Assembly (NCBI GenBank): GCA_944325575.1
Contig: CALVAR010000001.1
Span: 62,001-126,000 of the forward strand
From: Candidatus Gastranaerophilales bacterium
GTDB lineage: Bacteria > Cyanobacteriota > Vampirovibrionia > Gastranaerophilales > Gastranaerophilaceae
Length of the DNA stretch: 64,000 nt
Reading direction: 5' to 3'
Shown: piece by piece, positions 1 to 64,000 of the stretch
Position numbering within the stretch: the first letter of the stretch is position 1
Layout of the letters: the number at the start of each line of letters is the position of its first letter
Notes under the pieces: model-generated
What the model was told of the DNA's origin: nothing
What the model saw: only the letters and a program-made list of their open reading frames with translations
Database searches by the model: none
Translations under genes and position numbers: made by a program

Positions 1-778
1 GCCAGCCGTTTAATGAATATGCAGTACCAAGGTTGTAATGGTAGAATGCATTATTCTGTTCAATTTTTATTGCAAATTGGAAATAATTTATTGCATCACC
101 AATTTTGTGCTGGTCAAGTTTTAAAAGCCCCAGATAATTATATGTTCTGTCGCATTGGATTTCATCCAATATGCTGTTAAAAAGCTTTTCTGCATCAGCA
201 TCCTGATGTTTTTGATAATAAATTACACCAAGATAAAATCTTGCATCGGTGTTCTGCGGATAAAGTTTTATAATTTCCTGAAATATGCCGATAGCTTTAA
301 AAATTTGATTTAACTTTAGTCTTGCATAGCCCTCAATCAATAAAAGAGTCTCATTTTTCCTCTCTTCATAATTAAATTTAGATGCTTCTATCTCTTCAAT
401 AATTGTATTGTATTGATTGCATTCGTTTAGCATTTCTAAATATGTGACAAAGTTCTCTATTTCAGGGGAAAGTTTATAGAGCTTTTGTGCATATTCAAGA
501 GCCTTTGCATATTTTTTATTGATTTTATTAATATTTACTACTATTTTGAGCGTATCTATGTGTTCAGGATCAATTTCAAGAATTTTTTCTGCATATTCAA
601 GTGAACGCTCAAAATTATTCATTAAAAAGTAGAGCTGCGATATTTGTGATAATATTTCAATATTATCGCTGTCTATACAGAGCGCCTTATACAAAGCTTC
701 TATAGCTTGTTTATAATGCTTTTCTTCCTGAAACTGAAAAGCCTGTTTTAAAAATTTTGCTGTTAACCCTTCACTCAT
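1..778 (-). CDS. TPR-repeat protein, cut by left window edge
   Basis: An open minus-strand frame starts at the ATG at 778 (MSEGLTAKFLKQAFQF) and runs off the left edge after 259 codons, so the C-terminus is missing. The sequence is helical with a roughly 34-residue rhythm of small and aromatic positions (for example KQAIEALYKALCID, RSLEYAEKILEIDPEH, KAIGIFQEIIKLYPQN, DAINYFQFAIKIEQNN), the pattern of tetratricopeptide repeats. There is no signal peptide, so it is probably a cytoplasmic scaffold. It lies 61 bp downstream of exbD on the same strand and is likely the last visible gene of the tonB-exbB-exbD unit. The partner is unknown. Confidence 0.8.
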   Translation of the reverse strand, partial: MSEGLTAKFLKQAFQFQEEKHYKQAIEALYKALCIDSDNIEILSQISQLYFLMNNFERSLEYAEKILEIDPEHIDTLKIVVNINKINKKYAKALEYAQKLYKLSPEIENFVTYLEMLNECNQYNTIIEEIEASKFNYEERKNETLLLIEGYARLKLNQIFKAIGIFQEIIKLYPQNTDARFYLGVIYYQKHQDADAEKLFNSILDEIQCDRTYNYLGLLKLDQHKIGDAINYFQFAIKIEQNNAFYHYNLGTAYSLNGW

Positions 779-839
779 AAATCCATTATATTGTTATTCC
801 TGACACTCGTAAAGTACTTTGCTTAAATATACTTTAATC

Positions 840-1232
840 TTATGATTCAGAAATAGAAATATTTGTTACTCCCGCATCTCTTGCTTTATCCATTAGTTTT
901 ACTACAGCGCCGTGAGATGCATCCGGTTGCGCCAGTATCAATACACCTTCCGGAAATTCTTTTGATTTTTGTTTTATTATTCCTTCGAGTTGAGATACAG
1001 CCACTTCGTTTTCATCAATGTAGTATTTGTCATCATCTGTTACAGTGACTGAAATGAGTTTATTTTCCTGTTTTACATCCTGTACCTCAACGTTATTCGG
1101 TACAGCAAGATTTAGCCCCTGTTGGTCTAATAACGGTGCAATGACCATCATAATAATCAACAGAACAAGAAAAATATCCGTTAACGGTGTTATGTTTATT
1201 TCATTAAATGTATTTCGTTCTCTGCTTGCCAC
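840..1232 (-). CDS. exbD: ExbD/TolR-family energy-transduction protein, copy 1
   Basis: This 130-residue protein has one N-terminal membrane helix (about residues 17-37) containing LTDIFLVLL. Its aspartate is the conserved proton-path residue of ExbD/TolR. A periplasmic domain of about 90 residues follows. ExbD/TolR works with ExbB/TolQ to turn proton motive force into movement of TonB/TolA. The segment NITPLTDIFLVLLIIMMV is identical in the neighbouring upstream exbD copy, so the two are tandem paralogues. It starts 10 bp after that copy in an operon with exbB and tonB. Whether the system is Ton-type or Tol-type cannot be decided from this gene. Confidence 0.9.
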   Translation of the reverse strand: MASRERNTFNEINITPLTDIFLVLLIIMMVIAPLLDQQGLNLAVPNNVEVQDVKQENKLISVTVTDDDKYYIDENEVAVSQLEGIIKQKSKEFPEGVLILAQPDASHGAVVKLMDKARDAGVTNISISES

Positions 1233-1242
1233 TGTTATATCC

Positions 1243-1776
1243 TCATTCTTCAGCCGGAATTTCTCCGACTGTTCTTCTGTATTGATCGTCCGGTGCTGTA
1301 ACCGGAACAGTTGTGGTCTTTTGGCTTTTTTTCATACTGTTTTTTTGCAGTTTCTTCTGCTCTTTTTTAGAAAGCGGTTCACCGGCTACTATGAGCTTGT
1401 CAAACTCTGCATCTTGTGCTGCTTTCATTATTTTCATTATTTCTCTGCTTTTTACGCTTTCGTCAGCCTTTACAACAATTTCTTTTTTTTCAAGTTTTGG
1501 CTTTAGTGCAATAAGCTGGCTGTAAATATCATTTTCTTGAACAGCAGCTCCGTTTATATAAAATTTACCGTCTTTTGTTACGGAAATTGTTGCATTTTTC
1601 TGTTCTACAGTTAATCCGCTGTTAATTTCCGGCATTTTGATACTGCTGTCGTTTGATTGGAATGTCGGTGCAATAACCATCATAATAATCAACAAGACCA
1701 GAAAAATGTCTGTTAACGGTGTGATATTTATTTCTGTAAAAAGTGCTTCTTTTCCTTTTGCTGTTTTAAAAGCCAT
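1243..1776 (-). CDS. exbD: ExbD/TolR-family protein, copy 2 with charged tail
   Basis: This 177-residue ExbD/TolR homologue has the same N-terminal membrane helix as its neighbour, including LTDIFLVLL with the conserved aspartate. Its periplasmic domain is longer, and it ends in a Lys/Gln-rich tail (SKKEQKKLQKNSMKKSQ) followed by a short acidic end (VGEIPAEE) that copy 1 lacks. It lies 39 bp downstream of exbB and 10 bp upstream of the other exbD. Two ExbD subunits in one operon could form a mixed ExbD dimer inside an ExbB pentamer; that is inference. The family assignment is secure. Confidence 0.9.
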   Translation of the reverse strand: MAFKTAKGKEALFTEINITPLTDIFLVLLIIMMVIAPTFQSNDSSIKMPEINSGLTVEQKNATISVTKDGKFYINGAAVQENDIYSQLIALKPKLEKKEIVVKADESVKSREIMKIMKAAQDAEFDKLIVAGEPLSKKEQKKLQKNSMKKSQKTTTVPVTAPDDQYRRTVGEIPAEE

Positions 1777-1815
1777 TTTTTTATCCTTATATGGAATTAT
1801 TTTCTTTATTAGTTA

Positions 1816-2463
1816 CTATAGTGCGATATTTGTAGGTTGATTCATTACAACTTCTTCGTTGCTGTCAACAAAGCTTAAGAAAAGCAGCTTGATAAGCTGA
1901 AAGTCATCTTCGAATCTTTTCACCATTGATTGAAAATAGTTGTATAGTACAACGGCTATGATAGCAACGCCAAGACCTAATGCTGTTGCTATCAATGCAG
2001 ATGCAATACCTGAAGCTACTGCGGCTGATTGGTTGCCCTGTACTGCTAAATCCTGAAATGTGTATAAAATTCTTACTACAGTGCCAAACAACCCTAAAAA
2101 CGGACAAACACCGCCTATAGTACCTAAAATTGTAAGATGAGATTCAAGCTTTCTTGTTGCCAAGCTGGATGCAATATCAAATGAACGAGAAAATCCGTTT
2201 TTTTGTTCTGAAAAGATTCTTACAGCCTCTTCTGATACTTCTCCAATAATGCCGCCCAGTTGTATGCTTAAATTTTGTGCGGAGTCAAGGTTGTTTCTTG
2301 CTAACTCTTTTTGCAGTTTAGGTATAAAAGAAACAACATCTCTTTTGTTTTTGTTGTAATAATAAAATCTATTGATTGCTACTGCAATTGTAAGAACAGA
2401 GCATAAAAGAATCGGCGCAATAATCCATAAATCTTCGATAGCTGCTTTTAGTAATAATTCCAT
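1816..2463 (-). CDS. exbB: ExbB/TolQ-family proton channel subunit
   Basis: This 215-residue MotA/TolQ/ExbB protein has a helix near the N-terminus (about residues 13-31) and two long helices in the C-terminal half (about 110-135 and 140-175). Those contain the family hallmark LTILGTIGGVCPFLGLFGTVVRI followed by AVASGIASALIATALGLGVAI. Such proteins form the inner-membrane pentamer that surrounds the ExbD helices. The gene is 34 bp downstream of tonB and 39 bp upstream of exbD, so the operon reads tonB-exbB-exbD-exbD. The start ATG at 2463 follows an AGAGG-type ribosome binding site (GAAAGAGGATACAAA). Confidence 0.93.
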   Translation of the reverse strand: MELLLKAAIEDLWIIAPILLCSVLTIAVAINRFYYYNKNKRDVVSFIPKLQKELARNNLDSAQNLSIQLGGIIGEVSEEAVRIFSEQKNGFSRSFDIASSLATRKLESHLTILGTIGGVCPFLGLFGTVVRILYTFQDLAVQGNQSAAVASGIASALIATALGLGVAIIAVVLYNYFQSMVKRFEDDFQLIKLLFLSFVDSNEEVVMNQPTNIAL

Positions 2464-2497
2464 TTTGTATCCTCTTTCTATTTAATAATTAATCTCT

Positions 2498-3694
2498 TTA
2501 ATAAGTAGTTGCTCCAAATACATTGTAGTCAAATGTGAATTGTATATCTACGCTGTCACCTTTGTATTCAGGCGGCAAAGGCTTGAATGGTGCTGTTAGT
2601 TCTACAGCATGCATAGCTGCTCTGTCTGCCGCAGGAAGTCCGGATGATTTGTATACTCTGTGAGATATCAATCTTCCGTCTCTTGCAATTTTAAACAACA
2701 GAACTACTCTTTTACTTTCGTTGCCTTTTGGCGGTTCCCAGTTCATTTTTATTCTTCTTTGGAGTTCTCTCATATAAGGGCCGAAATCAGGCTCTTTTAT
2801 TGCATCTATGCCGGGCGCACCTTTAGGATTTCCGGGACCGGGATTACCTACATTGCCGCCGCGACCGGCACTGCCCGGAGAAAATCTACCGCCAGAGGAG
2901 CCGCCGCTTGGAGAAAAGCTCGGCGCCGGAGTTCTGCTGCCGGAACCTGCACTGCCGCTTCTGGAACCTGTGCCTGTTTTTGAACCGGATATAGGACCGC
3001 CCGTAGGTCCGGTAACTTTGGGTGCAGCAACTTTAGGCATAGGTATATTCATACTGCTGTTAGGTTTATTAACCTTTGGTGCACTTGGTTTAATTGCCGG
3101 TTTGGGTGCTGCAGTAGGCGCTTTTACTGTAGTGCCTTTAGGTGTAGGAGCCTGTGTCGGCTTTTTGGGAGCCCAGGGCATTTGTAAACTTTGCTTTTTT
3201 TTCTGTTGTTTCGGAGCCGTTTTTTGTTGTTTAGGTTGGTTTTGTGCAGGTTGCTGAACCTTTTTAGTTGGAGCTTTTTGAACAGGTGCGGATGCTGCCT
3301 GCTGAGGTCTGCTGGCTTGCGTTGCTGCTTGAGGCTGAGATACAGGCCTTTTGGGATCGTGTATACCGCCTGCTCTGGAGTTTCTGTCTGCTCTGAATTT
3401 TGTATTTTTATTTATAGGTGTGCCTTCTTTATTAACAAGCACAAACTCAATATCCTTGGGCTTTTGCTGAGGTTTTTCAAATGTTGGAAGGCTTATTCCT
3501 ATAAGTGCAAGTATAAAAATGCTAAGCCATACCATTCCTACCGCAATAGGATGTAAAGCAAATGAAAAGAAAAAACATTTTTTTAACGAAATATCATTTT
3601 CGTCTTCTTTTTTATAGATACCGTAGGTGTACTTGGTATCTATCAGATCTTCCTCTTCGTCTTCGTATAGATTAATGTTGCCTAGTAATGTCAT
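2498..3694 (-). CDS. tonB: TonB/TolA-like periplasm-spanning protein
   Basis: This 398-residue protein has the TonB/TolA layout. An acidic cytoplasmic N-terminus of about 45 residues leads to one membrane helix (about 46-70, VGMVWLSIFILALIGISL). A spacer of about 220 residues rich in Pro, Lys, Gln, Ala and then Gly/Ser follows, ending in a C-terminal domain (about 305-398). That domain contains YMRELQRRIKMNWEPP and FKIARDGRLISHRVYKSSG, typical of the TonB C-terminal fold. It should link the ExbB/ExbD motor to outer-membrane partners. The RRIKxNWxPP start of the domain also fits TolA, so the system may be Tol-like. A GGGGA ribosome site precedes the ATG. Confidence 0.85.
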   Translation of the reverse strand: MTLLGNINLYEDEEEDLIDTKYTYGIYKKEDENDISLKKCFFFSFALHPIAVGMVWLSIFILALIGISLPTFEKPQQKPKDIEFVLVNKEGTPINKNTKFRADRNSRAGGIHDPKRPVSQPQAATQASRPQQAASAPVQKAPTKKVQQPAQNQPKQQKTAPKQQKKKQSLQMPWAPKKPTQAPTPKGTTVKAPTAAPKPAIKPSAPKVNKPNSSMNIPMPKVAAPKVTGPTGGPISGSKTGTGSRSGSAGSGSRTPAPSFSPSGGSSGGRFSPGSAGRGGNVGNPGPGNPKGAPGIDAIKEPDFGPYMRELQRRIKMNWEPPKGNESKRVVLLFKIARDGRLISHRVYKSSGLPAADRAAMHAVELTAPFKPLPPEYKGDSVDIQFTFDYNVFGATTY

Positions 3695-3719
3695 TTTGTC
3701 CCCAAATCTCTTTTGTTTT

Positions 3720-3748
3720 AGTTTAGCAAAAGCAATACACTAAAACAA
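3720..3748 (-). promoter_or_regulatory. Putative sigma-70 promoter of the tonB operon
   Basis: On the minus strand TTGTTT (3748-3743) is followed by a 17-bp spacer and TAAACT (3725-3720), about 26 bp upstream of the tonB ATG. Spacing is ideal but the hexamers match only moderately. Confidence 0.45.
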
Positions 3749-3765
3749 ATCACCCGGTTTACCTA

Positions 3766-4479
3766 TTAATATTGGTAACCTTGCTGCGGTGTAAATGTAA
3801 CCTGCTGATCAAGTACAATGTTTATTACGCTGCCGGCAGGAATTGTTGCAGGTATTCCTTTGTCCCATATAGATTTTGCAAGACCTGCTCCTGCGCCGAC
3901 AGCTGTTCCGTATGCTGCCCCTTTACCTACTTCTCCGCCTGATAAAGGTCCGAATATTACACCTGCGACAGCACCTGCTGCGGTTCCAATAGCTATGTCT
4001 TTGGCATATTCTGTTGCGGATTCTGCTTTTGTTCCGCCTTTTATTAATCCTGTACCGTCATCAGTTTGAATTTTTCCTGAAATAGGAATCATTTGTCCGT
4101 ATGGAGTGACAATGTTTGTGAATTTTACCATTAATTGACCGTTAATGCCTGCACGTCCTGATTTTTTAACTTGTATTACAGTTCCGTTTACTGAGCTGCC
4201 TATAGGTGCAATTAGTGTATTGTTATAATAAAAGTTATTTGATAAAGCTATACACACACTTTGTCCTAATGACAAACTTTCAGAGGATAATTCCATTGTC
4301 GCCGTTGCTGGAAAGCTCGTTCCGGACGGCACATATACAACCTTGCCCTGCAATGGAGTAAATTGCTGTGTTTCTGCCTGTGCAGAATATGAATATAAAT
4401 CAAAGGAACCTGCTCCTATTGTGATTAATGATGCTAAAAGAAGTGTTGAAACAACCTTTTTTGCTTTCATTTTAATCAT
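3766..4479 (-). CDS. Secreted glycine-zipper protein
   Basis: This 237-residue protein has a clear signal peptide (KMKAKKVVSTLLLASLITIG, with cleavage probably near AQAE). The mature part has a beta-rich region (about 40-140) resembling the outer-ring fold of VirB10/TrbI-like proteins (LIAPIGSSVNGTVIQVKKSG, TPYGQMIPISGKI). A glycine zipper follows (about 165-200, AAGAVAGVIFGPLSGG and GTAVGAGAGLAK), then a C-terminal strand region. Glycine zippers insert in or associate with membranes. The gene lies between bamA and tonB on the same strand, which suggests an envelope role. The start is supported by GGAGG 8 nt before the ATG. No specific function is assigned. Confidence 0.75.
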   Translation of the reverse strand: MIKMKAKKVVSTLLLASLITIGAGSFDLYSYSAQAETQQFTPLQGKVVYVPSGTSFPATATMELSSESLSLGQSVCIALSNNFYYNNTLIAPIGSSVNGTVIQVKKSGRAGINGQLMVKFTNIVTPYGQMIPISGKIQTDDGTGLIKGGTKAESATEYAKDIAIGTAAGAVAGVIFGPLSGGEVGKGAAYGTAVGAGAGLAKSIWDKGIPATIPAGSVINIVLDQQVTFTPQQGYQY

Positions 4480-4575
4480 TGCCTATCCTCCGTATCTAAT
4501 TTTAATTGTTATTGTTTTTAACGATTATTTAATTATATTGTTCATTTTTAATCTGTCAAAGTAGACGATTGTATA

Positions 4576-6552
4576 TTAATAGAATTCACCTACACCAAAA
4601 GTAAATGCACCTTTGGATGTACCGTCAGGCACACCTGTGAGCGGATAGCCCCAGTCTATGCTGAGCGGTCCTACACCGGGAACAAATACCCTTACACCTA
4701 CACCGGCAGTAATTGCATGAATAGGTCTGTTGTATATTTCATTTGTAACAGTTGAGCCGTAAATCTGACCTGCATCAACAAACGCCGCAATTCTTATGTT
4801 ATCCAAAAATTTGGCATCCGTTATTCTGTCGAGGAAAGGAATAGGAGTTTGGAATTCCGCCTGACCCATCATAAATCCTGTACCGGTACCTATACCGCTC
4901 ATTCTGAAACCTCTAACCGTATAAGGTCCGCCTAAACGATATGCCATAACTTCCGGCATATCTCCGTGAATTTTTCCTCCTGCTCTGAAAGCAAGCGAAA
5001 CAGATGACTTTTTGCCGACAGGATAGTATCTTTTGATACCTCCTGACAACTTGCCGAATGTGTTTGAAAATTCGTCAAGAGCAAATGATTCATCAAATCT
5101 TACATTTGCAAATACACCGCTTCTCGGTAAAGTGCTGTTGTCTCTTGTGTCATATACAAGACTGGGAGAAAGTGTTAAGAATAAACCGCCCTGCAGCTGT
5201 TTTGCACGTTCTGATATAGGAATATTGTGAGCTGCATACAATCCGGCAATCTGATTTGCATCCCCCTCTTTTACATGTACATTTTCTAAACCAACGGTAA
5301 ATGCACCTGTTAGATGAGGGAAAGCAGTGAATGCACGTGAGATAGTGGATTCTATACCAAATCTCTGTTCGACAGCCAGAGGTATCTGATAGCTGGCGTA
5401 ATCACGGCCGAATAATTTAATCATTAAAGAATTATCAGTGCCTCTAAACTTGGGTTCAAACCAGCTTAATTCAGCCTGCAAGTTTGCTCTGTTAAGCATA
5501 GAGCTGTCTGCCATAACAATACCTGTACCGGCAAGTACGTTTAATGAAACTCTCTGTCCCAAGCCTCGGAAGTTATTGTCAGTGAAACCGCCTGTACCGA
5601 ATAAACCTGTCGCAGTATCAAGACCGCCGCCTATGGATATTGTGCCTGTTCTCTGTTCTTCCAGATGTATCGTTACATCGTACGTCTCAGGGTTGTCTTC
5701 ACTTCTTTCAATTGTTCTTTTTACATCTTTAAAAGCCTGAGTTCCGTATAGCCTCATTAAGTCCTGTTTGATAAGATTTTCATTATAAATAGTACCCGGC
5801 TGTGTGAGTATGTTTCTTCTTACTACAAATTCTTTAGTCTTTTTGTTGCCTTCTATAACAATAGAACCGATTTTCCCTTCATCAATGTTTATATTTACCA
5901 TTCCGTCAGGATCATCTGTTATACTTGTTACACGTGCAAGGATATAGCCCTGGCTTGCATAGTATTCTTGAATTTCCGTGATAGCATCATTCAGCTTAAG
6001 AATATTTTGGGGTTTGTTTAATAGCGAATCAAGTATCTGTAATAAATCTCCTGTAGCAACAGAGTTATTGCCTGTTATGTTGAAGTCAGTGATAGGAACA
6101 TTTTCTTGTACGATTATTCTTATTTTAATACTTTTATCATCTATTTTAACGGGTATTGCTCTCATTTTGTCGCTAAAATAACCCATATCATAAATGGCTT
6201 TTAGGTTTTGTTGCACAGCTTCCACGCTGTATGGATCTCCGGGGTGAATAGACACATTTTGCAAGATTTCAGCAGTGTCAACGAGGTTGTTGCCTACTAT
6301 CTCGACAGAATGGAATTTTATGTCTGTATTTTGAGTTTTTTCTGCCTGCAGTTTTTGAGTATCCGGTTGGATTTTATTCCACAATGAATCTTCGCTGTCA
6401 TAGTTATTTTCAGGAAGAGTTTGTTCAATATTGTTGTTTTTATCTTTCTCCCAAAATTTCCACTTAACAGCAGCATAAGAAGGGTGTGACTGTACAACCA
6501 TCAACCCCAAAGACAAAAATATTACTGAAAATATATTTTTTACAACAGAAAT
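4576..6552 (-). CDS. bamA: BamA/Omp85 outer-membrane assembly protein
   Basis: This outer-membrane beta-barrel insertase has three POTRA domains (about residues 65-140, 141-215 and 216-290; openings IKFHSVEIVGNN, VPITDFNITGNN, KIGSIVIEGNK) and a C-terminal Omp85 barrel with the loop-6 motif PYTVRGFRMSG. Three POTRA domains resemble the cyanobacterial Omp85/Toc75 branch rather than the five of proteobacteria. The usual start search gives a TTG at 6516, but that cuts the signal peptide. Extending in frame to ATT at 6552 gives VVKNIFSVIFLSLGLMVV as the hydrophobic core, with AGGA 8 nt upstream and no ATG, GTG or TTG between. The start at 6552 is therefore inferred; the family call is secure. Confidence 0.9.
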   Translation of the reverse strand: MSVVKNIFSVIFLSLGLMVVQSHPSYAAVKWKFWEKDKNNNIEQTLPENNYDSEDSLWNKIQPDTQKLQAEKTQNTDIKFHSVEIVGNNLVDTAEILQNVSIHPGDPYSVEAVQQNLKAIYDMGYFSDKMRAIPVKIDDKSIKIRIIVQENVPITDFNITGNNSVATGDLLQILDSLLNKPQNILKLNDAITEIQEYYASQGYILARVTSITDDPDGMVNINIDEGKIGSIVIEGNKKTKEFVVRRNILTQPGTIYNENLIKQDLMRLYGTQAFKDVKRTIERSEDNPETYDVTIHLEEQRTGTISIGGGLDTATGLFGTGGFTDNNFRGLGQRVSLNVLAGTGIVMADSSMLNRANLQAELSWFEPKFRGTDNSLMIKLFGRDYASYQIPLAVEQRFGIESTISRAFTAFPHLTGAFTVGLENVHVKEGDANQIAGLYAAHNIPISERAKQLQGGLFLTLSPSLVYDTRDNSTLPRSGVFANVRFDESFALDEFSNTFGKLSGGIKRYYPVGKKSSVSLAFRAGGKIHGDMPEVMAYRLGGPYTVRGFRMSGIGTGTGFMMGQAEFQTPIPFLDRITDAKFLDNIRIAAFVDAGQIYGSTVTNEIYNRPIHAITAGVGVRVFVPGVGPLSIDWGYPLTGVPDGTSKGAFTFGVGEFY

Positions 6553-6564
6553 TGTCGTATTCCT
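6550..6564 (-). promoter_or_regulatory. Ribosome binding site and ATT start codon of bamA
   Basis: Reading the minus strand, AGGA (6564-6561) is followed by 8 nt and ATT (6552-6550). Starting here restores a full signal peptide to BamA. The first conventional codon is the TTG at 6516, inside the hydrophobic core and without a good Shine-Dalgarno sequence. Confidence 0.55.
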
Positions 6565-6741
6565 ATCTCTAATACTTCCTATATAAAAATTATAACCACA
6601 AAATAAAAAAGTACCACGTTAAGTTTGGTAAATTTTTCATATATTTGGTGTATTGTTTACACGCCCCCTGTAATATATATTTACCTTAGTTAAGTATCAG
6701 TCGTAATTATTACAATTGTTAATATATTACTTATCACGGGA

Positions 6742-6770
6742 TTGAAGACTTTATGTCAATGTGATATACT
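6742..6770 (+). promoter_or_regulatory. Promoter of the giant FliD-like gene
   Basis: TTGAAG (6742-6747), a 17-bp spacer and TATACT (6765-6770) preceded by TGA (an extended -10) form a good sigma-70 promoter. Transcription would begin near 6777, leaving a leader of about 30 nt. No obvious sigma-28 flagellar promoter was seen. The rest of the interval 6553-6807 is AT-rich and carries no gene I can support. Confidence 0.6.
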
Positions 6771-6807
6771 ATTGATATGTTGTAGTGGATAGTTATTGTG
6801 AGCCGAA

Positions 6808-9800
6808 ATGGATTTTTCAATAGGTAACTTAAACGGCACTAATGCCAATATAAGCAGTATGATTTCGCAATTGATTGCGAAAAAAACATCTTCGATGAAT
6901 TCTTTGCTTGATCAGAGAGCATCTATTGAAAATGCTCTTGCGACTTTACAAAATTCTTCACTCGGCATAGGTTCTATTAACAATTCGTACAGCTCACAGA
7001 TTGCATCTTTGCAGGATTCTATAGATGCAATGAAAGAACAATACACTATCAATGCAAACAAACTAAACACTATAAACAGTCTTAATAACAGCTACAATAA
7101 AACTGTATCCACATTAGATGATTATATACAGAGTTTAAAAAATCCAAATCCAAATGATTCGTTAGTCTCAGGCTCAAGCTCTAACGGTAATGTAGCTGGT
7201 GTTGATGTTGATAATTCAGCTAATCCGCAAAGAATAGAGCTTTCTGTTTCTCAGCTTGCTACTTGTTCCGTCTTAAAGAGCGGTATAATCAGCGGAACAT
7301 CTATTACTGGCAATACTAAAATTACAGACCTGTTTGCCGGTAATTATGACAGTGCTTCCAACACAATTAGTTCACTGCGTACTGATATTTCAGAAAGTAT
7401 GAAACTTTCTGAGCTAGGTGTTAAAAGCGGCAGCTTTAAGCTTGGCTCACGTGTTATAACAGTAAAATCGGATGAAACAGTCGGCGATTTAATTAATAAA
7501 ATAAATGCTGACTCTAACTACACTGCAAAAATCGACAGAGCAACTGGTGCTTTCACTATATCCGCAAAATCAGGCAGCTCAGTAGCTATTACAAATGCTG
7601 TAGGAGATTTAAACGTAAGCGGAAATCTTTCCACAACAACTAAACTTGAAGATTTGGGAATAAAAAGCGGCGCATATTTTGTTGGCGGAGTCCAGATTGA
7701 TGTTGCTGACGGTGATACGGTCGGCGTACTTATCGATAAACTTGAGGCAGAGGGATTTAATGCTTCTATTCAAACTGATACTAATAATCCTTCATCCAAG
7801 GTCTTAAGCATAACAGATTCTAACGGCAATAAAGTAAGTACAGAAGGGACAAATTTTGCTTCAGCGGCAGGGTTTACAGTTTCTGAAGGTACATTCAGTA
7901 TAAACGGCGAAACTTTTACAATCGGTTCAGACACAACAATTGATGATTTGCTGTATCAGATTAATAAAGCTACTGACGACGGCGTAGGCGCAATTTTTAA
8001 AGACGGACAGATAGTTCTCACTGCCAGCAAAACAGGCGCTGTAGAGATAAATGTTGAAAAAGGTTCTTCAAACTTTACTAATGCTGTAGGTTTTACTACC
8101 GGCGGTGTAATGAACACAGGCAACCTTGTAATGGGCAGCGATGGTTCTTATGTAACTTTAAAGGGTTTAAATAGCGGTATAAAAGGTTCTGATATAGCCA
8201 AGGCTGACGGAAGCGGTAAATTTACTTCCGGTAATTTTCTGATTTCATACAGCAAGATTGATGATCTTGGAAATGCTACTAATGAAATGCTTACAACAGA
8301 AATCGTTGTAGAAGACGGCGATACAATTAATGATATTATTCAGAAAATTAAAAATCAGACTACACAAAAATATACAGACTCAGAAGGTGTAGAACGTACA
8401 AACTACTTGCAGGCAGAGATAGTAGACGGACATTTTCAAATCAGACAAACTGCAAAGGGCGCTGATTTTGATATAGCCGTACAGGCAGGTTCATCCACTT
8501 TTACAAGCTATGTGGGGCTGACAAAAGACGTTGGCACTGGGGTATCTACAAGCGGAAGCGCAACAACTTATACCGGTGTAAATGCTGTTACTGACTCGAC
8601 AACATTTACAGAGGGCAGTTTTAAAATTACGGCTTCATTGGCGAATAACCCTAACAAAACAGAAACTGTAACAATTGAAGTCGGTGCTAATGAGACTCTC
8701 CAATCTGTAATGGATAAAATTAATAATTCAGGTCTTGCTATAAGAGCACAGCTTGTAACGGCTTCTGATGGTACACAGAGATTGCAGCTGGCACACAATA
8801 ACTATGGCAGCGGTTATCAGATATCCGTTGAGGCAGGTGATACAAACTTTACCAATGTAGTAGGCTTCACCACATCTGTTTCAACAGGAGTATCAAATGA
8901 TGGTTCAAGTTCTACATTGACAGGTATTGTGACAGGGCTTGATAAAAATACAACAGGATACAAAGACGGCTCTTTTGTAATTTCGACAAATAAACTTTCT
9001 TCTGACGGCAAAACCGCATCATCCGAGATGGCATCGGCAATAATCGAGGTAGATTCTTCAATGAGCCTGCAGGATATAATGGATAAGATTAATTCTGCAA
9101 CATATAAGGATGCCTCCGGCAATGATGTCGATTTAGGACTAAGAGCTTCTCTTACTTCAGACGGCAGAATCCAGATTTCTCAGATACACGGCGGCGAAGG
9201 CTTTGATATAAAAGTAGAAGCCGGTGATACCAATTTTACACAGGAAGTTGGCCTGACAAAAGACGTTACTGTCGGAGTTTCAACGGGATCTACATCATCT
9301 TATATTATGGGGACAAAGACCTATAACGGAACATTTACAGAGGGCTCTTTTAAAATTACAACAAATAAAGTTGGAGCTGACGGCAGTGCTTCTTCGGAAA
9401 TGATTTCGGTTGATGTAAATATAGAAGCCGGAAAAACACTGGCACAACAGCTTGATTCTATAAATGCACAGTTAAATTCAATCGGACTTTCAGCTTCTGT
9501 TATTGCTGACGGCGCAGACGCAGGTAAAATTAAAATAGAACAATTGAATTCCGGTGCAGGCTTTGATATCAAAATAGAAGCAGGCAGCACAGATTTTACG
9601 GAAAAACTCGGACTGACAACACAGGTTTCAACAGGTGTGTCAAACGACGGTACATTTGCTTATGTTCTTGGTAAAAATGACCTGTCAAATACTGCGGGAT
9701 ATACAGCAGGTGACTTTACCGTTACAACAAATAAAACCGATGCAGAGGGCAATCCTCTTGATGAAATGCAGTCTGTTACGGTAAAACTGCAGGCAGGTCT

Positions 9801-12800
9801 TTCTGCACAGGAAGCTGTAAATTCTATTAACAGCCAGCTTGCTTCTATCGGCTTGAGCGCAACAATAGAAGACGGAAAAATTAAAATTTCCCAAACTAAC
9901 GCAGGTGCAGGATTTGACATAAAAATCGAAGGTGGCAGTACAAACTTTACGGAAAAAGCAGGACTTACAAAAGATGTCTCTGTCGGTACATCCACAGACG
10001 GTACTGCAACAAAAATAGTAGGCAATAAGAACGTTACCTCTTCGCAAAAAGGGTTTAGCGAAGGTTCATTTACAATCACTTCCGGCAAAACCGGCGAAGG
10101 TGCCACAGTGACAATAGATATTTCTGCAAATGATACCATACAGAGTGTAATAAACAAAATTAACAGCTCGGGTATTGATGTATCCGCTTATATAGATGAT
10201 AACGGCAAATTTGTTATCCAGCAAAATAATGCAGGTCCTGACTACTTTATTACGGTTGAGGCGGGCAATACAGACTTTACGCAGGTTGTAGGCATTACAG
10301 CAAACGTTACAACTGGCGTTTCAAACGAAGCCCAGAATGCTACCCTGACGGGTACAATAGGCAATCTCAATCCCGGTATGACATTTACCGAGGGCGAATT
10401 TGTTATTACAACAAACGACGTTACCCACGGAACACAAGAGGGATACTTTGCCGACCCGAATAAATTCCTTTCAACAACAATATCAGTGGCAAAGGGCGAC
10501 ACCCTTCAGGATGTTATTGATAAGATTAATCAGCAGGGTGCGTCCATAGGTATTTCCGCTTCTTTGACATCGGATGGCAAGATTCAGCTTTCACAGTTGA
10601 ACGGCGGAAGCGGTTTCACTATATCCGTTACGGCCGGTTCTACAAACTTTACGGAAAAAGTAGGACTTACTGCTGCGGTTTCTGCAGGTGAATCAACAAA
10701 CGGCTCTTATACTAATATAACCGGTACAAATAATGTTTCCGGCACAGATACTGCGGGTGTAGGACATATTGACAGAGATACCGCTATAGCTATGGGTTAC
10801 ACTGTTGTATCTATGGCAGATGAACTCGTAAATGCCCTGAAATCAGGCGCTGATAAGATAATGCTCACAGGCAACATCGACATGTCCGGTGTTGACTATA
10901 CTCCTGATTCTTCAAATGCATTTAGCGGTGTGTTTGACGGCAACGGATACTATATATCCAATTTGAAGGTAAATTCTACTGTCGGAGGCGGTCTTTTTGG
11001 TGGTTTGGATGGTGCAGTCGTAAGGAACATAGGATTTGTAAATGCTGATATCAAAGCCGCAGGCGCTGTAGGTGTACTGGCGGCTGTTGCTTCCAATTCG
11101 ACAATTTCCAATGTCTATGTAAAAGACTCTAGTGTGGCATCTACAGCTGGCTCTGTGAGTGCTTTGGTCGCTTTTACCAGTGGTGATGTTTCGATTAACA
11201 ATGTAGTTGTTGAAAACACTACTATTTTCGGCAATAACTCGGATCAGGGCGGGCTTGTCGCAAGGGTTGTCGACGGTAATTTATCAATTTCAAATTCTGC
11301 AGTTGATGATATTCTCTTTACTTATACACCTTCAGGGAATAGACCTGTTGGCGGTTTTATAGGAATAGTTTTTCAAGGTAATGTTTCTGTTTCGAACAGT
11401 ATTGCAAATTTTGTATCATCAAATACATCTCAGGCTGGCAGCATAGCAGGGGTAGTTTTAGAACCCGGGATTGTTTCATTTAATGTTTCAAACGTAGTAT
11501 CAATGAGCAATTTGAATCCGGTTGTTAACGATTATTCAGGTAACTCTTATACCGGTGCTGTCGAAGAGGTCGGATACAATGATTTTGCTTCTGTTACTAC
11601 AGACTTGTCCGGCATAGAAATTGTCAAAGATGACAGCTCTTCATCAGGATACAGAATATCAAATACAATTCTTGAAAATACGCTGGGTGAATCGGACGGC
11701 TCTGACAGTAAATTTACAACCGGTAATTTTAAAATCACTGCAGGCACAAGCGGAAACGAAATCACTGCCGAAATAACTGTCGAAGACGGTGATACAATCG
11801 ACGATATTATAAACAAAATTAACTCTGCAGGTCTTGGCGTTACGGCTTCCATAACGGCTGACGGGAAATTTACTATTACATCAAACTCAGCAGACCCTGA
11901 CTTCCGTATAAAGGTAGAATCGGGCTCATCTGATTTCCTTGCTTATGTCGGAATGGCATCTGCTGTACAAAATACAGGTATACTCACTTCCGGCAGCGAC
12001 GCAAACCAGTATACAACACTGACCGGCTCCGCAAATCTGACTAACGGCAATGAGGCAATTACATCGGGCTCGTTTAAAATAAACGGAGTCACTATAGAAG
12101 TTTCCGGCACTATAGAAAACGCGCTAAACCAGATAAATAACTATACGTCCCAAACAGGCGTGGTTGCCGAACTTGTGCAGAATGACTCGGGCAGTTACAA
12201 CGTTGTCCTTCGTGCCGCCAAAACAGGCTCCGGTACTTCTATCTATGTAGAAGGCGGTACATCCGACTTTGGCGTAGTCGCTGGCTTGACTACACAGTCA
12301 GTAGGCGGCGGAGCAGCTCTTGGTACGGAAGGCGTAAAACAAACAATAACAGGTTCAAAAGATGTTGTACATCAATTGACGGAAGCCGAAGCAACAGCAC
12401 AGGGATATACTGTTATACACAATGCAAGCGAATTCGCCAGCAAAATAAATGCAAACAAATCAGGCAAGTTTATGCTGATGGGCGATATTGACCTGAGCTC
12501 TGTATCCTATACTGCAATATCCGGCTTTTCCGGTACACTCGACGGCAACGGGTATACAATAGAAGGCCTTTCGGGTTCCAGCGGCCTTTTCGAGACAACA
12601 TCTGCCGGTGCAACCATTAAAAATTTAAATATTGAAAATTTTGTTCTAAATAATACAGGTAATACCCAAACGGGTATACTTATTGATAATGCTATAGGTG
12701 CTTTGACTGTTGAAAACATAAATGTTTCCAATGCTTCTGTAACCGGTACAACAGTCGGTCTTATTGGCAGCTCACTCAACACTTCTATGCATACTCCTTT

Positions 12801-15800
12801 AAATGTTAATAATATATTTATAGACAGCAATGTAAAATTTAATGGCGATGGTGCCGGTTCTGTTATAGGATCATCTGTTGCTGCAGATTTGAATTTTTCA
12901 AATATTGAAATCCATGCACAAATAGAAGCAGAGAAAGTCCTTGGCGGTATAGTCGGGTCCTTTAGTACAGGTATAATTGAATTTGATAATATTCTGTTTG
13001 ATGGTGATTTGTATTCTTCTAACACTTCAGTACAAGCCGGTGCTCTTTTTGGAAAAGTTTTAGATGAAGACATGCAAAACAGATTGCATAATATTTATTT
13101 GTCGCCAACTACTCATGATATGTCGAATCCTCTTGTCTCTATGGATTCTAGCGTAATAAAGGCGAGTGTCTTTGGAAATTCAGTTGAATATCATAATTTT
13201 GAAGTTATAAATTTCTATTTTGATTCAGATTCCATTGAATATGATGATTTAATAAATGCAAATCATCTTAGCGGTATAAACGGACAATCTTTTGAACAAA
13301 TCACTTCAAACAGACAGTTCTATGCTTCGCCTTATACGCAGATATCTGCAGGCACGGTAAAAGTCAACGGTACTACGATTACTCTTACGGCAGGTACTAT
13401 AGATGAAGCTATCGCACAGATAAATGCAAAATCCTCACAAACAGGAGTAACTGCTGCTATAAAAGACGGCAGAGTAGTCTTTATGAGCGATTCTGCTTTC
13501 ACTGTTGCCGAGGGCACAAGCGACTTTGTCCAAAAGACAGGTACTGCAGGCTATACGATAAACAGCGTAACCTCAAGCACAAGAGGCGACGTTGTTACAG
13601 GTACTCAGGATCTTAACAAAATTTCTGCCGAAGAAGCTGAAGACCTCGGCTATACTGTGGTAACAACAAAATCCGAACTTATTTCCGCATTGCAGGCGAA
13701 CGAAAATATCATGCTGATGAATGATATTGATATGTCAGGATCATCTAATAATTTTAATTATTCCGGCATATTAAACGGCAACGGCTATACTATCAAAAAT
13801 CTTACAAGCACTTTGTTGGGTACTGCTTATAACGGCACTATTATTAAGAACCTGAAAATCGACGGCGCAAATGTCGGCGGTAGCGCTATTGATTCAATAC
13901 TTGTTACAGAGGCTTACGGCTCTGTTACATTTGAAAATATAGAAGTTACAAATTCTGAAATAAACGGAGGCGGTGCTCCTTATCAAAGCGGCGTCCTTGT
14001 CGGACTTGCAACCAACGGTTCATCATTAACCTTCAGGAATATAAAAATAGCTGATTCCGTCTCTATATCCGGTGCAAGTAATATCGGCGGTCTTGCCGGT
14101 ACATTGGACAATGCAGACGCTCTTGTCCAGAATGTGCAGGTAAGTGCTCATATTGACGGGGACAATTATCTGGGCGGTATTTTCGGCTCTGTATCCGGTA
14201 ATGTTACTTTTGATAATGTAGTGTCAAACGGCTCTATTTTCTCCGATGCACAAATAAGCAATCAATTTGCAGGCGGCTTTGTAGGCTATACCTCCAATGC
14301 AAACACAAAATTAACATTTATGGATTCTTATGCAGATGTAGATATGCAGATGGATGAAGTTTGGGTCGAAAATTCAGGCACCAATATGACTCTCTGGGCA
14401 AGTAACCCGTTATATATAAATCAGTTTGTCGGCTATCTCTATCAGGGATCTACATCATTTAAAAATTCATATTATCTTAGCAGCAATGCATTTACTGCTA
14501 AGGGTGAACTTGGTACAGCCACTGCAACTGAAAAAACTATTGATTCTTTTGACGAAAACTGGTCTTCACGCAAGGTTTCGCTCACAGAAGACGAGGCTGT
14601 TGCTCTCGGATATACTGTTATACACAACGCAAACGAATTCCGATCAAAAATCGCATCCGACCTTGACGGCAAGTTTATGCTTGTGGGCGATATTGATCTG
14701 AGCACAGTTTCGTATAGTACTTTATACAATTTTAAAGGCACTCTTGACGGCAACGGTTATACAATAAAGAATTTTACAAGTTCAACTGCATATGGCCTGT
14801 TTTCTGCTACACAAGACGGTGCAACCTTCAAAAATCTTACACTTGATAATATTAATTTGTCTGTATCTTCGTCATCAGACACAGGGCTTTTAATCGGTAT
14901 GGCTACGGGCGATTTTACTATAGATAATATCGTAGTAAAAAATTCTTCTGTTAATGCACACTCAGCCGGCGGCTTGATAGGAGGAATAAGTTACACTGCT
15001 TCAATTCCCGTAATAGGCACAATAAATAATATTTATATTGATAAATCAGTAGAAATTAACGGAGGAGCAGCAGCCGGCGGTGTTGTTTCTTCAGCTGCGT
15101 ATACAGGCAGAAATGCTGCAGGATCTCATTTGTATATAAGCAATGTTTCTTCTTACGCAAAAGTAAGCACCACCTCCGCGGGCGGCGACGGAAGATATGG
15201 TGCCGGCGGTATAGTAGGTTCTACTTCCATGAACCTGGATATTGTAAATGTCCGTGTTGGAGGTTCTGTTTCCGGTGCAAAATATGCAGGCGGAATTTTA
15301 GGCAGTTTTTATAAAGGCACTAATACAAATACCGCTGAAATTAATATAAGTCAGGCATTTTTTACAGGTTCTCTTTCAACTGCATCCGGTACATCAGGAG
15401 GCGGTATCGTCGGTATGCAGTCAGGTGATATTACAAACTCTTCTTATGTGGAAGTTAATGTTAGTAGTTCCTATTATTCCAACAGTTCATATACTGACAG
15501 GTTTGGAGCAACATATGCTTCAAATACCGCAACGCTGGCAAAAGACAGAGAATTCTTTTCTTCTCAGTATTTGACATACTGGACGAAAAATCCCAATACA
15601 GACCCGGGTGATTGGGGTTTGGGTCCAAGCATCCTTGCTAATGCTAATGGTATAAGTATAAACGGTACAAATATATCTCTGGCAAACGGTGATAATATAA
15701 ACACTGTTATCAGCAAAATTAATGAACAGTCCTCTACAACCGGAGTTACTGCAGAGCTTGTTGACGGATATATACAGTTTTATTCCGACGAGAAGTTCTC

Positions 15801-18800
15801 TTTGAAATCCCCGAGCAATGCGACATCACCAGCGGGTTCTTTCGTGACAAGTGATTTTATGAAGCAACTCGGTGTAACGGGCGATATGTATGGGGTCAAT
15901 GTTCTTACAAGTTCCGTAAGCGGATTGAATCGCGATACTGTTCTTGACGGGCTTAGCGCAGGTACTTTAAATCTGCAGTCACAGCACGGTGAGAAAGCTG
16001 ATGTCACAATTGGCGCATCTGACACATTAGGCGATATTATAGATAAAATAAACAAAACTGATTACTTTAGAGCGGGTCTGGACTCTGAAGGTAGATTCTA
16101 TATAGAAGATTTGAAACCTTATGATAATAACAATGCTATGGTTATAGGCAGTGGTCCCATTAAATATGTATTTAATGTTGATAATTCGGATACAAATTTT
16201 GAAAACCTTCTAGGTTTAGGCTCTTATTCCACAACTTATGAAGATAAGTCACAATCATCAATATTTACGACCTTAAAGGGTTCATCTTCCGTTACCGGCA
16301 ACGAAACTCTGGATGCCGGTACGTTTACTCTGATGCTCGGCGACAAGAGCCAGAACTTTACCGTTAATCAGGGTGAAACAATAAACTCCGTGCTTGATAA
16401 AATCAATGCTTCTTCCATCGGGATAAGCGCTTATATAGAAAACAACAAGATTGTACTTATTACGGATGAACAGACACCTGACAATATTGCCCTTAAAGAA
16501 GTATCGGGTAACTTTGGCACGGTCAGCGGTTTGACTACTATTACAAACTATGGCGGAGAGTCTGTTGTTGGTCATGAAGGTTCTTATACTACGCTTAAAG
16601 GTTCTAATACCGTAGCTGCTGGCATTTCAAAAGCAGAAGCCGAAGCAAAAGGCTATATTGCTGTTTCTACTGCTCAAGAACTCAGAAATGCAATGCTCAA
16701 CAGCAGTACGTCAAAGACAATTGTTCTTATGAATGACATTGATATGTCAGGATTCGGTACTTCTATATCAAGCTTTGCCGGTACTATAGACGGTAACGGA
16801 TATACTCTCAAAAATTATACAAATACAGACGGGCTTATTAAAACAACCAAAGGTTCTGTCACTATTAAGAACCTCAATATAGACAACTTCAATATTTCCG
16901 GTTCGTCGTCAAGCGATTATCACTCATTGCTGATTGATAATACTTCTTATACCGTGACTGTCGATTCCGTAAATATTACAAATTCTCAGGTAAACGGACT
17001 CCAGCATAGCGGGGCGCTTATAGGCTATTCTTCACGTACGGTAAGTATAAATAACGTAAGCATTGACGAAAATACACTGATTAAAGCAAGCTCTCACTAT
17101 GGAGGAGCACTCATAGGCTCTATGAGCGGTCTTATCCTTTCTATCAATAATGTATATTCAGCTGCTGAGATTGACTGCTGGGATGAAGCAGGAGGACTTG
17201 TCGGTTATGCAACTTCAACTCTAAAAAGCTTGACTGTAAAAGATGTATTTATTGAAGGAACAATCAATGTTTCCAGCACGTCCGGATACTCCGGTGGTCT
17301 TGTCGGCAGATTCGCATCCAATTCTGTAAGTGATGATATATCAAATGTCATTATAAACAGTGATTTTCTTGTAGCGCATGAAGATGCAGATTCTGCAACA
17401 GGAAGTTTTCACGCAAATATTCTAAGCAATGCCTCTTTGTCCGGTGAATATATTTTCTACAACTCGGATAAAACTCCGTCTGTTGTAAATACCGACGGCG
17501 CTCAAGCTATTTCAACCGTAGGTAGTAAGACAGGTTATGATAAAAATACATTTGTATCTAATAAATTTACGCAGGTCTCTGCAGGCACTATACAAATTAA
17601 CGGGCAGAATATTATTCTGTCGGGCGGTAATATAGGCACTGCAATCAATGAAATCAATGAATACTCTTCTAAAACCGGAGTGACTGCTTCTGTCGAAGAC
17701 GGAAAAGTTGTATTTAAAAACACTCAATACGGCTCAAACGGAATCAGCATCACTGCAGGTACAAGCGACTTTGTTGAAGTAACGGGAACTGCCGGCTATG
17801 CAATATCTGCTCCTACGACTACTGTAGAAGGCGGCCGGGTGACAGGCACTGCCGGTATTGATACTTCCACTCGTTATACTGCTGAAGAAGCTCAGGCTAT
17901 GGGATATACGGTTGTAAAAACAGGCCAGCAGCTATTAGACGCTCTTGTTGCAAATAAAGACAAGATAATGCTCATGAACAATATTACAATGAGCTCTGCT
18001 GCTGTTATAGAAAATTTTGACGGTATTTTAGACGGCAACGGCTATACAATAAGCGGTATGAATAATATGCTCATAAATTCCACCGAGGATGGTGCAGTTA
18101 TCAAAAACCTCAAAATCGTCGGTGCTAATGTTTCAAATAATGCTATGTATACAGGTTTCCTTGTCGGACAGGCTAAAGGTTCAATAACTTTTGAAAACAT
18201 AGAGATAACAAATTCTGCTCTGACAGGTACGACAATGGTCGGTGCACTGGTAGGACGGGTAGCTTCAAAATCTGTATTTTTAGCTGACAATATCTATATC
18301 GGCGATGATGTTACTATTACTGGCGGTCAACAGGTAGGCGGTCTGGCAGGAATTGTACTCTCAAATACAAAATCTGTAGTGACAAATGTTACTGCAGCAG
18401 CGCAAATTCAAGCATCTTCATATCTGGGACTCGGCGGCATAATAGGGTATGCATATTCTGATGCAACTTTTGAAAATGTAAAATCAGAGGGTTCAATTAA
18501 CACAACATATACAGGTAGTGGCACTCTGTATATGGGCGGTTTTATCGGATATCTGTCTTCCACAAAACAAAATAATATTATTTTTAAAGACACATATGCC
18601 AAAGTAAAAATGACAAAAGGTTTGGCATCTCCATCCAATTCCGCCACTGTTAACCAGTATGTAGGTTATAATAATAACCTATCTAATACTATATATAATG
18701 TAGATAATGCAAAATTCTATAGAGGCGGTGCATATGGCGGTACTGATTCTATGGAAATCGGTACTGCTACGACATCAAGCACTGTACCTTCTGATATAGG

Positions 18801-21800
18801 TTTTGATGACAACTGGACTGTAAAATCCGTAATTCTGTCTGAAACAAAGGCTGCTGCACAGGGTTATACTGTTATTCACAATGCTCAGGAGTTCGTAGAC
18901 AAGATAAAAGCCGACCTGGACGGCAAGTTTATTTTGATGGGAAATATTGATTTCAGAAATGTTTCTTATACTTCTATTTCCGGCTTTAGCGGCACATTAA
19001 ACGGCAACGGATATACCATAAAAAATCTATCTGCGGAAAACGGACTGTTTGCTACTACGGAAGACGGTGCTGATATCAAAAACCTGACTCTGGACGGCTT
19101 TACTATAGCAGGTGCTACTACGGCAGGTGCTCTGATAGGTACTGCCAACGGCTCTGCAAATATTGAAAATATTCTCTTAAAAAATACTTATTTTGATGTC
19201 AGTTACATGGGCGGGCTTGTTGGCACTTTTAGTGCAGAAAACAGCGTTTTAAACATAAATAATGTATATGTAGACTCATCTGTTACAGCAGAGGATACTT
19301 TGCAAGCAGGCGGTATACTCGGAACTTCTGCATATGATTCCTCTACTGTAATTATCAGAAATGCAGAATCTTATGCTACACTGAGCACATTATTTGTTGT
19401 GGGCGCAGGCGGTATTGCATGTGCAATCAGCTCAGATGCTGTTATAACCAATGTCCGCACAGGAGGCAGTCTGAGCGGTTTTGGCAGCGGGGGAATTGTG
19501 GCTGCAGTAGATACATCAGTAGACGCAAACGGCGACGTATTTATATCCAAAGCCTATACCTCTGCCCAAATAACTGGTTCAACTAACGATGGAAGCCCTG
19601 CTGAAGCTATTGTCGGTCATAACGACACATCTGATGGCGGAACTCTTACCGTTAAGGACTCTTATTATAGTAACAATTCATATTCTAATGATAACGGCGG
19701 TACATACTCCGCTTCTGCAAGCAGTCAAAAATTCTATCAGGCAGCTTACACTCAGGTTTCGTCCGGCACAATTAGCATAAACGGTGTGTCTGTCAGACTC
19801 GAAGAAGGCTCTATAGCTTCGGCTATAGGTACTATAAATGAGTATTCTGATCAAACAGGGGTAAAAGCTTATATAAATTCATCTAACAGAATTGTCTTTG
19901 ATGCTATAGAAGGCTCAGGCCAGGGTGTAACTATTACAAAAGGAACCAGTGATTTTTATTCCAAAGCTGTAAATTCTTTTAACTCATCCTTATCTCACTC
20001 TATTACAAAGACAACCGGATCTGTAAAGCTGACAGAAGATATAAAATTGGATGGACTGTCAGATGGCAGCATCACTATAGACGGTAAAACAATTAAATAC
20101 ACTTCTAATATGACTGTAGGTCAGGTTATTGATCTTATAAATGAAGCTGCAACAAGCCTTAATGGCACGCCTATAGCAGGACATTATTTTGCAGCGGCTT
20201 TTACTGCAGGTTTGGATGAACAGGGCAGGTTCTTTATCAAGACAGACGGCGATATTTCATTTACTGGCAATTTAGCTAAATTTATAGGTTTTGAATCCGG
20301 TGTTGTCTCATCTGGACCGGAGCTTGTTCTTGGATATGATGAAAAGTTCTCTACTCTTACCGGAACAAAAAATGTTAATGTTAACTCTGATGTATCAAGC
20401 GGTGATTTCTATATCAACTATAACGGTAAATCACAAAAATTTACAGTAGGTGATAATGAAACCATTCAATCTGTTATGGACAAAATCACTAATTCCTCTT
20501 TGGGTGTTACCGCTACTATTCAAAACGGAAAAATCGTTATTACGGCAAATGAAGCTAATTCCGAAAGAATCTATATAACTGACGGTACAAGCAACTTCTC
20601 CGAACTTGCGGGATTTACGTCAGAAGGCGCGCAATCCGGTACTACCGTGCAGGGTGCTGATTCTGTTTACATGTCTTCTAATACTGCGCTTAGTGCTCAG
20701 GGTACCTACTCTGACGGCGATTTCTATGTCCATCTGACGGATACTGACGGAAATATAACTGATACTGCAAGAATTGAGATTGCCGCATCTGATTCTATAC
20801 AGGATATTATTAACAAAATCAATGATTCAGGTCTCGGTGTTACTGCTTATATCGATGAAACAACCGGCAGACTGGCAATAAAACGTGATTCTTCAACCCA
20901 GGCAGGCGGTGTGCTCGTAACAAAAGGTACAAGCGATTTTACTAACAAAATAGGATTTACCTCCGGCGGTGAACAGAATGTTGTAACCAATGCCGGTTCT
21001 CAGGCAGAACTTGTCTCTCAAAACACTGCTACAAATGCGAAATTCTCTGACGGTAACTTTATAATTCAGATTACTGACAAAGACGGCAATGTTACTTCAG
21101 AACACGTTTTTGAAGTTTCTTCAGGTGATAGCGCGCAAAAAATTGCGCAGATGATTACCGATGCAGGTATCGGGCTTACTGCATATATTGATAATACTAC
21201 TGACAAAATGGTCATAAAACGTAATACCGATTCCGGCGAGGGCGGATTTATCATACAAAAAGGTACTTCTGATTTTACTACCGTTATGAACTTTACATCC
21301 GGCGGTTATGAAATCGGCGTTAAAGAAGATGGTGAAACTGCTTCTATTACTTCATTGTACAATGTATCATCAGCAGGTAACTTTACAGCAGGTACATTCT
21401 ATATTGACGGTACCGAAATCACCATTACGGAAGCTGATTTAAAATCCGCAAACAAGATACAGACAATTCTTGACAGAATCACAGAATTGACAGATGTAGT
21501 GGCAACTCTTGATAATCAAAACAGAATTGTACTCACCAAAAAGTCTTCTGCTGGTGAAGGCGAAATTGAAATAGTTAAGGGCACGTCTGATTTTACTTCT
21601 AAATTTGGATTTACATCAGGCGGATACCAGAATGCAATTGTTACTGACGGTACAACAGCAACTATTACCTCAGGTGTTACTTCTTATAATACCAAAGTGT
21701 CAGCAGGAGATTTCTATCTGCAGCTTACAGGTGATAATGCAACTGATCCTATAAAAATTACTGTTGATGAAGGTGATACTGTTGGTACTATCATTGACAA

Positions 21801-24576
21801 GATTAATGCTATGGATATTGGTGTTGCTGCTTCCTGGGACAGCTCTGCTAACAAAATCGTTATTACTAGAGATGCAGAAACAGGCGAAGGCGGTATCAAT
21901 GTTATAAAAGGCACATCTGATTTTACAAACCTTGTCGGATTTACATCGGGCGGTCAGCAGGATCCCGCTACAGTTAACGGTAATACTGCTTCTATAACTT
22001 CAAATAATCAGGTTGGTCCTGACACTGCCATTACAAAAGGTGATTTTATTATCAGATTTAACGGCACTGATCATGTAATTGAGCTTACTAAAGATACAAC
22101 TATAGATGAAGTTATAGATAAAATTAATCAAATCGACGGTTTGACTGCTGCTTATGATGATACTACCAAAAAGATTACTATCACCCGTGACGGTGACAGC
22201 GGCGAAGGCAATTTTGAAATAATTAAGGGTACAAGCAACTTTACGACAGTTGCAGGATTTACATCCGGCGGCACACAGTCTTCTTCCGCTATTAGAGGCA
22301 GCAAAGCTTCTATTACTTCTACAAACTCTATCAATGATTCACAGAAGTTTACTCAAGGTGACTTTACTATTAATCTTACAGGCGAGAATGCAGCTTCTAT
22401 AAAGATTAATGTTGATACAAATGATACTATTATTTCTATCGTTGATAAAATCAATGCACTCAATGCCGGTGTTACGGCAAGATATGACAACACTACAGGG
22501 CTTATTACAATTTCCCGTGATGCTGAAACAGGCGACGGTTCTATAGAAATTGTCAAAGGTTCGTCTAATTTCACTAATGTTGTCGGCTTTACACAGGGCG
22601 GCTCATCAAGTGCATCCTTCAACGATGGCGAATATGCAGAAATTACTGCACAAAAATCTGCTGCCGCAAATCAACATTTTGGCGCAGGTGACTTTACAAT
22701 CAGGCTTACAGGTGACAATGCATCGAGCATAACTATAGATGTTACTGCCGACGACACTATGCAGTCTATTATCAATAAGATTAATGCTGCTGATGCAGGT
22801 GTAACTGCTTATCTTAATGATGACAACAAGCTTGTTATAAAACGTGATGCTGATACAGGAGTCGGCGGTATAGAAATTGTAAAAGGCTCAAGCTCCTTTA
22901 CGACGGATATAGGTTTGACTACCGGCGGCGATGAATACTCCGGAATTCATGATGCCGGCGAATCCGCTAAAATAGTCAGCACTCAGGATGTATCTACAGC
23001 ACAGGGATCTTATACATCAGGCAATTTCTTTATACAAATGCTTGATAAAGACGGCAATCCCGAGGCAGGCGGATTGATTCAGATTGACATAAATAAATCC
23101 GGTAATACAGTAGATGATATTAATACAATTATAAACAATATCAATGCTAAGAATGCCGGTATAACGGCTTCTATAGAAAACGGCAAGCTCGTGTTGACAC
23201 GGGATGAATCACTGGATGCAGGTTCATTTGTAGTTCTTAAAGGTACTTCTGACTTTACAAACGTAATTGGTTTGACTGCAGGCGGTTCCCTGCAAGATGG
23301 TGTATATGAAGCTGGTAATGCGGCTACTCATACTGTTTTAACAAGTCAGGATCTTGGTAAAAAACTGGTCAGTGATTCTATGACACTTGGATCAATAGGT
23401 GTTAAGACAGGCACATTTAGGATTAACGGTGTTGATATCAATGTTAAGTCAAGTGATACAATTTACGATCTTGTTTCAAGAATTAATTCTGTATTCTCTG
23501 ATCCTAAGTATGAAGGTATAGCAGTTACTGCTTCTTATGAAAATGGTGAGATGGTTCTGCGTTCAAAAGAAGCATCCTCTACAGCTAGAGTTACTGTGGA
23601 ACGAGGTACTTCTAATTTTACTGACATTGCTAATTTTACAAATTCATATCAAAATTCATCAGACCTTGGTATTTTAGAAGAAGGTCACAACGCCCACTTT
23701 ACTATTAACGGTAAAGAATATGATATGGCTCTTGATCTTAAAGATATAACTGATGACAATGTTTACAACGGCAATAATCTTATCTATCTTGATGCTGATG
23801 GAAATGTTGTTACAAGTGCTGATGATGCTTCTATCACAATTGAAGTAAAACAAACTGGCAGCACAACTATAGACATCGGCAGAAACCTCTTAAATGACAG
23901 TGTTGAAAAACTGCAAAGCTTTGTAAACAGATTTAATACTGCAATGGATGCAGCCGCTAATCCGATAATGTCTGATGACACTGAGTTTGCTGCATTTATA
24001 AATCAAATCAAGTCTGCATTAACAAGCAATATTGGCTCTATGAACAAAATTACCCAAAAATTGGCTGAAATCGGTATTATAGTAAAAGTTACCGGCGGAA
24101 CTAATTCAAATATGGGCACCGTCGAGATGTCTCTGTCAAAAACTAACGGCAAATATGACTATGTTGAAGCTTTCTATGATGATCCGCAAAAAGTAATGGA
24201 TTTGATTATCGGTGATGACTCCAATCCGCTTGATTACAGTGTAGCAGGTGCATTTACAAGATTGTCTGATACTATACATTATGCTCTTGAAAATAACAGA
24301 GGCGGATATTTCAAAGTTACTCCGCGCTCTTTAGAAGCACAGCAAAAGGCTCTTAAACGTGAAATTACTAAAACAACTTTTGATTTGAATGAATTGAAAA
24401 ATACTGCAGCCGGTGACAACGGTATGCAAGGACTCAGTGAATACTTGCTGCAGCTTGAACAACAATATCAACTCATAAATGAGGCAATTATTGCTCTTAA
24501 TAAACAATACAGTTCATCTATAACAAGACTTGTTTTAAACAAAAACAATAGCGCGTTTAATCCGATTGTTTCATAA
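6808..24576 (+). CDS. Giant FliD-like repeat protein, 5,922 residues
   Basis: Both ends look like the flagellar filament cap FliD. The first 130 residues form a coiled-coil D0-like start (ISSMISQLIAKKTSSMNSLL) followed by ELSVSQLA. The last 300 hold a FliD C-terminal domain (about 5,680-5,922), including LQSFVNRFNTAMDAA and EYLLQLEQQYQLINEAI. The interior is repetitive. About 25 flagellin-IN-like units of 90-120 residues carry motifs such as DTIQSVINKINSSG and KGTSDFTNxxGFTSGG. Seven beta-helix/GLUG-like modules have conserved GYTV glycines at residues 1330, 1866, 2281, 2601, 3282, 3699 and 4019, each followed by a DGNGYTI turn. FliD proteins are usually 400-700 residues. There is no signal peptide and very little cysteine, as expected for flagellar export. 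It could be a cap-derived adhesin or filament decoration. The ribosome binding site is weak. Confidence 0.85.
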   Translation: MDFSIGNLNGTNANISSMISQLIAKKTSSMNSLLDQRASIENALATLQNSSLGIGSINNSYSSQIASLQDSIDAMKEQYTINANKLNTINSLNNSYNKTVSTLDDYIQSLKNPNPNDSLVSGSSSNGNVAGVDVDNSANPQRIELSVSQLATCSVLKSGIISGTSITGNTKITDLFAGNYDSASNTISSLRTDISESMKLSELGVKSGSFKLGSRVITVKSDETVGDLINKINADSNYTAKIDRATGAFTISAKSGSSVAITNAVGDLNVSGNLSTTTKLEDLGIKSGAYFVGGVQIDVADGDTVGVLIDKLEAEGFNASIQTDTNNPSSKVLSITDSNGNKVSTEGTNFASAAGFTVSEGTFSINGETFTIGSDTTIDDLLYQINKATDDGVGAIFKDGQIVLTASKTGAVEINVEKGSSNFTNAVGFTTGGVMNTGNLVMGSDGSYVTLKGLNSGIKGSDIAKADGSGKFTSGNFLISYSKIDDLGNATNEMLTTEIVVEDGDTINDIIQKIKNQTTQKYTDSEGVERTNYLQAEIVDGHFQIRQTAKGADFDIAVQAGSSTFTSYVGLTKDVGTGVSTSGSATTYTGVNAVTDSTTFTEGSFKITASLANNPNKTETVTIEVGANETLQSVMDKINNSGLAIRAQLVTASDGTQRLQLAHNNYGSGYQISVEAGDTNFTNVVGFTTSVSTGVSNDGSSSTLTGIVTGLDKNTTGYKDGSFVISTNKLSSDGKTASSEMASAIIEVDSSMSLQDIMDKINSATYKDASGNDVDLGLRASLTSDGRIQISQIHGGEGFDIKVEAGDTNFTQEVGLTKDVTVGVSTGSTSSYIMGTKTYNGTFTEGSFKITTNKVGADGSASSEMISVDVNIEAGKTLAQQLDSINAQLNSIGLSASVIADGADAGKIKIEQLNSGAGFDIKIEAGSTDFTEKLGLTTQVSTGVSNDGTFAYVLGKNDLSNTAGYTAGDFTVTTNKTDAEGNPLDEMQSVTVKLQAGLSAQEAVNSINSQLASIGLSATIEDGKIKISQTNAGAGFDIKIEGGSTNFTEKAGLTKDVSVGTSTDGTATKIVGNKNVTSSQKGFSEGSFTITSGKTGEGATVTIDISANDTIQSVINKINSSGIDVSAYIDDNGKFVIQQNNAGPDYFITVEAGNTDFTQVVGITANVTTGVSNEAQNATLTGTIGNLNPGMTFTEGEFVITTNDVTHGTQEGYFADPNKFLSTTISVAKGDTLQDVIDKINQQGASIGISASLTSDGKIQLSQLNGGSGFTISVTAGSTNFTEKVGLTAAVSAGESTNGSYTNITGTNNVSGTDTAGVGHIDRDTAIAMGYTVVSMADELVNALKSGADKIMLTGNIDMSGVDYTPDSSNAFSGVFDGNGYYISNLKVNSTVGGGLFGGLDGAVVRNIGFVNADIKAAGAVGVLAAVASNSTISNVYVKDSSVASTAGSVSALVAFTSGDVSINNVVVENTTIFGNNSDQGGLVARVVDGNLSISNSAVDDILFTYTPSGNRPVGGFIGIVFQGNVSVSNSIANFVSSNTSQAGSIAGVVLEPGIVSFNVSNVVSMSNLNPVVNDYSGNSYTGAVEEVGYNDFASVTTDLSGIEIVKDDSSSSGYRISNTILENTLGESDGSDSKFTTGNFKITAGTSGNEITAEITVEDGDTIDDIINKINSAGLGVTASITADGKFTITSNSADPDFRIKVESGSSDFLAYVGMASAVQNTGILTSGSDANQYTTLTGSANLTNGNEAITSGSFKINGVTIEVSGTIENALNQINNYTSQTGVVAELVQNDSGSYNVVLRAAKTGSGTSIYVEGGTSDFGVVAGLTTQSVGGGAALGTEGVKQTITGSKDVVHQLTEAEATAQGYTVIHNASEFASKINANKSGKFMLMGDIDLSSVSYTAISGFSGTLDGNGYTIEGLSGSSGLFETTSAGATIKNLNIENFVLNNTGNTQTGILIDNAIGALTVENINVSNASVTGTTVGLIGSSLNTSMHTPLNVNNIFIDSNVKFNGDGAGSVIGSSVAADLNFSNIEIHAQIEAEKVLGGIVGSFSTGIIEFDNILFDGDLYSSNTSVQAGALFGKVLDEDMQNRLHNIYLSPTTHDMSNPLVSMDSSVIKASVFGNSVEYHNFEVINFYFDSDSIEYDDLINANHLSGINGQSFEQITSNRQFYASPYTQISAGTVKVNGTTITLTAGTIDEAIAQINAKSSQTGVTAAIKDGRVVFMSDSAFTVAEGTSDFVQKTGTAGYTINSVTSSTRGDVVTGTQDLNKISAEEAEDLGYTVVTTKSELISALQANENIMLMNDIDMSGSSNNFNYSGILNGNGYTIKNLTSTLLGTAYNGTIIKNLKIDGANVGGSAIDSILVTEAYGSVTFENIEVTNSEINGGGAPYQSGVLVGLATNGSSLTFRNIKIADSVSISGASNIGGLAGTLDNADALVQNVQVSAHIDGDNYLGGIFGSVSGNVTFDNVVSNGSIFSDAQISNQFAGGFVGYTSNANTKLTFMDSYADVDMQMDEVWVENSGTNMTLWASNPLYINQFVGYLYQGSTSFKNSYYLSSNAFTAKGELGTATATEKTIDSFDENWSSRKVSLTEDEAVALGYTVIHNANEFRSKIASDLDGKFMLVGDIDLSTVSYSTLYNFKGTLDGNGYTIKNFTSSTAYGLFSATQDGATFKNLTLDNINLSVSSSSDTGLLIGMATGDFTIDNIVVKNSSVNAHSAGGLIGGISYTASIPVIGTINNIYIDKSVEINGGAAAGGVVSSAAYTGRNAAGSHLYISNVSSYAKVSTTSAGGDGRYGAGGIVGSTSMNLDIVNVRVGGSVSGAKYAGGILGSFYKGTNTNTAEINISQAFFTGSLSTASGTSGGGIVGMQSGDITNSSYVEVNVSSSYYSNSSYTDRFGATYASNTATLAKDREFFSSQYLTYWTKNPNTDPGDWGLGPSILANANGISINGTNISLANGDNINTVISKINEQSSTTGVTAELVDGYIQFYSDEKFSLKSPSNATSPAGSFVTSDFMKQLGVTGDMYGVNVLTSSVSGLNRDTVLDGLSAGTLNLQSQHGEKADVTIGASDTLGDIIDKINKTDYFRAGLDSEGRFYIEDLKPYDNNNAMVIGSGPIKYVFNVDNSDTNFENLLGLGSYSTTYEDKSQSSIFTTLKGSSSVTGNETLDAGTFTLMLGDKSQNFTVNQGETINSVLDKINASSIGISAYIENNKIVLITDEQTPDNIALKEVSGNFGTVSGLTTITNYGGESVVGHEGSYTTLKGSNTVAAGISKAEAEAKGYIAVSTAQELRNAMLNSSTSKTIVLMNDIDMSGFGTSISSFAGTIDGNGYTLKNYTNTDGLIKTTKGSVTIKNLNIDNFNISGSSSSDYHSLLIDNTSYTVTVDSVNITNSQVNGLQHSGALIGYSSRTVSINNVSIDENTLIKASSHYGGALIGSMSGLILSINNVYSAAEIDCWDEAGGLVGYATSTLKSLTVKDVFIEGTINVSSTSGYSGGLVGRFASNSVSDDISNVIINSDFLVAHEDADSATGSFHANILSNASLSGEYIFYNSDKTPSVVNTDGAQAISTVGSKTGYDKNTFVSNKFTQVSAGTIQINGQNIILSGGNIGTAINEINEYSSKTGVTASVEDGKVVFKNTQYGSNGISITAGTSDFVEVTGTAGYAISAPTTTVEGGRVTGTAGIDTSTRYTAEEAQAMGYTVVKTGQQLLDALVANKDKIMLMNNITMSSAAVIENFDGILDGNGYTISGMNNMLINSTEDGAVIKNLKIVGANVSNNAMYTGFLVGQAKGSITFENIEITNSALTGTTMVGALVGRVASKSVFLADNIYIGDDVTITGGQQVGGLAGIVLSNTKSVVTNVTAAAQIQASSYLGLGGIIGYAYSDATFENVKSEGSINTTYTGSGTLYMGGFIGYLSSTKQNNIIFKDTYAKVKMTKGLASPSNSATVNQYVGYNNNLSNTIYNVDNAKFYRGGAYGGTDSMEIGTATTSSTVPSDIGFDDNWTVKSVILSETKAAAQGYTVIHNAQEFVDKIKADLDGKFILMGNIDFRNVSYTSISGFSGTLNGNGYTIKNLSAENGLFATTEDGADIKNLTLDGFTIAGATTAGALIGTANGSANIENILLKNTYFDVSYMGGLVGTFSAENSVLNINNVYVDSSVTAEDTLQAGGILGTSAYDSSTVIIRNAESYATLSTLFVVGAGGIACAISSDAVITNVRTGGSLSGFGSGGIVAAVDTSVDANGDVFISKAYTSAQITGSTNDGSPAEAIVGHNDTSDGGTLTVKDSYYSNNSYSNDNGGTYSASASSQKFYQAAYTQVSSGTISINGVSVRLEEGSIASAIGTINEYSDQTGVKAYINSSNRIVFDAIEGSGQGVTITKGTSDFYSKAVNSFNSSLSHSITKTTGSVKLTEDIKLDGLSDGSITIDGKTIKYTSNMTVGQVIDLINEAATSLNGTPIAGHYFAAAFTAGLDEQGRFFIKTDGDISFTGNLAKFIGFESGVVSSGPELVLGYDEKFSTLTGTKNVNVNSDVSSGDFYINYNGKSQKFTVGDNETIQSVMDKITNSSLGVTATIQNGKIVITANEANSERIYITDGTSNFSELAGFTSEGAQSGTTVQGADSVYMSSNTALSAQGTYSDGDFYVHLTDTDGNITDTARIEIAASDSIQDIINKINDSGLGVTAYIDETTGRLAIKRDSSTQAGGVLVTKGTSDFTNKIGFTSGGEQNVVTNAGSQAELVSQNTATNAKFSDGNFIIQITDKDGNVTSEHVFEVSSGDSAQKIAQMITDAGIGLTAYIDNTTDKMVIKRNTDSGEGGFIIQKGTSDFTTVMNFTSGGYEIGVKEDGETASITSLYNVSSAGNFTAGTFYIDGTEITITEADLKSANKIQTILDRITELTDVVATLDNQNRIVLTKKSSAGEGEIEIVKGTSDFTSKFGFTSGGYQNAIVTDGTTATITSGVTSYNTKVSAGDFYLQLTGDNATDPIKITVDEGDTVGTIIDKINAMDIGVAASWDSSANKIVITRDAETGEGGINVIKGTSDFTNLVGFTSGGQQDPATVNGNTASITSNNQVGPDTAITKGDFIIRFNGTDHVIELTKDTTIDEVIDKINQIDGLTAAYDDTTKKITITRDGDSGEGNFEIIKGTSNFTTVAGFTSGGTQSSSAIRGSKASITSTNSINDSQKFTQGDFTINLTGENAASIKINVDTNDTIISIVDKINALNAGVTARYDNTTGLITISRDAETGDGSIEIVKGSSNFTNVVGFTQGGSSSASFNDGEYAEITAQKSAAANQHFGAGDFTIRLTGDNASSITIDVTADDTMQSIINKINAADAGVTAYLNDDNKLVIKRDADTGVGGIEIVKGSSSFTTDIGLTTGGDEYSGIHDAGESAKIVSTQDVSTAQGSYTSGNFFIQMLDKDGNPEAGGLIQIDINKSGNTVDDINTIINNINAKNAGITASIENGKLVLTRDESLDAGSFVVLKGTSDFTNVIGLTAGGSLQDGVYEAGNAATHTVLTSQDLGKKLVSDSMTLGSIGVKTGTFRINGVDINVKSSDTIYDLVSRINSVFSDPKYEGIAVTASYENGEMVLRSKEASSTARVTVERGTSNFTDIANFTNSYQNSSDLGILEEGHNAHFTINGKEYDMALDLKDITDDNVYNGNNLIYLDADGNVVTSADDASITIEVKQTGSTTIDIGRNLLNDSVEKLQSFVNRFNTAMDAAANPIMSDDTEFAAFINQIKSALTSNIGSMNKITQKLAEIGIIVKVTGGTNSNMGTVEMSLSKTNGKYDYVEAFYDDPQKVMDLIIGDDSNPLDYSVAGAFTRLSDTIHYALENNRGGYFKVTPRSLEAQQKALKREITKTTFDLNELKNTAAGDNGMQGLSEYLLQLEQQYQLINEAIIALNKQYSSSITRLVLNKNNSAFNPIVS
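12376..16600 (+). repeat. Internal tandem duplication, copy A
   Basis: This part of the giant gene encodes three beta-helix modules with conserved GYTV glycines at residues 1866, 2281 and 2601, and the IN-like repeats that follow. Copy B repeats the same order with module spacings of 417 and 320 residues, against 415 and 320 here. Shared landmarks include the linker ending GTAGY before the second module and LDGLSxGxxxx with GRFxI after the third. Boundaries are approximate. Confidence 0.7.
16601..20620 (+). repeat. Internal tandem duplication, copy B
   Basis: This is the second copy of the block of about 1,400 residues, with module glycines at residues 3282, 3699 and 4019, offset from copy A by 1416, 1418 and 1418 residues. 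The second module of each copy shares IKNLKIxGANV and the third shares YTVIHNA with LDGKFxLxGxID. The copies have diverged clearly, so the duplication is not recent. Confidence 0.7.
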
Positions 24577-24687
24577 CAGCTAAAAGTGGGCATTATTATA
24601 CATATCTACAACTTTTGTATAAAATAAGCTAAATGAATGATTACCAACCAAGAAATATTATGTAACATAAACTTGAGGTGAAATAAT

Positions 24688-26436
24688 ATGTCAATATCAT
24701 TTTCAGGTGTAGGTTCAGGATTACCCATCGATGAGTGGGTTACAGCTTTAGTGAAGGTGGAGCAGGACAAAGTCGATGCTCTGGAAGATGAAAGAGATGC
24801 ACTTACAGACAAGCAAAATATATTAAACAGTTTGAGTTCGGAATATAGCTCAGTTCAAAGTGCTACTTTGACTTTTACAGATTCTTTACTTGGTGCTGGA
24901 TCTGATATATTTTCTAAAGTCTCTGTATCAGCTTCTGATACAAGTGTTGTCACAGCGACTGTTACGCAGTTTGCCACTCCTGCAACTATAGAACTTGAAA
25001 TTGAATCTTTGGCATCTTCTTCCATTAAAACTTCTGAATATAATGAGGCCTTGAAAGATTCTTCAAAAAAACTTTCTGATCTCGGTGTTACTACTGCGGG
25101 TAACTTCCAGATAAACGGTGCAACTATTAATGTTACTCCTGATATGACAATCGACTCTCTTGTATATCAGATTAACAGCTCAACCTCGGCAAATGTAAAA
25201 GCTTCTTTGAAAAACGGACGTTTAGTCCTTGAAAACAGAGAAGCAGGTACTAAACAGGTTGAAGTCACCGGTACTGATTTAGTAGACGGGACACATAATT
25301 TTGCAGAACTCTTGGGGCTCGATAAAACATCTTCCGCTCAAAATTCTAAGAAAAATGATTTATTAAATACAGGTTCTACAACTCTTGCTGAATTGGGAGT
25401 AGAACAAGACGGAAATATAAATATTAATGGCACAGCGATAAATATAACAACTGATATGACAGTTGACGAATTTATCAGTGCAGTTAATTCATCTGATGCA
25501 GGTGTAACAGCTTCTGTTCAAAACGGCATAATGGTTTTGGAAAATACTGACGGAAGCAACGATCCTATAGATATGAATGGTTCAAATGTCGCTGGCAGCA
25601 GAAATTTTGCTGAATTAATGGGATTTACTTCTTATAATGATAGCGGCACTAATGCAGTATTCTATCTTAATGGCGACAGAAAAGAATCTACTTCAAATTC
25701 TGTATCCAGCGATGTAACCGGGATTTTGGGTCTGTCTTTAGACCTTTTAACAACAACTGACGGTGATCCTATTACAATCGAAATAACCAGAGATTACGAT
25801 TCAGAAGAGCCTCTTACTGCTTTGCAAACTTTTGTTGAGGCTTTTAATAAAATTGTTACTAATACAAACTTATATACTGATTCCGATTCAACTGAAAAAA
25901 ACGGCGGTATATTATCCGGTGAAAATAACCTTGTTCGTATTAAAAATAGTTTAAGAACTCTTGTTACTTCTACTGTTGAAAATTCGGGACAATATAAATC
26001 ATTGGCTGACATTGGTATTACAACAGGTGCACCGGGTCTAGATGTGTCTGCCGATACTACACAACTTATTATTGATGAAGAAAAGTTTTTAGATGCTTAT
26101 GAAAAAGATCCTGCATCTGTTAAGGCTTTGTTAATCGGTGATAATTCATCGGGCACTACACAAGAAGGATTGATGCAAAAACTTCAAACACAGCTCGAGG
26201 CTGCTACTGATCGTACATCAGGATATTTTGCGGCTAGAGGTGATTCTCTTGCGTCACAAATTTCGAATATGAATGACAAAATTGATAAAAAGCAAGAATA
26301 TGTTTATTCATATCAGGAAAAATTAACAAATCAGTTTAATTATATGGACCAGATGATAGCACAGATGAACTCTCAGTTTACTGCAATGCAGCAGCAGCTT
26401 GCTTCAATCGGTGTAAATATGGGCAGTTCATCATAG
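24688..26436 (+). CDS. fliD: Flagellar filament capping protein FliD (hook-associated protein 2)
   Basis: This 582-residue protein has the normal FliD layout. The N-terminal domain starts with VGSGLPIDEWVTALVKVEQ, close to the family pattern SGLDxxxxVxxLVxxE. Two flagellin-IN-like repeats follow at about 130-215 and 230-315 (LSDLGVTTAGNFQINGATI and LAELGVEQDGNININGTAI). The C-terminal FliD domain has coiled-coil ends (LQTFVEAFNKIV; YVYSYQEKLTNQFNYMDQMI). FliD caps the growing filament and helps flagellin fold. A GAGGTG ribosome site precedes the ATG. It lies 111 bp downstream of the giant gene on the same strand, and the two are paralogous at their ends. Its stop codon abuts the stop of recR on the other strand. 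Confidence 0.92.
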   Translation: MSISFSGVGSGLPIDEWVTALVKVEQDKVDALEDERDALTDKQNILNSLSSEYSSVQSATLTFTDSLLGAGSDIFSKVSVSASDTSVVTATVTQFATPATIELEIESLASSSIKTSEYNEALKDSSKKLSDLGVTTAGNFQINGATINVTPDMTIDSLVYQINSSTSANVKASLKNGRLVLENREAGTKQVEVTGTDLVDGTHNFAELLGLDKTSSAQNSKKNDLLNTGSTTLAELGVEQDGNININGTAINITTDMTVDEFISAVNSSDAGVTASVQNGIMVLENTDGSNDPIDMNGSNVAGSRNFAELMGFTSYNDSGTNAVFYLNGDRKESTSNSVSSDVTGILGLSLDLLTTTDGDPITIEITRDYDSEEPLTALQTFVEAFNKIVTNTNLYTDSDSTEKNGGILSGENNLVRIKNSLRTLVTSTVENSGQYKSLADIGITTGAPGLDVSADTTQLIIDEEKFLDAYEKDPASVKALLIGDNSSGTTQEGLMQKLQTQLEAATDRTSGYFAARGDSLASQISNMNDKIDKKQEYVYSYQEKLTNQFNYMDQMIAQMNSQFTAMQQQLASIGVNMGSSS

Positions 26437-27036
26437 TTAATTAATCTCTCTGCGGCATTCTATTGCTTTTGCCAGAGTAATTTCATCAGCGTATTCCAAA
26501 TCTGAACCGATTGGTAGTCCGAAGGCTATTCTGCTGATTTTTATATTGAATGGCTTCAATAGCTTTGTTAGATATAAGCTTGTTGCTTCTCCCTCAACAG
26601 AGGGATTAAGTGCCAAAATAACTTCTTTTACGTCATTGTTGGCTATTCTTGTGAGAAGTTCCTTGATTCTTATATCTTCTGCACCAATACCATCTATAGG
26701 TGAGATTAGCCCTTGCAGTACATGATATTTGCCTTTATATTCATTTGTGTTTTCAATTGCAACTAAATCTTTTGTTTCAGCACATACACAAATAATAGAG
26801 TCGTCTCTGTTTGTTGCTGAACAAATTTCACAAGGGTTGCTAGCTGACATATTGAAACAAATATCGCAGTAATGTATTGTTTCTTTTGCAGTTATCATAG
26901 CTTGTGCAAATTTTTCAACGTCATGTTTTGGCATTTTTAATAGATAAAATGCTATCCTTTGAGCCGACTTTGGACCTATGCCCGGAAGACGCTGAAAGTA
27001 TTCGATTAAATTTGCTAATGGTTTAGTGTATTGCAT
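26437..27036 (-). CDS. recR: Recombination protein RecR
   Basis: This 199-residue protein has the full RecR layout. An N-terminal helix-hairpin-helix (LPGIGPKSAQRIAFYLL) is followed by a four-cysteine zinc finger (CDICFNMSASNPCEIC) and a Toprim domain from about residue 80 (ICVCAETKDLVAIENT; LALNPSVEGEATSLYL). RecR acts with RecO/RecF in loading RecA at single-strand gaps. Its ATG overlaps the stop codon of the upstream ebfC gene by one base, so the two are translationally coupled, the usual ybaB-recR pairing. No terminator is visible between its end and the convergent fliD. Confidence 0.96.
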   Translation of the reverse strand: MQYTKPLANLIEYFQRLPGIGPKSAQRIAFYLLKMPKHDVEKFAQAMITAKETIHYCDICFNMSASNPCEICSATNRDDSIICVCAETKDLVAIENTNEYKGKYHVLQGLISPIDGIGAEDIRIKELLTRIANNDVKEVILALNPSVEGEATSLYLTKLLKPFNIKISRIAFGLPIGSDLEYADEITLAKAIECRREIN

Positions 27037-27368
27037 TAGAATAGCCCGGGAATGTTTATTCCGCCTGTAAGTGCTTTCATTTTTGATTGCATTTCACCGG
27101 TAGCCTGTGTTGTTGCCTGATTCATTGCTGTTGTTATTAAATCTTCAAGCATTTCTATTGTATCCTGATCAACAGATTCAGGGTTTTCTGGATTTAAGGC
27201 TGCACCCGTGAGTTTTATAGATTTAAATTTTCCTTGACCGTCACAGGTTACAGTTACTGCGCCATTACCTGTTTGTGCGCTGTATTCTGTATTTGCAAGC
27301 TCGGTTTGTACATCTTGAAGTTTTTTTTGCATTTGCTGTGCTTGTTTCATCATTTGAGCAATGTTCAT
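27036..27368 (-). CDS. ebfC: YbaB/EbfC nucleoid-associated protein
   Basis: This 110-residue protein is of family length for YbaB/EbfC. It has an N-terminal helix (MNIAQMMKQAQQMQKKLQDVQTEL), a central strand region with GNGAVTVTCDGQGKFKSIKL, and a C-terminal helix with EDLITTAMNQATTQA. These small dimeric proteins bind DNA. Its stop overlaps the recR start by one base, and the pair forms a short operon that diverges from the pseudopilin-like gene. The intergenic space 27369-27494 is AT-rich and should hold both promoters. Confidence 0.94.
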   Translation of the reverse strand: MNIAQMMKQAQQMQKKLQDVQTELANTEYSAQTGNGAVTVTCDGQGKFKSIKLTGAALNPENPESVDQDTIEMLEDLITTAMNQATTQATGEMQSKMKALTGGINIPGLF

Positions 27369-27494
27369 ATTAATCTCTTCCCTCTATTTTGTTCATGTTT
27401 ATAACAATTATCAGATAAATATATAATTTATGCAATTCTAATTTATTTTTTGTATTTGTATCTATATTAAAGGAAATATGATATTATAATTTTT

Positions 27495-28187
27495 ATGGTA
27501 GTTGAAATGGATGAAATCTCAAGGAATAAATTTCGTGCTGTAGGTGCGATAGCTGTATTAGTTATTGCAATATTTTTCATCTTTTTTATATTTTATCAGC
27601 AGCGTGAAAAGAAAAATACTGCTATGAAACTGAGGCTTTTCTTTTCTGATATGACACAAACCATGCAATATTCTATGAATATAAACGGCCCGCCGGGGGA
27701 GTGGAGCTGGTATGGCGGGTATAAAAATGCAAATACAATTAATAATTATTTGGCTAATTATTTAAGAGTTTCTGAAAATTGTGTGGATAAGTCGGGTACA
27801 TGTTTTGCTGATATTAATTATACGAATTTAGAAAAACGTGATACAAAAATAAATCTTTATAAACTTCCTTCTTTAAAACTCCAAAATGGGATATCAATTG
27901 CATTTGAGACGATTAGTTCATGTAAGTCTAAGAATAAAATTTGTGTGCTCGTTTATACTGATTTAAACGGTCCTGCTTCTCCAAATATGCTTGGTAAGGA
28001 TTTATTTATTTTCACTATTGTAAATTCAAATGCTGCTGCATTTTTGCCGTATAACCTTTCGGTTGGCGCGGATTTATTGGCTCAGGATCAAAAATACGGG
28101 TGTAATAAAAATGCCGAAATACCGATGTACTGCAGCGGTTTATTGTATACAAAAAATTGGAGTATTGATTCAAAATACCCTTGGTAA
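27495..28187 (+). CDS. Pseudopilin-like membrane-anchored protein
   Basis: This 230-residue protein has one N-terminal membrane helix (about residues 13-34, AVGAIAVLVIAIFFIFFIFY) and an extracytoplasmic domain with paired cysteines (NCVDKSGTCF; SSCKSKNKICVLVYTD). DLNGPASPNMLGKDLFIF resembles the DxNGxxxPNxxGxDxF pattern of type II secretion/type IV pilin-like proteins. The prepilin peptidase motif (G-F-x-x-x-E) is absent and seven or more residues precede the helix, so it may be a membrane-fixed relative. An in-frame ATG at 27507 is an alternative start; a TATAAT at 27485-27490 lies very close upstream. Function unknown. Confidence 0.65.
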   Translation: MVVEMDEISRNKFRAVGAIAVLVIAIFFIFFIFYQQREKKNTAMKLRLFFSDMTQTMQYSMNINGPPGEWSWYGGYKNANTINNYLANYLRVSENCVDKSGTCFADINYTNLEKRDTKINLYKLPSLKLQNGISIAFETISSCKSKNKICVLVYTDLNGPASPNMLGKDLFIFTIVNSNAAAFLPYNLSVGADLLAQDQKYGCNKNAEIPMYCSGLLYTKNWSIDSKYPW

Positions 28188-28188
28188 C

Positions 28189-28217
28189 TTGAAAATATTT
28201 TTGTGCGAAAGTATAAT
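28189..28217 (+). promoter_or_regulatory. Sigma-70 promoter of clpP
   Basis: TTGAAA (28189-28194), a 17-bp spacer and TATAAT (28212-28217) make a near-consensus promoter about 25 bp upstream of clpP, whose ATG follows AAGGAG. Confidence 0.75.
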
Positions 28218-28241
28218 TTATGTGAAATATAAGGAGAAAAA

Positions 28242-28853
28242 ATGTCGGATTTTGATTTGTCTAAAGTATTGAGCTATGTGCCTGTTGTAATTGAATCTTC
28301 ATCAAGGGGTGAAAAATCGTTTGATATTTTTTCCCGTTTGTTAAGAGAGAGAATTATATTTCTTGGTGAAGAAATTGATGATGAATTGGCGAATGTTATT
28401 GTTGCTCAACTGCTTCTTTTGGATTCTGAAAATCCTGAAAAGGATATTATGCTTTATATAAACAGTCCGGGTGGTGTTATTACTGCAGGTATGGCAATAT
28501 ATGATACAATGCAGCACATTAGAGCGGATGTAAGCACTATCTGTATAGGTGAAGCGGCAAGTATGGGCTCATTTCTGCTTTCATCCGGAGCTAAAGGCAA
28601 AAGACTTTCTCTTCCAAGCTCAAGAATAATGATTCATCAGCCATTAGGCGGTGCAAAAGGTCAGGCTACGGATATTGAGATTGAAGCAAAAGAAATTTTG
28701 AGAATGAAAAATATGTTAAACGGTATACTGGCGTCAAATTGTTCTCAGCCTTTAGAAAAAATCAAGGCGGATACTGAGAGAGATTATTATATGTCTGCCC
28801 AGGAGGCGGTTGAGTACGGCCTGATTGATAAGGTTATTACAAGAGTTTCTTAA
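28242..28853 (+). CDS. clpP: ATP-dependent Clp protease proteolytic subunit
   Basis: This 203-residue serine peptidase forms the double-ring chamber fed by Clp ATPases. The active-site serine lies in [11 protein letters not shown] (about residue 108), the histidine in [10 protein letters not shown] (about 133) and the aspartate in TERDYYMS (about 182). YINSPGG, which forms the oxyanion-hole turn, is also present. AAGGAG is 6 nt before the ATG, and a strong promoter sits directly upstream, so it is probably transcribed alone. A partner ATPase, ClpC, is encoded 7 kb away in the same window. Confidence 0.97.
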
Positions 28854-29103
28854 TATATCTTAATAATATGTTTTTCTTAATATGTATGTTTTAAATATCC
28901 GGTCTATTTAAAATATTTAATTTATATATATAATTTCTATAATCTTTTATCGGTAAAAAGCTGGAACACCTTGTATAGCAAGCATTTCCCTTTATTTTTG
29001 TGTGTAAAAAGTTATTTTATTCTATTTAGGCAATTTTTTATTTTAATTTGTTTTTATATATATGTAAGGTTAGAAAAATTGGTTATGGTAGGAGATTAGA
29101 ACA
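28854..29103 (+). other. Long leader region with an imperfect palindrome
   Basis: This 250-bp interval holds no gene. A TATAAT lies at 28938-28943. The more GC-rich block at 28962-28989 forms an imperfect palindrome with arms GGAA..TTG and CAA..TTCC around TATAG. It could be the 5' leader or operator of the following gene, or an old recombination site. The rest is AT-rich with nothing recognisable. Confidence 0.35.
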
Positions 29104-29649
29104 GTGTACGCAATTTTCACAATGCGAAAGCTACAATTGACCCAGAGAATCAACCAGCTTCAATATAGATTGATGGAGTTGTCTCAAAGGCTTCAAGATT
29201 TGTCTGTTTATGCAGGCAATGTAGCGGATGGGGTTATTTCACCCGGTGAGTTTATGAGCTCTCCGGCAAGTATTTTCGGAGTTAATATGAACTTCTTTAA
29301 CAACAGTGTTCCAAAAGCATTGTTTGAAGCTTCAAGATCTTCGCAAATATATAATGCCAACATTATGAATATGAACGCTGCATCCGGTGGTCAGTACGGT
29401 ATGGCTATTGACCCATCTAACCCATCTTCTATCTATGCTAACCAATTCTTCGTCTTCAATGCATTCTTTAAACAGGCCTTGGATGCTGCAGGTAAAGCAG
29501 AAGCAGCTAAGGTCAAGAGACTTGAAACTGATATTACAAATCAAAAACTTATGATAGAAACGCAACTCAAGGCAGCAGAAACCGAACTGCAGAAAGTTGA
29601 AGAACAGGAAAGCAAGAATATAGAAAGAACAGCTCCTAAATATGCATAA
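29104..29649 (+). CDS. Conserved unknown protein with C-terminal coiled coil
   Basis: I do not recognise this 181-residue protein. It has an N-terminal amphipathic helix (KLQLTQRINQLQYRLMELSQRL) and a central Asn/Ser/Met-rich stretch (SIFGVNMNFFNNSV; YNANIMNMNAASGG). The C-terminal helix of about 55 residues (KAEAAKVKRLETDI through LQKVEEQE) probably forms a coiled coil. There is no signal peptide. Helical ends around a low-complexity middle recall flagellar or type III-exported proteins, but that is only a resemblance. The GTG start at 29104 is chosen because AGGAG lies 9 nt upstream. A strong terminator follows. Confidence 0.7.
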   Translation: MYAIFTMRKLQLTQRINQLQYRLMELSQRLQDLSVYAGNVADGVISPGEFMSSPASIFGVNMNFFNNSVPKALFEASRSSQIYNANIMNMNAASGGQYGMAIDPSNPSSIYANQFFVFNAFFKQALDAAGKAEAAKVKRLETDITNQKLMIETQLKAAETELQKVEEQESKNIERTAPKYA

Positions 29650-29695
29650 TGAATAAGTAAGTATATATATTCCTCGTGTGTGTGAAATGAATATA

Positions 29696-29728
29696 AAAGC
29701 TCTTTGAATATCATCAAAGAGCTTTTTT
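29696..29728 (+). terminator. Rho-independent terminator
   Basis: A perfect stem (AAGCTCTTTGA with TCAAAGAGCTT, six-base loop ATATCA) is followed by a run of six T, 46 bp after the stop codon at 29649. Confidence 0.85.
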
Positions 29729-29743
29729 GAATGTTTAAAAATC

Positions 29744-29772
29744 TTGATTATTTATTGAAAAAAGAGTAGAAT
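29744..29772 (+). promoter_or_regulatory. Promoter of the zinc-ribbon gene
   Basis: TTGATT (29744-29749), a 17-bp spacer and TAGAAT (29767-29772) lie about 50 bp upstream of the ATG at 29826. Confidence 0.5.
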
Positions 29773-29825
29773 GTTTAGATAAATATTATCGGGTAATTAT
29801 TTACCAATTAGACAAGGAGACAAAG

Positions 29826-30095
29826 ATGTATCAAGACGAAAAACTCATCTGTGAGGACTGCGGCGCAGAGTTTGTTTTTACAGCAGGTGAGCAGGAATTT
29901 TATGCGGAAAAAGGATTGGTAAATAAGCCAAAGCGCTGCCCTGATTGCAGAAAAAAAAGAAGACAAAACAATCGAAAAAAAATGTATGATGTAGTTTGTT
30001 CAAAGTGCGGCGCCCAAACGAAAGTTCCATTTAAGCCAATTATGGGCAAAGAAGTGTATTGCAAAGATTGTTATGCAGAGATGCATCAAAAATAA
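29826..30095 (+). CDS. Small double zinc-ribbon protein
   Basis: This 89-residue protein has four CxxC pairs. CEDCGAEF with CPDCRKKRR makes the first ribbon, of the 'probable zinc-ribbon' (zf-trcl) type with TAGEQEFYAEKGLVNKP RC between the pairs. CSKCGAQT with CKDCYAEM makes the second. Proteins of this kind are common in Firmicutes and related lineages and have no settled function; DNA or RNA binding is plausible. It has its own promoter, AAGGAG 6 nt before the ATG and its own terminator, so it is an independent unit. Confidence 0.85.
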   Translation: MYQDEKLICEDCGAEFVFTAGEQEFYAEKGLVNKPKRCPDCRKKRRQNNRKKMYDVVCSKCGAQTKVPFKPIMGKEVYCKDCYAEMHQK

Positions 30096-30104
30096 TAGTT
30101 CAAT

Positions 30105-30132
30105 AAAAAAGACACCGTATGGTGTCTTTTTT
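30105..30132. terminator. Bidirectional terminator
   Basis: AAAAAAGACACC and GGTGTCTTTTTT flank a four-base loop (GTAT). The hairpin has T-runs on both strands, so it can end the zinc-ribbon gene on the plus strand and the two tiny genes on the minus strand. Confidence 0.85.
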
Positions 30133-30151
30133 ACCTCTTTATTTCTTTTGC

Positions 30152-30301
30152 TTAATAGCTGTAGCCTGCTATGATTGAAAATGTTGGTACATTTGCCAGA
30201 TTTGTTGATTTGTTAAGTGTATTTAATGACAGACAGAAAGTTGCCATTGTGAGTAACATGACTGTCATCAATGTATAATTTGCAAGTTTTACTTCGTTCA
30301 T
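30152..30301 (-). CDS. 49-residue single-helix membrane peptide
   Basis: This small gene encodes MNEVKLANYTLMTVM followed by a hydrophobic helix (about residues 10-28) and a polar tail ending IIAGYSY. It starts at 30301, preceded by GGGGCGG, and stops at 30152, just before the bidirectional terminator. It lies 51 bp downstream of the ETAG-repeat peptide gene on the same strand. It could be a membrane partner or immunity-like protein for that peptide, or simply a small membrane protein. Shortness and the lack of a known family limit confidence. Confidence 0.6.
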   Translation of the reverse strand: MNEVKLANYTLMTVMLLTMATFCLSLNTLNKSTNLANVPTFSIIAGYSY

Positions 30302-30352
30302 TATCCGCCCCGATTGAATAGTAGTCTTTTTCTCTATGGATGATAACTTTGC

Positions 30353-30517
30353 CTATGCCATTGCACAGAATGAACCGCCTGCATTATTTGCCAAAGAACC
30401 TGCTGTTTCTGCACCGCCAAATGCAAGTATGCCAGCTGTTTCTACAGGTTTTTGTGCCAGTGTACCTGCTGTTTCCGGTTTTGCTGCAAAAAAGTTTCCA
30501 ATTGCTGATACGTTCAT
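30353..30517 (-). CDS. 54-residue peptide with three ETAG repeats
   Basis: This small gene has a strong ribosome site (AAGGAGT, 6 nt before the ATG at 30517). The product begins MNVSAIGNFFAAKP and then repeats ETAGTLA, ETAGILA and ETAGSLA at residues 15, 26 and 37, an exact 11-residue period. It ends NNAGGSFCAMA with a single cysteine. There is no signal peptide or long hydrophobic helix. The family is unknown to me. The regular repeats and the Gly-Gly near a C-terminal SFC could suit a structural or processed peptide, but no modification enzyme is nearby. A plus-strand frame of 92 codons overlaps it and lacks a ribosome site. Confidence 0.7.
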   Translation of the reverse strand: MNVSAIGNFFAAKPETAGTLAQKPVETAGILAFGGAETAGSLANNAGGSFCAMA

Positions 30518-30560
30518 AGATTTACTCCTTCTTCTAAATGTTTACTTCTTCAATATTTTT

Positions 30561-30588
30561 TATATACCTCGTACATATATAAAAACAA
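30561..30588 (-). promoter_or_regulatory. Possible promoter of the two tiny genes
   Basis: On the minus strand TTGTTT (30588-30583), a 16-bp spacer and TATATA (30566-30561) lie about 45 bp upstream of the ETAG peptide start. The region is AT-rich, so chance matches are likely. Confidence 0.35.
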
Positions 30589-30706
30589 TTTTTTTTGTTG
30601 AAATTCAATTTTAGAGATTTTCATTACATTTCTTAACAATTGAAACGTAATTGTATAATTTTCCGTCATATTATAAAAATAAAAGTTAAGAAAACATTAA
30701 ATTTCC

Positions 30707-30734
30707 TTGAGTATGAGTTTTCATAAACTATAAT
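30707..30734 (+). promoter_or_regulatory. Promoter of grpE-dnaJ
   Basis: TTGAGT (30707-30712), a 16-bp spacer and TATAAT (30729-30734) lie 35 bp upstream of the grpE ATG. No CIRCE-type inverted repeat was seen. Confidence 0.55.
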
Positions 30735-30769
30735 AATAATAAATTGTATTCTTAAAAAAGGGCGATATT

Positions 30770-31357
30770 ATGGGGAAAGAAGATAAAGAAAAGGAACAAA
30801 AAGAAGAATTAAAAAGTGAAAATAATCCTTTTGCACAAAATTCTGTTTTGCAAGATGAACAACAAGACTCTAAAGAGCCGGACTCTGATGATACAGAGTG
30901 CATAGATGCAATTTCGTCTTTAAAAGATGAAATTGAAAAAATTAATAACCAGTATATCAGATTGGCCGCAGATTTTGATAATTACAGAAAAAGACAGGCT
31001 CAGGAAAGAGAAGCTTTATTGAAATATGGTGCTGAAGAAACTCTTAAAAAAATGATAGAAGCACTTGATAATATAGACCGAGCAAAAACTTCTGTTGAAA
31101 ATGTAGATGACGTAAATACTGTTAAAGAAAGCTATAATCTCGTTTTTAAACAGATATATGACGTGCTTTCCAAAATGGGATTAGAGGTTATTGATACAGA
31201 AGGCAAGGAGTTTGATCCTAATTTTCATGAAGCAGTGATGCAGACTCCTACAAGCGAATATCCCGAAAATACAATTATTGCTGAAATGCAAAAGGGTTAT
31301 AAACTTGGCGATAAGGTTTTGCGCCCTTCTCTTGTCAATGTCGCAGTTAGTGAATAG
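30770..31357 (+). CDS. grpE: Nucleotide exchange factor GrpE
   Basis: This 195-residue GrpE has an acidic, Lys/Glu-rich N-terminus, a long dimerisation helix (about 50-100, with YIRLAADFDNYRKRQAQER) and a C-terminal beta domain ending DKVLRPSLVNVAVSE, which matches the family end. GrpE releases ADP from DnaK. dnaJ follows immediately, but neither dnaK nor hrcA is in the window, so the usual hrcA-grpE-dnaK-dnaJ order is broken here. Confidence 0.95.
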   Translation: MGKEDKEKEQKEELKSENNPFAQNSVLQDEQQDSKEPDSDDTECIDAISSLKDEIEKINNQYIRLAADFDNYRKRQAQEREALLKYGAEETLKKMIEALDNIDRAKTSVENVDDVNTVKESYNLVFKQIYDVLSKMGLEVIDTEGKEFDPNFHEAVMQTPTSEYPENTIIAEMQKGYKLGDKVLRPSLVNVAVSE

Positions 31358-31365
31358 TGGGGAAT

Positions 31366-32490
31366 ATGAGCAATTATTACGAGATATTAGGTGTAAGCAA
31401 GGATGCTACACAGGCCGAAATTAAGTCAGCTTTCAGAAAAAAAGCAAGAGAGCTGCATCCTGATGTCAATAAAGCTACGGATGCAGAAGAAAAGTTTAAA
31501 GAACTCGGTAAGGCATATGAAACTCTGTCAAATGAAGAAAAACGCTCTTTGTATGACAGATACGGTGAAGAAGGTCTGTCAAATGCAGGCTACAGCACAG
31601 AGGGACCGTTTGATTTCGGTTTTGGAAATATTAATGATATATTTGAGTCATTTTTTGGCGGTATGGGCGGTTTTTCATCACAGACTGCTGATCCAACTGC
31701 ACCGCAACGCGGACATGATTTAAGGCTCGATATTGAACTTGATTTTGAAGAGGCGGCTTTTGGTGTTGAGAAAGAAATAAAAATTGACCACCTAGAAATG
31801 TGTAAGGATTGCTATGGTACGGGCGCTGAACCCGGTACTAAACCTACTGTCTGTCCTGAGTGTAATGGCAAAGGTAGAGTTGCACATGTTACTCGTACTA
31901 TTTTGGGAAGCATTCAACAGGTTACCGTTTGTCCTAAATGCGGCGGGACAGGTCATATAATTGGCTCTCCTTGCAAAAAGTGTCATGGTGAAGGCCGTCT
32001 CGAAGTTGAAAAGACAATTAAAGTTAAAATTCCTGCGGGTGTTGATAATAATGCTAAAATCCGTGTGGCAAAAGAGGGTGATGCCGGAAAAAATGGCGGT
32101 GCCAGCGGAGATCTATATATTGTAATGTATGTTAGACCCCATGCTAAATTTAAAAGAGAGGGATTTAATGTATATTCTGAGTTGTATATAAGTATTCCTC
32201 AGGCTGTACTTGGTGATTCCATTCAGGTTGAAACTATACACGGTGAAAAAGAACTTGCTATACCTTCAGGTATAGAATATGGTAAAATGCTTACTATAAA
32301 AAATGCAGGTATACCTTATCTGGGTCATCCTGAAAAACGTGGAGACCATATAGTTGTAGTAAAATATAAAACTCCAAAATCATTGAATGATGAAGAAAAA
32401 CGTTTGTACAGAAAACTCTTTGAGCTTTCGGAAAATAAGAAGCCTAATGAAAAATTAATTGATAAATTTAAAAGCGCAATTCACAATTAA
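31366..32490 (+). CDS. dnaJ: Chaperone protein DnaJ
   Basis: This type I DnaJ has a J domain (residues 1-70, with HPD in ARELHPDVNK), a Gly/Phe region (FDFGFGNINDIFESFFGGMGG), four zinc-binding CxxCxGxG repeats (CKDCYGTG, CPECNGKG, CPKCGGTG, CKKCHGEG; about 135-205) and the C-terminal substrate domains. It stimulates DnaK ATPase and presents unfolded proteins. A GTG at 31357 overlaps the grpE stop, but the ATG at 31366 gives the family-typical start MSNYYEILGV and is preferred, although its GGGG ribosome site is close. Confidence 0.95.
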   Translation: MSNYYEILGVSKDATQAEIKSAFRKKARELHPDVNKATDAEEKFKELGKAYETLSNEEKRSLYDRYGEEGLSNAGYSTEGPFDFGFGNINDIFESFFGGMGGFSSQTADPTAPQRGHDLRLDIELDFEEAAFGVEKEIKIDHLEMCKDCYGTGAEPGTKPTVCPECNGKGRVAHVTRTILGSIQQVTVCPKCGGTGHIIGSPCKKCHGEGRLEVEKTIKVKIPAGVDNNAKIRVAKEGDAGKNGGASGDLYIVMYVRPHAKFKREGFNVYSELYISIPQAVLGDSIQVETIHGEKELAIPSGIEYGKMLTIKNAGIPYLGHPEKRGDHIVVVKYKTPKSLNDEEKRLYRKLFELSENKKPNEKLIDKFKSAIHN

Positions 32491-32501
32491 ATCGGGTAAG
32501 T

Positions 32502-33950
32502 ATGAAAAAAAATTATTTTAATATAAAAAATTTATTTTTGGTAGCAGCTGTTTACTGTTTAACGACTGTTTCTGCTTTTGCAACAAAATTACCTGACTAT
32601 ATTATTGATACTTTAAAATCAGAATTGCCAAAGGCTTCTGTTCGCTTTGACGGATTGGTCTCTTTGCCTGACGGGACTGTATATCTTCCGGTATTACCAT
32701 CCAACCCCAAGAAAAATCCGGCCGGCAAAGTTGTAAGTACATACCCTGCTAACAAAAAATTATCACAATTGCCGGATGTTGTGCTTTTTGATTCAAATTT
32801 TGCATTGCTAAAAGTTATAAAAAATAAAAACGGCAGAATAACAGTTACTGATTCGAAAAATATACCGTTTGTTATAAAAACCGGTCTGTTTCCTCAAGAT
32901 ATGCTGGTACCCCCGGGGCTTGTTATACCCGACGACATGAAGATTATGATGGGTGATTTAAAAATTGAACTTACTAATTCTTCCGTGAATGATATCTTTA
33001 AAGGACATGCAGAAGCCTCAAAATCCAATAAACCGTCTAAGTTCGTTCCTGTTCCTTATATGGCCGGCAAAACTTTGCTTGTAACAACGTTAGATTCAAA
33101 AATAGTAAATGTTATTCCATCTGATTCAGTAGTGCCAAAATTTGCTTTGACACTTGATAATTTGCCAAAATTTATACAGCCTGTTTGCAATGACGATTAT
33201 ATTCTCGTTGCTTCTGCCGGTAAAACTTATATTGATGTTGCTGATGTAAAACAGGAAGTACTTGCTAAAAAAATTGATCTTGGATACCAGCCTACAGAAA
33301 TCATTTTAAATAAAGATAAAACTAAAGCTTATGTTGCAGTTGCAGATGATCAGGCTATATTTGTCATTGATTTGAAGACAATGTCGTTAGCCGAAAAAAT
33401 TAAAATCAAAGGATATCCAAAGAACATAGCAATATCAAGTGATGATAAAATAATTGTATATTTGGATAAAAACACAGGAGATATTTATACTCTTAATCTT
33501 GACGGAACGTATTTAAACAGTTATGCATATAACGCTTCTAACGTATCTAAATTGATTGTTATAGATAAAAATATCTACCTTTTGTCAAGAACTGAGAATG
33601 AATTACAGGTTATAGATACAGAAATAAAAGATATAATATTTAAACAGCCGTTAGCGAAAAAGCCTGTTGACATGATGTTAATTGACAACAAGATTTATAT
33701 TCTGTGTGCTGTCGGTGAGATTGATGTTTTTAATTTGGATGATTTTTCCTGCAATACATTATTAAAGCTTCCGGAAGTAGGATTTTCAAAAAAATTGGTG
33801 CGTGTAGACGGTTCAAATGTTCTTTTAATTACAAATGTTACAGATAAAAAATACTATGTATATGACTTTGTAAAAAATTCTGTACTTCAATCTGTTAACA
33901 CCTCTGTCTACATAAATGATTTGCAGTTGTTAAATAAAAGGTTAGACTAG
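32502..33950 (+). CDS. Secreted beta-propeller-like protein
   Basis: This 482-residue protein has a signal peptide (NLFLVAAVYCLTTVSAFA). Residues 25-200 form an unassigned domain rich in Pro and Lys. From about 215 to the end it has repeating blades of the YVTN/NHL type, each a four-strand unit of about 42 residues (AYVAVADDQAIFVIDLKTM; IYLLSRTENELQVIDTEI; IYILCAVGEIDVFNLDDF). These propellers usually bind proteins or ligands outside the cytoplasm. The gene sits 11 bp after dnaJ, and its stop is immediately followed by the methyltransferase ATG. The function cannot be narrowed further. Confidence 0.7.
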   Translation: MKKNYFNIKNLFLVAAVYCLTTVSAFATKLPDYIIDTLKSELPKASVRFDGLVSLPDGTVYLPVLPSNPKKNPAGKVVSTYPANKKLSQLPDVVLFDSNFALLKVIKNKNGRITVTDSKNIPFVIKTGLFPQDMLVPPGLVIPDDMKIMMGDLKIELTNSSVNDIFKGHAEASKSNKPSKFVPVPYMAGKTLLVTTLDSKIVNVIPSDSVVPKFALTLDNLPKFIQPVCNDDYILVASAGKTYIDVADVKQEVLAKKIDLGYQPTEIILNKDKTKAYVAVADDQAIFVIDLKTMSLAEKIKIKGYPKNIAISSDDKIIVYLDKNTGDIYTLNLDGTYLNSYAYNASNVSKLIVIDKNIYLLSRTENELQVIDTEIKDIIFKQPLAKKPVDMMLIDNKIYILCAVGEIDVFNLDDFSCNTLLKLPEVGFSKKLVRVDGSNVLLITNVTDKKYYVYDFVKNSVLQSVNTSVYINDLQLLNKRLD

Positions 33951-34508
33951 ATGAATATTGTTGCACAAAAACTTTCAGATGAACTGGAACTTACACAGCA
34001 TGAGTTTTGGAACATATCTCATCAGACTGCAGAGTTTATCAGTATGCTGATAAAAATATCAGGCGTCAAAAATGTTTTGGAAATAGGCACTTCTAACGGA
34101 TATTCTACTCTTTGGATTGCGGATGCGCTAAAGGATGCGGGCAATAACGGACATTTAACAACTATTGAATTTTATGAAAAAAGGCAGTCTATAGCAAAAG
34201 CAAATATAGAAAAATGCGGATTGTCAGATTTTGTTACATTTAAACAGGGCAGAGCTCTTGAAATATTGGCTGAATTAGACTTTGCTCCTGACCTGGTTTT
34301 TATTGATGCAAATAAATCCGAATATATTCAATACTTTGATTTACTAAAGGATAAATTGCCGGCAGGGGCAATTATACTTGCTGACAATGTGATTTCTCAC
34401 GCTGCTAAAGTGGCGGATTTCTTAGAAACAATAAAAAATGATACCAGATACCAGTCACAAGTTTTGGACCTGCCAGCAGGTCTTCTGATGGCATTAAAAT
34501 TGGTTTAG
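33951..34508 (+). CDS. SAM-dependent O-methyltransferase, CCoAOMT-like
   Basis: This 185-residue Rossmann methyltransferase has motif I VLEIGTSNGYSTLWIADAL (about residues 43-61), the acidic end of strand 2 in LTTIEFYEKR, and DLVFIDANKSEYIQYF (about 108-123), which in the caffeoyl-CoA/catechol O-methyltransferase family contributes metal-binding aspartates. LADNVISHAAK fits the LxDNVLxxG region. The substrate is unknown. Its ATG directly follows the stop of the propeller gene, so the two are likely co-translated. Confidence 0.85.
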   Translation: MNIVAQKLSDELELTQHEFWNISHQTAEFISMLIKISGVKNVLEIGTSNGYSTLWIADALKDAGNNGHLTTIEFYEKRQSIAKANIEKCGLSDFVTFKQGRALEILAELDFAPDLVFIDANKSEYIQYFDLLKDKLPAGAIILADNVISHAAKVADFLETIKNDTRYQSQVLDLPAGLLMALKLV

Positions 34509-34539
34509 CTTATTGTTATTGAATTTAATTACAGGAAAA

Positions 34540-34575
34540 CAGAACGAATATTAACTTTAACCGTTCTGCTTTTCT
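34540..34575 (+). terminator. Possible terminator after the methyltransferase gene
   Basis: CAGAACG (34540-34546) pairs with CGTTCTG (34562-34568), followed by CTTTTCTGTTT. The loop is 15 bases and the T-run is broken, so it is a modest candidate. Confidence 0.4.
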
Positions 34576-34636
34576 GTTTATTTATTAACATAGAATATTC
34601 TTTTTTGCTGTTTTTGAGGCTGCACCCAATTACTGT

Positions 34637-35923
34637 TTAATTACTTGATTTAAATTCATTTAGTTTGTCCATATATGATGATTGGTTTGAATTATTTATT
34701 TCTGTCTTTTTAATATTTTTTGCTTCATAATGTTCCTTGTTTTCCTGTCTGAACTGTTCTACTTCTTCCTGCGTTACCTTGCCGTCACCATTTTTGTCTA
34801 ATTTTATAAGGGCGTTAAATAATGCTTCCGGAGTAATAACGTATTCTTGATTTTGTTCATCGTATTCCGCACCAATGAGAAATAGCAATGTTGTGTCAAG
34901 TGCATCAAATTTATTAGACTCTTGCATGAATAACAAGTCCAGAATGCTATTATTATATCCTTCTAATTTTAATTTTATTAGTTCACTTTCTGAAATCTTG
35001 CCATCCATATCAGCATCCAGCTGACTTATTTCATTTTCCATTCTTGTTGTGTTTATTTTGTATTGACAATTTTGTATAAACTCAGGGCTGTTTAGCAGGT
35101 CTTTTAATTCATCTACAATGCTGCCGTCACCGTTTTTATCCAATTTGACTAAATCTTCCACATGTAATCCTGTTAATTCAGAAGTAGACGTTGCCTTAAA
35201 GTACGGGTTGCTATTGTCTTCCGGATAAAGTGCGTTAAAAATTGCATTATAAATTTCATTCACAACAATTGAGCGGTATTGTGATGAATTGTTGTCAGAT
35301 GAAACGGAATTAATAAACGAGTTGTAATCTATGTCTTCTGGTAAATCCATTCCAAGTGCATCAAAGACAGCTTTTAGGACTCCGCCTATTCCTGCAATTT
35401 CAGGATTACCAGATTGCGTCATTTCTGCAATATTACCAAGCAATTCTTGTTTAGTTATTATTTGGGCAACTCTTTCAGAGTAACTATCATCCGAGTCAGC
35501 AAATGGATTATCTTTTGTTATTATATTATTATCAAAAAGCCCGGTCTTGCGTGATGTATTATCTACTTCTTTACCCCATTCTAACAGTATTTGCAGCAGT
35601 TCTTCTTGTGTTTTTTCAGACTTGTCATCTTTAGGATTAGTCTGCGGATGTTTTACTGTTTTGTCTGTTCTTTGTCCGTTATTTACTATTAATACTTTAT
35701 CAATGTTTATTAAATTCTGTCCAGCAACCCAGTTAGCTTCATTTAATGTTAATTTTAAACCTTCGTTAGAATTATTTTGCCCCGGTGTATTATATTCACC
35801 TAAGATATTTTCATCCTCTTGTTCTTGTGGCCCTCTATTCTCAAGCTCTTTTTTAGGGACATTTATTTTAAAACCGTAAGAATTTAGCTTACCTGTACCA
35901 AATCCGCTGTCAAATGTAGTCAT
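34637..35923 (-). CDS. EF-hand calcium-binding protein
   Basis: This 428-residue acidic protein contains three canonical EF-hand loops: DKNGDGSIVDEL (about residue 264), DADMDGKISESE (about 305) and DKNGDGKVTQEE (about 375). Positions 1, 3, 5 and 12 of each loop keep calcium ligands except where Leu or Glu varies at the last position. The N-terminal 150 residues are Asn/Gly-rich and disordered. There is no signal peptide. AGGAG lies 8 nt before the ATG. The unknown proteins at 46594-50453 have similar Gln/Asn-rich N-terminal tails. Calcium binding is well supported; the role is unknown. Confidence 0.8.
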   Translation of the reverse strand: MTTFDSGFGTGKLNSYGFKINVPKKELENRGPQEQEDENILGEYNTPGQNNSNEGLKLTLNEANWVAGQNLINIDKVLIVNNGQRTDKTVKHPQTNPKDDKSEKTQEELLQILLEWGKEVDNTSRKTGLFDNNIITKDNPFADSDDSYSERVAQIITKQELLGNIAEMTQSGNPEIAGIGGVLKAVFDALGMDLPEDIDYNSFINSVSSDNNSSQYRSIVVNEIYNAIFNALYPEDNSNPYFKATSTSELTGLHVEDLVKLDKNGDGSIVDELKDLLNSPEFIQNCQYKINTTRMENEISQLDADMDGKISESELIKLKLEGYNNSILDLLFMQESNKFDALDTTLLFLIGAEYDEQNQEYVITPEALFNALIKLDKNGDGKVTQEEVEQFRQENKEHYEAKNIKKTEINNSNQSSYMDKLNEFKSSN

Positions 35924-36035
35924 TTCTTATTCTCCTATTTTGTGTTACACTTATATATTCGATAATTTTTAATTTTTCTTTAGGAGATATTGCTTTATTT
36001 TTACATTTATTTACATTTATTTATATTATCTCTTA

Positions 36036-36076
36036 TAGAAGAAGAGTCATGTTGAGAAAACATGACTCTTCTTCTA
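36036..36076. terminator. Terminator hairpin after clpC
   Basis: A 16-base stem (TAGAAGAAGAGTCATG with CATGACTCTTCTTCTA) surrounds a nine-base loop. It lies 14 bp past the clpC stop and is followed on both strands by AT-rich DNA, but without a clean T-run. Confidence 0.6.
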
Positions 36077-36090
36077 TTATAATGATAATT

Positions 36091-38574
36091 CTACTTTGCA
36101 GGTTCAGCTTCTTCCTGCTTTTGTGTATTCGATTCACCTACCTTCTCGAAAACAATCTTTTTGTCTTCAAGTTTTGCAGAAATTATATCACCGGCTTTGT
36201 ATTTGCCGTTAAGAATTTCTTCAGCAAGAGTATCTTCAATTTTCTTTTGAATAACTCTTCTTAAAGGTCTTGCACCGTATGCTTCAGAGTATCCTTCATC
36301 TGCAAGATAATCTTTGACCTCATCAGAAACTTCAATAGTGAAGTCGTGTGACTGAATACGTTTAACAAGGTCTTTAAACATAAGGTCAACGATTTCTCTG
36401 ATTTCAGGTTTGCTGAGGTGAGAGAATACGATAATATCATCGATTCTGTTAAGGAATTCAGGTCTGAATGCCTTTTTCATCTCTTCCATAACCGTATCTT
36501 TGAGATGTTCGTATTTATCCTTAGATTCATCATTAGAAACGGAGAAGCCAAGCCTTGAAGTAGTTGTAATCATGCTTGCACCAACGTTACTTGTCATGAT
36601 GATAATAGTGTTTTTAAAGTTAACATGTCTGCCTTTAGCATCTGTTAAACGTCCGTCATCAAGTATCTGAAGCATTATGTTAAATACATCAGGGTGTGCT
36701 TTTTCAATTTCATCAAAAAGAATAACAGAATACGGTTTCTTTCTGATTGTTTCTGTAAGATGTCCGCCGTCATCGTATCCGACATATCCCGGAGGCGACC
36801 CGATAAGTTTTGATGTAGAATGTTTTTCCATAAATTCTGACATATCAACTCTTATCATATTATCTTCGGAGCCAAAAACAGCTTCGGCCAGCGCTTTTGC
36901 AAGCTCTGTTTTACCGACACCAGTAGGACCTGCAAATATGAAACTGCCTATTGGTCTGTTTGGTGATTTCAAGCCGACTCTGGCGCGTCTAATTGCTTTT
37001 GAAAGAGACACAACAGCCTGATCCTGACCGATAACTCTCTGGTGAAGAGTTTCTTCAAGTTTGAGTAATCTTTCTGATTCTTTTTCAGTAATTTTTGTTG
37101 TAGGAATACCGGTCATCGTGCTGACAACTTCTGCAACGTGCTCAGCTGTTACTACAGGCTTATTTGCATCATGTTCTTCTTTCCATTGCTGAGACATTTC
37201 TCTGATTTTTTCTTTTAAATCAGCTTCTTTATCTCTAAGGTTAGAAGCATGCTCAAATTCCTGATTTCTTATTGCATCCTCTTTTTGCTTAATTATATTT
37301 TTAAGCTCTTTTTCAAGTTCTTTACCCTCAGGTGGGAGTGAACTTACATTCAAACGGACCTTAGAGCTTGCTTCGTCAATAATATCAATCGCTTTGTCAG
37401 GAAGGAATCTGTCCGTAATATATTTATCAGACAAAGAAACCGCAGCAATTATTGCTTCATCTGAAATTTTTAGTCTGTGGTGTTCTTCATATTTAGATTT
37501 CAAGCCTCTTATAATTTCGATTGATTCATCAATTGAAGGTTCTTCGATAATTACCGGCTGGAATCTTCTTTCCAGTGCAGCATCTTTTTCTACATATTTT
37601 CTGTATTCATCAAGTGTAGTTGCACCTATTACCTGAATTTCACCTCTTGATAGTGCAGGTTTTAAGATGTTTGCTGCATCGATTGCACCTTCTGCTGCAC
37701 CTGCACCAATAAGTGTGTGCATTTCATCAATTACAAGAATAACATTTCCTGCCTGTCTGATTTCGTCCATAATCTTTTTGAGACGTTCTTCAAATTCGCC
37801 TCTGTATTTTGTACCTGCAACAAGAAGACCCATATCAAGCTGAATAATTTTTTTGCCTTCGAGAATATCCGGTACATCTGAGTTTACAATTCTGATAGCC
37901 AATCCTTCGGCAACTGCAGTCTTACCAACGCCTGGTTCTCCTATCAACACAGGATTATTTTTTGTTCTTCTTGCAAGAATCTGTATAACACGTTCTATTT
38001 CTTTTTCTCTTCCTACAACAGGATCCAGTCTCTGTTCCTGTGCAGCAAGAGTCAAATCTGTACCGAACTCGTCTAAGGACGGTGTCTTTGTTTTTCCTCC
38101 GGATGCTGTTCCGGCAGTTGCAGTTTGTGCCGCAGGTTTGGATTCACCAAGCATTTTTATTACATTGCTTCTTAATTTGTTTAAATCTACTCCAAGATTT
38201 TCGAGAACTCTTGCAGCAACGCCCTCGCCCTCTCTTATAAGACCGAGAAGAAGATGTTCTGTACCTATATAATTGTGTCCGAGCTGTCTTGCTTCATCCC
38301 ATGACAATTCAAGTACCCTTTTGGCTCTGGGGGTAAAAGGTATTTCTACTGCTACAAAGCCTGAGCCTCTGCCTATAATTTTTTCTACTTCGGCACGTGC
38401 ATCTTTAAGCGTTATACCCATTGATTTTAAAGTTTTTGATGCAACGCCTGTACCTTCGCCGATAAGCCCGAGCAGTACCTGCTCCGTGCCGACAAAGTTA
38501 TGACCTAATCTTCTCGCCTCTTCTTGTGCGAGCATGATTACTTTTATCGCTTTTTCAGTAAAACGTTCAAACAT
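36091..38574 (-). CDS. clpC: ATP-dependent Clp protease ATPase subunit ClpC
   Basis: This 827-residue Hsp100 protein has two Clp N repeats (residues 1-145; [12 protein letters not shown] and [12 protein letters not shown]), a first AAA+ module with Walker [10 protein letters not shown] (about 207) and a middle UVR-type coiled-coil segment (about 420-465). The second AAA+ module has Walker [10 protein letters not shown] (about 550) and Walker [10 protein letters not shown]. The UVR motif marks ClpC rather than ClpB or ClpA. It unfolds substrates for the ClpP encoded at 28242. No ctsR-mcsAB genes accompany it, so it is not in the Firmicutes operon. AGGAG precedes the ATG. Confidence 0.96.
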
Positions 38575-38666
38575 TTATTAACTCCTGTCCGTATATTTTA
38601 AAAGTATATAGTATATAACCTATTCTACTTTTATGTCATTATTTTACCTCATAACATACCGATGTT

Positions 38667-39347
38667 TCAACTTAATTTTAACTTTTCAAGCAGTTTTTTT
38701 GCCGGATAATAGCCGTAGCCTTTTTCTATACTTGTCAGCAGAGCTTCTTTTGCTTTTTTAGTATCATTAGAATTTATATAGCACTTTGCCAGTAAAAAAT
38801 GTACTTCAGGGTCAACATAACATATATCCTTTGCTCTGTTCAGAAACAATTCGGCTAAATCAAAATATCCGTTATTTACAAAAACCCTGCCTATAAATTT
38901 ATAACTCTCCTGATTGTTTTGTGCAAACAAATGTGCACCATTGGCTATATTTTCACAATATGAAATCATTTTTGCATTTAAAAGTGCATCAAAATCGACT
39001 TCTAAGAAAGCACGTATTTGAAAAAAAGTAGGTATATGAATTACATACAGATTTATAAATTCGAGAAGCGATTTTCCCCACATTACAGGTGGGCTGTCCT
39101 CTTTTATGCTGTTCCATAGCTCAGCTGTTATATCATAGTGACCCAATAAAAGTTCGCAGCGGCCATATTCATATGTCATGCCGAGATCTTTATAAATTTC
39201 TGATGCTGCCTTATAATTTTTTTCTTCCAAATGTATACGAGCAAGTATCTCTTTTTCAGAGGCTATTGTTGAATCATTTAATATGTCTTTTAGTTTATTA
39301 TAATTTTTAGTGACATAAAAATCATTAAGCAGGTCTTTTCTGTTCAT
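38667..39347 (-). CDS. TPR-like protein downstream of csrA
   Basis: This 226-residue helical protein has TPR-like repeats, clearest at the C-terminus (NGYFDLAELFLNRAKDICYVD; EVHFLLAKCYINSNDTKKAKEAL) and N-terminus (LARIHLEEKNYKAASEIYKDLG). There is no signal peptide. It starts 17 bp after csrA in an operon with another TPR gene and fliW. A link to flagellar assembly or CsrA control is suggested by position only. Confidence 0.7.
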   Translation of the reverse strand: MNRKDLLNDFYVTKNYNKLKDILNDSTIASEKEILARIHLEEKNYKAASEIYKDLGMTYEYGRCELLLGHYDITAELWNSIKEDSPPVMWGKSLLEFINLYVIHIPTFFQIRAFLEVDFDALLNAKMISYCENIANGAHLFAQNNQESYKFIGRVFVNNGYFDLAELFLNRAKDICYVDPEVHFLLAKCYINSNDTKKAKEALLTSIEKGYGYYPAKKLLEKLKLS

Positions 39348-39364
39348 ATTAATCTGATTTGCAT

Positions 39365-39652
39365 TTATTCTATATGCAATTTATTGGTAAGACTTTCATA
39401 ATTAGAGTTGGAAAAAGATTGTTTTCTCTCTTTTATCAAATCATGAAGTGCAGTCATCGAGTTTGCTGATACACTGTTACTGCTTATATTGGCATTTTTT
39501 ATTTCTTTATATAACTCTTCTCTGTAAACTGATACGTCTTTGGGGGCATTAACCCCTATTCTGACAGTATTCTGATTGGAATCAAGCACTATAATTTCTA
39601 TATTGTCGTTTAATATTATTTTTTCGCCGACTTTTCTGGCAAGTACTAACAT
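39365..39652 (-). CDS. csrA: Carbon storage regulator CsrA, with C-terminal extension
   Basis: The first 60 residues are a standard CsrA (MLVLARKVGEKIIL; TVRIGVNAPKDVSVYREELY), an RNA-binding dimer that blocks translation by covering GGA-containing ribosome sites. The protein is 95 residues; after residue 60 it has a Ser/Asn-rich tail of about 35 residues. CsrA proteins of FliW-containing bacteria often have a C-terminal extension used for FliW binding. AGGAG precedes the ATG, and fliW lies 31 bp upstream. Confidence 0.95.
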   Translation of the reverse strand: MLVLARKVGEKIILNDNIEIIVLDSNQNTVRIGVNAPKDVSVYREELYKEIKNANISSNSVSANSMTALHDLIKERKQSFSNSNYESLTNKLHIE

Positions 39653-39683
39653 TTGTTTCTCCTGTCCCTGAATATTCGGTAAT

Positions 39684-40121
39684 TTATATTGTTTCGTCCT
39701 TAAATAGAGGGCAACGTACGGGGTAATTAGAATTAGACAAAATTATCTGCATACCCTGTTTATTTGCCGCATTTATAATAATCGGCGCCAATAAATTAAT
39801 CGTCGATTTTTTAGGATTTTGTGAAGGTATTGTAACTATATTCAGAGATATCAACGATTCAACTGAATGCAAATCAATCTTATCTGCTTTTTCTGTTGGT
39901 ATTTCGAACTGATAATCTATGTCGAAAAATGCAGGTGACGTTACAGGAAACGCAAGGTCAGGTCTTTCTACGGATTGCAGCCATTTAAAGGCTGAATTCA
40001 CCGAATGTTCGACAAGAACATATTTTCTTAAACCGTCATATCCTATAATAGGTTCTACAAAATCAAATATAAGATTGTCATCTATACTGATTTCTCCAAA
40101 TTTTTCAGTATTTATATTCAT
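39684..40121 (-). CDS. fliW: Flagellar assembly factor FliW
   Basis: This FliW of 145 residues has the family features FGEISIDDNLIFDFVEPIIGYDG near the start, FKWLQSVERPDLAFPV in the middle and PIIINAANKQGMQIIL near the end. FliW binds CsrA and relieves repression of flagellin translation until flagellin binds FliW instead. The ATG at 40121 is preferred: it follows GGGGTGGAG and gives the normal N-terminus. A TTG at 40142 would add seven residues directly after the upstream stop. It lies between a secreted TPR gene and csrA. Confidence 0.93.
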   Translation of the reverse strand: MNINTEKFGEISIDDNLIFDFVEPIIGYDGLRKYVLVEHSVNSAFKWLQSVERPDLAFPVTSPAFFDIDYQFEIPTEKADKIDLHSVESLISLNIVTIPSQNPKKSTINLLAPIIINAANKQGMQIILSNSNYPVRCPLFKDETI

Positions 40122-40142
40122 TTCTCCACCCCGTTGTCGCAA

Positions 40143-40886
40143 TTATAATGACGGCATTTGTGACATCATCATTGTTTGTATTAGCTCAGGTGACATTTGT
40201 TGATTATTATTTTGATTCATCCAGAGCATAGGAAGCATGTTAGCGGAATTATTTCCATAATACTGATTGTTGCCAAGCAGCATGCTCATTTCCATTATCT
40301 GTGGATTTGTATAATTATTCCCCATGCCAGCAAGAGGATTTATTCCTAATTTTGCAAGTGTTTTTACGGCATTTGCAATCTCGTCATTAGAAGGCATTTC
40401 ACCCTTTTTAGGCCCGAGTTCGTCATTTATATTCTCTTTTATTCTGTCGAGTTTCTTTTTATTTACTTCTGACTGTACTGATTGTGCATAAAATTTGCCG
40501 GATTTTATAAAAGCATCAAGTTCGTTTGCTTCTTTGCCGTATTTTGAACAATCTTCAGGGTTATTAATACAAGCAGTTGCTTTTTGTGCATATTCGACCA
40601 GTGTCTGGTTGCTGTTTAAGTTTATTACCTGTTCAAATGCGCTTGCTGCTTCGTCTTTTTTGCCAAGCTGGATATAAGAAAGTCCTTTATAATAATAAGC
40701 AAAAATGTTAGACGGATCATTTTTAATAATGTTATCAGATGAGTTGATACATCCTAGATAATTTTGTGCTTTATATTGATTTATTATTCCCTTTATAGCA
40801 TAGTCGGAAGTTTGTTGAGCAAAACCTGTATTTACGCAACAAAATGACAATATCGCTAATCCAATAATAAGTTTTTTCAATTTCAT
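40143..40886 (-). CDS. Secreted TPR protein upstream of fliW
   Basis: This 247-residue protein has a signal peptide (MKLKKLIIGLAILSFCCVNTG, cleavage near FAQQ). Two or three TPR units follow at about 30-115 (NYLGCINSSDNIIKNDPSN; AYYYKGLSYIQLGKKDEAAS). The rest is Asn/Met/Gln-rich, with NNQYYGNNSANMLP and WMNQNNNQQM at the end. It starts the operon TPR-fliW-csrA-TPR, with fliW only 21 bp downstream. It is probably periplasmic. Its role in motility is inferred from position. Confidence 0.7.
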   Translation of the reverse strand: MKLKKLIIGLAILSFCCVNTGFAQQTSDYAIKGIINQYKAQNYLGCINSSDNIIKNDPSNIFAYYYKGLSYIQLGKKDEAASAFEQVINLNSNQTLVEYAQKATACINNPEDCSKYGKEANELDAFIKSGKFYAQSVQSEVNKKKLDRIKENINDELGPKKGEMPSNDEIANAVKTLAKLGINPLAGMGNNYTNPQIMEMSMLLGNNQYYGNNSANMLPMLWMNQNNNQQMSPELIQTMMMSQMPSL

Positions 40887-40997
40887 ACCTCTATATCCTT
40901 TTGTTAATGTTTTAATAATTTTTTTTGATAAGTCAATTTATTTTACACTTTAATTATATAATATTTCCTTTAAAAAGACCTAATATATTTAGTCTAA

Positions 40998-42347
40998 TTA
41001 CATCTTATAAATTTCATTTATTAATTCATCTTCAAATCTCTTCACATCCAATACTGACATTGCATGATTCTGTATTAAAATTGCAAAACTGTATTTTTTG
41101 TTTGATTTTGTATCAATATATCCTGCAATAGAACTGATGCCGCTCGCGGTTCCAGTCTTTGCACGAAGTTTCAGGCTTATATTTAATAATCTGTCTGATA
41201 ATGTGCCTTCAATTGGTTTGGGTAGAAGTGATATAAATTCTTCTGAATTATCTTCACCATATATTTTATTTAATGCTGATGTAATCCAGTCTGCTGACAA
41301 AAGGTCATTCCTTGATATACCGCATGCGTCTACGATAACAGGCTTATCTGATTTTATGCCGGAAAAATAGTGATTGAACATATTTACACCGTTTTGTGTC
41401 GTACCCTGTGATTTTGCATAATGTCCGCCAGCTGTTTTAAAAATCATTTCAGAGTAAAAATTATTGCTGTTTTTTAATGTATTTGCCAAAAGCTGATCCA
41501 GCGGTTCACTTGATACCGAAGCTATTTTATTTAATCCTGACGGAACAGGCGCAGTTTTTATTGTTCCCGTATATTTCATTCCCGATGAAGAGAGAACTGA
41601 ATTTAGTGTATTGATAAAATGTCTTTGAGGTGATGATACCGGCAGTTTGTATGATGCCGGAGATTTAATAGTGCCTGTAACATATGTCATGTCACCGCTT
41701 ACCCAAGGTTTTCTTTCAAAACTGATTGAGTTGTTGTTTCCATTTTTAAGCAAGTTGACTATCGACATATGGTAGTCGCCTTTAGTCTTTACTTCAGGCA
41801 TGCGTCCGTTTGTACCAGGTGTTATTGATACATCTATTTTGTTTTCATTGACGGAATACGGAGAATATTTGGGCAGCAGCGAATTTGTATCATCATCCCA
41901 CATCCAGCCTATTCCCCACTGTTTGTCATCAATTATTGATGAATCAATAATAATATCTTTTACCTGTTTTTTATAGTTTTCTTTAACATTTGACATAAGT
42001 GTCTTTAATGATGCCGTTGATAATGACGGATCTGCACCGAGTTTAATGTATAAATTATTGTTTTTATCAGCATAAACAGTTGTCTGGAATGTATAATCTT
42101 TTCCGAGTTCATCATATGCGCTTTTCATCGTAAATATTTTTAAAACCGATGCCGGATTCATAAGTTTGTGCTCGTTATATTCATAAACTACTCTGCCCGA
42201 TTTTGCATCTTTAACAGAAACTGCAATTGTTGAGTTTTTGTTTAAGTCCGATTTCTTTATGATTGAGTCTAAATTTGCTGCAAATGCGCAGTTGCAGGTT
42301 AAAATAAAGCTAGTCAGCAAATATATAACAATATTTTGTTTACTCAT
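40998..42347 (-). CDS. dacB: D-Ala-D-Ala carboxypeptidase/endopeptidase, PBP4 family
   Basis: This 449-residue S13-family penicillin-binding protein has a signal peptide (IVIYLLTSFILTCNCAFA). The active-site motifs are SVLK (Ser67, Lys70), SNN (within LKNSNNFYSEMI, about residue 297) and KTG (LRAKTGTASG, about 395). It trims or cleaves peptidoglycan peptides in the periplasm, so a peptidoglycan wall is present. Its ATG overlaps the end of the nitrilase gene by 8 bp. It is the last gene of the mtaB-nitrilase-dacB operon. Confidence 0.93.
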   Translation of the reverse strand: MSKQNIVIYLLTSFILTCNCAFAANLDSIIKKSDLNKNSTIAVSVKDAKSGRVVYEYNEHKLMNPASVLKIFTMKSAYDELGKDYTFQTTVYADKNNNLYIKLGADPSLSTASLKTLMSNVKENYKKQVKDIIIDSSIIDDKQWGIGWMWDDDTNSLLPKYSPYSVNENKIDVSITPGTNGRMPEVKTKGDYHMSIVNLLKNGNNNSISFERKPWVSGDMTYVTGTIKSPASYKLPVSSPQRHFINTLNSVLSSSGMKYTGTIKTAPVPSGLNKIASVSSEPLDQLLANTLKNSNNFYSEMIFKTAGGHYAKSQGTTQNGVNMFNHYFSGIKSDKPVIVDACGISRNDLLSADWITSALNKIYGEDNSEEFISLLPKPIEGTLSDRLLNISLKLRAKTGTASGISSIAGYIDTKSNKKYSFAILIQNHAMSVLDVKRFEDELINEIYKM

Positions 42348-43173
42348 AAATTTTTATCTCCTCATATTTAAACATATTAAAATCGTTGTCTCTTCTATCC
42401 GATAGCAACGGGAAGTTAGCTCTTAGTTCTTTTGCTTGCTGCGTGTCTACTTCACATGTTATGCAGGATTCTTCTTCTTGCAATTCTGCTAACACATTGC
42501 CCCAAGGGTCGATTACCATAGAATGCCCGAGGTTATATTCATTGTCTTTAATTTTGCCTGTTTGATCGGCAACTATCATAAAACACTGATTTTCAATTGC
42601 TCTGGCTTTATGCATTATATCCCAATGCTCAGGTTTTGAAACAGACCATGCCGCAGTATTTATAAGTATTTCTGCACCAGCTCGTGAGTATGTTCTGTAT
42701 ATTTCAGGAAATCTTATATCATAGCATACTGAAAGGCCGATTTTTGTATAGCCTAAATCCAGTATTTTAAGCTCTTTGCCTCTGTCTACAAACTTATTTT
42801 CTTCAGAGCCTTTATGGGAAAATAAATGCATTTTGTCGTATGTAGTTACTAGTTTACCGTTTTTTTGTATTACAGGGCATGTATTTTTGTATGTGCCATT
42901 TTGTAGTTTTTGTATAAAAGTACCGCCTATTACAAGTGCATTAAAATCTCGTGCAATATTTTGCAAAAATCTGATAGTTTCACTGTTATTTATATCTTCA
43001 GCTTCTTGAATAAAATTTTTGCAATACCATCCTATGGCAAAAACCTCCGGGAAAACTATGATATCAAATGATTGATCCTGATATCTTTCCAGAAGTGTTT
43101 CTATATTATTCAGCGTTGCTTTTTTATTGCCTATAATCGCATTGTTCTGTATTACTAGTACTTTTAGCTTCAT
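42340..43173 (-). CDS. Carbon-nitrogen hydrolase, nitrilase superfamily
   Basis: This 277-residue amidase has the Glu-Lys-Cys triad of the superfamily: Glu in IVFPEVFAIGW (about residue 43), Lys in YDKMHLFSHKG (about 113) and Cys in GLSVCYDIRFPEIYR (about 147). The size and the CYDIRFPE motif fit the omega-amidase/Nit2-type branch, which hydrolyses small amides, but the substrate is not certain. The ATG at 43173 overlaps the mtaB stop as ATGA and is preferred over a TTG 18 bp upstream. It overlaps dacB by 8 bp at the other end. Confidence 0.88.
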   Translation of the reverse strand: MKLKVLVIQNNAIIGNKKATLNNIETLLERYQDQSFDIIVFPEVFAIGWYCKNFIQEAEDINNSETIRFLQNIARDFNALVIGGTFIQKLQNGTYKNTCPVIQKNGKLVTTYDKMHLFSHKGSEENKFVDRGKELKILDLGYTKIGLSVCYDIRFPEIYRTYSRAGAEILINTAAWSVSKPEHWDIMHKARAIENQCFMIVADQTGKIKDNEYNLGHSMVIDPWGNVLAELQEEESCITCEVDTQQAKELRANFPLLSDRRDNDFNMFKYEEIKIYE

Positions 43174-44459
43174 TCTTTGATTATAGTACAAAATAATTTT
43201 TCATCTTTTCTGTTAAGAATTTTAACGTTTTGAACTGTATTGTGAAGAGTTTTATCTTTAGAATTAATGTATACATTAAGATAATTTTTAGTAACGCCCT
43301 TTAGCAATCCTGTCTTTTTGTCGGGTCTTTTTTCAATCAATACTTGAGCAGTTGTATTTATGTTATTTTTTTCAAATGTTTTAAATTTATTTTCAGCAAT
43401 CTTTTTCAGAGCCTCTGCCCTTTTATGTTTTATCGGTTCGGAAATTTGCATATCCATTTTTGCGGCCTCTGTGTTTTCTCGTATTGAATACGGAAAAACA
43501 TGGATATTTGTTAATCCGGATTTTTGGGCATTTTGTAATGTTATATCGAAATCTTCATCTGTTTCACCCGGAAAACCTGCAATTATATCACTTCCGATAA
43601 AAGGAAGTTTAAACATTGTGTTTATTTTGTCAATCAGCTCAATGCAGCTTTGTGCCGTATAATGTCTGTTCATTGATTTAAGTGTTTTGTCAGTAAGTGA
43701 TTGCAGAGAAAGATGAAAATGCGGGCAAAATTTCTCTGATTTGCTCAAAAAATCCAGCATATCATCATTTATTTCCAACGTATTTAATGAACCGAGTCTG
43801 TATCGGATTATATCCGTATTTTCTATTGCTTCAAGTAGATTTATAAGTTTATTTTGTTCTGTAAAATCTGCACCCCATTGACCGATATGAATACCTGTCA
43901 GTACCACTTCTTTTATACCTATATCCGTAAATATCCTTATTTGTTCTATTATGTTTTTTATACTGTTGCTTCTGCTTCTGCCTCTTGCAAAAGGTATGGT
44001 GCAGTAGCTGCAATAATTGTTGCAGCCGTCTTGAATTTTTAGATATCCTCGTGTGTTGTTATAAAATTTAATAAATTGGTTATTAAATTTTTTAACATCA
44101 AAAATGTCAGAAACAGAGTTTTTTCCGCTATTTAGTATGTCTACTATGTGAAATTTGTCATCATTGCCGAGAATATAATCAATATAGTCCAAATTTTGCA
44201 GCTCTTTATCGTGAAGCTGTGCACTGCAGCCGGTTATCACCGTAATTATTGATGGCTTTTTGCTTTTTGCATTGCGTAAAAATCTGAGTGCTTCAATATC
44301 AGCATTTTGTGTGACTGAACAGGAGTTTAAAATAAAGATATCCGCATCATTAACATCTTTACATTGTTCATATCCTGCATCATCAAGTTTCTCTTTTATA
44401 ACAACCGATTCCAGTTGGTTTGATTTACACCCCTGTGTCTTTAAAATATATTTTTTCAT
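43170..44459 (-). CDS. mtaB: tRNA t6A37 methylthiotransferase MtaB
   Basis: This radical-SAM methylthiotransferase converts t6A to ms2t6A at position 37 of ANN-decoding tRNAs. The N-terminal domain carries cysteines for the second Fe-S cluster (TQGCKSNQLES, NSCSVTQNAD, ITGCSAQ). The radical-SAM motif is CNNYCSYC (about residue 145) in DGCNNYCSYCTIPFARG. SGLTNIHVFPYS and a short C-terminal TRAM-like region follow. MtaB rather than MiaB is favoured by the spacing and the TRAM-like end. The ATG at 44459 (MKKYILKTQGC) is preferred to a TTG three codons upstream. Confidence 0.9.
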   Translation of the reverse strand: MKKYILKTQGCKSNQLESVVIKEKLDDAGYEQCKDVNDADIFILNSCSVTQNADIEALRFLRNAKSKKPSIITVITGCSAQLHDKELQNLDYIDYILGNDDKFHIVDILNSGKNSVSDIFDVKKFNNQFIKFYNNTRGYLKIQDGCNNYCSYCTIPFARGRSRSNSIKNIIEQIRIFTDIGIKEVVLTGIHIGQWGADFTEQNKLINLLEAIENTDIIRYRLGSLNTLEINDDMLDFLSKSEKFCPHFHLSLQSLTDKTLKSMNRHYTAQSCIELIDKINTMFKLPFIGSDIIAGFPGETDEDFDITLQNAQKSGLTNIHVFPYSIRENTEAAKMDMQISEPIKHKRAEALKKIAENKFKTFEKNNINTTAQVLIEKRPDKKTGLLKGVTKNYLNVYINSKDKTLHNTVQNVKILNRKDEKLFCTIIKE

Positions 44460-44541
44460 AACAAACAATACTTAACATAAAATTGGATTCTAAACAAAAT
44501 TTATATTTCTGTAGTATAATTTTTTTGTAGGAAAATTGAGC

Positions 44542-45363
44542 ATGGCTGTTTTGAAAATAAATCATACTTCCAATTTAGTAAACAACCATTCGCAACGCTT
44601 AATTAGCTTTGGCGATGAGTCTCTTAAAACACATAAAGAAAATAGTGCTGTTCAAAATGGACAAAATTTCAGAAGATTATCAGACGATGAATTAAGATTT
44701 TTTTCTTCTCTGGAACCTGACAGAAGATTTTTTAATGTTTCAAAAAATGTCATGAAAACATTGCTTATTGCCGTCCCTGCAATTGATATTGCCGTAAGTG
44801 CCTTGTCGAGACCCGGAAATCTTTCGTCCAAAATATTCGGTGGGATAAAATCTACGGCGATGTGGGCAGGCGCTTTTGTTGCTGGTACCGCTGTTTCCGG
44901 TGTAAAAAAGTCGGTAAATTCACGTTCTGAATTTTTTGATAATTTTGATAAAAAGCATGCATTTGCAGGAACTGCCATAGATTTTGCAGCAATATACGGT
45001 GCTTTTGCTCTGATATTGAATACTGCAAATGTTTTAAAAAATACATTAACTTCAAAATTTCCTACAATTTCTGCAAAAATTCGTTCGGGAGTTAAAGAAC
45101 CTGTTAAGAATTTATTAAATAAATCTTTGTTAAATAAAAAAGTTGTTATTCCTGTGGAGAACTATTTGAGTAAAAAACCGAATATTGCAAAAACTAATAA
45201 GCTTTTTGCTTCGCTTCTTGTTCCTGCAATATTTTCAGGTGTTGTTTTAAGATATATACATGAGGCAAAAAGACATGATAAAGCATGCTCTGATAACTAC
45301 AGGTTTTTAAAGAATGTGAACGAATTATTGCCTCATGATAATAAAGAATCTGGTGAAATATAA
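44542..45363 (+). CDS. Unknown protein with hydrophobic segments
   Basis: I do not recognise this 273-residue protein. The N-terminal 60 residues are polar and include RLISFGDESL. Three moderately hydrophobic segments follow (about 70-90, LLIAVPAIDIAVSAL; 100-120, TAMWAGAFVAGTAVSGV; 145-165, AIDFAAIYGAFALILNTAN), with another near 225-240 (LFASLLVPAIFSGVVL). The start is the ATG at 44542 with AGGA about 10 nt upstream. An FG-containing polar N-terminus also occurs in the 45995 product, which suggests a lineage-specific group. Confidence 0.65.
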   Translation: MAVLKINHTSNLVNNHSQRLISFGDESLKTHKENSAVQNGQNFRRLSDDELRFFSSLEPDRRFFNVSKNVMKTLLIAVPAIDIAVSALSRPGNLSSKIFGGIKSTAMWAGAFVAGTAVSGVKKSVNSRSEFFDNFDKKHAFAGTAIDFAAIYGAFALILNTANVLKNTLTSKFPTISAKIRSGVKEPVKNLLNKSLLNKKVVIPVENYLSKKPNIAKTNKLFASLLVPAIFSGVVLRYIHEAKRHDKACSDNYRFLKNVNELLPHDNKESGEI

Positions 45364-45477
45364 GCTTGACCATGCTATATGTTGATGATACTTTATTTAA
45401 GTAGTGATTAACAGTTATATATCTATTTATGATGTTGATGACTGCTATTTAGAGAGATTTACTCTCGTATATAATTA

Positions 45478-45506
45478 AAATTTAATAAATGTCACGGGCC
45501 TGTGGC
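45478..45506 (+). repeat. Partial copy of the tRNA 5' end and its leader
   Basis: About 30 bp here match 45587-45617. The last 14 bases (CACGGGCCTGTGGC) are identical and include the first 11 bases of the tRNA. After 45506 the similarity is broken by the palindromic element, and GGTAGCGCAG (D-arm) resumes at 45554. This looks like a decayed tRNA copy. Confidence 0.6.
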
Positions 45507-45558
45507 ACTCTGCCGAGGAAGAAATGACTAAATGTCATTTTTGAGGAGAGGAAGGTAG
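45507..45558 (+). repeat. Palindromic element, left copy
   Basis: The element contains ACTCTGCCGA, a hairpin ATGAC-TAAAT-GTCAT with flanking A/T pairs, TTGAGGAGAGG and GGTAG. It is an inverted copy of 45750-45797 on the other side of the tRNA. Stem bases differ between copies, but pairing is kept. Confidence 0.65.
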
Positions 45559-45605
45559 CGCAGCTACCGCAAGCAGTCCCGTAATAAAATTCAATATAAA
45601 GCCAC

Positions 45606-45666
<61 letters not shown>

Positions 45667-45677
<11 letters not shown>

Positions 45678-45766
45678 AATTTAAAAGACTTCCTTCGGGA
45701 AGTTTTTTTATGGGTTCGAACCGCAAATTTTCTTCGAAAATTCTGGGTTCTACCTCTCAAATAATA
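45667..45766 (+). repeat. 100-bp direct repeat, copy A (tRNA 3' end plus terminator)
   Basis: The repeat starts with the last 11 bases of the tRNA and includes the terminator hairpin, a GGTTCGAACC segment and the first part of the palindromic element. Copy B at 45798-45898 differs by only two substitutions and one inserted base. Confidence 0.8.
45688..45709 (+). terminator. tRNA terminator
   Basis: ACTTCC-TTCG-GGAAGT stem with a UUCG tetraloop, followed by seven T, 10 bp after the tRNA. Confidence 0.85.
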
Positions 45767-45797
45767 TGACATTTAGTCATATTATTTTCGGCAGAGT
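45750..45797 (-). repeat. Palindromic element, right copy (inverted)
   Basis: Read on the minus strand this gives ACTCTGCCGA, a 12-bp perfect hairpin AAATAATATGAC-TAAAT- with its complement, then TTGAGAGGTAG. It mirrors the left copy at 45507-45558 across the tRNA. Confidence 0.7.
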
Positions 45798-45898
45798 CTC
45801 CGGACCCAAATTTAAAAGACTTCCTTCGGGAAGTTTTTTTATGGGATTCGAACCGCAAATTTTCTTCGAAAATTCTGTGTTCTACCTCTCAAATAATA
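45798..45898 (+). repeat. 101-bp direct repeat, copy B
   Basis: This is the second copy of the tRNA 3' end (CTCCGGACCCA), terminator and downstream sequence, 131 bp after copy A. It ends inside a third, half copy of the palindromic element. Confidence 0.8.
45819..45840 (+). terminator. Duplicated tRNA terminator
   Basis: The same ACTTCC-TTCG-GGAAGT hairpin and T-run as at 45688, duplicated with the 100-bp repeat. Confidence 0.75.
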
Positions 45899-45994
45899 AC
45901 CAACTGTATGAACTTTTATTAAATAAATTATTTTCTATAGCAAATTATTTTCTTTATAGTCATTAAATTAGCATATATAAATGGAGAGAATATT

Positions 45995-46588
45995 ATGAAA
46001 AATATAAATTTTGGTTCTACATTCAGAATTCCTATTTCTCAGCCGGGTGTTAATTCTGCTAAAAAAGAAAGATTAAAGCAATTTATAGCTTCGTATGAAA
46101 ACGGACTTATAGGCAGCAGCAAAACCGGATATGCAAGAGTCTCTATTTCAAATAGCGAGGATGAAAATTTTGTAAGAAAATTGAGGCAATTGGGGTATAA
46201 GATGTTTCAAAAATTTGACGGTGAAAATATTCCCAAAAATGAGATAGACAGTTTTATAAAAACAAAGTTAAATGCAGGTGATTTTTCACAATCAGGTAAA
46301 AATAAAAAGCCGCTCAGTAAGGAGCAGCGCTTAAAAAAGCATTATGATAATGCTATTAAAACTTCTTCGGGAAAAATTGAAAATGATTCATCAGAAAATA
46401 GTAAAGCAATCTTTGAAAAATCTGTTTTGAATAAAGATCAAACAACATCATCTGATATCGGTAAGAACAAAAGCAGTGTTGATAATGAATACGATAAAAT
46501 AAGGGCATCAGAAACTTACTTAAAATATAAGAATCTATATGGTGAAGCATTTGCAGAGGCTGTGTTTTTTAATATACGTGAACATTAG
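45995..46588 (+). CDS. Unknown lysine- and serine-rich protein
   Basis: I do not recognise this 197-residue protein. It starts MKNINFGSTFRIPISQPGV. The middle (about 20-90) is a compact Lys-rich region with GYARVSISNSEDENFVRKLRQLGY. Residues 95-165 look disordered, and the C-terminus is helical (YLKYKNLYGEAFAEAVFFNIREH). There is no signal peptide or membrane helix. GGAGAGA precedes the ATG. It lies just downstream of the tRNA repeats and converges on the 46594 gene with only 5 bp between the stops. Confidence 0.65.
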   Translation: MKNINFGSTFRIPISQPGVNSAKKERLKQFIASYENGLIGSSKTGYARVSISNSEDENFVRKLRQLGYKMFQKFDGENIPKNEIDSFIKTKLNAGDFSQSGKNKKPLSKEQRLKKHYDNAIKTSSGKIENDSSENSKAIFEKSVLNKDQTTSSDIGKNKSSVDNEYDKIRASETYLKYKNLYGEAFAEAVFFNIREH

Positions 46589-46593
46589 TTATA

Positions 46594-48510
46594 TTAGCAC
46601 ACAAATTCTCTGTTTGAACCGACGCCGTATAGTTGTTCCAGTTCATTTCGTTTGCTGGAATTGCTTTTAGTGCTTAATAAAATCTCCAATGTATCTTGCT
46701 TTGTATTTGTAATTTTGCTTTGTTTTGTCGTTTTTAATGCATTGTTAACAGAGCCTGTTTCAAGTGAAGCAATCATTACTTTTGTGCTGCTTGAATCACT
46801 GCAAGCTTCAATGGCAGAGCTGAGCTGTGAGGTAGATAAATTACCTGCAGCAGCTTTTATTTTGTTAAGTAATTCCGGATTTTCAAGCTGTGCTTGAATA
46901 ATTATTTTATTTCCATTACATTCTTTTATAAAATCTATAAAACTGGGGTCTTTTTTTATTCTTGCTAAAATTTCATCAGTCATTGTACCAAAATAGTTGT
47001 ACATCCTATAGTAGTTTGCTTCGGATATGTTGCCGTCATGAGCATCATCGATAAACTCCAGGTTTGAATTGTTTTCAGTTCGCTCTGTTTCTTTATCTGG
47101 TTGTACAAATGCCTTAATATCAGAGTTAGTTATTCTTTCAATCTGTTTTTCTTGTAATTCTGTATTTGATGATTCAGATTGATTATTGTTTTCAGTTTCC
47201 GGTTGGTAAGTAGAATTTTCGCTGCTTGTTGTATTTGATTGTGAAACGTAGCCTGATTCTTCAGCGCTGTTTGTGGATTTAGTCAGGCTGTTGCTGTATT
47301 CTGCAATTTCTTTGCCCGACATTGTTCCGTTTTCTATTTGTTTTATAACTTCGTTTTTAATTTCAGGATGAGAAGTTACATTGTTTGCAATTGTAACAAT
47401 GTCCTCTGAATCCAAATTGGCGTAGCCTGACAAATCTTGTAAATTCTGTGTATAAGATTTACAATAGTCGCCATTTTTGTCTACAAGGTGGTTTGATTCT
47501 GAATTGATACTGCCTGCGCTAAATCTGTCAGTACCGTCAGCATTTTTTGCATCCAATGAATAATCGATTGCACCTTGCATTTCAGGATTTTGTTCCAAAT
47601 TGTAGGTTATATTATCTAAATATTCATCGGTCATATCTTTCTTTTTAGCTGTTTTCATCATTGTCGGCTGAAGTTCTTTGTTGTTAACCATTCTTTTGTC
47701 TACTTTTATAATTGTAGAACCTTGATACTTCATTTTGCCGTTTTCATCTCTTATAGATTCCAGTTCCTGTGCATTTGCAAGAAATGTTTCTGCTTCATTA
47801 GGCTTTTCTGACATAAATTCTGCTGCAGAAAGTACATCATTTTCTGTATAAGCGTGTTTGCCGGGCTCTGATTTTACAGTAACAAAATGCATTGTTTCAT
47901 CAGCAATTTCCGGCTGCTGTACGCAAACATCAGCCACATCTGCTAAGCCTTCAGAAGAAAAATCTTCTCTTTCTTCTCTGATTTCACTCATATTTGTACT
48001 TAATTGCTGTGAGTAATACACTCTTTCACTTTTTGCAAGTTCCCAAGCTTCAGATACGCCGTCAGTAAATGCTGTTTTTAAAACATTCCATCCTCTTTTA
48101 AAAATATTGCTGTTTTTAAACTCTTTTGATTTTTTGACGGCTGCCATAATATCATCAGAATTGAGATTTGATTTGTCAACTATAGTTAAAAATGACTGTA
48201 AATGTTTTTTATCTTTTAAACTTCTTTCTAATTCAGCGATTTGTTCATCGCTAAACTCAATTCCAAGTTCTTGAATTACTCCTATTGGATTATCTTCATA
48301 TTTTTCAGCAAGTAGTGATATATCGAGATTTCTTCTCTGAATTGTCGTCTGTGTAGAGCTTTGCTGAGTTGTTTGTTGCGGTTTGGGCAAATTTGCATTA
48401 AAAATTTGAATACTTGATGTTGCATTCTGATTGGAATTGACAGCTGTTACTTGCTGTCTGTTTCTATCTGTGTAATCAATATATTTAATGCCCTCTAAAT
48501 AGCCGCCCAT
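46594..48510 (-). CDS. Large unknown Asn/Ser/Glu-rich protein
   Basis: I do not recognise this 638-residue protein. Its N-terminal 60 residues are Gln/Asn/Thr-rich (LPKPQQTTQQSSTQTTIQRR). Two helical regions follow (about 65-170 and 180-400), and a Ser/Asn/Glu-rich linker spans 400-480. A C-terminal helical domain (about 490-620) contains FIDDAHDGNISEANYYRMYNY, which recalls but does not match an EF-hand loop. There is no signal peptide or membrane helix. GAGGA lies 12 nt before the ATG. It lies downstream of the 48681 gene on the same strand. Confidence 0.65.
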   Translation of the reverse strand: MGGYLEGIKYIDYTDRNRQQVTAVNSNQNATSSIQIFNANLPKPQQTTQQSSTQTTIQRRNLDISLLAEKYEDNPIGVIQELGIEFSDEQIAELERSLKDKKHLQSFLTIVDKSNLNSDDIMAAVKKSKEFKNSNIFKRGWNVLKTAFTDGVSEAWELAKSERVYYSQQLSTNMSEIREEREDFSSEGLADVADVCVQQPEIADETMHFVTVKSEPGKHAYTENDVLSAAEFMSEKPNEAETFLANAQELESIRDENGKMKYQGSTIIKVDKRMVNNKELQPTMMKTAKKKDMTDEYLDNITYNLEQNPEMQGAIDYSLDAKNADGTDRFSAGSINSESNHLVDKNGDYCKSYTQNLQDLSGYANLDSEDIVTIANNVTSHPEIKNEVIKQIENGTMSGKEIAEYSNSLTKSTNSAEESGYVSQSNTTSSENSTYQPETENNNQSESSNTELQEKQIERITNSDIKAFVQPDKETERTENNSNLEFIDDAHDGNISEANYYRMYNYFGTMTDEILARIKKDPSFIDFIKECNGNKIIIQAQLENPELLNKIKAAAGNLSTSQLSSAIEACSDSSSTKVMIASLETGSVNNALKTTKQSKITNTKQDTLEILLSTKSNSSKRNELEQLYGVGSNREFVC

Positions 48511-48624
48511 GGCTTTTTGTGTCCTCTTAGTCTAAAATTTGTAATACTAATATGCAGATGTCTAGTCTTATATATATAAAGTATATTTATTTTGCTTTAT
48601 TGCTCGTAAATTTTTATTTGTAAC

Positions 48625-48665
48625 AAAATATGAAGTTCCAAAATATTTGAGAACTTCATATTTTT
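48625..48665 (-). terminator. Terminator after the 590-residue membrane protein gene
   Basis: AAAATATGAAGTTC pairs with GAACTTCATATTTT across a 12-base loop, starting 16 bp past the stop at 48681. On the minus strand it is followed by GTTACAAATAAAAATT, a weak U-tract. Confidence 0.6.
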
Positions 48666-48680
48666 ATGAAAATAAATTTA

Positions 48681-50453
48681 TTATGCGCCCAGAGCTCTTG
48701 CCCTTGCTTCTGCAATATCTGCTCTTCTTAGTACTTCATCTATTTGTGCTGATCTGCTTGATGCCGGATTTACGGGGTTTTCAACACCCAGATATGCATT
48801 TGGTACATATGATCTTTGTATGCCGGCATCTTCTTCAGGTGTTTTCTTAACTGGTGTTGAGGCTGCTGTTTGGGGTGACATTGATTGTGCACCCATTGGA
48901 TTATTATTTTGGTTAGAATAATTTTTGTTCATTTGATCTAACAAATTCCCCGGTTTGCCGGGTTGTTGTACCTGCTGCGTTTGAGCAGACTGCTGTGTTT
49001 GCTGAGGTTGAACATTTGCACTCTGTTGAGGCTGCTGTTGTGTTTGTTGTTCGATTTGTTCAGCTTCTTCTTTTGCCTTTTCTCTTTCTAATGTTTTTGT
49101 AGGTTTACCGAAAATAGCATAAGATATTTTCTTTGCAATGCCTGAAAATACGGGAACTATTACACCCATAATCAATGCGATTCTGCCTACATAGCCAGCG
49201 CCTACTTTTAAGCCGTAAGGAATCTTTTTAAGCGCAGAGCCGACTGTTTTATTATTTAATGGTTTAATAGTTTCTTTAATTCTTCCGAAGCTGATAATGT
49301 TACCCAGCCATTTAAACGGTTTTTGATACCATTTTGTGTTTGTTTTTGCCGCATTTTTGATTTGTTTAATTATAGCTTTTTGTGCATTATATGTTGCTGC
49401 ATCTCCTGCTTTTGCCGCTTTATTTACGGCTTCCATTGCTGCTTGCAATCTGTTATAATCAGCTGTACTCATTCCTATATTTTTCAAACCTGCAATATGG
49501 TTAACGACTCGCATCTGAATACCCATAGTTGCAAGAAATGCCATTAATTCAGCAAGTGAAGCCATAAATGTTGAGAATTTTTCTCCTTTTTCTGCCTTTG
49601 ATGCTTCATTTGCAGACTGGGCAATCATAAGAGCCTGAATAAGCACCTGACCTTTACCGGAAAAAATTCCGTTAGTAAGACATTCTGCTCCTCTTAGCAG
49701 GTAGCCTGATACTTTTTTGCCTAGAGAGGCTCCTGCTGTTTTGTAATTGCTTATCAAAATGTCTTTATTTAATATTTCTTGCAATGTTGATTTGTTTTTT
49801 ACAATGCCTAATCCCCACCAAGGACGTTTTCCCATTACTTTGGTAAGATCAGCACCTGAATTTTTAATTGTATTGATAATCTCATCATAATACTTGTAAC
49901 TATCCTTACCTGCTTTTTGAATTATGCTGTCAAAACCTGTATAACCTGTAGCCTCTTTGTATTTTTTCATTATTTCAAGAGCACGATTTGCAAGGTGTCC
50001 TCTTGCACCTGCTGCCTGTGATTGAACCTGCGGGCCGCCAAGACTCGGTTTTTCAAATAATGTTCTTAAAATTTCCGAATCAGCTATTTTTTGCTTTGCT
50101 TTTGAATTGAAATTTCCAATGGCATTCGTTACAGTTTTCACTTTACTGTTGTTGCCTATTTTATCAAAGTATTTTTCAATTTTTTTGAAAAAAGTATTAT
50201 CGTATTTTTGTGTTTGTAAAGAGTTGTTTATAAAATTATTAATTCCAAACAGTGCAGCTGTACTTATACCTGCTGCTGCGAGAAATGCCAGCGGATTTTC
50301 AGGTTTAGAAGCAGCTGCGCTTAATAAAGGATTATTCTCAACTACGCTACCGCTTGAAATAGGAGTACCTGATGCAGTAAAATTTGGATTAGGCTGCTGT
50401 TGGTACTGATACTGATTGTATACCGGTATATTTGAAGAAATATTTTGAGACAT
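48681..50453 (-). CDS. Large unknown membrane-associated protein with Gln-rich tail
   Basis: I do not recognise this 590-residue protein. It starts with a Gln/Asn-rich tail containing QPNPNFTASGTPISSG. Hydrophobic segments follow at about 50-70 (PLAFLAAAGISTAALFGI), 275-305 (FMASLAELMAFLATMGI) and 415-440 (VGYVGRIALIMGVIVPVFSGI). Basic helical stretches lie between them. The tail (about 460-560) is Gln-rich with repeated QQ pairs. The final helix is RSAQIDEVLRRADIAEARARA. It is the fourth unassigned protein in this stretch with a polar N-terminus. An inner-membrane location is plausible. Confidence 0.65.
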   Translation of the reverse strand: MSQNISSNIPVYNQYQYQQQPNPNFTASGTPISSGSVVENNPLLSAAASKPENPLAFLAAAGISTAALFGINNFINNSLQTQKYDNTFFKKIEKYFDKIGNNSKVKTVTNAIGNFNSKAKQKIADSEILRTLFEKPSLGGPQVQSQAAGARGHLANRALEIMKKYKEATGYTGFDSIIQKAGKDSYKYYDEIINTIKNSGADLTKVMGKRPWWGLGIVKNKSTLQEILNKDILISNYKTAGASLGKKVSGYLLRGAECLTNGIFSGKGQVLIQALMIAQSANEASKAEKGEKFSTFMASLAELMAFLATMGIQMRVVNHIAGLKNIGMSTADYNRLQAAMEAVNKAAKAGDAATYNAQKAIIKQIKNAAKTNTKWYQKPFKWLGNIISFGRIKETIKPLNNKTVGSALKKIPYGLKVGAGYVGRIALIMGVIVPVFSGIAKKISYAIFGKPTKTLEREKAKEEAEQIEQQTQQQPQQSANVQPQQTQQSAQTQQVQQPGKPGNLLDQMNKNYSNQNNNPMGAQSMSPQTAASTPVKKTPEEDAGIQRSYVPNAYLGVENPVNPASSRSAQIDEVLRRADIAEARARALGA

Positions 50454-50548
50454 ATTTTAACCTGTAAATACCTTCCACTAATTATATAAAAAACAAAAAT
50501 ATAAATTTCTTGTCTAAAAAATCTCTTATATTAATTTTTGTTAATAAA

Positions 50549-50579
50549 AAAATACCCGTACAGAATGCACGGGTATTTT
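50549..50579 (-). terminator. Terminator of rplI
   Basis: AAAATACCCGT and ACGGGTATTTT form an 11-bp stem with a nine-base loop, followed on the minus strand by further T residues, 19 bp past the rplI stop. Confidence 0.85.
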
Positions 50580-50597
50580 AAGTTATACAATTTTTTA

Positions 50598-51104
50598 TTA
50601 TTCAGCAGCTTCTTCTTCAGCTTCGGGTGCTTCTTCTATTTCTGATTTAATAATTTCAGATGCTGTAACAATAACAGGTAATTCAGTTTTAACTTTAGAT
50701 GTCAATTTGATTAACATTCTGAATTCACCTACTTTGTTGATAGCAGCGTCTAAAGAAATAATTTTTCTGTCAATTGAAGTGCCCAATTTTGCATTTAATT
50801 CTTCAGCCAATTTTTTAGTTGTAATTGTACCGAATAATTTTCCTGATTCGCCGGCTCTTGCAGACAATTCTAATTTTTCAAGAGCTTCAATCTTTTTAGC
50901 CAGCTCAAGAGCTTCCTGATGAAGTTTTTCTTGTTTAGCTTTAATTCTTGCAAGATTTTGTTCTCTGTTTTTCAAAGCGCCTTCTGTTGCGATTTCAGCA
51001 ACGTTTTGAGGAATCAAAAAGTTTCTTGCATAACCGTCTTTTACATTAACTACGTCTCCGGCTTCGCCTACGTTTTGTACATCTTTTCTTAAAATAACTT
51101 GCAT
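50598..51104 (-). CDS. rplI: 50S ribosomal protein L9
   Basis: This 168-residue L9 has the conserved N-terminal domain (MQVILRKDVQNVGEAGDVVNV; GYARNFLIPQNVA), the long connecting helix (about 45-80) and the C-terminal rRNA-binding domain (SGKLFGTITTKKLAEELN). It ends in an acidic tail (EIEEAPEAEEEAAE) not usual in E. coli L9. L9 helps maintain reading frame. The usual partners rpsF, ssb and rpsR are absent, so it is transcribed alone with its own terminator. A GGAG ribosome site lies 10 nt upstream. Confidence 0.96.
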   Translation of the reverse strand: MQVILRKDVQNVGEAGDVVNVKDGYARNFLIPQNVAEIATEGALKNREQNLARIKAKQEKLHQEALELAKKIEALEKLELSARAGESGKLFGTITTKKLAEELNAKLGTSIDRKIISLDAAINKVGEFRMLIKLTSKVKTELPVIVTASEIIKSEIEEAPEAEEEAAE

Positions 51105-51178
51105 ATTTTATTCTCCTTTGTGCATAAATATCGAGTTTAACATTATCGTAATAAAAACATACTGAATTGTCACCACTT

Positions 51179-51208
51179 TTGAGAGATTTTTATTAATTAT
51201 TGTATAAT
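51179..51208 (+). promoter_or_regulatory. Promoter of the U32 protease gene, possibly leaderless
   Basis: TTGAGA (51179-51184), an 18-bp spacer and TATAAT (51203-51208) place the transcription start at about 51214-51216, on or next to the A of the ATG at 51216. No ribosome binding site is visible. Confidence 0.55.
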
Positions 51209-51215
51209 TTTTGTA

Positions 51216-53012
51216 ATGATTGACAGTTATAAAAAAATTGAATTGCTTGCACCGGCTAAAAATAAAGAGTGTGCTATTGCCGCTATAGACGCCGGCGCTG
51301 ATGCTGTATATATCGGCGCAGACTCTTTTGGCGCCCGTAAAAAAGCAGGTAATTCAATTTCTGATATAGAAGAAATTGTGCGTTATGCACATAAATTTCT
51401 TGTAAAAATCTATGTAACAGTAAATACAATTATTTTTGATGATGAACTGAAGAATGTTGAAAAATTGATTTGGCAGCTATATAAAATCGGTGTAGATGCT
51501 CTTATATTTCAGGATTTTTCTTTATTTGAAATGAACTTGCCTCCGATAGCACTCCATGCCAGCACACAGTGCAACAATGATTCTCTTGAAAAAATTAAGT
51601 TTTTAAAAGATATGAATGTACAGCGTGTTGTGCTCCCCCGCGAGTTTTCTTTAGACGAAATAAAGAATGTTACGAAAAATGTGGATATTGAGACCGAGGT
51701 CTTTGTACACGGTGCATTGTGCGTATGTTACAGCGGTCAATGCTATTTTAGCAGCTATATAGGCGGAAGAAGTGCTAACAGGGGAGAATGCGCTCAGCCG
51801 TGCAGAAAAAAATATTCTCTAATAGATGAAAACGGCAATGTGATATTAAAACAACAGTATTTGCTGTCTATGAAAGATAATAATCTTTCTTCTCATCTCA
51901 GAGATTTAATAGAAGCCGGTGTTACCTCTCTCAAAATAGAAGGCCGCCTTAAAGACAAAGATTATGTTACAAATATTGTCTCGTTTTACAGAAAAGAACT
52001 TGATAAAATTTCTAAAAATTTGAGTCCTTCAATTGGCTTTGTCGAAACGGATTTTCTTCCGAATCCTGACAAAACTTTTAACAGAGGGTATACGAATTTT
52101 TATTTTGACGGAAAAAGAAAGACATTTATTAATCCTCAGACACCTAAATTCCTTGGAGAGAAGATAGGCAGAGTGACCGCTGTAAATAATCGAAAATTTA
52201 AATTGGATTCAAATATCAAATTGAATCCATCAGATAAAATTACATACTTTGATAATAATATGGAGCTTACCGGAACTACTGTTATCAATGCTGATAAAAA
52301 TTGGGTAGATGTTTTAAACATTGGCTTTATAAGAAAAGGAACTGTTTTATACAGGAACTTTGATTCTGTTTTTGATAAAACACTTAAAAACGCACAATTT
52401 AAAAGAAAAATACCATTATCAATCAATATTGATAATTCTAAAATTATCCTTAAAAGTTTTGGAAAAAATGAAATTATGTACAGCTTTAACGATAATTTTG
52501 AAATTGCTAAGAACGTGGAAAAGGCAAAAGAGAATATTGCAAAACAGCTTTCAAAACTGGGTGATACTGAGTTTTTTGCTTCTTCTGTTACTGTCTCTGA
52601 TGATTTTAATCTTTTTATACCGGTATCAAAGCTTAATGAAATAAGACGAAATGCAGTATTGCTCCTTCAGAATGAATCTGCAGAGAACTACGAATTTCAA
52701 AGACGGGAGGCTAATAAAACTTATCCTGTATATCCTGTCAAGGAACTTGATTATTCTTTTAATATATCAAACAAAAGGGCAAAAACTTTTTACGAAAAAT
52801 GCGGATGCAGTGCAAATGAATGGGCTCCGGAGCGTGAGGAGAAGCAAAATATTACACTTATGAAAACAAAACACTGCCTTAGGGATTTTGCAGGAATGTG
52901 TCTTAAAAAAACTAACAACAAGATTGGGCTTTACCTTGCTGATGAGTATAATAATCGTTTTCCTTTAAAATTTGATTGTAGTAAATGTATAATGAAAATA
53001 GAGGAACCCTGA
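51216..53012 (+). CDS. U32-family protein, RlhA-like (23S rRNA C2501 hydroxylation)
   Basis: This 598-residue protein has an N-terminal TIM-barrel-type U32 domain (IELLAPAKNKECAIAAIDAGADAVYIGA). The family signature lies in EVFVHGALCVCYSGQCYFSSY, with SANRGECAQPCRKKY following (about residues 165-205). A DUF3656-like middle and C-terminal region begins near 275. That combination matches RlhA (YdcP), which hydroxylates a 23S rRNA cytidine, rather than a collagenase. The four or more cysteines may hold an Fe-S cluster. C-terminal CGCSANEW, TKHCLRDFAGMCLK and FDCSKCIM add more cysteines. It begins almost at its predicted transcription start. Confidence 0.82.
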   Translation: MIDSYKKIELLAPAKNKECAIAAIDAGADAVYIGADSFGARKKAGNSISDIEEIVRYAHKFLVKIYVTVNTIIFDDELKNVEKLIWQLYKIGVDALIFQDFSLFEMNLPPIALHASTQCNNDSLEKIKFLKDMNVQRVVLPREFSLDEIKNVTKNVDIETEVFVHGALCVCYSGQCYFSSYIGGRSANRGECAQPCRKKYSLIDENGNVILKQQYLLSMKDNNLSSHLRDLIEAGVTSLKIEGRLKDKDYVTNIVSFYRKELDKISKNLSPSIGFVETDFLPNPDKTFNRGYTNFYFDGKRKTFINPQTPKFLGEKIGRVTAVNNRKFKLDSNIKLNPSDKITYFDNNMELTGTTVINADKNWVDVLNIGFIRKGTVLYRNFDSVFDKTLKNAQFKRKIPLSINIDNSKIILKSFGKNEIMYSFNDNFEIAKNVEKAKENIAKQLSKLGDTEFFASSVTVSDDFNLFIPVSKLNEIRRNAVLLLQNESAENYEFQRREANKTYPVYPVKELDYSFNISNKRAKTFYEKCGCSANEWAPEREEKQNITLMKTKHCLRDFAGMCLKKTNNKIGLYLADEYNNRFPLKFDCSKCIMKIEEP

Positions 53013-53029
53013 GAAAAGGTTCCTCTATT
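52997..53029. terminator. Shared terminator between U32 gene and nusA
   Basis: AATAGAGGAACC and GGTTCCTCTATT form a 12-bp stem with a nine-base loop overlapping the U32 gene's stop codon. It lies between two convergent genes, and ATTTTAGTAT follows on the plus strand. Confidence 0.75.
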
Positions 53030-53046
53030 CATTTTAGTATTATGAA

Positions 53047-54291
53047 CTACTCTTCGTCAGAATCATCCTGCGAATCAACTTCATCTTCCGGAATTTCTTC
53101 AACCATATCTTCAGCATCAATGCCGTATTCTTCTTCTACAATAGGTTCTTCTTCTGCATCAGAAGTCTCTTCGATATAGTCGTCTTCAACAGGCTGTTCT
53201 TCTTCATACTGTGCCTGATAAGCTGCTTCTGCCTGAGCTGCCTGTGATTCGTTTTTGATGTCGATTTTCCAGCCTGTGAGCTTGTGAGCAAGTCTTACGT
53301 TTTGACCTTCTCTGCCGATAGCAAGACTCAACTGGTCGTCAGGAACGATGACAAGTGCTTCATGTGCATTTTCGTCATCAGCCAGAATGTCTACAGAGAT
53401 GATTCTTGCAGGAGACAATGCATTTACAATGTATTCAACAGGATCTTCCGACCATCTTACGATATCAATTTTTTCATTTTTAAGCTCGCCAACAATAGTT
53501 TGAATTCTTGAACCTCTTGGCCCTATGCAGGCACCTACTGAATCGATTTCAGGATCGTTTGAATGTACTGCAAGTTTAGTTCTGAATCCTGCTTCTCTGG
53601 CAATGGATTTAATTTCAACAATGCCGTCTTCGATTTCAGGTACTTCGAGTTCAAACAATTCTCTTACGATTTCTGCGTGTGCATGAGAAACAATAACCTG
53701 CGGTAATCTGTTTGTTTCTTTTACATTAAGAACAAATACTCTGATTCTGTTGCCGGGTTTATAATATTCTCCGGGGATTTGTTCTCTGAATGGAAGAATA
53801 GCATCAGTTTTGCCGATGTTAACAAATACATTTCTGTTTTCAACACGCTGGATAATACCCGTTGTCAGAGTACCTTTCTTTTCCATAAACTCATCAAGAA
53901 CAAGCTTTCTTTCTGCTTCTCTGATTCTTTGAGTGATTACCTGTTTAGCTGATTGTGCAGCTATACGTCCGAAGTTTTCAGGTGTAACTTCGATTTTTAC
54001 TTCGTCTTCGAGTTCTACTTCGTCATCAATTTCTTTAGCATCTTCTAATGAAATTTCCAGATTTTCGTCTTCTACTTTTTCAACAACGAGTTTTGTTCTG
54101 AAAACACCGATTTCTCCCGTTACTTCATCGAGAATAGCTTCTACATTCGGTGCTTCTTTTACTTTAATATGCTTTTTATAAGCTGCAACAAGTGCATCTT
54201 TTAAAGATTCAATAATTACTTCTTTTGAAATCCCCTTTTCTCTTTCCAGTTCTTCTGTTGCTTCAAAAAGAGCTGTACCGATTTTAATCAT
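53047..54291 (-). CDS. nusA: Transcription termination/antitermination factor NusA
   Basis: This 414-residue NusA has the RNA polymerase-binding N-domain (residues 1-130), an S1 domain (about 135-200; VENRNVFVNIGKTDAILPF) and two KH domains (about 215-350; DSVGACIGPRGSRIQTIV and LAIGREGQNVRLAHKL). A very acidic tail of about 50 residues follows. It promotes pausing and intrinsic termination and also takes part in antitermination. AGGAGAACAAG precedes the ATG. It lies 13 bp downstream of rimP, the standard rimP-nusA pair, but infB does not follow. Confidence 0.96.
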   Translation of the reverse strand: MIKIGTALFEATEELEREKGISKEVIIESLKDALVAAYKKHIKVKEAPNVEAILDEVTGEIGVFRTKLVVEKVEDENLEISLEDAKEIDDEVELEDEVKIEVTPENFGRIAAQSAKQVITQRIREAERKLVLDEFMEKKGTLTTGIIQRVENRNVFVNIGKTDAILPFREQIPGEYYKPGNRIRVFVLNVKETNRLPQVIVSHAHAEIVRELFELEVPEIEDGIVEIKSIAREAGFRTKLAVHSNDPEIDSVGACIGPRGSRIQTIVGELKNEKIDIVRWSEDPVEYIVNALSPARIISVDILADDENAHEALVIVPDDQLSLAIGREGQNVRLAHKLTGWKIDIKNESQAAQAEAAYQAQYEEEQPVEDDYIEETSDAEEEPIVEEEYGIDAEDMVEEIPEDEVDSQDDSDEE

Positions 54292-54304
54292 CTTGTTCTC
54301 CTTT

Positions 54305-54793
54305 TTATATGTCTTCTATATGTAATTGTGCTCTGTGAATTTTTTCTTTAGGAACAATAAGCTCCTTGTTATCATCGATTTTTAATACTTTTAAGCCGTT
54401 TTCCGGGTCAAAGTCCAGTATTTTGCATATAAATTGTTTTTCTTCGGTTTCTTCTATCTGGCTTTTTAATTTTAAGTTTATGAGTTTGCCCTGAAAAATA
54501 ATATATTCTTTGTCTGATTTTAATTTTCTGTCCAAACCGGGTGAACTTACTTCCAGATAGAATTTAACCGGAATTAATTCGTCCAGAAATGGATTAAGGC
54601 TTCTTGAAACATTTTCACAGTCATCCAGTGTGACGCCTTCTTCTTTATAAAGAAATATACGCAAAAACCACTTGCCGTTTTCTTTTGTAAAATCGACTTC
54701 AATAGGAATCATATTGTATCTCATTGCAGTGTTGTCAATGAGAGGAAGAAGTTTTTCCATTATTTCATTTTTATTAAAGTGTTTTGATTCCAT
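54305..54793 (-). CDS. rimP: Ribosome maturation factor RimP
   Basis: This 162-residue protein has both RimP domains. The N-terminal one includes DDCENVSRSLNPFLDEL and FYLEVSSPGLDRKLKSDKEY; the C-terminal SH3-like domain follows (about 95-155). RimP assists maturation of the 30S subunit. It heads the rimP-nusA operon. The ribosome site is weak (GGGA). An intrinsic terminator-like hairpin lies 20-46 bp upstream of its ATG inside the predicted leader. Confidence 0.94.
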   Translation of the reverse strand: MESKHFNKNEIMEKLLPLIDNTAMRYNMIPIEVDFTKENGKWFLRIFLYKEEGVTLDDCENVSRSLNPFLDELIPVKFYLEVSSPGLDRKLKSDKEYIIFQGKLINLKLKSQIEETEEKQFICKILDFDPENGLKVLKIDDNKELIVPKEKIHRAQLHIEDI

Positions 54794-54812
54794 ATTCCCG
54801 ATCTATAAATAA

Positions 54813-54839
54813 AAAAGAAACGGGAACACCGTTTCTTTT
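54813..54839 (-). terminator. Intrinsic terminator in the rimP-nusA leader (possible attenuator)
   Basis: On the minus strand AAAAGAAACGG and CCGTTTCTTTT form an 11-bp stem with a five-base loop, followed by TTATTTATAG, so the T-run continues past the stem. No gene on the minus strand lies upstream for it to terminate, because the neighbouring gene is divergent. It therefore sits between the promoter and the coding region of rimP-nusA. Confidence 0.7.
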
Positions 54840-54850
54840 ACCTAACATAT

Positions 54851-54880
54851 TTATAATAACATTAAATCTTAATTTTTCAA
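54851..54880 (-). promoter_or_regulatory. Promoter of rimP-nusA
   Basis: On the minus strand TTGAAA (54880-54875), an 18-bp spacer and TTATAA (54856-54851) predict a transcription start near 54844, just before the hairpin at 54839-54813. Confidence 0.5.
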
Positions 54881-54922
54881 CTTTTTGGAATATTTCTTTA
54901 TTAATTCTTAATTTTTAAGTTA

Positions 54923-54950
54923 TAGACTAACAAATTTGTTGAGTTATAAT
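54923..54950 (+). promoter_or_regulatory. Promoter of the PxpA-like gene
   Basis: TAGACT (54923-54928), a 16-bp spacer and TATAAT (54945-54950) predict a start near 54957. This lies downstream of a possible TTG start at 54936 and supports the ATG at 54987. Confidence 0.45.
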
Positions 54951-54986
54951 TTAAGAGTAAAATCGGATTTGGATTTGGAGTTTTTA

Positions 54987-55661
54987 ATGGAAGAAAATAA
55001 AAAGTGTGTGGATTTTAATATAGATTTGGCTCAGGATCAAAATAATGAAGACAAATCTTTTGAACTTATTGATTATGTTAGTTCAGTAAATATTGCATGC
55101 GGACTCCACAGCGGAAATCCGTTATCAATGAAACATGCTGTAGAACATTGTAAATTTAAAAGCAAAGTTCTCGGGGCATTAATAGGGTTTCCAGAAGATA
55201 TTAAAGATCCATCTTCTTTAGAGCAGGAAGAAATAGAAGCAATAGTCCTTTATCAGCTTGGTGCTATTTCTGCATTTGCAAAGGCATATAGCCTGAATAT
55301 TGAACATGTAAGACCACATGGTCTAATGTATGAGTATTTAGATAACTATGATTTTGCTATTAATCTTTTAAATTCAGTTAAAAAATTTAATAAGTGGTTT
55401 ATTGTGTACGCTCCTTTGAGTGAAAATTTTAAGAGGGCTGCAATTGACGCAAAAATGAATTTTGCTCAAGAATTTATTGTTAATGATGAAACTTCAATTG
55501 AAAATTTGAAAAAAATGTTTGAAGGAGAGATTCGTCCGGATACAATACATTTTCACTGCACAAAAGATAATGCAAAAACTCTGATTGAAAATGTAAGGGA
55601 ATTTGCAGAGCCAAGACCGGTTAATTTCAATAATGTTGTTTCATCAGGCTGGGTTGATTAA
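54987..55661 (+). CDS. LamB/YcsF (PxpA)-like protein, diverged
   Basis: This 224-residue protein is related to PxpA, the A subunit of bacterial 5-oxoprolinase. It keeps an N-x-D start (DFNIDLAQ), SSVNIACGLHSGNPLSM, LYQLGAISAFAKAYSLNIEHVRPHGLMYEYL (family: YQ.gal.a.a...g..l.hVKPHGALYN). The family segment GAHPSYPD..GFGRR is replaced by GALIGFPEDIKDPSS, so the histidine is lost, and the C-terminus is unlike PxpA. pxpB and pxpC are not adjacent. Activity is therefore uncertain. GGAG lies 6 nt before the ATG at 54987. Confidence 0.7.
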   Translation: MEENKKCVDFNIDLAQDQNNEDKSFELIDYVSSVNIACGLHSGNPLSMKHAVEHCKFKSKVLGALIGFPEDIKDPSSLEQEEIEAIVLYQLGAISAFAKAYSLNIEHVRPHGLMYEYLDNYDFAINLLNSVKKFNKWFIVYAPLSENFKRAAIDAKMNFAQEFIVNDETSIENLKKMFEGEIRPDTIHFHCTKDNAKTLIENVREFAEPRPVNFNNVVSSGWVD

Positions 55662-55683
55662 TAATTGTACAGGGAGATAAATT

Positions 55684-57009
55684 TTGAAAAAGATTTCATA
55701 TAAAATAAGAATGCCCAAAGATGCAGGATGGTTGCTGCCGGGTTTACAGGTAAAAAGATGGTTCGGGCTTATTATTATAGGTACTGTTATTGCTCTTTTG
55801 GGACTTTGCGTACTATTTAATATGCGCCCTGTTTATTTTGCTGTTGGAATTCTTAAGTACATAGCAGTAACTGTTAATCAGGAATTTCTTGGTGTAGTCC
55901 TTGTTTTTTTGGGGGCCTATATATTTTTAAAAGGATGGAAAAATACGAATTATTCTATTCTGGATCTTACAGAAGACAGAGACAGACATGCGCTGCTTGA
56001 ATCTTTATATAAGAGAAGAAAACTTAACTATGGACCTAAAATTGTTGCAGTTGGCGGCGGTACAGGTCTTTCTACAATGTTAAAAGGTATAAAAAAACTT
56101 ACAAATAATATTACGGCTGTTGTTACTGTCGGTGATGACGGAGGCAGCTCGGGCAGATTACGTCAGGAGATGGGTATACTCCCGCCCGGTGATATCAGAA
56201 ACTGCATTGCTGCACTGGCTGATGACGAAGACCTTGTTACAAAACTTTTCCAATACAGGTTTAAGACTGGTGAAGGACTTGAAGGTCACAGCTTTGGCAA
56301 CCTGTTTTTAACCGCATTATGTTCTATTACCGGGAATATGGTTCGTGCTGTACAGGAGTCTTCCAAAGTTTTAAATATCAGGGGCAGAGTATTGCCTTCA
56401 ACACTTGATGATATGAAGCTTTCCGCAGAAATGGAAGACGGTACAATTGTCGAGGGTGAGTCTAATATACCGGAAACTGGCAAAAAAATTAAAAGACTTT
56501 TTACTGTTCCTGCTCATTGTAAGCCACTTCCGGAAGTTATTCACGCCATTAAAGAAGCGGATTTAATTATTTTGGGTCCTGGCAGCTTATATACCAGTGT
56601 TATTCCAAACCTTTTAATCAGTGAAATTTCTGAAGCTATATCAAAATCTTCAGCTAAAAAGATTTATGTTTGCAATATTATGACGCAGCCGGGTGAAACA
56701 ACCGGATATACTGCTTCTGATCATATACAGGCAATACTCGATCATGCAGGATATCCGAACATGGTTCAGGCTGTAATGGTTAATAATTCTCTGCCTGATG
56801 ATTTATCGCCTGATTATGAAAAATCTAATTCCTTCCCTGTTGTAGTGGATATTGACAATATCAAGGCTAAAAATATCAGTGTAGTAACAACAAGATTGTA
56901 TGAGGAAAATGAGCAAAAATTTGTACGCCACAGTCCTGCAAGACTTGCAAGAGCAATAAGCTACTGGTACAAAAAACAGCTTAAAACAAAGGATAAGAAT
57001 AAAAAGTAG
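55684..57009 (+). CDS. yvcK: YvcK/CofD-like family protein (gluconeogenesis factor)
   Basis: This 441-residue protein has two N-terminal membrane helices (about residues 25-50 and 60-82; FGLIIIGTVIALLGLCVLF and FLGVVLVFLGAYIFLKG) followed by a full YvcK/CofD-like domain. That domain includes IVAVGGGTGLSTMLKGIK, VGDDGGSSGRLR, LPPGDIRNC and LGPGSLYTSVIPNL. YvcK binds UDP-GlcNAc in Bacillus and affects cell-wall synthesis and carbon metabolism. The membrane helices are absent from Bacillus YvcK and would place the domain at the inner membrane. The start is TTG at 55684 with GGGAG 8 nt upstream. Confidence 0.88.
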   Translation: MKKISYKIRMPKDAGWLLPGLQVKRWFGLIIIGTVIALLGLCVLFNMRPVYFAVGILKYIAVTVNQEFLGVVLVFLGAYIFLKGWKNTNYSILDLTEDRDRHALLESLYKRRKLNYGPKIVAVGGGTGLSTMLKGIKKLTNNITAVVTVGDDGGSSGRLRQEMGILPPGDIRNCIAALADDEDLVTKLFQYRFKTGEGLEGHSFGNLFLTALCSITGNMVRAVQESSKVLNIRGRVLPSTLDDMKLSAEMEDGTIVEGESNIPETGKKIKRLFTVPAHCKPLPEVIHAIKEADLIILGPGSLYTSVIPNLLISEISEAISKSSAKKIYVCNIMTQPGETTGYTASDHIQAILDHAGYPNMVQAVMVNNSLPDDLSPDYEKSNSFPVVVDIDNIKAKNISVVTTRLYEENEQKFVRHSPARLARAISYWYKKQLKTKDKNKK

Positions 57010-57016
57010 GTAAATT

Positions 57017-57871
57017 ATGTCAGTCGAAACTAAACTAAAAGACGTCACTGTAAGTACATTTTTAAAGAAAAAAGAAAAAAATGAAAAAATTACAATGCTC
57101 ACTGCATACGATTATTCAACGGCAAAGTATTTTGATGAAGCAGGTGTTGATTCAATACTTATAGGTGATTCTCTAGGAATGGTAGTGCTTGGATATGAGT
57201 CTACTCATCATGTGACCATGACTGATATGAAAATATTTACATCAGCAGTTGCAAGAGGCGCAAAACGCTGCATGGTCGTTGCTGATATGCCGTTTATGAG
57301 CTATCATTTATCTATTGAAGAAGCTGTGAAAAATGCCGGAGAATTAATTAGAGCCGGTGCCTCCGCTGTAAAGCTTGAGGGGGCTACAGATTTTATTTTA
57401 AGTGTGGTTAAAAGATGTGTTGAATCAGGTATTCCTGTTGTCGGCCACTTAGGTTTTACTCCTCAATATCTAAATGTACTGGGCGGCTACAAAATTCAGG
57501 GAAAATCTGCTGAAAATACAAAATTTATTTTAAAACAGGCTAAAAAATTGCAGGAAGCAGGTGCTTTTGCTGTAGTCTTGGAGATGGTACCAGAAGAATC
57601 AGCAAAATTAATTACTGAAAAACTAAATATACCGACAATAGGCATCGGCGCAGGACGTTACACTGACGGTCAGGTGCTGGTTGCCGATGATATCTTGGGT
57701 AAATTTTCTGATTTTAAACCAAAATTTGCACGAAGATATGCAGATCTAAAGACTACTATATCAAATGCTGCAAGCGAGTATATTTCTGATGTTGCTTCAG
57801 GCAGTTTTCCGAGTGAGTCAGAGGTATTTCATTTGAGCGAGGAAGAGCTTAATGCTCTTAAGGAGATGTAA
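57017..57871 (+). CDS. panB: 3-methyl-2-oxobutanoate hydroxymethyltransferase
   Basis: This 284-residue PanB catalyses the first step of pantothenate synthesis, adding a hydroxymethyl group from methylene-tetrahydrofolate to ketoisovalerate. It has the metal-binding aspartates in GDSLGMVVLGYEST and VADMPFMSY, plus KLEG, GHLGFTPQ and the catalytic Glu in LEMVPEE. GIGAGRYTDGQVLVADD matches the family end. AGGT precedes the ATG. It follows yvcK by 7 bp and precedes panC by 4 bp. Confidence 0.96.
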   Translation: MSVETKLKDVTVSTFLKKKEKNEKITMLTAYDYSTAKYFDEAGVDSILIGDSLGMVVLGYESTHHVTMTDMKIFTSAVARGAKRCMVVADMPFMSYHLSIEEAVKNAGELIRAGASAVKLEGATDFILSVVKRCVESGIPVVGHLGFTPQYLNVLGGYKIQGKSAENTKFILKQAKKLQEAGAFAVVLEMVPEESAKLITEKLNIPTIGIGAGRYTDGQVLVADDILGKFSDFKPKFARRYADLKTTISNAASEYISDVASGSFPSESEVFHLSEEELNALKEM

Positions 57872-57875
57872 AACA

Positions 57876-58736
57876 ATGAGTATAGCCGTTGTTAATGAAA
57901 TTAAATCACTTAGAGAAATTGTAAAAAATTATAGAAAAGAAGGAAAAACAATAGCACTTGTGCCGACAATGGGATGTTTGCATGAGGGTCATAAATCTTT
58001 AATGCAAAAAGCTCATTCTATTGCTGATGTGACAATTATTTCCGTATTTGTAAATCCTATCCAATTTTGCCCCGGTGAAGATTATGACAAATACCCCAGA
58101 ACACTTGATGCTGATAAGATTGTGGCAGAGAGTGCAGGTGTTGATGTGATTTTTGCTCCGTCAGTGAATGAAATGTATCCGGGACTGCAAAAATTTTCCG
58201 ATCTTACCATGGTTGTACCTCCTTATGAATTGACTGATATTATGTGCGGCAAATCGAGAGTAGGACATTTTGACGGTGTTGAAACAGTTGTTTCAAAACT
58301 TTTTAATATAGTTCAGCCAGACTTTGCGTGTTTTGGTATGAAAGATATTCAACAGCTGTTTTTAATAAAAAAAATGGTAAGAGATTTGAATTTCCCTGTG
58401 GAAATTATTCCATGCCCTCTTGTCAGAGAAGAAAGCGGATTGGCATTAAGCTCACGTAACAAATATCTATCCGATTCAGATAAACAAATAGCGCTTTCGA
58501 TAAGTAAGGCAATTTTTGCTATTCGTGATTTATACAGAGCCGGAGTAACCGATACAAAAAAATTGTTCGATGCGGGATTGACAAATCTACATAAAAATGT
58601 TGAACTGGAGTATCTGGAGTTTGTAGATGAAAATACATTTAAACCGGTTGATGTAGTTAAAAGTAATACAATCTGTGCTATAGCTGCCAGAGTTGGCAAC
58701 GTAAGACTGATTGATAATATTGTGTTAGAGGTGTAG
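57876..58736 (+). CDS. panC: Pantothenate synthetase
   Basis: This 286-residue PanC joins pantoate and beta-alanine using ATP. Nucleotide-binding motifs are VPTMGCLHEGHKSLM (HxGH) and the KMSKS-like LSSRNKYLS. VGHFDGVETVVSKLFN and FGMKDIQQLFLIKKMV are family signatures. The usual GALHxGH glycine-alanine is GCLHEGH here. The ATG at 57876 has AGGAG upstream and is preferred over an in-frame start at 57852 inside panB. panD and panE are not seen nearby. Confidence 0.96.
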   Translation: MSIAVVNEIKSLREIVKNYRKEGKTIALVPTMGCLHEGHKSLMQKAHSIADVTIISVFVNPIQFCPGEDYDKYPRTLDADKIVAESAGVDVIFAPSVNEMYPGLQKFSDLTMVVPPYELTDIMCGKSRVGHFDGVETVVSKLFNIVQPDFACFGMKDIQQLFLIKKMVRDLNFPVEIIPCPLVREESGLALSSRNKYLSDSDKQIALSISKAIFAIRDLYRAGVTDTKKLFDAGLTNLHKNVELEYLEFVDENTFKPVDVVKSNTICAIAARVGNVRLIDNIVLEV

Positions 58737-59666
58737 ATGTTTCTTAGAGTTATTGATAAATTTTTCTATCAATTAAGACAGATGTTGTCAGTAATAATAT
58801 TTATATTAATCGGTTTTTCTTGTCTGTTTTTTATATACTGGCTTGTATTTAATGCAAAAGTTCAAATGCCTGATTTTATCAACAGCTTTGTATGGGCTAT
58901 TATTGATTTTTTTGCAATGAGTATTAAATCAAAACCGATGTATAAGGAGCTCATACCGGTATTGCCGATAATTGCCTGCGGTATATTTATTTTACTGACT
59001 TATATTGCGAATTGCTTTATGGTTATTCTTGAAAATAACCACAGATTTTTTCAAAATTGTGTGGACTCATATAAAGCTAATTTGGCAAAGACAATTAATA
59101 CGGAATTGCACAACGATTTTATAAATGAATTGAAACGTACCTCATATATGCTTGTAAAAATAAGTGTATCGGTTATTCACCATACGTCTTATCTTACGGC
59201 AATGACTGACAAAGATTATAATCCAGAGGCTGTTGAAAATCTGATAAAAAAACAAATCCTTGAGTCTGTGAATTCAAATTTAATAAAGAATAAAGGAATT
59301 AATAACGGGTCTGTATATTTCCTTCTTACTGATTTTGCTAATTCAAAAGATTTTCTTTCGGAGCTTGTGTCAAAATCATCTACTCTTATAAAAAAGCAGA
59401 TTCAGCCTAAGGTAGATATTAACTTTTATTGTGCAGTTGATTTATTTAATGATTTTTCAGAATTTAATGATAAATTGACTTATCTAGATAAAGTAATAAA
59501 TCTTAAAATTGCTAACAAAATTGCAACAACACCGAGAACAAAGGTATATTTTGAAAATATTCTGCCATCTGAATATTATTTTGAAGTTATGGGCGAGTAT
59601 AATTTAAGTGCTGACTCGTCAAACTCAAATAATTCTATGGTTTATGCTGTTAAACGCAAATATTAA
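58737..59666 (+). CDS. Unknown two-helix membrane protein
   Basis: I do not recognise this 309-residue protein. It has two membrane helices (about residues 18-40, SVIIFILIGFSCLFFIYWLV, and 75-96, VLPIIACGIFILLTYIANCF). The soluble domain of about 200 residues is mostly alpha/beta (FINELKRTSYMLVKISVSVI; KVDINFYCAVDLFNDF; INLKIANKIATTPRTKVYFE). Its ATG directly follows the panC stop, so it is co-transcribed with panBC. The end overlaps the convergent decarboxylase by 4 bp. The soluble part slightly resembles nucleotide-cyclase layouts, but key residues were not identified. Confidence 0.65.
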   Translation: MFLRVIDKFFYQLRQMLSVIIFILIGFSCLFFIYWLVFNAKVQMPDFINSFVWAIIDFFAMSIKSKPMYKELIPVLPIIACGIFILLTYIANCFMVILENNHRFFQNCVDSYKANLAKTINTELHNDFINELKRTSYMLVKISVSVIHHTSYLTAMTDKDYNPEAVENLIKKQILESVNSNLIKNKGINNGSVYFLLTDFANSKDFLSELVSKSSTLIKKQIQPKVDINFYCAVDLFNDFSEFNDKLTYLDKVINLKIANKIATTPRTKVYFENILPSEYYFEVMGEYNLSADSSNSNNSMVYAVKRKY

Positions 59667-61012
59667 CAGCAAATTTCTATATGACTTTTATCAATTTTAT
59701 TTAATATATCTTTTGAAATAACTTCGCCTGGTAACAATACGGGTATCCCGGGTGGATAAGTTGTAATGGCTTCTGCACTTATTTTATTTACGGCATTTTC
59801 TGTGTCAATCACGATTTTATCTTTGAAAAATGCCTGTCTCGGGGTATATTTGATATCCGGCAAGTTATACTTCATTACGGCATCAGTGCTACATTTTGTA
59901 AAGGTATTTTTAGATATTTCGTTTAGTGCACTACAAAGTTTATTCAATTTATTTGCGTTTGTCCCTATGCCGCAGATAAAGAGCATAGATTTATGATTGG
60001 AAAATTCTTCTTCAATTTTATATTTTTCATTTAGAATACCGGCTATGGCAGAAGGAGCTGCCCCATTAAATTTTATCAAAATCTTTGTCGGATCATTTTT
60101 TCCGGAGTAAATATGGATTTTTGATGAAATATTTTTCTTGAATATTTCAATATCGCTTAAAAGTTTTTCTATATACAACTGCCCTTTAGAACTGTTAAGA
60201 TAGTTAATTACAGTTTCACAACTTGCCAGCAATGCATATGATGGCGATGTTGTATTAATAATATTCAGAGCTTTTTGTAATTTATCGGGATTTAAAGAGG
60301 ATTGATTAGAAATATGAACTAAAGCACAGGGATTTGGTGCTCCTGCGGTCTTGTGTAACGATTGAACACTTATATCTGCACCGCATTGTATTGCTGGTTT
60401 TGTTTTAAAATTTCCGAAGTTGTATAATGCACCGTGCGCTTCGTCTACAATAAATATTACTCCGTGATTTTTACATATTTGGGCAATTTTTTCTGTTTCA
60501 CTATATAAGCCTTCGTATGTCGGAGAGGTGATAATAAGTGCTTTTACCTCTTGTTCTCTAAGTATTTTTTCAATCTGTTCGGCTTTAATTCCTTTATATA
60601 TGCCCCATTCACTGTCATACTCTGGCAGAAACCACACAGGTACGGCACCGCTCAAAACAAGACCGTTGTAAACTGATATATGGCAATTTCTGGCAATGAG
60701 TACTTTGTCTCCTTCTTTTAGAAACGCCAGCATAGAAGCAATTATCCCTGATGTAGAGCCGTTAGTAAGTATGAAGGATGATTTACTGTTGTATATATTT
60801 GAAATATTTTCCAAAAGCTTTTTTATAGGCCCCTGAGGATTTCTTAAGTTGTCAAAGCCGTCTAATTCTGACAGGTCGTATTGCAAAAATTGTTTTCCCA
60901 GTAATTTCTCTGCAGCGGTTGTCTGGAAATGTCCTTGATTGTGGGAAGGAGTTGTGAAAAGAATCCTTCCTCCTTTTTTATAATAATCCTTAATTTTTTT
61001 AATCAGACTCAT
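59663..61012 (-). CDS. Orn/Lys/Arg decarboxylase-family PLP enzyme
   Basis: This 449-residue fold-type I PLP enzyme of the group III decarboxylases carries IFIVDEAHGAL with the PLP-contacting Asp and His (about residues 190-200) and the Schiff-base lysine in SVQSLHKTAGAP (about 222). An upstream loop, ILTNGSTSGIIASML, should hold the phosphate. It lacks the long N-terminal wing of the E. coli inducible enzymes, so it is the shorter form found in Firmicutes (SpeA/YaaO-like). Arginine, lysine or ornithine decarboxylation cannot be told apart here. Confidence 0.9.
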   Translation of the reverse strand: MSLIKKIKDYYKKGGRILFTTPSHNQGHFQTTAAEKLLGKQFLQYDLSELDGFDNLRNPQGPIKKLLENISNIYNSKSSFILTNGSTSGIIASMLAFLKEGDKVLIARNCHISVYNGLVLSGAVPVWFLPEYDSEWGIYKGIKAEQIEKILREQEVKALIITSPTYEGLYSETEKIAQICKNHGVIFIVDEAHGALYNFGNFKTKPAIQCGADISVQSLHKTAGAPNPCALVHISNQSSLNPDKLQKALNIINTTSPSYALLASCETVINYLNSSKGQLYIEKLLSDIEIFKKNISSKIHIYSGKNDPTKILIKFNGAAPSAIAGILNEKYKIEEEFSNHKSMLFICGIGTNANKLNKLCSALNEISKNTFTKCSTDAVMKYNLPDIKYTPRQAFFKDKIVIDTENAVNKISAEAITTYPPGIPVLLPGEVISKDILNKIDKSHIEICC

Positions 61013-61058
61013 AATTTACATGGCTTTTTGTTGTACAATACTACTGTGTAGATTATAC

Positions 61059-63080
<2,022 letters not shown>

Positions 63081-63081
63081 T

Positions 63082-63483
63082 ATGAATAAAAAATTTAGTG
63101 TAATTAAAATAAACGGAATAAAAGGCATTCTGCTTGCTGTATTTATTGTCGGTTGCCTTATTGCAGGATTTTTAACCTTCCCCGGCTGGGTATGCATGCA
63201 TATATGGAATTTTACTGCCGGTTATTTCAGTGCAATGCCTGAAATGTCTCTTACACACGGAATAATTCTGTGGTGTATAATTGCTTTATCAATGTATGCA
63301 CTAAATAAAGGTAACTTTGCAATATCTTTTGGATCAGCAGTTCAGCCTGCACCGAGTGAAGAAAGAATTAAAGAAATAATTAAGCAAATTAACGAAAAAA
63401 ATGCTCAAATATTACCAATTATGAAAAATAATGATAATATTGATGAAGATGTGCATAAAAATGATGATAAAATGATAAAATAA
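63082..63483 (+). CDS. Small unknown membrane protein
   Basis: This 133-residue protein has two membrane helices (about residues 13-35, ILLAVFIVGCLIAGFLTF, and 55-78, GIILWCIIALSMYAL) and a charged C-terminal tail. The family is unknown to me. The ATG at 63082 lies one base after the ligA stop and is preferred over an in-frame TTG inside ligA. It is probably co-transcribed with ligA and followed by a new unit. Confidence 0.65.
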   Translation: MNKKFSVIKINGIKGILLAVFIVGCLIAGFLTFPGWVCMHIWNFTAGYFSAMPEMSLTHGIILWCIIALSMYALNKGNFAISFGSAVQPAPSEERIKEIIKQINEKNAQILPIMKNNDNIDEDVHKNDDKMIK

Positions 63484-63533
63484 AATTTATTATGCTTAGA
63501 TAGTCTAAGTTATAGTTAAAATTAGGAGTAGGT

Positions 63534-64000
63534 ATGAAAAAATTATTAACTTTTTTGGTTGTTTGTTTATCTTTTTCTATGCTTTTGAAGGCTGATGCAG
63601 CTACTATAGTACATAAAGATATGGGGTATATATCTGTAAATGCGACAGCAGCAAAAGAAATTATACCGGATACAGCTTCTATCTATTTTTCGGTTGATAC
63701 ATCAGCACCTGATTCAAAATCAGCAGCAAATAAAAATAAAGAGGCATCCGAAAAATTGATTGATTCTCTTAAGCCTCTTCTTGCCTTAGAGAAAAGCGAT
63801 TCAATACAAACAAAAAGTTTTATTTTAAAGCCAAATTATAAATATGAAAAAAATGGTAAAAAGACTTTCATAAACTATACAGCTTCAAATGTAATTTATG
63901 TTAAGACAAAAAATCTTGCAAAAGTATCTGAGTTGATTGATACTGCTGTCGCAAACAATGCAACCAGTGTAAACGGTCTTGAATTTTTTGTAGAAAATGA
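63534..64000 (+). CDS. SIMPL-domain periplasmic protein, cut by right window edge
   Basis: The open frame starts at 63534 with AGGAG upstream and runs off the right edge. It has a signal peptide (KKLLTFLVVCLSFSMLLK, cleavage near ADA) followed by a SIMPL (DUF541) domain: YISVNATAAKEIIPDTASIYFSVDT, KNKEASEKLIDSL, IQTKSFILKPNYKYEKNG and YTASNVIYVKTKNLAKVSELID. SIMPL proteins such as YggE/BP26 are periplasmic or outer-membrane proteins linked to stress; their molecular role is unclear. Confidence 0.88.
   Translation, partial: MKKLLTFLVVCLSFSMLLKADAATIVHKDMGYISVNATAAKEIIPDTASIYFSVDTSAPDSKSAANKNKEASEKLIDSLKPLLALEKSDSIQTKSFILKPNYKYEKNGKKTFINYTASNVIYVKTKNLAKVSELIDTAVANNATSVNGLEFFVEN

Follow-up and report, generated by a model that had tools for sequence, protein, structure and literature searches.

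A giant FliD-like protein encoded beside fliD in a Candidatus Gastranaerophilales genome, and its relatives within the same bacterial family

The flagellar cap protein FliD (HAP2; PF02465 and PF07195, structures 6SIH and 9GNZ) is commonly regarded as a small tip chaperone that looks invariant, with a length of about 400-700 residues that is typical rather than definitional. Additional domains do occur. For instance, FliD of C. jejuni carries a D4 insertion that is suspected by its authors to be related to heparin binding and adherence (PMC7316729). A comparable enlargement of the outer variable region, with the assembly ends kept, is found in the giant flagellins, which exceed about 1,000 residues (PMC6248924). 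Outside the flagellar system, fibrillar adhesins (PMC9210967) and the giant extracellular proteins of Apilactobacillus (PMC12863079) are surface proteins that combine a long stalk and putative binding modules with extreme length, and the GLUG/M26_N beta-solenoid is known from IgA1 proteases (3n6z, 7uvl). The Gastranaerophilales are an order of Candidatus Melainabacteria, non-photosynthetic relatives of the cyanobacteria; in an earlier survey only some of its members had complete flagellar gene sets (PMC4040986).

The gene described here encodes a protein that resembles each of these systems in part. It is like FliD at both ends (on profile evidence, joined at the C-terminus by the predicted fold), in the Flagellin_IN domains of its head, in the apparent lack of a signal peptide, in its few cysteines and in the position of its gene next to fliD. 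It is unlike FliD in its length, which is about tenfold greater (as much as nineteenfold in the relatives from genus g45), in a head that comprises about 29 IN domains together with five beta-solenoid blocks, in the extra helical segments at both ends and in occurring beside a normal fliD. The insert of C. jejuni FliD is a single domain lodged in the D1 helix bundle, whereas that of the giant amounts to thousands of residues in the head; the giant flagellins are flagellins rather than caps and have no FliD ends. The interior blocks share sequence motif and predicted fold with the IgA1-protease solenoid, but they are embedded in a FliD-type protein without the catalytic metalloprotease part, and, in contrast to the fibrillar adhesins and the Apilactobacillus proteins, the giant has cap ends and no apparent signal peptide. 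In the literature searched, which left out many subscription journals, we found neither a FliD or flagellin joined with GLUG nor a giant FliD, and FliD and Melainabacteria appeared together in one paper only, with a single mention of each. The giants thus form a real protein family within the FliD family, real because related genomes carry versions of up to about 11,000 residues, and apparently undescribed as far as that literature reaches.

The window, i.e. the whole stretch of 64,000 nucleotides that was analysed, derives from a 2.02-Mb draft metagenome-assembled genome of Candidatus Gastranaerophilales (G000). The features that matter for the argument are the following.

6756..6785, forward strand: conserved promoter-like element TCAATGTGATATACTATTGATATGTTGTAG, upstream of the giant gene
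6808..24576, forward strand: giant FliD-like gene, 5,922 codons in one intact frame
6808..7287, forward strand: N-terminal FliD_N-like D0/D1 region, residues 1-160 (Pfam FliD_N, hhalign, dN/dS 0.03-0.06)
7420..10671, forward strand: first Flagellin_IN-type array, residues 205-1288, ten repeats
10672..11709, forward strand: GLUG/M26_N beta-solenoid block 1, residues 1289-1634
12292..13338, forward strand: GLUG/M26_N block 2, residues 1829-2177
13549..15645, forward strand: GLUG/M26_N block 3, double, residues 2248-2946
16537..17571, forward strand: GLUG/M26_N block 4, a predicted beta-solenoid, residues 3244-3588
17794..19752, forward strand: GLUG/M26_N block 5, double, residues 3663-4315
19753..23640, forward strand: second Flagellin_IN-type array, residues 4316-5611, twelve repeats
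23641..24573, forward strand: C-terminal FliD_C-like D1/D0 region, residues 5612-5922 (hhalign, Pfam in orthologues, Foldseek)
24688..26436, forward strand: standard-sized fliD, 582 aa, with Pfam FliD_N and FliD_C, directly downstream of the giant gene

No internal stop occurs across the 5,922 codons, and the G+C content at the three codon positions (45/43/31%) follows the pattern expected for coding DNA. The product has a predicted mass of about 616 kDa and a calculated pI of 4.4. It contains 3 cysteines (several relatives have 0; flagellar export substrates are typically poor in cysteine), and its N-terminus, judged by eye, does not start like a signal peptide; both features agree with flagellar export, as indirect indications only. 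The 582-aa fliD, which follows after a gap of 111 bp, matches FliD_N with E 2e-15 and FliD_C with E 2e-41 and is the sole FliD_C match in the genome in the Pfam scan. On the other side, the giant gene starts 292 bp from the start of a divergent Omp85 gene. The latter belongs to an operon-like set at 840-6516 on the reverse strand (two ExbD genes, one of ExbB/MotA type, one TonB-like gene and the Omp85/POTRA gene) that is syntenic genus-wide.

A sequence-only reading of the window had claimed an intact frame of 17.8 kb lying directly before a standard-sized fliD, a product without a signal peptide, and N- and C-terminal regions of the flagellar cap type. The first three claims held as described above, the signal peptide on inspection by eye only, and the fourth held by profile-profile comparison and fold search, the direct comparison with Pfam being weak for this particular protein. 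FliD_N scored 23.4 bits in one scan and 30.6 bits in the genome scan (residues about 69-152; cut-off 24.8 bits) and was therefore borderline, and FliD_C gave no match at E<=0.001. Five orthologues (G020, G018, G011, G013 and G022) do score above the Pfam cut-off for FliD_C. Profile-profile comparison was decisive: with hhalign, the N-terminal profile of the giant matches FliD N-termini with a probability of 94.7% over residues 67-160, and the C-terminal profile matches the genus's own FliD profile with 99.9% (99.8% in a second comparison), against 7% and 0.2% for the crossed N-versus-C controls; all of these are single-comparison statistics. Relative to FliD the giant is longer by about 45 residues near the N-terminus and by about 23 in its C-terminal coiled coil. 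Residues 5493-5922 were modelled with AlphaFold2 at low confidence (mean pLDDT 61.5), and the model was therefore used for a family-level match only; its ten best PDB matches in Foldseek, all with low TM-scores, are without exception FliD or cap complexes (among them 9gnz, 9u4r, 6sih, 9m68, 9gsx, 6iwy and 5h5t). Sequence and predicted fold together thus place both ends in the FliD family with good support.

Other identities were considered at this level. Pfam detected no Flagellin_N or Flagellin_C in any piece of the giant, and scans of the whole protein revealed no autotransporter barrel and no RTX-type C-terminal signal domain; by domain content, and with its FliD-like C-terminus, the protein is neither an autotransporter nor a type I adhesin. 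A phage origin was ruled out, the pieces scanned having zero matches in PHROGs. An assembly artefact was ruled out as well, since complete or near-complete frames occur at the same site in five further assemblies and dN/dS at the ends is low.

The interior consists of two alternating module types. An iterated profile recovers about 29 Flagellin_IN-type domains (2,383 residues), and the five GLUG/M26_N beta-solenoid blocks cover another 2,392 residues. Block 4 was modelled by AlphaFold2 with a pLDDT of about 85-95 along the solenoid, and the top PDB matches of this model are 3n6z and N-terminal regions of IgA1 proteases. The IN domain that flanks block 4 has a predicted fold with a weak resemblance to FliD D2/D3 and to flagellins. 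Flagellin_IN domains are also found in the heads of FliD proteins and flagellins, and sequence and predicted fold show the interior to be an enlarged FliD-like head. The HExxH zinc motif is absent from all twelve giants checked, which makes proteolysis unlikely. Copy number and order of the blocks differ between species.

The evolutionary rates differ strongly between these parts. In comparisons with three orthologues, dN/dS is 0.02-0.06 for the N-terminal 430 residues and 0.04, 0.04 and 0.13 for the C-terminal region (0.13 in the comparison with G008), against 0.05, 0.04 and 0.12 for the neighbouring fliD in the same three comparisons. The solenoid blocks reach 0.21-0.57, and the IN arrays (0.05-0.32) lie between ends and solenoids. 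Because synonymous differences come close to saturation in parts of the gene and the alignment of the most divergent blocks is uncertain, these values are indications rather than precise estimates; ends and blocks differ widely in all three comparisons. The ends are thus under strong purifying selection and are held as tightly as FliD, and the solenoids diverge fast. As a separate observation, dS between G000 and G014 is only 0.28 in block 4 (residues 3244-3588), compared with about 0.6-2.1 in the rest of the gene, a hint that this block recombined between species.

The giant gene is present in 11 of the 23 genomes of the genus, several copies being truncated by contig ends. Orthologues in other assemblies include complete or near-complete frames of 3,827-6,553 codons, and five of these (G014, G006, G008, G002 and G013, the last without its final codons) occupy the same site. 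Closely related species without the gene also exist, and in six of them the site is the same except for the giant, with Omp85 followed by fliD at 236-283 bp.

Searching 383 genomes of the order yielded related giants in further genera, at least five in all, and among 386 sampled genomes of the phylum, FliD frames of more than 1,000 codons are confined to the bacterial family that carries the giants. The lengths of the relatives span 3,000-11,051 aa. All four g45 genomes examined encode a giant of 3,980-3,981 aa, which in three of them is divergent from a partner of 11,051, 8,903 or 3,012 aa; in the fourth genome a relative of 7,267 aa is located elsewhere. The 11,051-aa protein has IN, GLUG and M26_N matches. 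One of these divergent pairs lies at G186:C5:16001-49156 and 49603-61545 (11,051 and 3,980 codons); across the four genomes the 3,980-codon giant is near-constant in length, and the other giant varies between 3,012 and 11,051. In genus g36 the giants measure 4,363-6,131 aa, besides shorter frames, and the three tested for FliD ends keep ordinary, unambiguous ones: in G319 (6,131 aa) and G311 (5,283 aa) FliD_N covers roughly residues 10-112 (E about 1e-14 to 1e-15) and the C-terminus matches FliD_C (E about 1e-39), and G126 (4,700 aa) has FliD_N together with a FliD_C detected in the phylum-wide search. Length is therefore no bar to membership of the FliD family, because g36 proteins of 4,700-6,131 aa pass both Pfam tests.

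In a tree of the C-terminal regions, class A (the giants of g1 and g45) is a single clade that excludes every normal FliD (support 100/100), and the g36 giants (class B) pair with the normal FliDs of g36 (98/90). Some of the class A rows are long-branched and their deep placement is uncertain. The separate positions of the two classes imply that giant size arose at least twice.

How the remaining claims fared can now be stated. An interior of about 5,500 repeat residues had been proposed; the giant interior was confirmed, with two kinds of module instead of a single repeat. The inference that an intact frame implies selection was weak as reasoning, and selection itself was shown directly by dN/dS. 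The suggested comparison with related genomes produced the same-site orthologues and the giants of at least five genera, up to 11,051 aa. The two module types, the family-wide occurrence of giants of that size and the presence of the solenoid within flagellins (see below) go beyond that reading, and its proposal of export through the flagellar type III channel is still an inference, in a genome that does have flagellar machinery (an FlhA export gate and several flagellins).

The solenoid module is not restricted to the giants. The genome of the window encodes a 668-aa flagellin (G000:C1:269803-271809) with a GLUG solenoid in its middle/outer region that is homologous to the blocks of the giant, and in g36 (G252) the genes for a GLUG flagellin and a giant FliD are arranged tail-to-tail. 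Within the genus, GLUG flagellins were found in 6 of the 11 giant-bearing and in 0 of the 11 giant-less genomes (Fisher p 0.012). G003 was left out of this test, as it has GLUG flagellins and no detected FliD at 80% completeness; its inclusion gives p 0.027. The test overstates independence because the species share ancestry. The GLUG flagellins that were read (G000, G013, G008, G011, G022, G014 and G003) are intact. Their existence ties the module to the flagellar surface, as shown by sequence. Except in G013, no special GLUG similarity was clear between the cap-like giant and the flagellin of one genome, so that a recent exchange between cap and flagellin within genomes was, apart from that one, rejected. 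Two further flagellins were noted for their size: a frame of 1,358 residues in G011:C35, and an incomplete one of more than 800 residues with RTX-like GGxGxDxx repeats in G002:C39.

The conserved element upstream of the giants reads TCAATRTGATATACTRTTNATRTG. It has a single copy in the genome of the window, even with up to 3 mismatches allowed, and a genome-wide regulon was ruled out on this basis. By eye, similar elements were recognized 5' of the giants of six further congeneric species and in the intergenic stretches that separate the divergent g45 giants. Since the element is private to the giant, the sequence suggests that the gene is probably served by a dedicated promoter. A scan with an E. 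coli-type consensus for sigma-28 promoters upstream of the giants gave nothing above chance.

With respect to export, G000 has two full-length export gates of the FlhA/SctV type (C5:58001-76000 and C23:1499-3634), besides a partial frame on C8 and a remnant with stop codons on C2. Genes for a FliI/SctN-like ATPase and for other export-like proteins accompany the C5 homologue, which on sequence alone suggests a second type III export system in G000 and leaves an alternative export route for the giant open.

The explanation that we favour, and hold to be somewhat more likely than not, is that the giant is a FliD paralogue that is exported by the flagellar apparatus and held at the filament tip, where it would form stalks with binding heads; export, tip location, oligomerisation and adhesion are all inferred. 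The chain would be exported unfolded via the flagellar type III apparatus, like FliD, and its D0/D1 ends would hold it at the tip of some filaments, probably as an oligomer. Long acidic stalks would then project from the tip, with solenoid heads that may bind mucus, the host, food particles or other microbes, and the ordinary neighbouring FliD would still do the routine capping. As some species have the same solenoid on their flagellins, the whole filament surface may carry one binding module. This reading is supported by the FliD ends (unambiguous in g36) and the selection on them, the head position of the insert, the fixed site adjacent to fliD, the low cysteine content, the GLUG module shared with flagellins, the FlhA gate and several flagellins in the genome, and the D4 insertion of C. 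jejuni FliD. Against it stand the lack of any direct sign of where the protein is located or that it is exported, oligomerises or binds, the failure of the window's giant in the Pfam FliD_C test, the low confidence and low TM-scores of the C-terminal model, the missing sigma-28-like promoter, an element that is private to the giant, and the second FlhA/SctV-type locus as a possible exporter. Furthermore, the N-terminus of class A is extended and that of C. jejuni FliD makes oligomer contacts (PMC7316729), so that these giants may not form a normal cap.

The most serious alternative, and a possible one, is a flagellar-exported adhesin in which the FliD ends serve only as export or anchoring signal and not as a cap, so that the protein might be placed along the filament, at the hook-filament junction or in a released extracellular fibre. 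The extended N-terminus, the longer C-terminal coiled coil, the normal fliD kept beside the giant and the deep separation of class A from the normal FliDs agree with this, but the g36 giants retain ordinary FliD ends, and the C-terminal region finds its best fold matches among FliD structures from cap complexes. Export by the second FlhA/SctV-type apparatus, as part of a non-flagellar type III surface structure, would have its basis in the C5 locus; it is unlikely given that the gene adjoins fliD, the ends are FliD-like and the solenoid module is common to flagellins.

Two other explanations have little left in their favour. A functionless, drifting repeat expansion in a FliD duplicate would agree with the variable number and order of the blocks and with the close relatives that lack the gene, but it is strongly disfavoured by the measured purifying selection (dN/dS 0.02-0.13 for the ends, 0.05-0.32 for the IN arrays), by frames of 3,800-11,000 codons that are complete in many species, and by the conservation of a promoter-like element in two genera. 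A secreted M26/IgA1-type protease, or another enzyme, is suggested by the Pfam Peptidase_M26_N matches and the fold matches to IgA1 protease. These cover the non-catalytic N-terminal region only, and there is no catalytic Pfam domain; without HExxH in the twelve giants a protease identity was largely ruled out, and an enzymatic role in general is very improbable.

The giant-FliD reading can be extended to a bolder one, which as a whole we hold to be slightly on the doubtful side: a flagellar cap turned into a megadalton adhesive organ, with paired caps in some lineages. Cap subunits of about 0.6-1.2 MDa would be threaded through the narrow flagellar channel and form a brush of stalks at the tip, with a fast-evolving beta-solenoid binding module in common with the flagellins of the same cell. 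In g45 a constant, IN-rich cap (3,980-3,981 aa) and a variable one (3,012-11,051 aa) would share a divergent promoter region. Whatever the outcome, these are FliD proteins in which the ends were kept and the head has grown ten- to nineteen-fold, with at least two separate origins of such heads in uncultured gut bacteria. If they are exported by the flagellar route, they are extreme substrates for asking whether the channel has a size limit, and they would join motility and adhesion in one molecule whose variable head is under a different constraint from its anchor.

Elsewhere in the window, a 428-aa protein encoded on the reverse strand at 34637-35923 carries several EF-hand calcium-binding motifs, which are uncommon among bacteria.

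Follow-up and report, generated by a model that had tools for sequence, protein, structure and literature searches.

A probable tandem block duplication in a giant FliD-like gene of Candidatus Gastranaerophilales

A giant FliD-like gene of Candidatus Gastranaerophilales most probably carries one in-frame tandem duplication of a block of about 1,400 codons, which would have arisen in the common ancestor of four species (the genomes G000, G022, G010 and G015), after their split from a fifth species that has one copy (G002), with both copies kept since. The gene lies in a window of 64,000 nucleotides, the whole stretch of DNA that was analysed, and its source genome is G000, from a gut bacterium with kinship to the cyanobacteria. 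Mechanistically, the duplicated block would comprise a leading module, a linker of Flagellin_IN (IN) type, two more beta-helix modules and an IN-type tail, and its copying in tandem and in frame would likely have been caused by unequal recombination between repeated IN or module sequences. Both copies would then have been retained under weak purifying selection, diverging until their silent sites were saturated, and the likely effect would be a longer beta-helix rod between conserved FliD-type ends, shown at the filament tip for binding.

The host gene, its modules and a putative flagellar role

The giant gene is a single open reading frame of 5,922 amino acids, and it and its downstream neighbour have the following features outside the duplicated block:

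6808..24576, + strand: giant FliD-like gene, host of the duplication (single open reading frame; FliD_N over cut-off; FliD-like C-terminus by profile-profile comparison; orthologues in four other genomes)
7012..7263, + strand: FliD_N-like N-terminal region, residues 69-152 (Pfam PF02465)
10759..11424, + strand: module 1, residues 1318-1539, of the same family as the other modules and outside the duplicated block (module HMM)
23245..24531, + strand: FliD-like C-terminal region, residues 5480-5908 (hhalign against eight ordinary FliDs)
24688..26436, + strand: ordinary FliD of 582 residues, directly downstream of the giant (FliD_N and FliD_C over cut-off)

Architecturally, the giant is a FliD-like protein, in which FliD-type ends enclose Flagellin_IN repeats (at least 14 stretches) and seven related modules (pairwise scores of 190-478; 190-236 for module 1 against all others) that are predicted to be IgA1-protease-type beta-helices without the protease motif. 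At the N-terminal end, PF02465 (FliD_N) scored 25.2 bits, or 30.6 bits in the genome search, against a cut-off of 24.8, with a match that covers profile positions 17-95 only and a score of 21.7 bits when a 3,000-residue half of the giant is the query. The C-terminus aligned with ordinary FliDs of the family at a probability of 99.8 and an E-value of 5e-30 (hhalign, n = 8), and Pfam alone left FliD_C unmatched in the giant at E 0.01. Since NF005833, the curated FliD equivalog, gave 60-71 bits, below its cut-off of 444, we name the protein FliD-like and not FliD. Evolutionarily, dN/dS was 0.24-0.39 in the duplicated blocks and 0.03-0.04 at the giant's ends, its best conserved parts, so the gene is maintained. 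Two antisense open reading frames inside it (9660-10157, 165 residues, and 12507-13073, 188 residues, both on the - strand) bear nothing that marks them as genes.

Structurally, PF05342 (Peptidase_M26_N) matched module 7 at 52.2 bits (cut-off 27.7). An AlphaFold2 model of modules 6-7 with the preceding linker (mean pLDDT 78.9) had its best solved-structure matches in IgA1 protease beta-helix domains (Z 24.8-28.5 over 242-273 residues), with the module 6 region at Z 28.5 against IgA1 protease 7uvk and the next other family at Z 17.6. The module profile found no match at E 0.01 among PDB sequences, though the fold search was clear; no HExxH zinc protease motif occurs in all 5,922 residues, and a Pfam search of the giant found no protease domain. 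A model of the C-terminal 443 residues, at a mean pLDDT of 38.8, was left unused. Elsewhere in the genome, a flagellin (L054, a 672-residue frame at G000:C1:269824-271095) has a module of this type flanked by flagellin ends, with about 41% identity to the giant's module 4; the module type is common to a flagellin and a FliD-like protein within one genome.

Melainabacteria have been reported to be flagellated (PMC3787301). Several flagellins are encoded in the G000 genome, and the giant has BamA beside its N-terminal end and the ordinary FliD beside its C-terminal end in all five genomes (in G015 across two contigs), with one or both neighbours kept in several further genomes. Functionally, we posit that the giant may be a flagellar-tip adhesin or cap extension, which would be exported by the flagellar route and displayed at the filament tip, where the beta-helix rod would bind; fast-evolving modules between fixed ends fit such a predicted role. 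A FliD-derived protein could also act outside the flagellum, as a free secreted or surface adhesin, and here the ordinary FliD adjoining the giant and the giant's size, to our knowledge far beyond any known FliD, are points in favour; we hold this to be somewhat unlikely, given that both FliD-type ends are the parts best conserved, that the genome has several flagellins and that giant and ordinary FliD stay neighbours in relatives.

Collinearity of the two copies

The first-pass annotation had proposed that modules 2, 3 and 4 repeat as modules 5, 6 and 7, and the module starts (residues 1862, 2277, 2597, 3278, 3695 and 4015) bear this out with offsets of 1416, 1418 and 1418 residues. The parts of the two copies are:

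12367..13023, + strand: copy A, module 2, residues 1854-2072 (placed like module 5 but closer to modules 4 and 7 in sequence)
13024..13611, + strand: copy A, linker 2/3 with IN-like segment (best linker partner 5/6, score 259; motifs)
13612..14250, + strand: copy A, module 3, residues 2269-2481 (46.7% to module 6; own cross-species clade 99/97)
14251..14571, + strand: copy A, linker 3/4 (44% to linker 6/7, its best partner)
14572..15282, + strand: copy A, module 4, residues 2589-2825 (47.4% to module 7)
15283..16614, + strand: copy A, Flagellin_IN-type tail (2828-3268 against 4228-4626, score 359, best partner)
16615..17277, + strand: copy B, module 5, residues 3270-3490 (module HMM; own cross-species clade 100/99)
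17278..17865, + strand: copy B, linker 5/6 (pairs with linker 2/3; motifs)
17866..18510, + strand: copy B, module 6, residues 3687-3901, predicted beta-helix (AlphaFold2; fold match to 7uvk)
18511..18825, + strand: copy B, linker 6/7 (pairs with linker 3/4)
18826..19488, + strand: copy B, module 7, residues 4007-4227, Peptidase_M26_N match (PF05342)
19489..20685, + strand: copy B, Flagellin_IN-type tail (pairs with the copy A tail; Flagellin_IN matches)

When residues 1850-3250 were searched against the rest of the giant (BLASTP), one HSP was returned (1850-3244 against 3266-4605, 34.8% identity, E 2e-178), and Smith-Waterman gave one collinear alignment that runs through the linkers (1643-3272 against 3049-4637, with 585/1503 residues, or 39%, identical). 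The two copies lie on the diagonal that a copied block should leave, unbroken at an offset of 1,416-1,418. The copies are collinear, adjacent and on the same strand, linkers included, as is expected of a tandem block. Among modules 2-7, the mean module-pair score was 433 at lag 3 versus 291, 319 and 262 at lags 1, 2 and 4 (lag 5 consists of one pair, 2/7, at 395), and (2,5)(3,6)(4,7) was the best of the 15 pairings of six modules; the similarity thus goes beyond generic module likeness. Modules 3 and 6 match each other best, as do modules 4 and 7, and each linker has its counterpart as the best partner available (L23/L56 259, L34/L67 116, L45/L78 359). That linkers of differing kinds each pair with their own counterpart is, in our view, the strongest evidence for block copying.

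Finer details of the proposed repeat held in part. The motifs said to be shared by linkers 2/3 and 5/6 each occur exactly twice in the giant (SAGTxxxNGxxIxL at 2179 and 3590, GTAGY at 2245 and 3660), and the IN repeats after module 4 do match those after module 7 (2828-3268 against 4228-4626, 36%). The near-identical spacing is numerically exact (415 and 320 residues in the first set, 417 and 320 in the second) but owes something to chance, because indels are frequent and the same intervals vary in relatives (405-441 and 307-346). Upstream, the segment preceding module 2 is nearer to the segment before module 1 (score 267) than to that before module 5 (169), so the duplicated unit most likely begins with module 2 and closes with the IN tail (residues 1854-3269, repeated from 3270 to about 4626-4630); divergence is too great for the breakpoints to be read.

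Copy number in relatives, age and the anomaly of module 2

Orthologous giants occur within the genus in G022 (6,553 residues), G010 (5,917), G002 (5,506) and G015 (5,196 + 1,497 residues, split over two contigs with a 77-nt overlap). Both copies are present in G000, G022, G010 and G015, four Candidatus Gastranaerophilales species, and one is present in G002, at the corresponding place: a self-match at an offset of 1,383-1,431 was found in G022, G010 and G015, and no self-match of about 1,400 residues was found in the G002 giant, which aligns to the giant of the window over 2112-4098 (with 1193-3244) and 4045-5506 (with 4436-5922). The earlier suggestion that the repeat records one growth step of the protein gains support from the two-copy carriers and one-copy G002, as one step among several. 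Some relatives differ further in module content, with module segments that G000 lacks in G022 (giant residues about 1304-1814) and G015 (contigs C29/C18); in G015, modules 1-2 seem absent from where they normally lie, and three modules stand within the N-terminal IN array.

Phylogenetically (paired values are support values in the module and species trees), modules 3, 5 and 6 formed cross-species clades in a tree of 36 modules, as did module 4 for three species, and not within-species pairs. The module 3 clade (99/97) and the module 6 clade (100/93) both excluded the single module of G002 (87/68), and the orthologues of modules 4 and 7 did not each form a clean clade. In the full-unit tree, the A and B copies separated at full support and G002 lay on the branch between, a three-way arrangement that is unrooted and alone cannot tell gain from loss. 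Species trees placed G002 outside the four carriers, with ClpC and ligase (98/97) and with BamA, FliD and ClpC (97/98), two sets that overlap in ClpC; ligase was left out of the second set because of its signs of exchange. By ligase alone, the raw identity of G000 is higher to G002 than to G015, and the DNA ligases of G022 and G010 (L063, L064) have a dS of 0.04, versus 0.39 for ClpC, which looks like ligase exchange between species.

The simplest account of this copy distribution would be a single gain after G002 had split off. Were the duplication older than that split, G002 would have lost or collapsed one copy by A-B recombination, a history that we judge unlikely: AU tests did not reject a grouping of G002's module with module 3 (p 0.28) or module 6 (p 0.42), and its IN tail is copy A-like and its leading module falls with module 5 (86/84), a mix that a collapsed hybrid might show, but the G002 block is nested within neither A nor B in any tree and, with G002 outside the carriers, one gain suffices. 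The duplication that we place after the G002 split is, judged by sequence divergence, old. Copies A and B share 50% DNA identity, and fourfold sites at conserved residues have an identity of 0.339, against 0.338 expected at saturation, so dS, put forward by the first-pass annotation as a check on the copies, cannot date the event. Between the giant and its G022 orthologue, dS is about 0.5-1.6 over most stretches of the gene, and 0.13 at 16807-17256 (residues 3334-3483, module 5) and 0.11 at 18157-18606 (residues 3784-3933, module 6), low values that suggest that species recently exchanged module patches.

Pairing within the block is firm for 3/6, 4/7 and all linkers but weak for module 2, which is nearer to modules 4 and 7 (scores 421 and 395) than to module 5 (354), 2/5 being the weakest pair. 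Diagnostic sites in module 2 favour the 4/7 type by 27 to 9; a clade of modules 2 and 5 was marginally rejected (AU p 0.038), and this clade with G002's leading module added was not (AU p 0.11). A head/tail mosaic of 4/7 and 5 types, at which sliding windows hinted, was not significant (Fisher p 0.15-0.44) and was set aside. Either a 4/7-type module would have replaced or homogenised module 2 once the block had been doubled, or modules 2 and 5 would have diverged faster, beyond recognition. This poor pairing, and the HNAxEF type that modules 2, 4 and 7 share, would also suit a gene in which no block was copied and modules were added singly, their order being a coincidence or the product of a regular alternation of module types; such a course is very improbable, given that three successive linkers, each of a different kind, find their counterparts, that 3/6 and 4/7 match mutually best and that the alignment runs on through the linkers. 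That the repeat is an assembly artefact is hardly credible. The genomes are draft assemblies, and in G015 the gene is split between two contigs, yet 61% of aligned residues differ between the copies and the same order recurs in independent assemblies.

A recurrent gene class and its known counterparts

FliD_N-bearing frames of about 1,400-6,600 residues occur in many genomes and several genera of the family, mostly besides an ordinary FliD, and other giants have large self-matches of their own (G084, 1123-2080 against 2437-3414, 43%; G003, 862-2599 against 3897-5612, 31%; G135, 2863-3497 against 3523-4154, 54%). Block copying looks like a growth habit of this giant FliD-like gene class, of which the present duplication would be one well-resolved instance. 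Tentatively, we posit that the giant FliD-like family of gut Gastranaerophilales may be a modular tip adhesin, growing through block duplications and trading beta-helix modules from one species to another, with very long rods held at the filament tip by its conserved ends. A plasmid search gave no more than two remote matches, of which one is named GLUG motif-containing, and the open-access literature searched yielded no giant FliD. The one-copy relative places the duplication between two branch points and so fixes in time one step in the growth of an extremely large bacterial protein, and the recurrence of the class raises the questions of how such chains pass through the flagellar export channel and what use IgA1-protease-type beta-helices have at a flagellar tip.

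Compared with the FliD filament cap (HAP2), the giant has the same FliD_N region and FliD-like C-terminal region with Flagellin_IN repeats between them, but it has 5,922 residues versus 582 in the neighbouring FliD, contains seven inserted modules, and its capping role is only putative. With the beta-helix domain of IgA1 protease (M26) it has the module fold in common, PF05342 being over cut-off in module 7, whereas it strings many modules in series and has neither HExxH nor a detected protease domain. Giant flagellins are described (PMC6248924) as enlarged flagellar proteins, with flagellins of more than 1,000 residues and thick filaments. The present giant would likewise be an enlarged flagellar protein, but is FliD-like and several times longer. 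In giant flagellins the enlargement reportedly lies in the middle region. Large modular surface proteins grow by in-frame, head-to-tail copying of multi-domain blocks, and a multi-domain block is copied head-to-tail here too, although this duplication is very old (silent sites saturated), is common to four species and has a one-copy relative. The mechanism of duplication is an ordinary one, and the giant protein is a fresh variant on a known theme.

Follow-up and report, generated by a model that had tools for sequence, protein, structure and literature searches.

What is the 54-residue, repeat-bearing peptide encoded at positions 30,353-30,517 of this DNA, and what could it be for? The window (the whole 64,000-nt stretch that we analyzed, from a Gastranaerophilales genome of 2.02 Mb that is 99% complete) had received a preliminary description, which placed ETAG motifs at residues 15, 26 and 37, a strong ribosome site before the gene and a terminator shared with the next tiny gene. 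These assignments hold. The reading frame, hereafter gene A (translation MNVSAIGNFFAAKPETAGTLAQKPVETAGILAFGGAETAGSLANNAGGSFCAMA), lies on the minus strand, the plus strand over the same positions being interrupted by stops. An AAGGAG-type ribosome site precedes it in all 20 genomes of the genus that carry it, and one terminator-like hairpin stands behind genes A and B (0.3 in shuffled sequences). The features are collected in Table 1.

Table 1. Parts of the gene A/B locus and of its upstream region, in window positions.
Feature	Positions	Strand	Basis
Gene A, 54-aa ETAG-repeat protein (positions include the stop codon)	30353..30517	-	ORF list
ETAG motif 1, ETAGTLA (residues 15-21)	30455..30475	-	gene A translation, genome pattern search
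ETAG motif 2, ETAGILA (residues 26-32)	30422..30442	-	gene A translation, genome pattern search
ETAG motif 3, ETAGSLA (residues 37-43)	30389..30409	-	translation, pattern search, alignment
C-terminal signature GSFCAMA (order-wide form [FL]-[SN]-x-[VMI]-A-COOH)	30356..30376	-	homologue comparison
Shine-Dalgarno AAGGAG of gene A	30525..30530	-	sequence, genus alignment
Core promoter element GTTTTTATATATGTACG, presumed -10 region	30570..30586	-	alignment of 20/20 genus genomes and most of the order-wide set
HLR1-like direct repeat ATTGTTAAGAAATGTAAT, 36-37 nt before the core	30623..30640	-	consensus scan
Gene B, 49 aa, a single hydrophobic (TM-like) segment; 51 nt 3' of gene A	30152..30301	-	ORF list, profiles
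Terminator-like hairpin 3' of gene B, common to the convergent zinc-finger gene	30104..30133	.	hairpin scan

A two-gene cassette of Gastranaerophilales

The ETAG repeat is not a product of chance, because the 2.02-Mb genome contains the DNA pattern for ETAGxxxA three times, each time inside gene A, and because a double-motif DNA pattern found in 40 of the 383 genomes of the family has no match in the control. The search of related genomes for ETAG peptides that the preliminary description had proposed was productive: gene A is present in 20 of 23 genomes of the genus (18/18 of those of good quality), always in single copy, and at the protein level 12 of the 41 genera of the family gave matches. 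Relatives occur also in families f2, f3 and f7, at least four families of the order overall; these loci share ancestry, so that the counts overstate their independence. In named records, the relatives belong to 'Candidatus Gastranaerophilales' genomes. Several large genera (e.g., g6, g7 and g13) gave no convincing match to gene A or gene B, and the pair is therefore dispensable in the order.

Gene A is under purifying selection, with a pairwise dN/dS of 0.19 (vs 0.36 for gene B and 0.11 for the neighboring grpE). Its synonymous divergence is lower than that of grpE (pS 0.43 vs 0.71), which is consistent with the codon bias expected of a strongly expressed gene. The preliminary description knew of no described family, and we likewise found no profile match in Pfam, NCBIfam, PHROGs or PADLOC, no match of the gene A profile to PDB sequences and no mention of ETAGSLA in the literature that we searched. 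Phage and plasmid collections yielded no match, and we rejected a phage or plasmid origin on this ground. Gene A is a real gene that lies outside every described family we tested; the mechanism proposed below is one that we infer.

Within the genus, the two genes lie between a zinc-finger gene on one side and a divergent grpE-dnaJ operon on the other. From genus to genus the neighbors differ, so that the pair forms an independent transcription unit. Gene B proteins, which we traced across genera and families with profiles A1 and A2 (A1 added further genera), have 46-50 aa, a single hydrophobic segment and a conserved N-terminus (MxExKxxN); most lineages also share a tail of the form [IV]SAF[NDS][AG] that is altered in the clade of the window. 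In many genera, and in f2, f3 and f7, gene B lies about 20-120 nt downstream of gene A. It adjoins gene A in g1, g19, g33 and part of g21, and also in g26, g32, f2 and f7. Upstream of the A1 matches we found degenerate copies of gene A in g26 and g36, and g21 yielded further copies; one copy upstream of gene B was recovered in f3, and in g37 and g3 the ORF in this place has lost most or all ETAG motifs. Gene A is the first gene of a two-gene cassette characteristic of Gastranaerophilales. Beyond the order, class-level matches to gene B were weak (E >= 0.0016), and the two such loci that we inspected (in genomes G424 and G445) do not carry the cassette.

No gene B was found beside gene A in g25, g18, g4, g41, g24 or g30, and gene B is therefore not strictly required. 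This bears on whether the pair could form a unit of toxin-antitoxin type, in which B would act on the membrane as the toxin and the disordered A protein would be the antitoxin. The order of the operon, in which the gene for a small disordered protein comes first and that for a single-TM protein second, would suit such a unit. Its absence from the PADLOC, plasmid and phage matches would not, nor would the occurrence of gene A in several genera without B found beside it, and gene A is single-copy, slowly evolving and syntenic within the genus; we regard this explanation as very improbable.

The motif array and the C-terminus of the gene A protein

Across 65 distinct proteins we counted 185 motifs with the conserved unit E-[TS]-A-G-[ST]-[LIV]-A. 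Whereas E, G and the last A were fixed by the search expression, the free positions are themselves strongly biased, with T at position 2 in 158/185 motifs and A at position 3 in 167/185. Among 25 aligned homologues, E37-G40 and A43 of motif 3 are invariant and S41 is nearly so. The proteins carry from one to eight copies and range in length from about 50 to 140 aa.

The preliminary description had read an exact 11-residue period as a sign of a right-handed coiled coil or an amphipathic surface helix. The period itself is a property of the window's genus, where 29 of 31 spacings are 11 residues; in other genera, the spacing varies from 8 to 41 and the period is lost. Each repeat contains Gly, the linkers between motifs are rich in Pro, Gly and Ser, and an AlphaFold model built with 25 homologues has a mean pLDDT of 53 and no secondary structure. 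The regular spacing in one genus is what a helical reading has in its favor, and set against the variable spacing, the composition and the predicted disorder it leaves that reading scarcely probable at all. As far as the model can tell, the gene A protein is a disordered array of linear motifs and not a coiled coil. The strict ETAG motif was not found in other genes of the 2.02-Mb genome, and the C-terminal signature pattern is likewise confined to gene A. We rejected the idea of ETAG as a genome-wide docking tag for this reason.

The C-terminus is among the best conserved parts of gene A: most of the 65 proteins end in [FL]-[SN]-x-[VMI]-A, with A as the last residue in 56/65. Hydrophobic-Ala tails resemble ssrA-type degrons, and clpP lies about 1.5 kb away in the window, so one may ask whether the free C-terminus is a degradation tag and gene A a short-lived regulator, or an adaptor for Clp or a tail-specific protease. 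However, genera g25 and g4 have C or G at the end instead, and the clpP neighborhood is not conserved across genera. We consider this improbable.

The near-terminal Cys, for which a modification had been suggested in the preliminary description, is C or S even within the genus, and Cys is absent from 31 of the 65 related proteins. We think a modified C-terminal Cys unlikely on two grounds: Ser often takes its place, and no maturation enzyme was recognized in a neighborhood that is not conserved between genera, in a check that compared neighbors with each other and scanned some of them for named domains. The same two grounds led us to set aside a RiPP as improbable. More broadly, A and/or B could be precursors of signaling or antimicrobial peptides (RiPP, pheromone or two-peptide bacteriocin) whose tails are the mature peptides. 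Both proteins are tiny and conserved at their C-termini, and the build of gene B, with its charged N-terminus, hydrophobic stretch and conserved tail, is like that of Phr/SHP precursors; 1/24 B proteins matched PhrA_Strep (NCBIfam) weakly (E 0.0025, below the cut-off of the pheromone family), the window's own gene B giving no match. Yet no maturation, export or receptor gene was recognized beside the pair, whose neighbors differ between genera, the Cys of gene A is not conserved, and the tails are conserved order-wide where those of pheromones or bacteriocins are diversified. Peptide precursors therefore seem to us quite unlikely, if less so than a degradation tag.

The promoter and the genes that share its elements

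In upstream alignments of the genus, conserved blocks lie far from the gene A coding region. Order-wide, the layout is a direct repeat WWTGTWAM-NN-WWTGTAAM followed by the core TTTTTATATA-NN-TGTAAG. We compared the repeat with the HLR1 consensus of RpaB (taken from PMC11633204), to the reverse complement of which the copy in the window has two mismatches. Sites with at most one mismatch are present in 19 of 45 upstream regions (shuffle mean 0.22, max 3) and sites with at most two in 36 of 45 (shuffle mean 2.3, max 7); at the latter threshold, 15/17 ETAG promoters have a site, vs 11/115 other genes that are preceded by long gaps. With ties between candidate sites broken towards 36, repeat and core are 37 or 38 nt apart in 39 of the 41 loci measured, 36 nt in one and 27 nt in one. 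An HLR1-type tandem repeat thus stands at a constant position upstream of the core, which is the arrangement sought in an RpaB regulon.

The composite promoter of repeat and core occurs 26 times in 523 kb, 25 times before ETAG genes and once before a coiled-coil gene at a locus that had been chosen for its core element; the reversed-sequence control has two occurrences. As many of the scanned loci were chosen for their ETAG genes, these counts measure specificity within those loci and not a genome-wide total. The core pattern has 13 matches in the host genome (control 5), and three loci (L165, L166 and L174) also have an HLR1-like repeat at the same distance from it. A sigma-70 scan found promoter-like sites no more frequent than in shuffles. 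Three loci in two other genomes (L176, L183 and L186, in G057 and G176) show a variant of the promoter, TGTAACAAAA then ACTTTTTATATACTTTATATATATGTAAG; G176 has it in two copies, each before an ORF of 57-58 aa.

Other genes carry one or both elements. The window's best match to the ETAG core element, at 29050, precedes a coiled-coil gene at 29104-29649 (+) and has a PWM score of 30.6, vs 21.9 at the ETAG gene itself. This core is conserved in the genus and has no HLR1-like repeat. The gene has two start candidates (GTG at 29104 and ATG at 29122); the model of the form at 29122-29649 is helical, with no convincing PDB match. An EF-hand gene at 34637-35923 (-) has an exact HLR1-like repeat upstream, at 36000, and matches the XopAW type III effector family below the cut-off. 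Elsewhere in the genome (L189, contig G000:C12), a composite-promoter coiled-coil protein (MGLAASQARLLLLTARK...NIERTFKVFS) adjoins an EF-hand protein (4131-4685 and 5157-5960). L166, at a contig end, has a promoter and start near-identical to those of L189, which suggests a second copy or an assembly break.

The genome also contains genes of flagellar type. A second flagellar or type III-like export cluster, with FliI/SctN-, FlhA/SctV-, FliH/SctL- and FliF/SctJ-like genes, lies at 6385-13636 of L188 (G000:C5:60000-79900), and a separate, better-scoring FlhA is encoded elsewhere. PF00771 (FlhA) has matches in 116/117 genomes of the family; by score, FlhA matches split into a near-universal class and a patchy one. 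In the window, our reading of the sequence finds at 6808-24576 (+) a single ORF of 5922 aa in which flagellar-hook-like segments recur many times; it adjoins a 582-aa FliD-like ORF at 24688-26436.

A serious rival to the reading that we prefer is that gene A is a substrate of type III (flagellar-type) export, independent of Sec and produced alongside other orphan proteins without signal peptides. Read from its sequence, gene A has no Sec-type signal and its N-terminus is polar (Ser/Asn/Ile); the genes that have the core or composite promoter in common with it are coiled-coil or orphan ORFs in which no signal peptide is obvious; and both the weakly XopAW-like EF-hand gene and the second FliI/FliH/FlhA/FliF-type cluster would fit. 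No chaperone was found, however, and a membrane partner gene is untypical of a substrate. Because FlhA is near-universal and the cassette patchy, their co-occurrence says nothing, and we rejected a flagellar link by phyletic profile. Serious as it is, we think this alternative unlikely, though clearly less so than peptide precursors.

A proposed role and comparison with known systems

Our best reading, to which we give a probability of roughly 0.36, is that an RpaB-like regulator controls the cassette, which would encode a disordered, strongly expressed docking protein with multiple motifs and, paired with it, a small membrane protein. The gene A protein would be intrinsically disordered, probably made in large amounts, and would display one to eight ETAG motifs and a conserved free C-terminus. 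Gene B, which in most lineages presumably shares an mRNA with gene A, would give a single-pass membrane protein that acts as companion of the gene A protein. We hypothesize that a conserved partner at the cell envelope docks onto the ETAG motifs, which would together offer it a multivalent binding surface: docking is suggested by a motif that stays fixed as the linkers drift, and the envelope by the membrane partner, gene B. An RpaB-type activator of the OmpR family may switch the pair on through the HLR1-like repeat at its fixed distance from the core. This link is one that we infer from the resemblance of the sites, the copy in the window having its two mismatches.

Orthologues of rpaB and nblS have been reported in three orders of Melainabacteria, including Gastranaerophilales (PMC3787301, PMC4040986), despite the lack of photosynthesis in Melainabacteria, and their role there is open (PMC3787301, PMC4040986). 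A stronger form of the proposal is that the ETAG peptide and the membrane peptide form an unknown envelope or export module that is a principal target of RpaB/NblS in these non-photosynthetic cells, which we hold to be unlikely. Gastranaerophilales are common gut bacteria with almost no characterized genes of their own, and an order-wide gene pair under one rigid promoter offers a way into their biology. Should the promoter repeat prove to be an RpaB site, the role of RpaB/NblS without photosynthesis, a question asked in 2013 (PMC3787301), becomes testable; if RpaB/NblS do target the cassette, this would reveal the job of a light-stress regulator outside photosynthesis. The ETAG array is, besides, a clean and unexplored case of a small bacterial protein in which a short motif is repeated.

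Compared to known systems, gene B resembles Phr/SHP pheromone precursors in its size (~47 aa), charged start, one hydrophobic stretch and conserved tail, but this tail is conserved across the order and not diversified, no receptor gene was found adjoining gene B, and gene B is paired with a repeat protein. The sub-cut-off resemblance to the XopAW calcium-binding type III effectors is that of the neighboring EF-hand gene, gene A itself being without similarity to them. Like disordered proteins with short linear motifs, the gene A protein repeats a brief conserved motif among low-complexity, disordered linkers whose length varies, although ETAG matches no known motif class. Compared to the RpaB/HLR1 regulon, the putative target is an undescribed small-protein operon and not a photosynthesis or light-stress gene, and the first half of the repeat in ETAG promoters is usually TGTTAA; what they share is a direct repeat TGTWAM-N4-TGTAAM, the reverse complement of HLR1, upstream of the gene A core promoter; the lineage is one from which homologues of RpaB and NblS have been reported (PMC3787301, PMC4040986).
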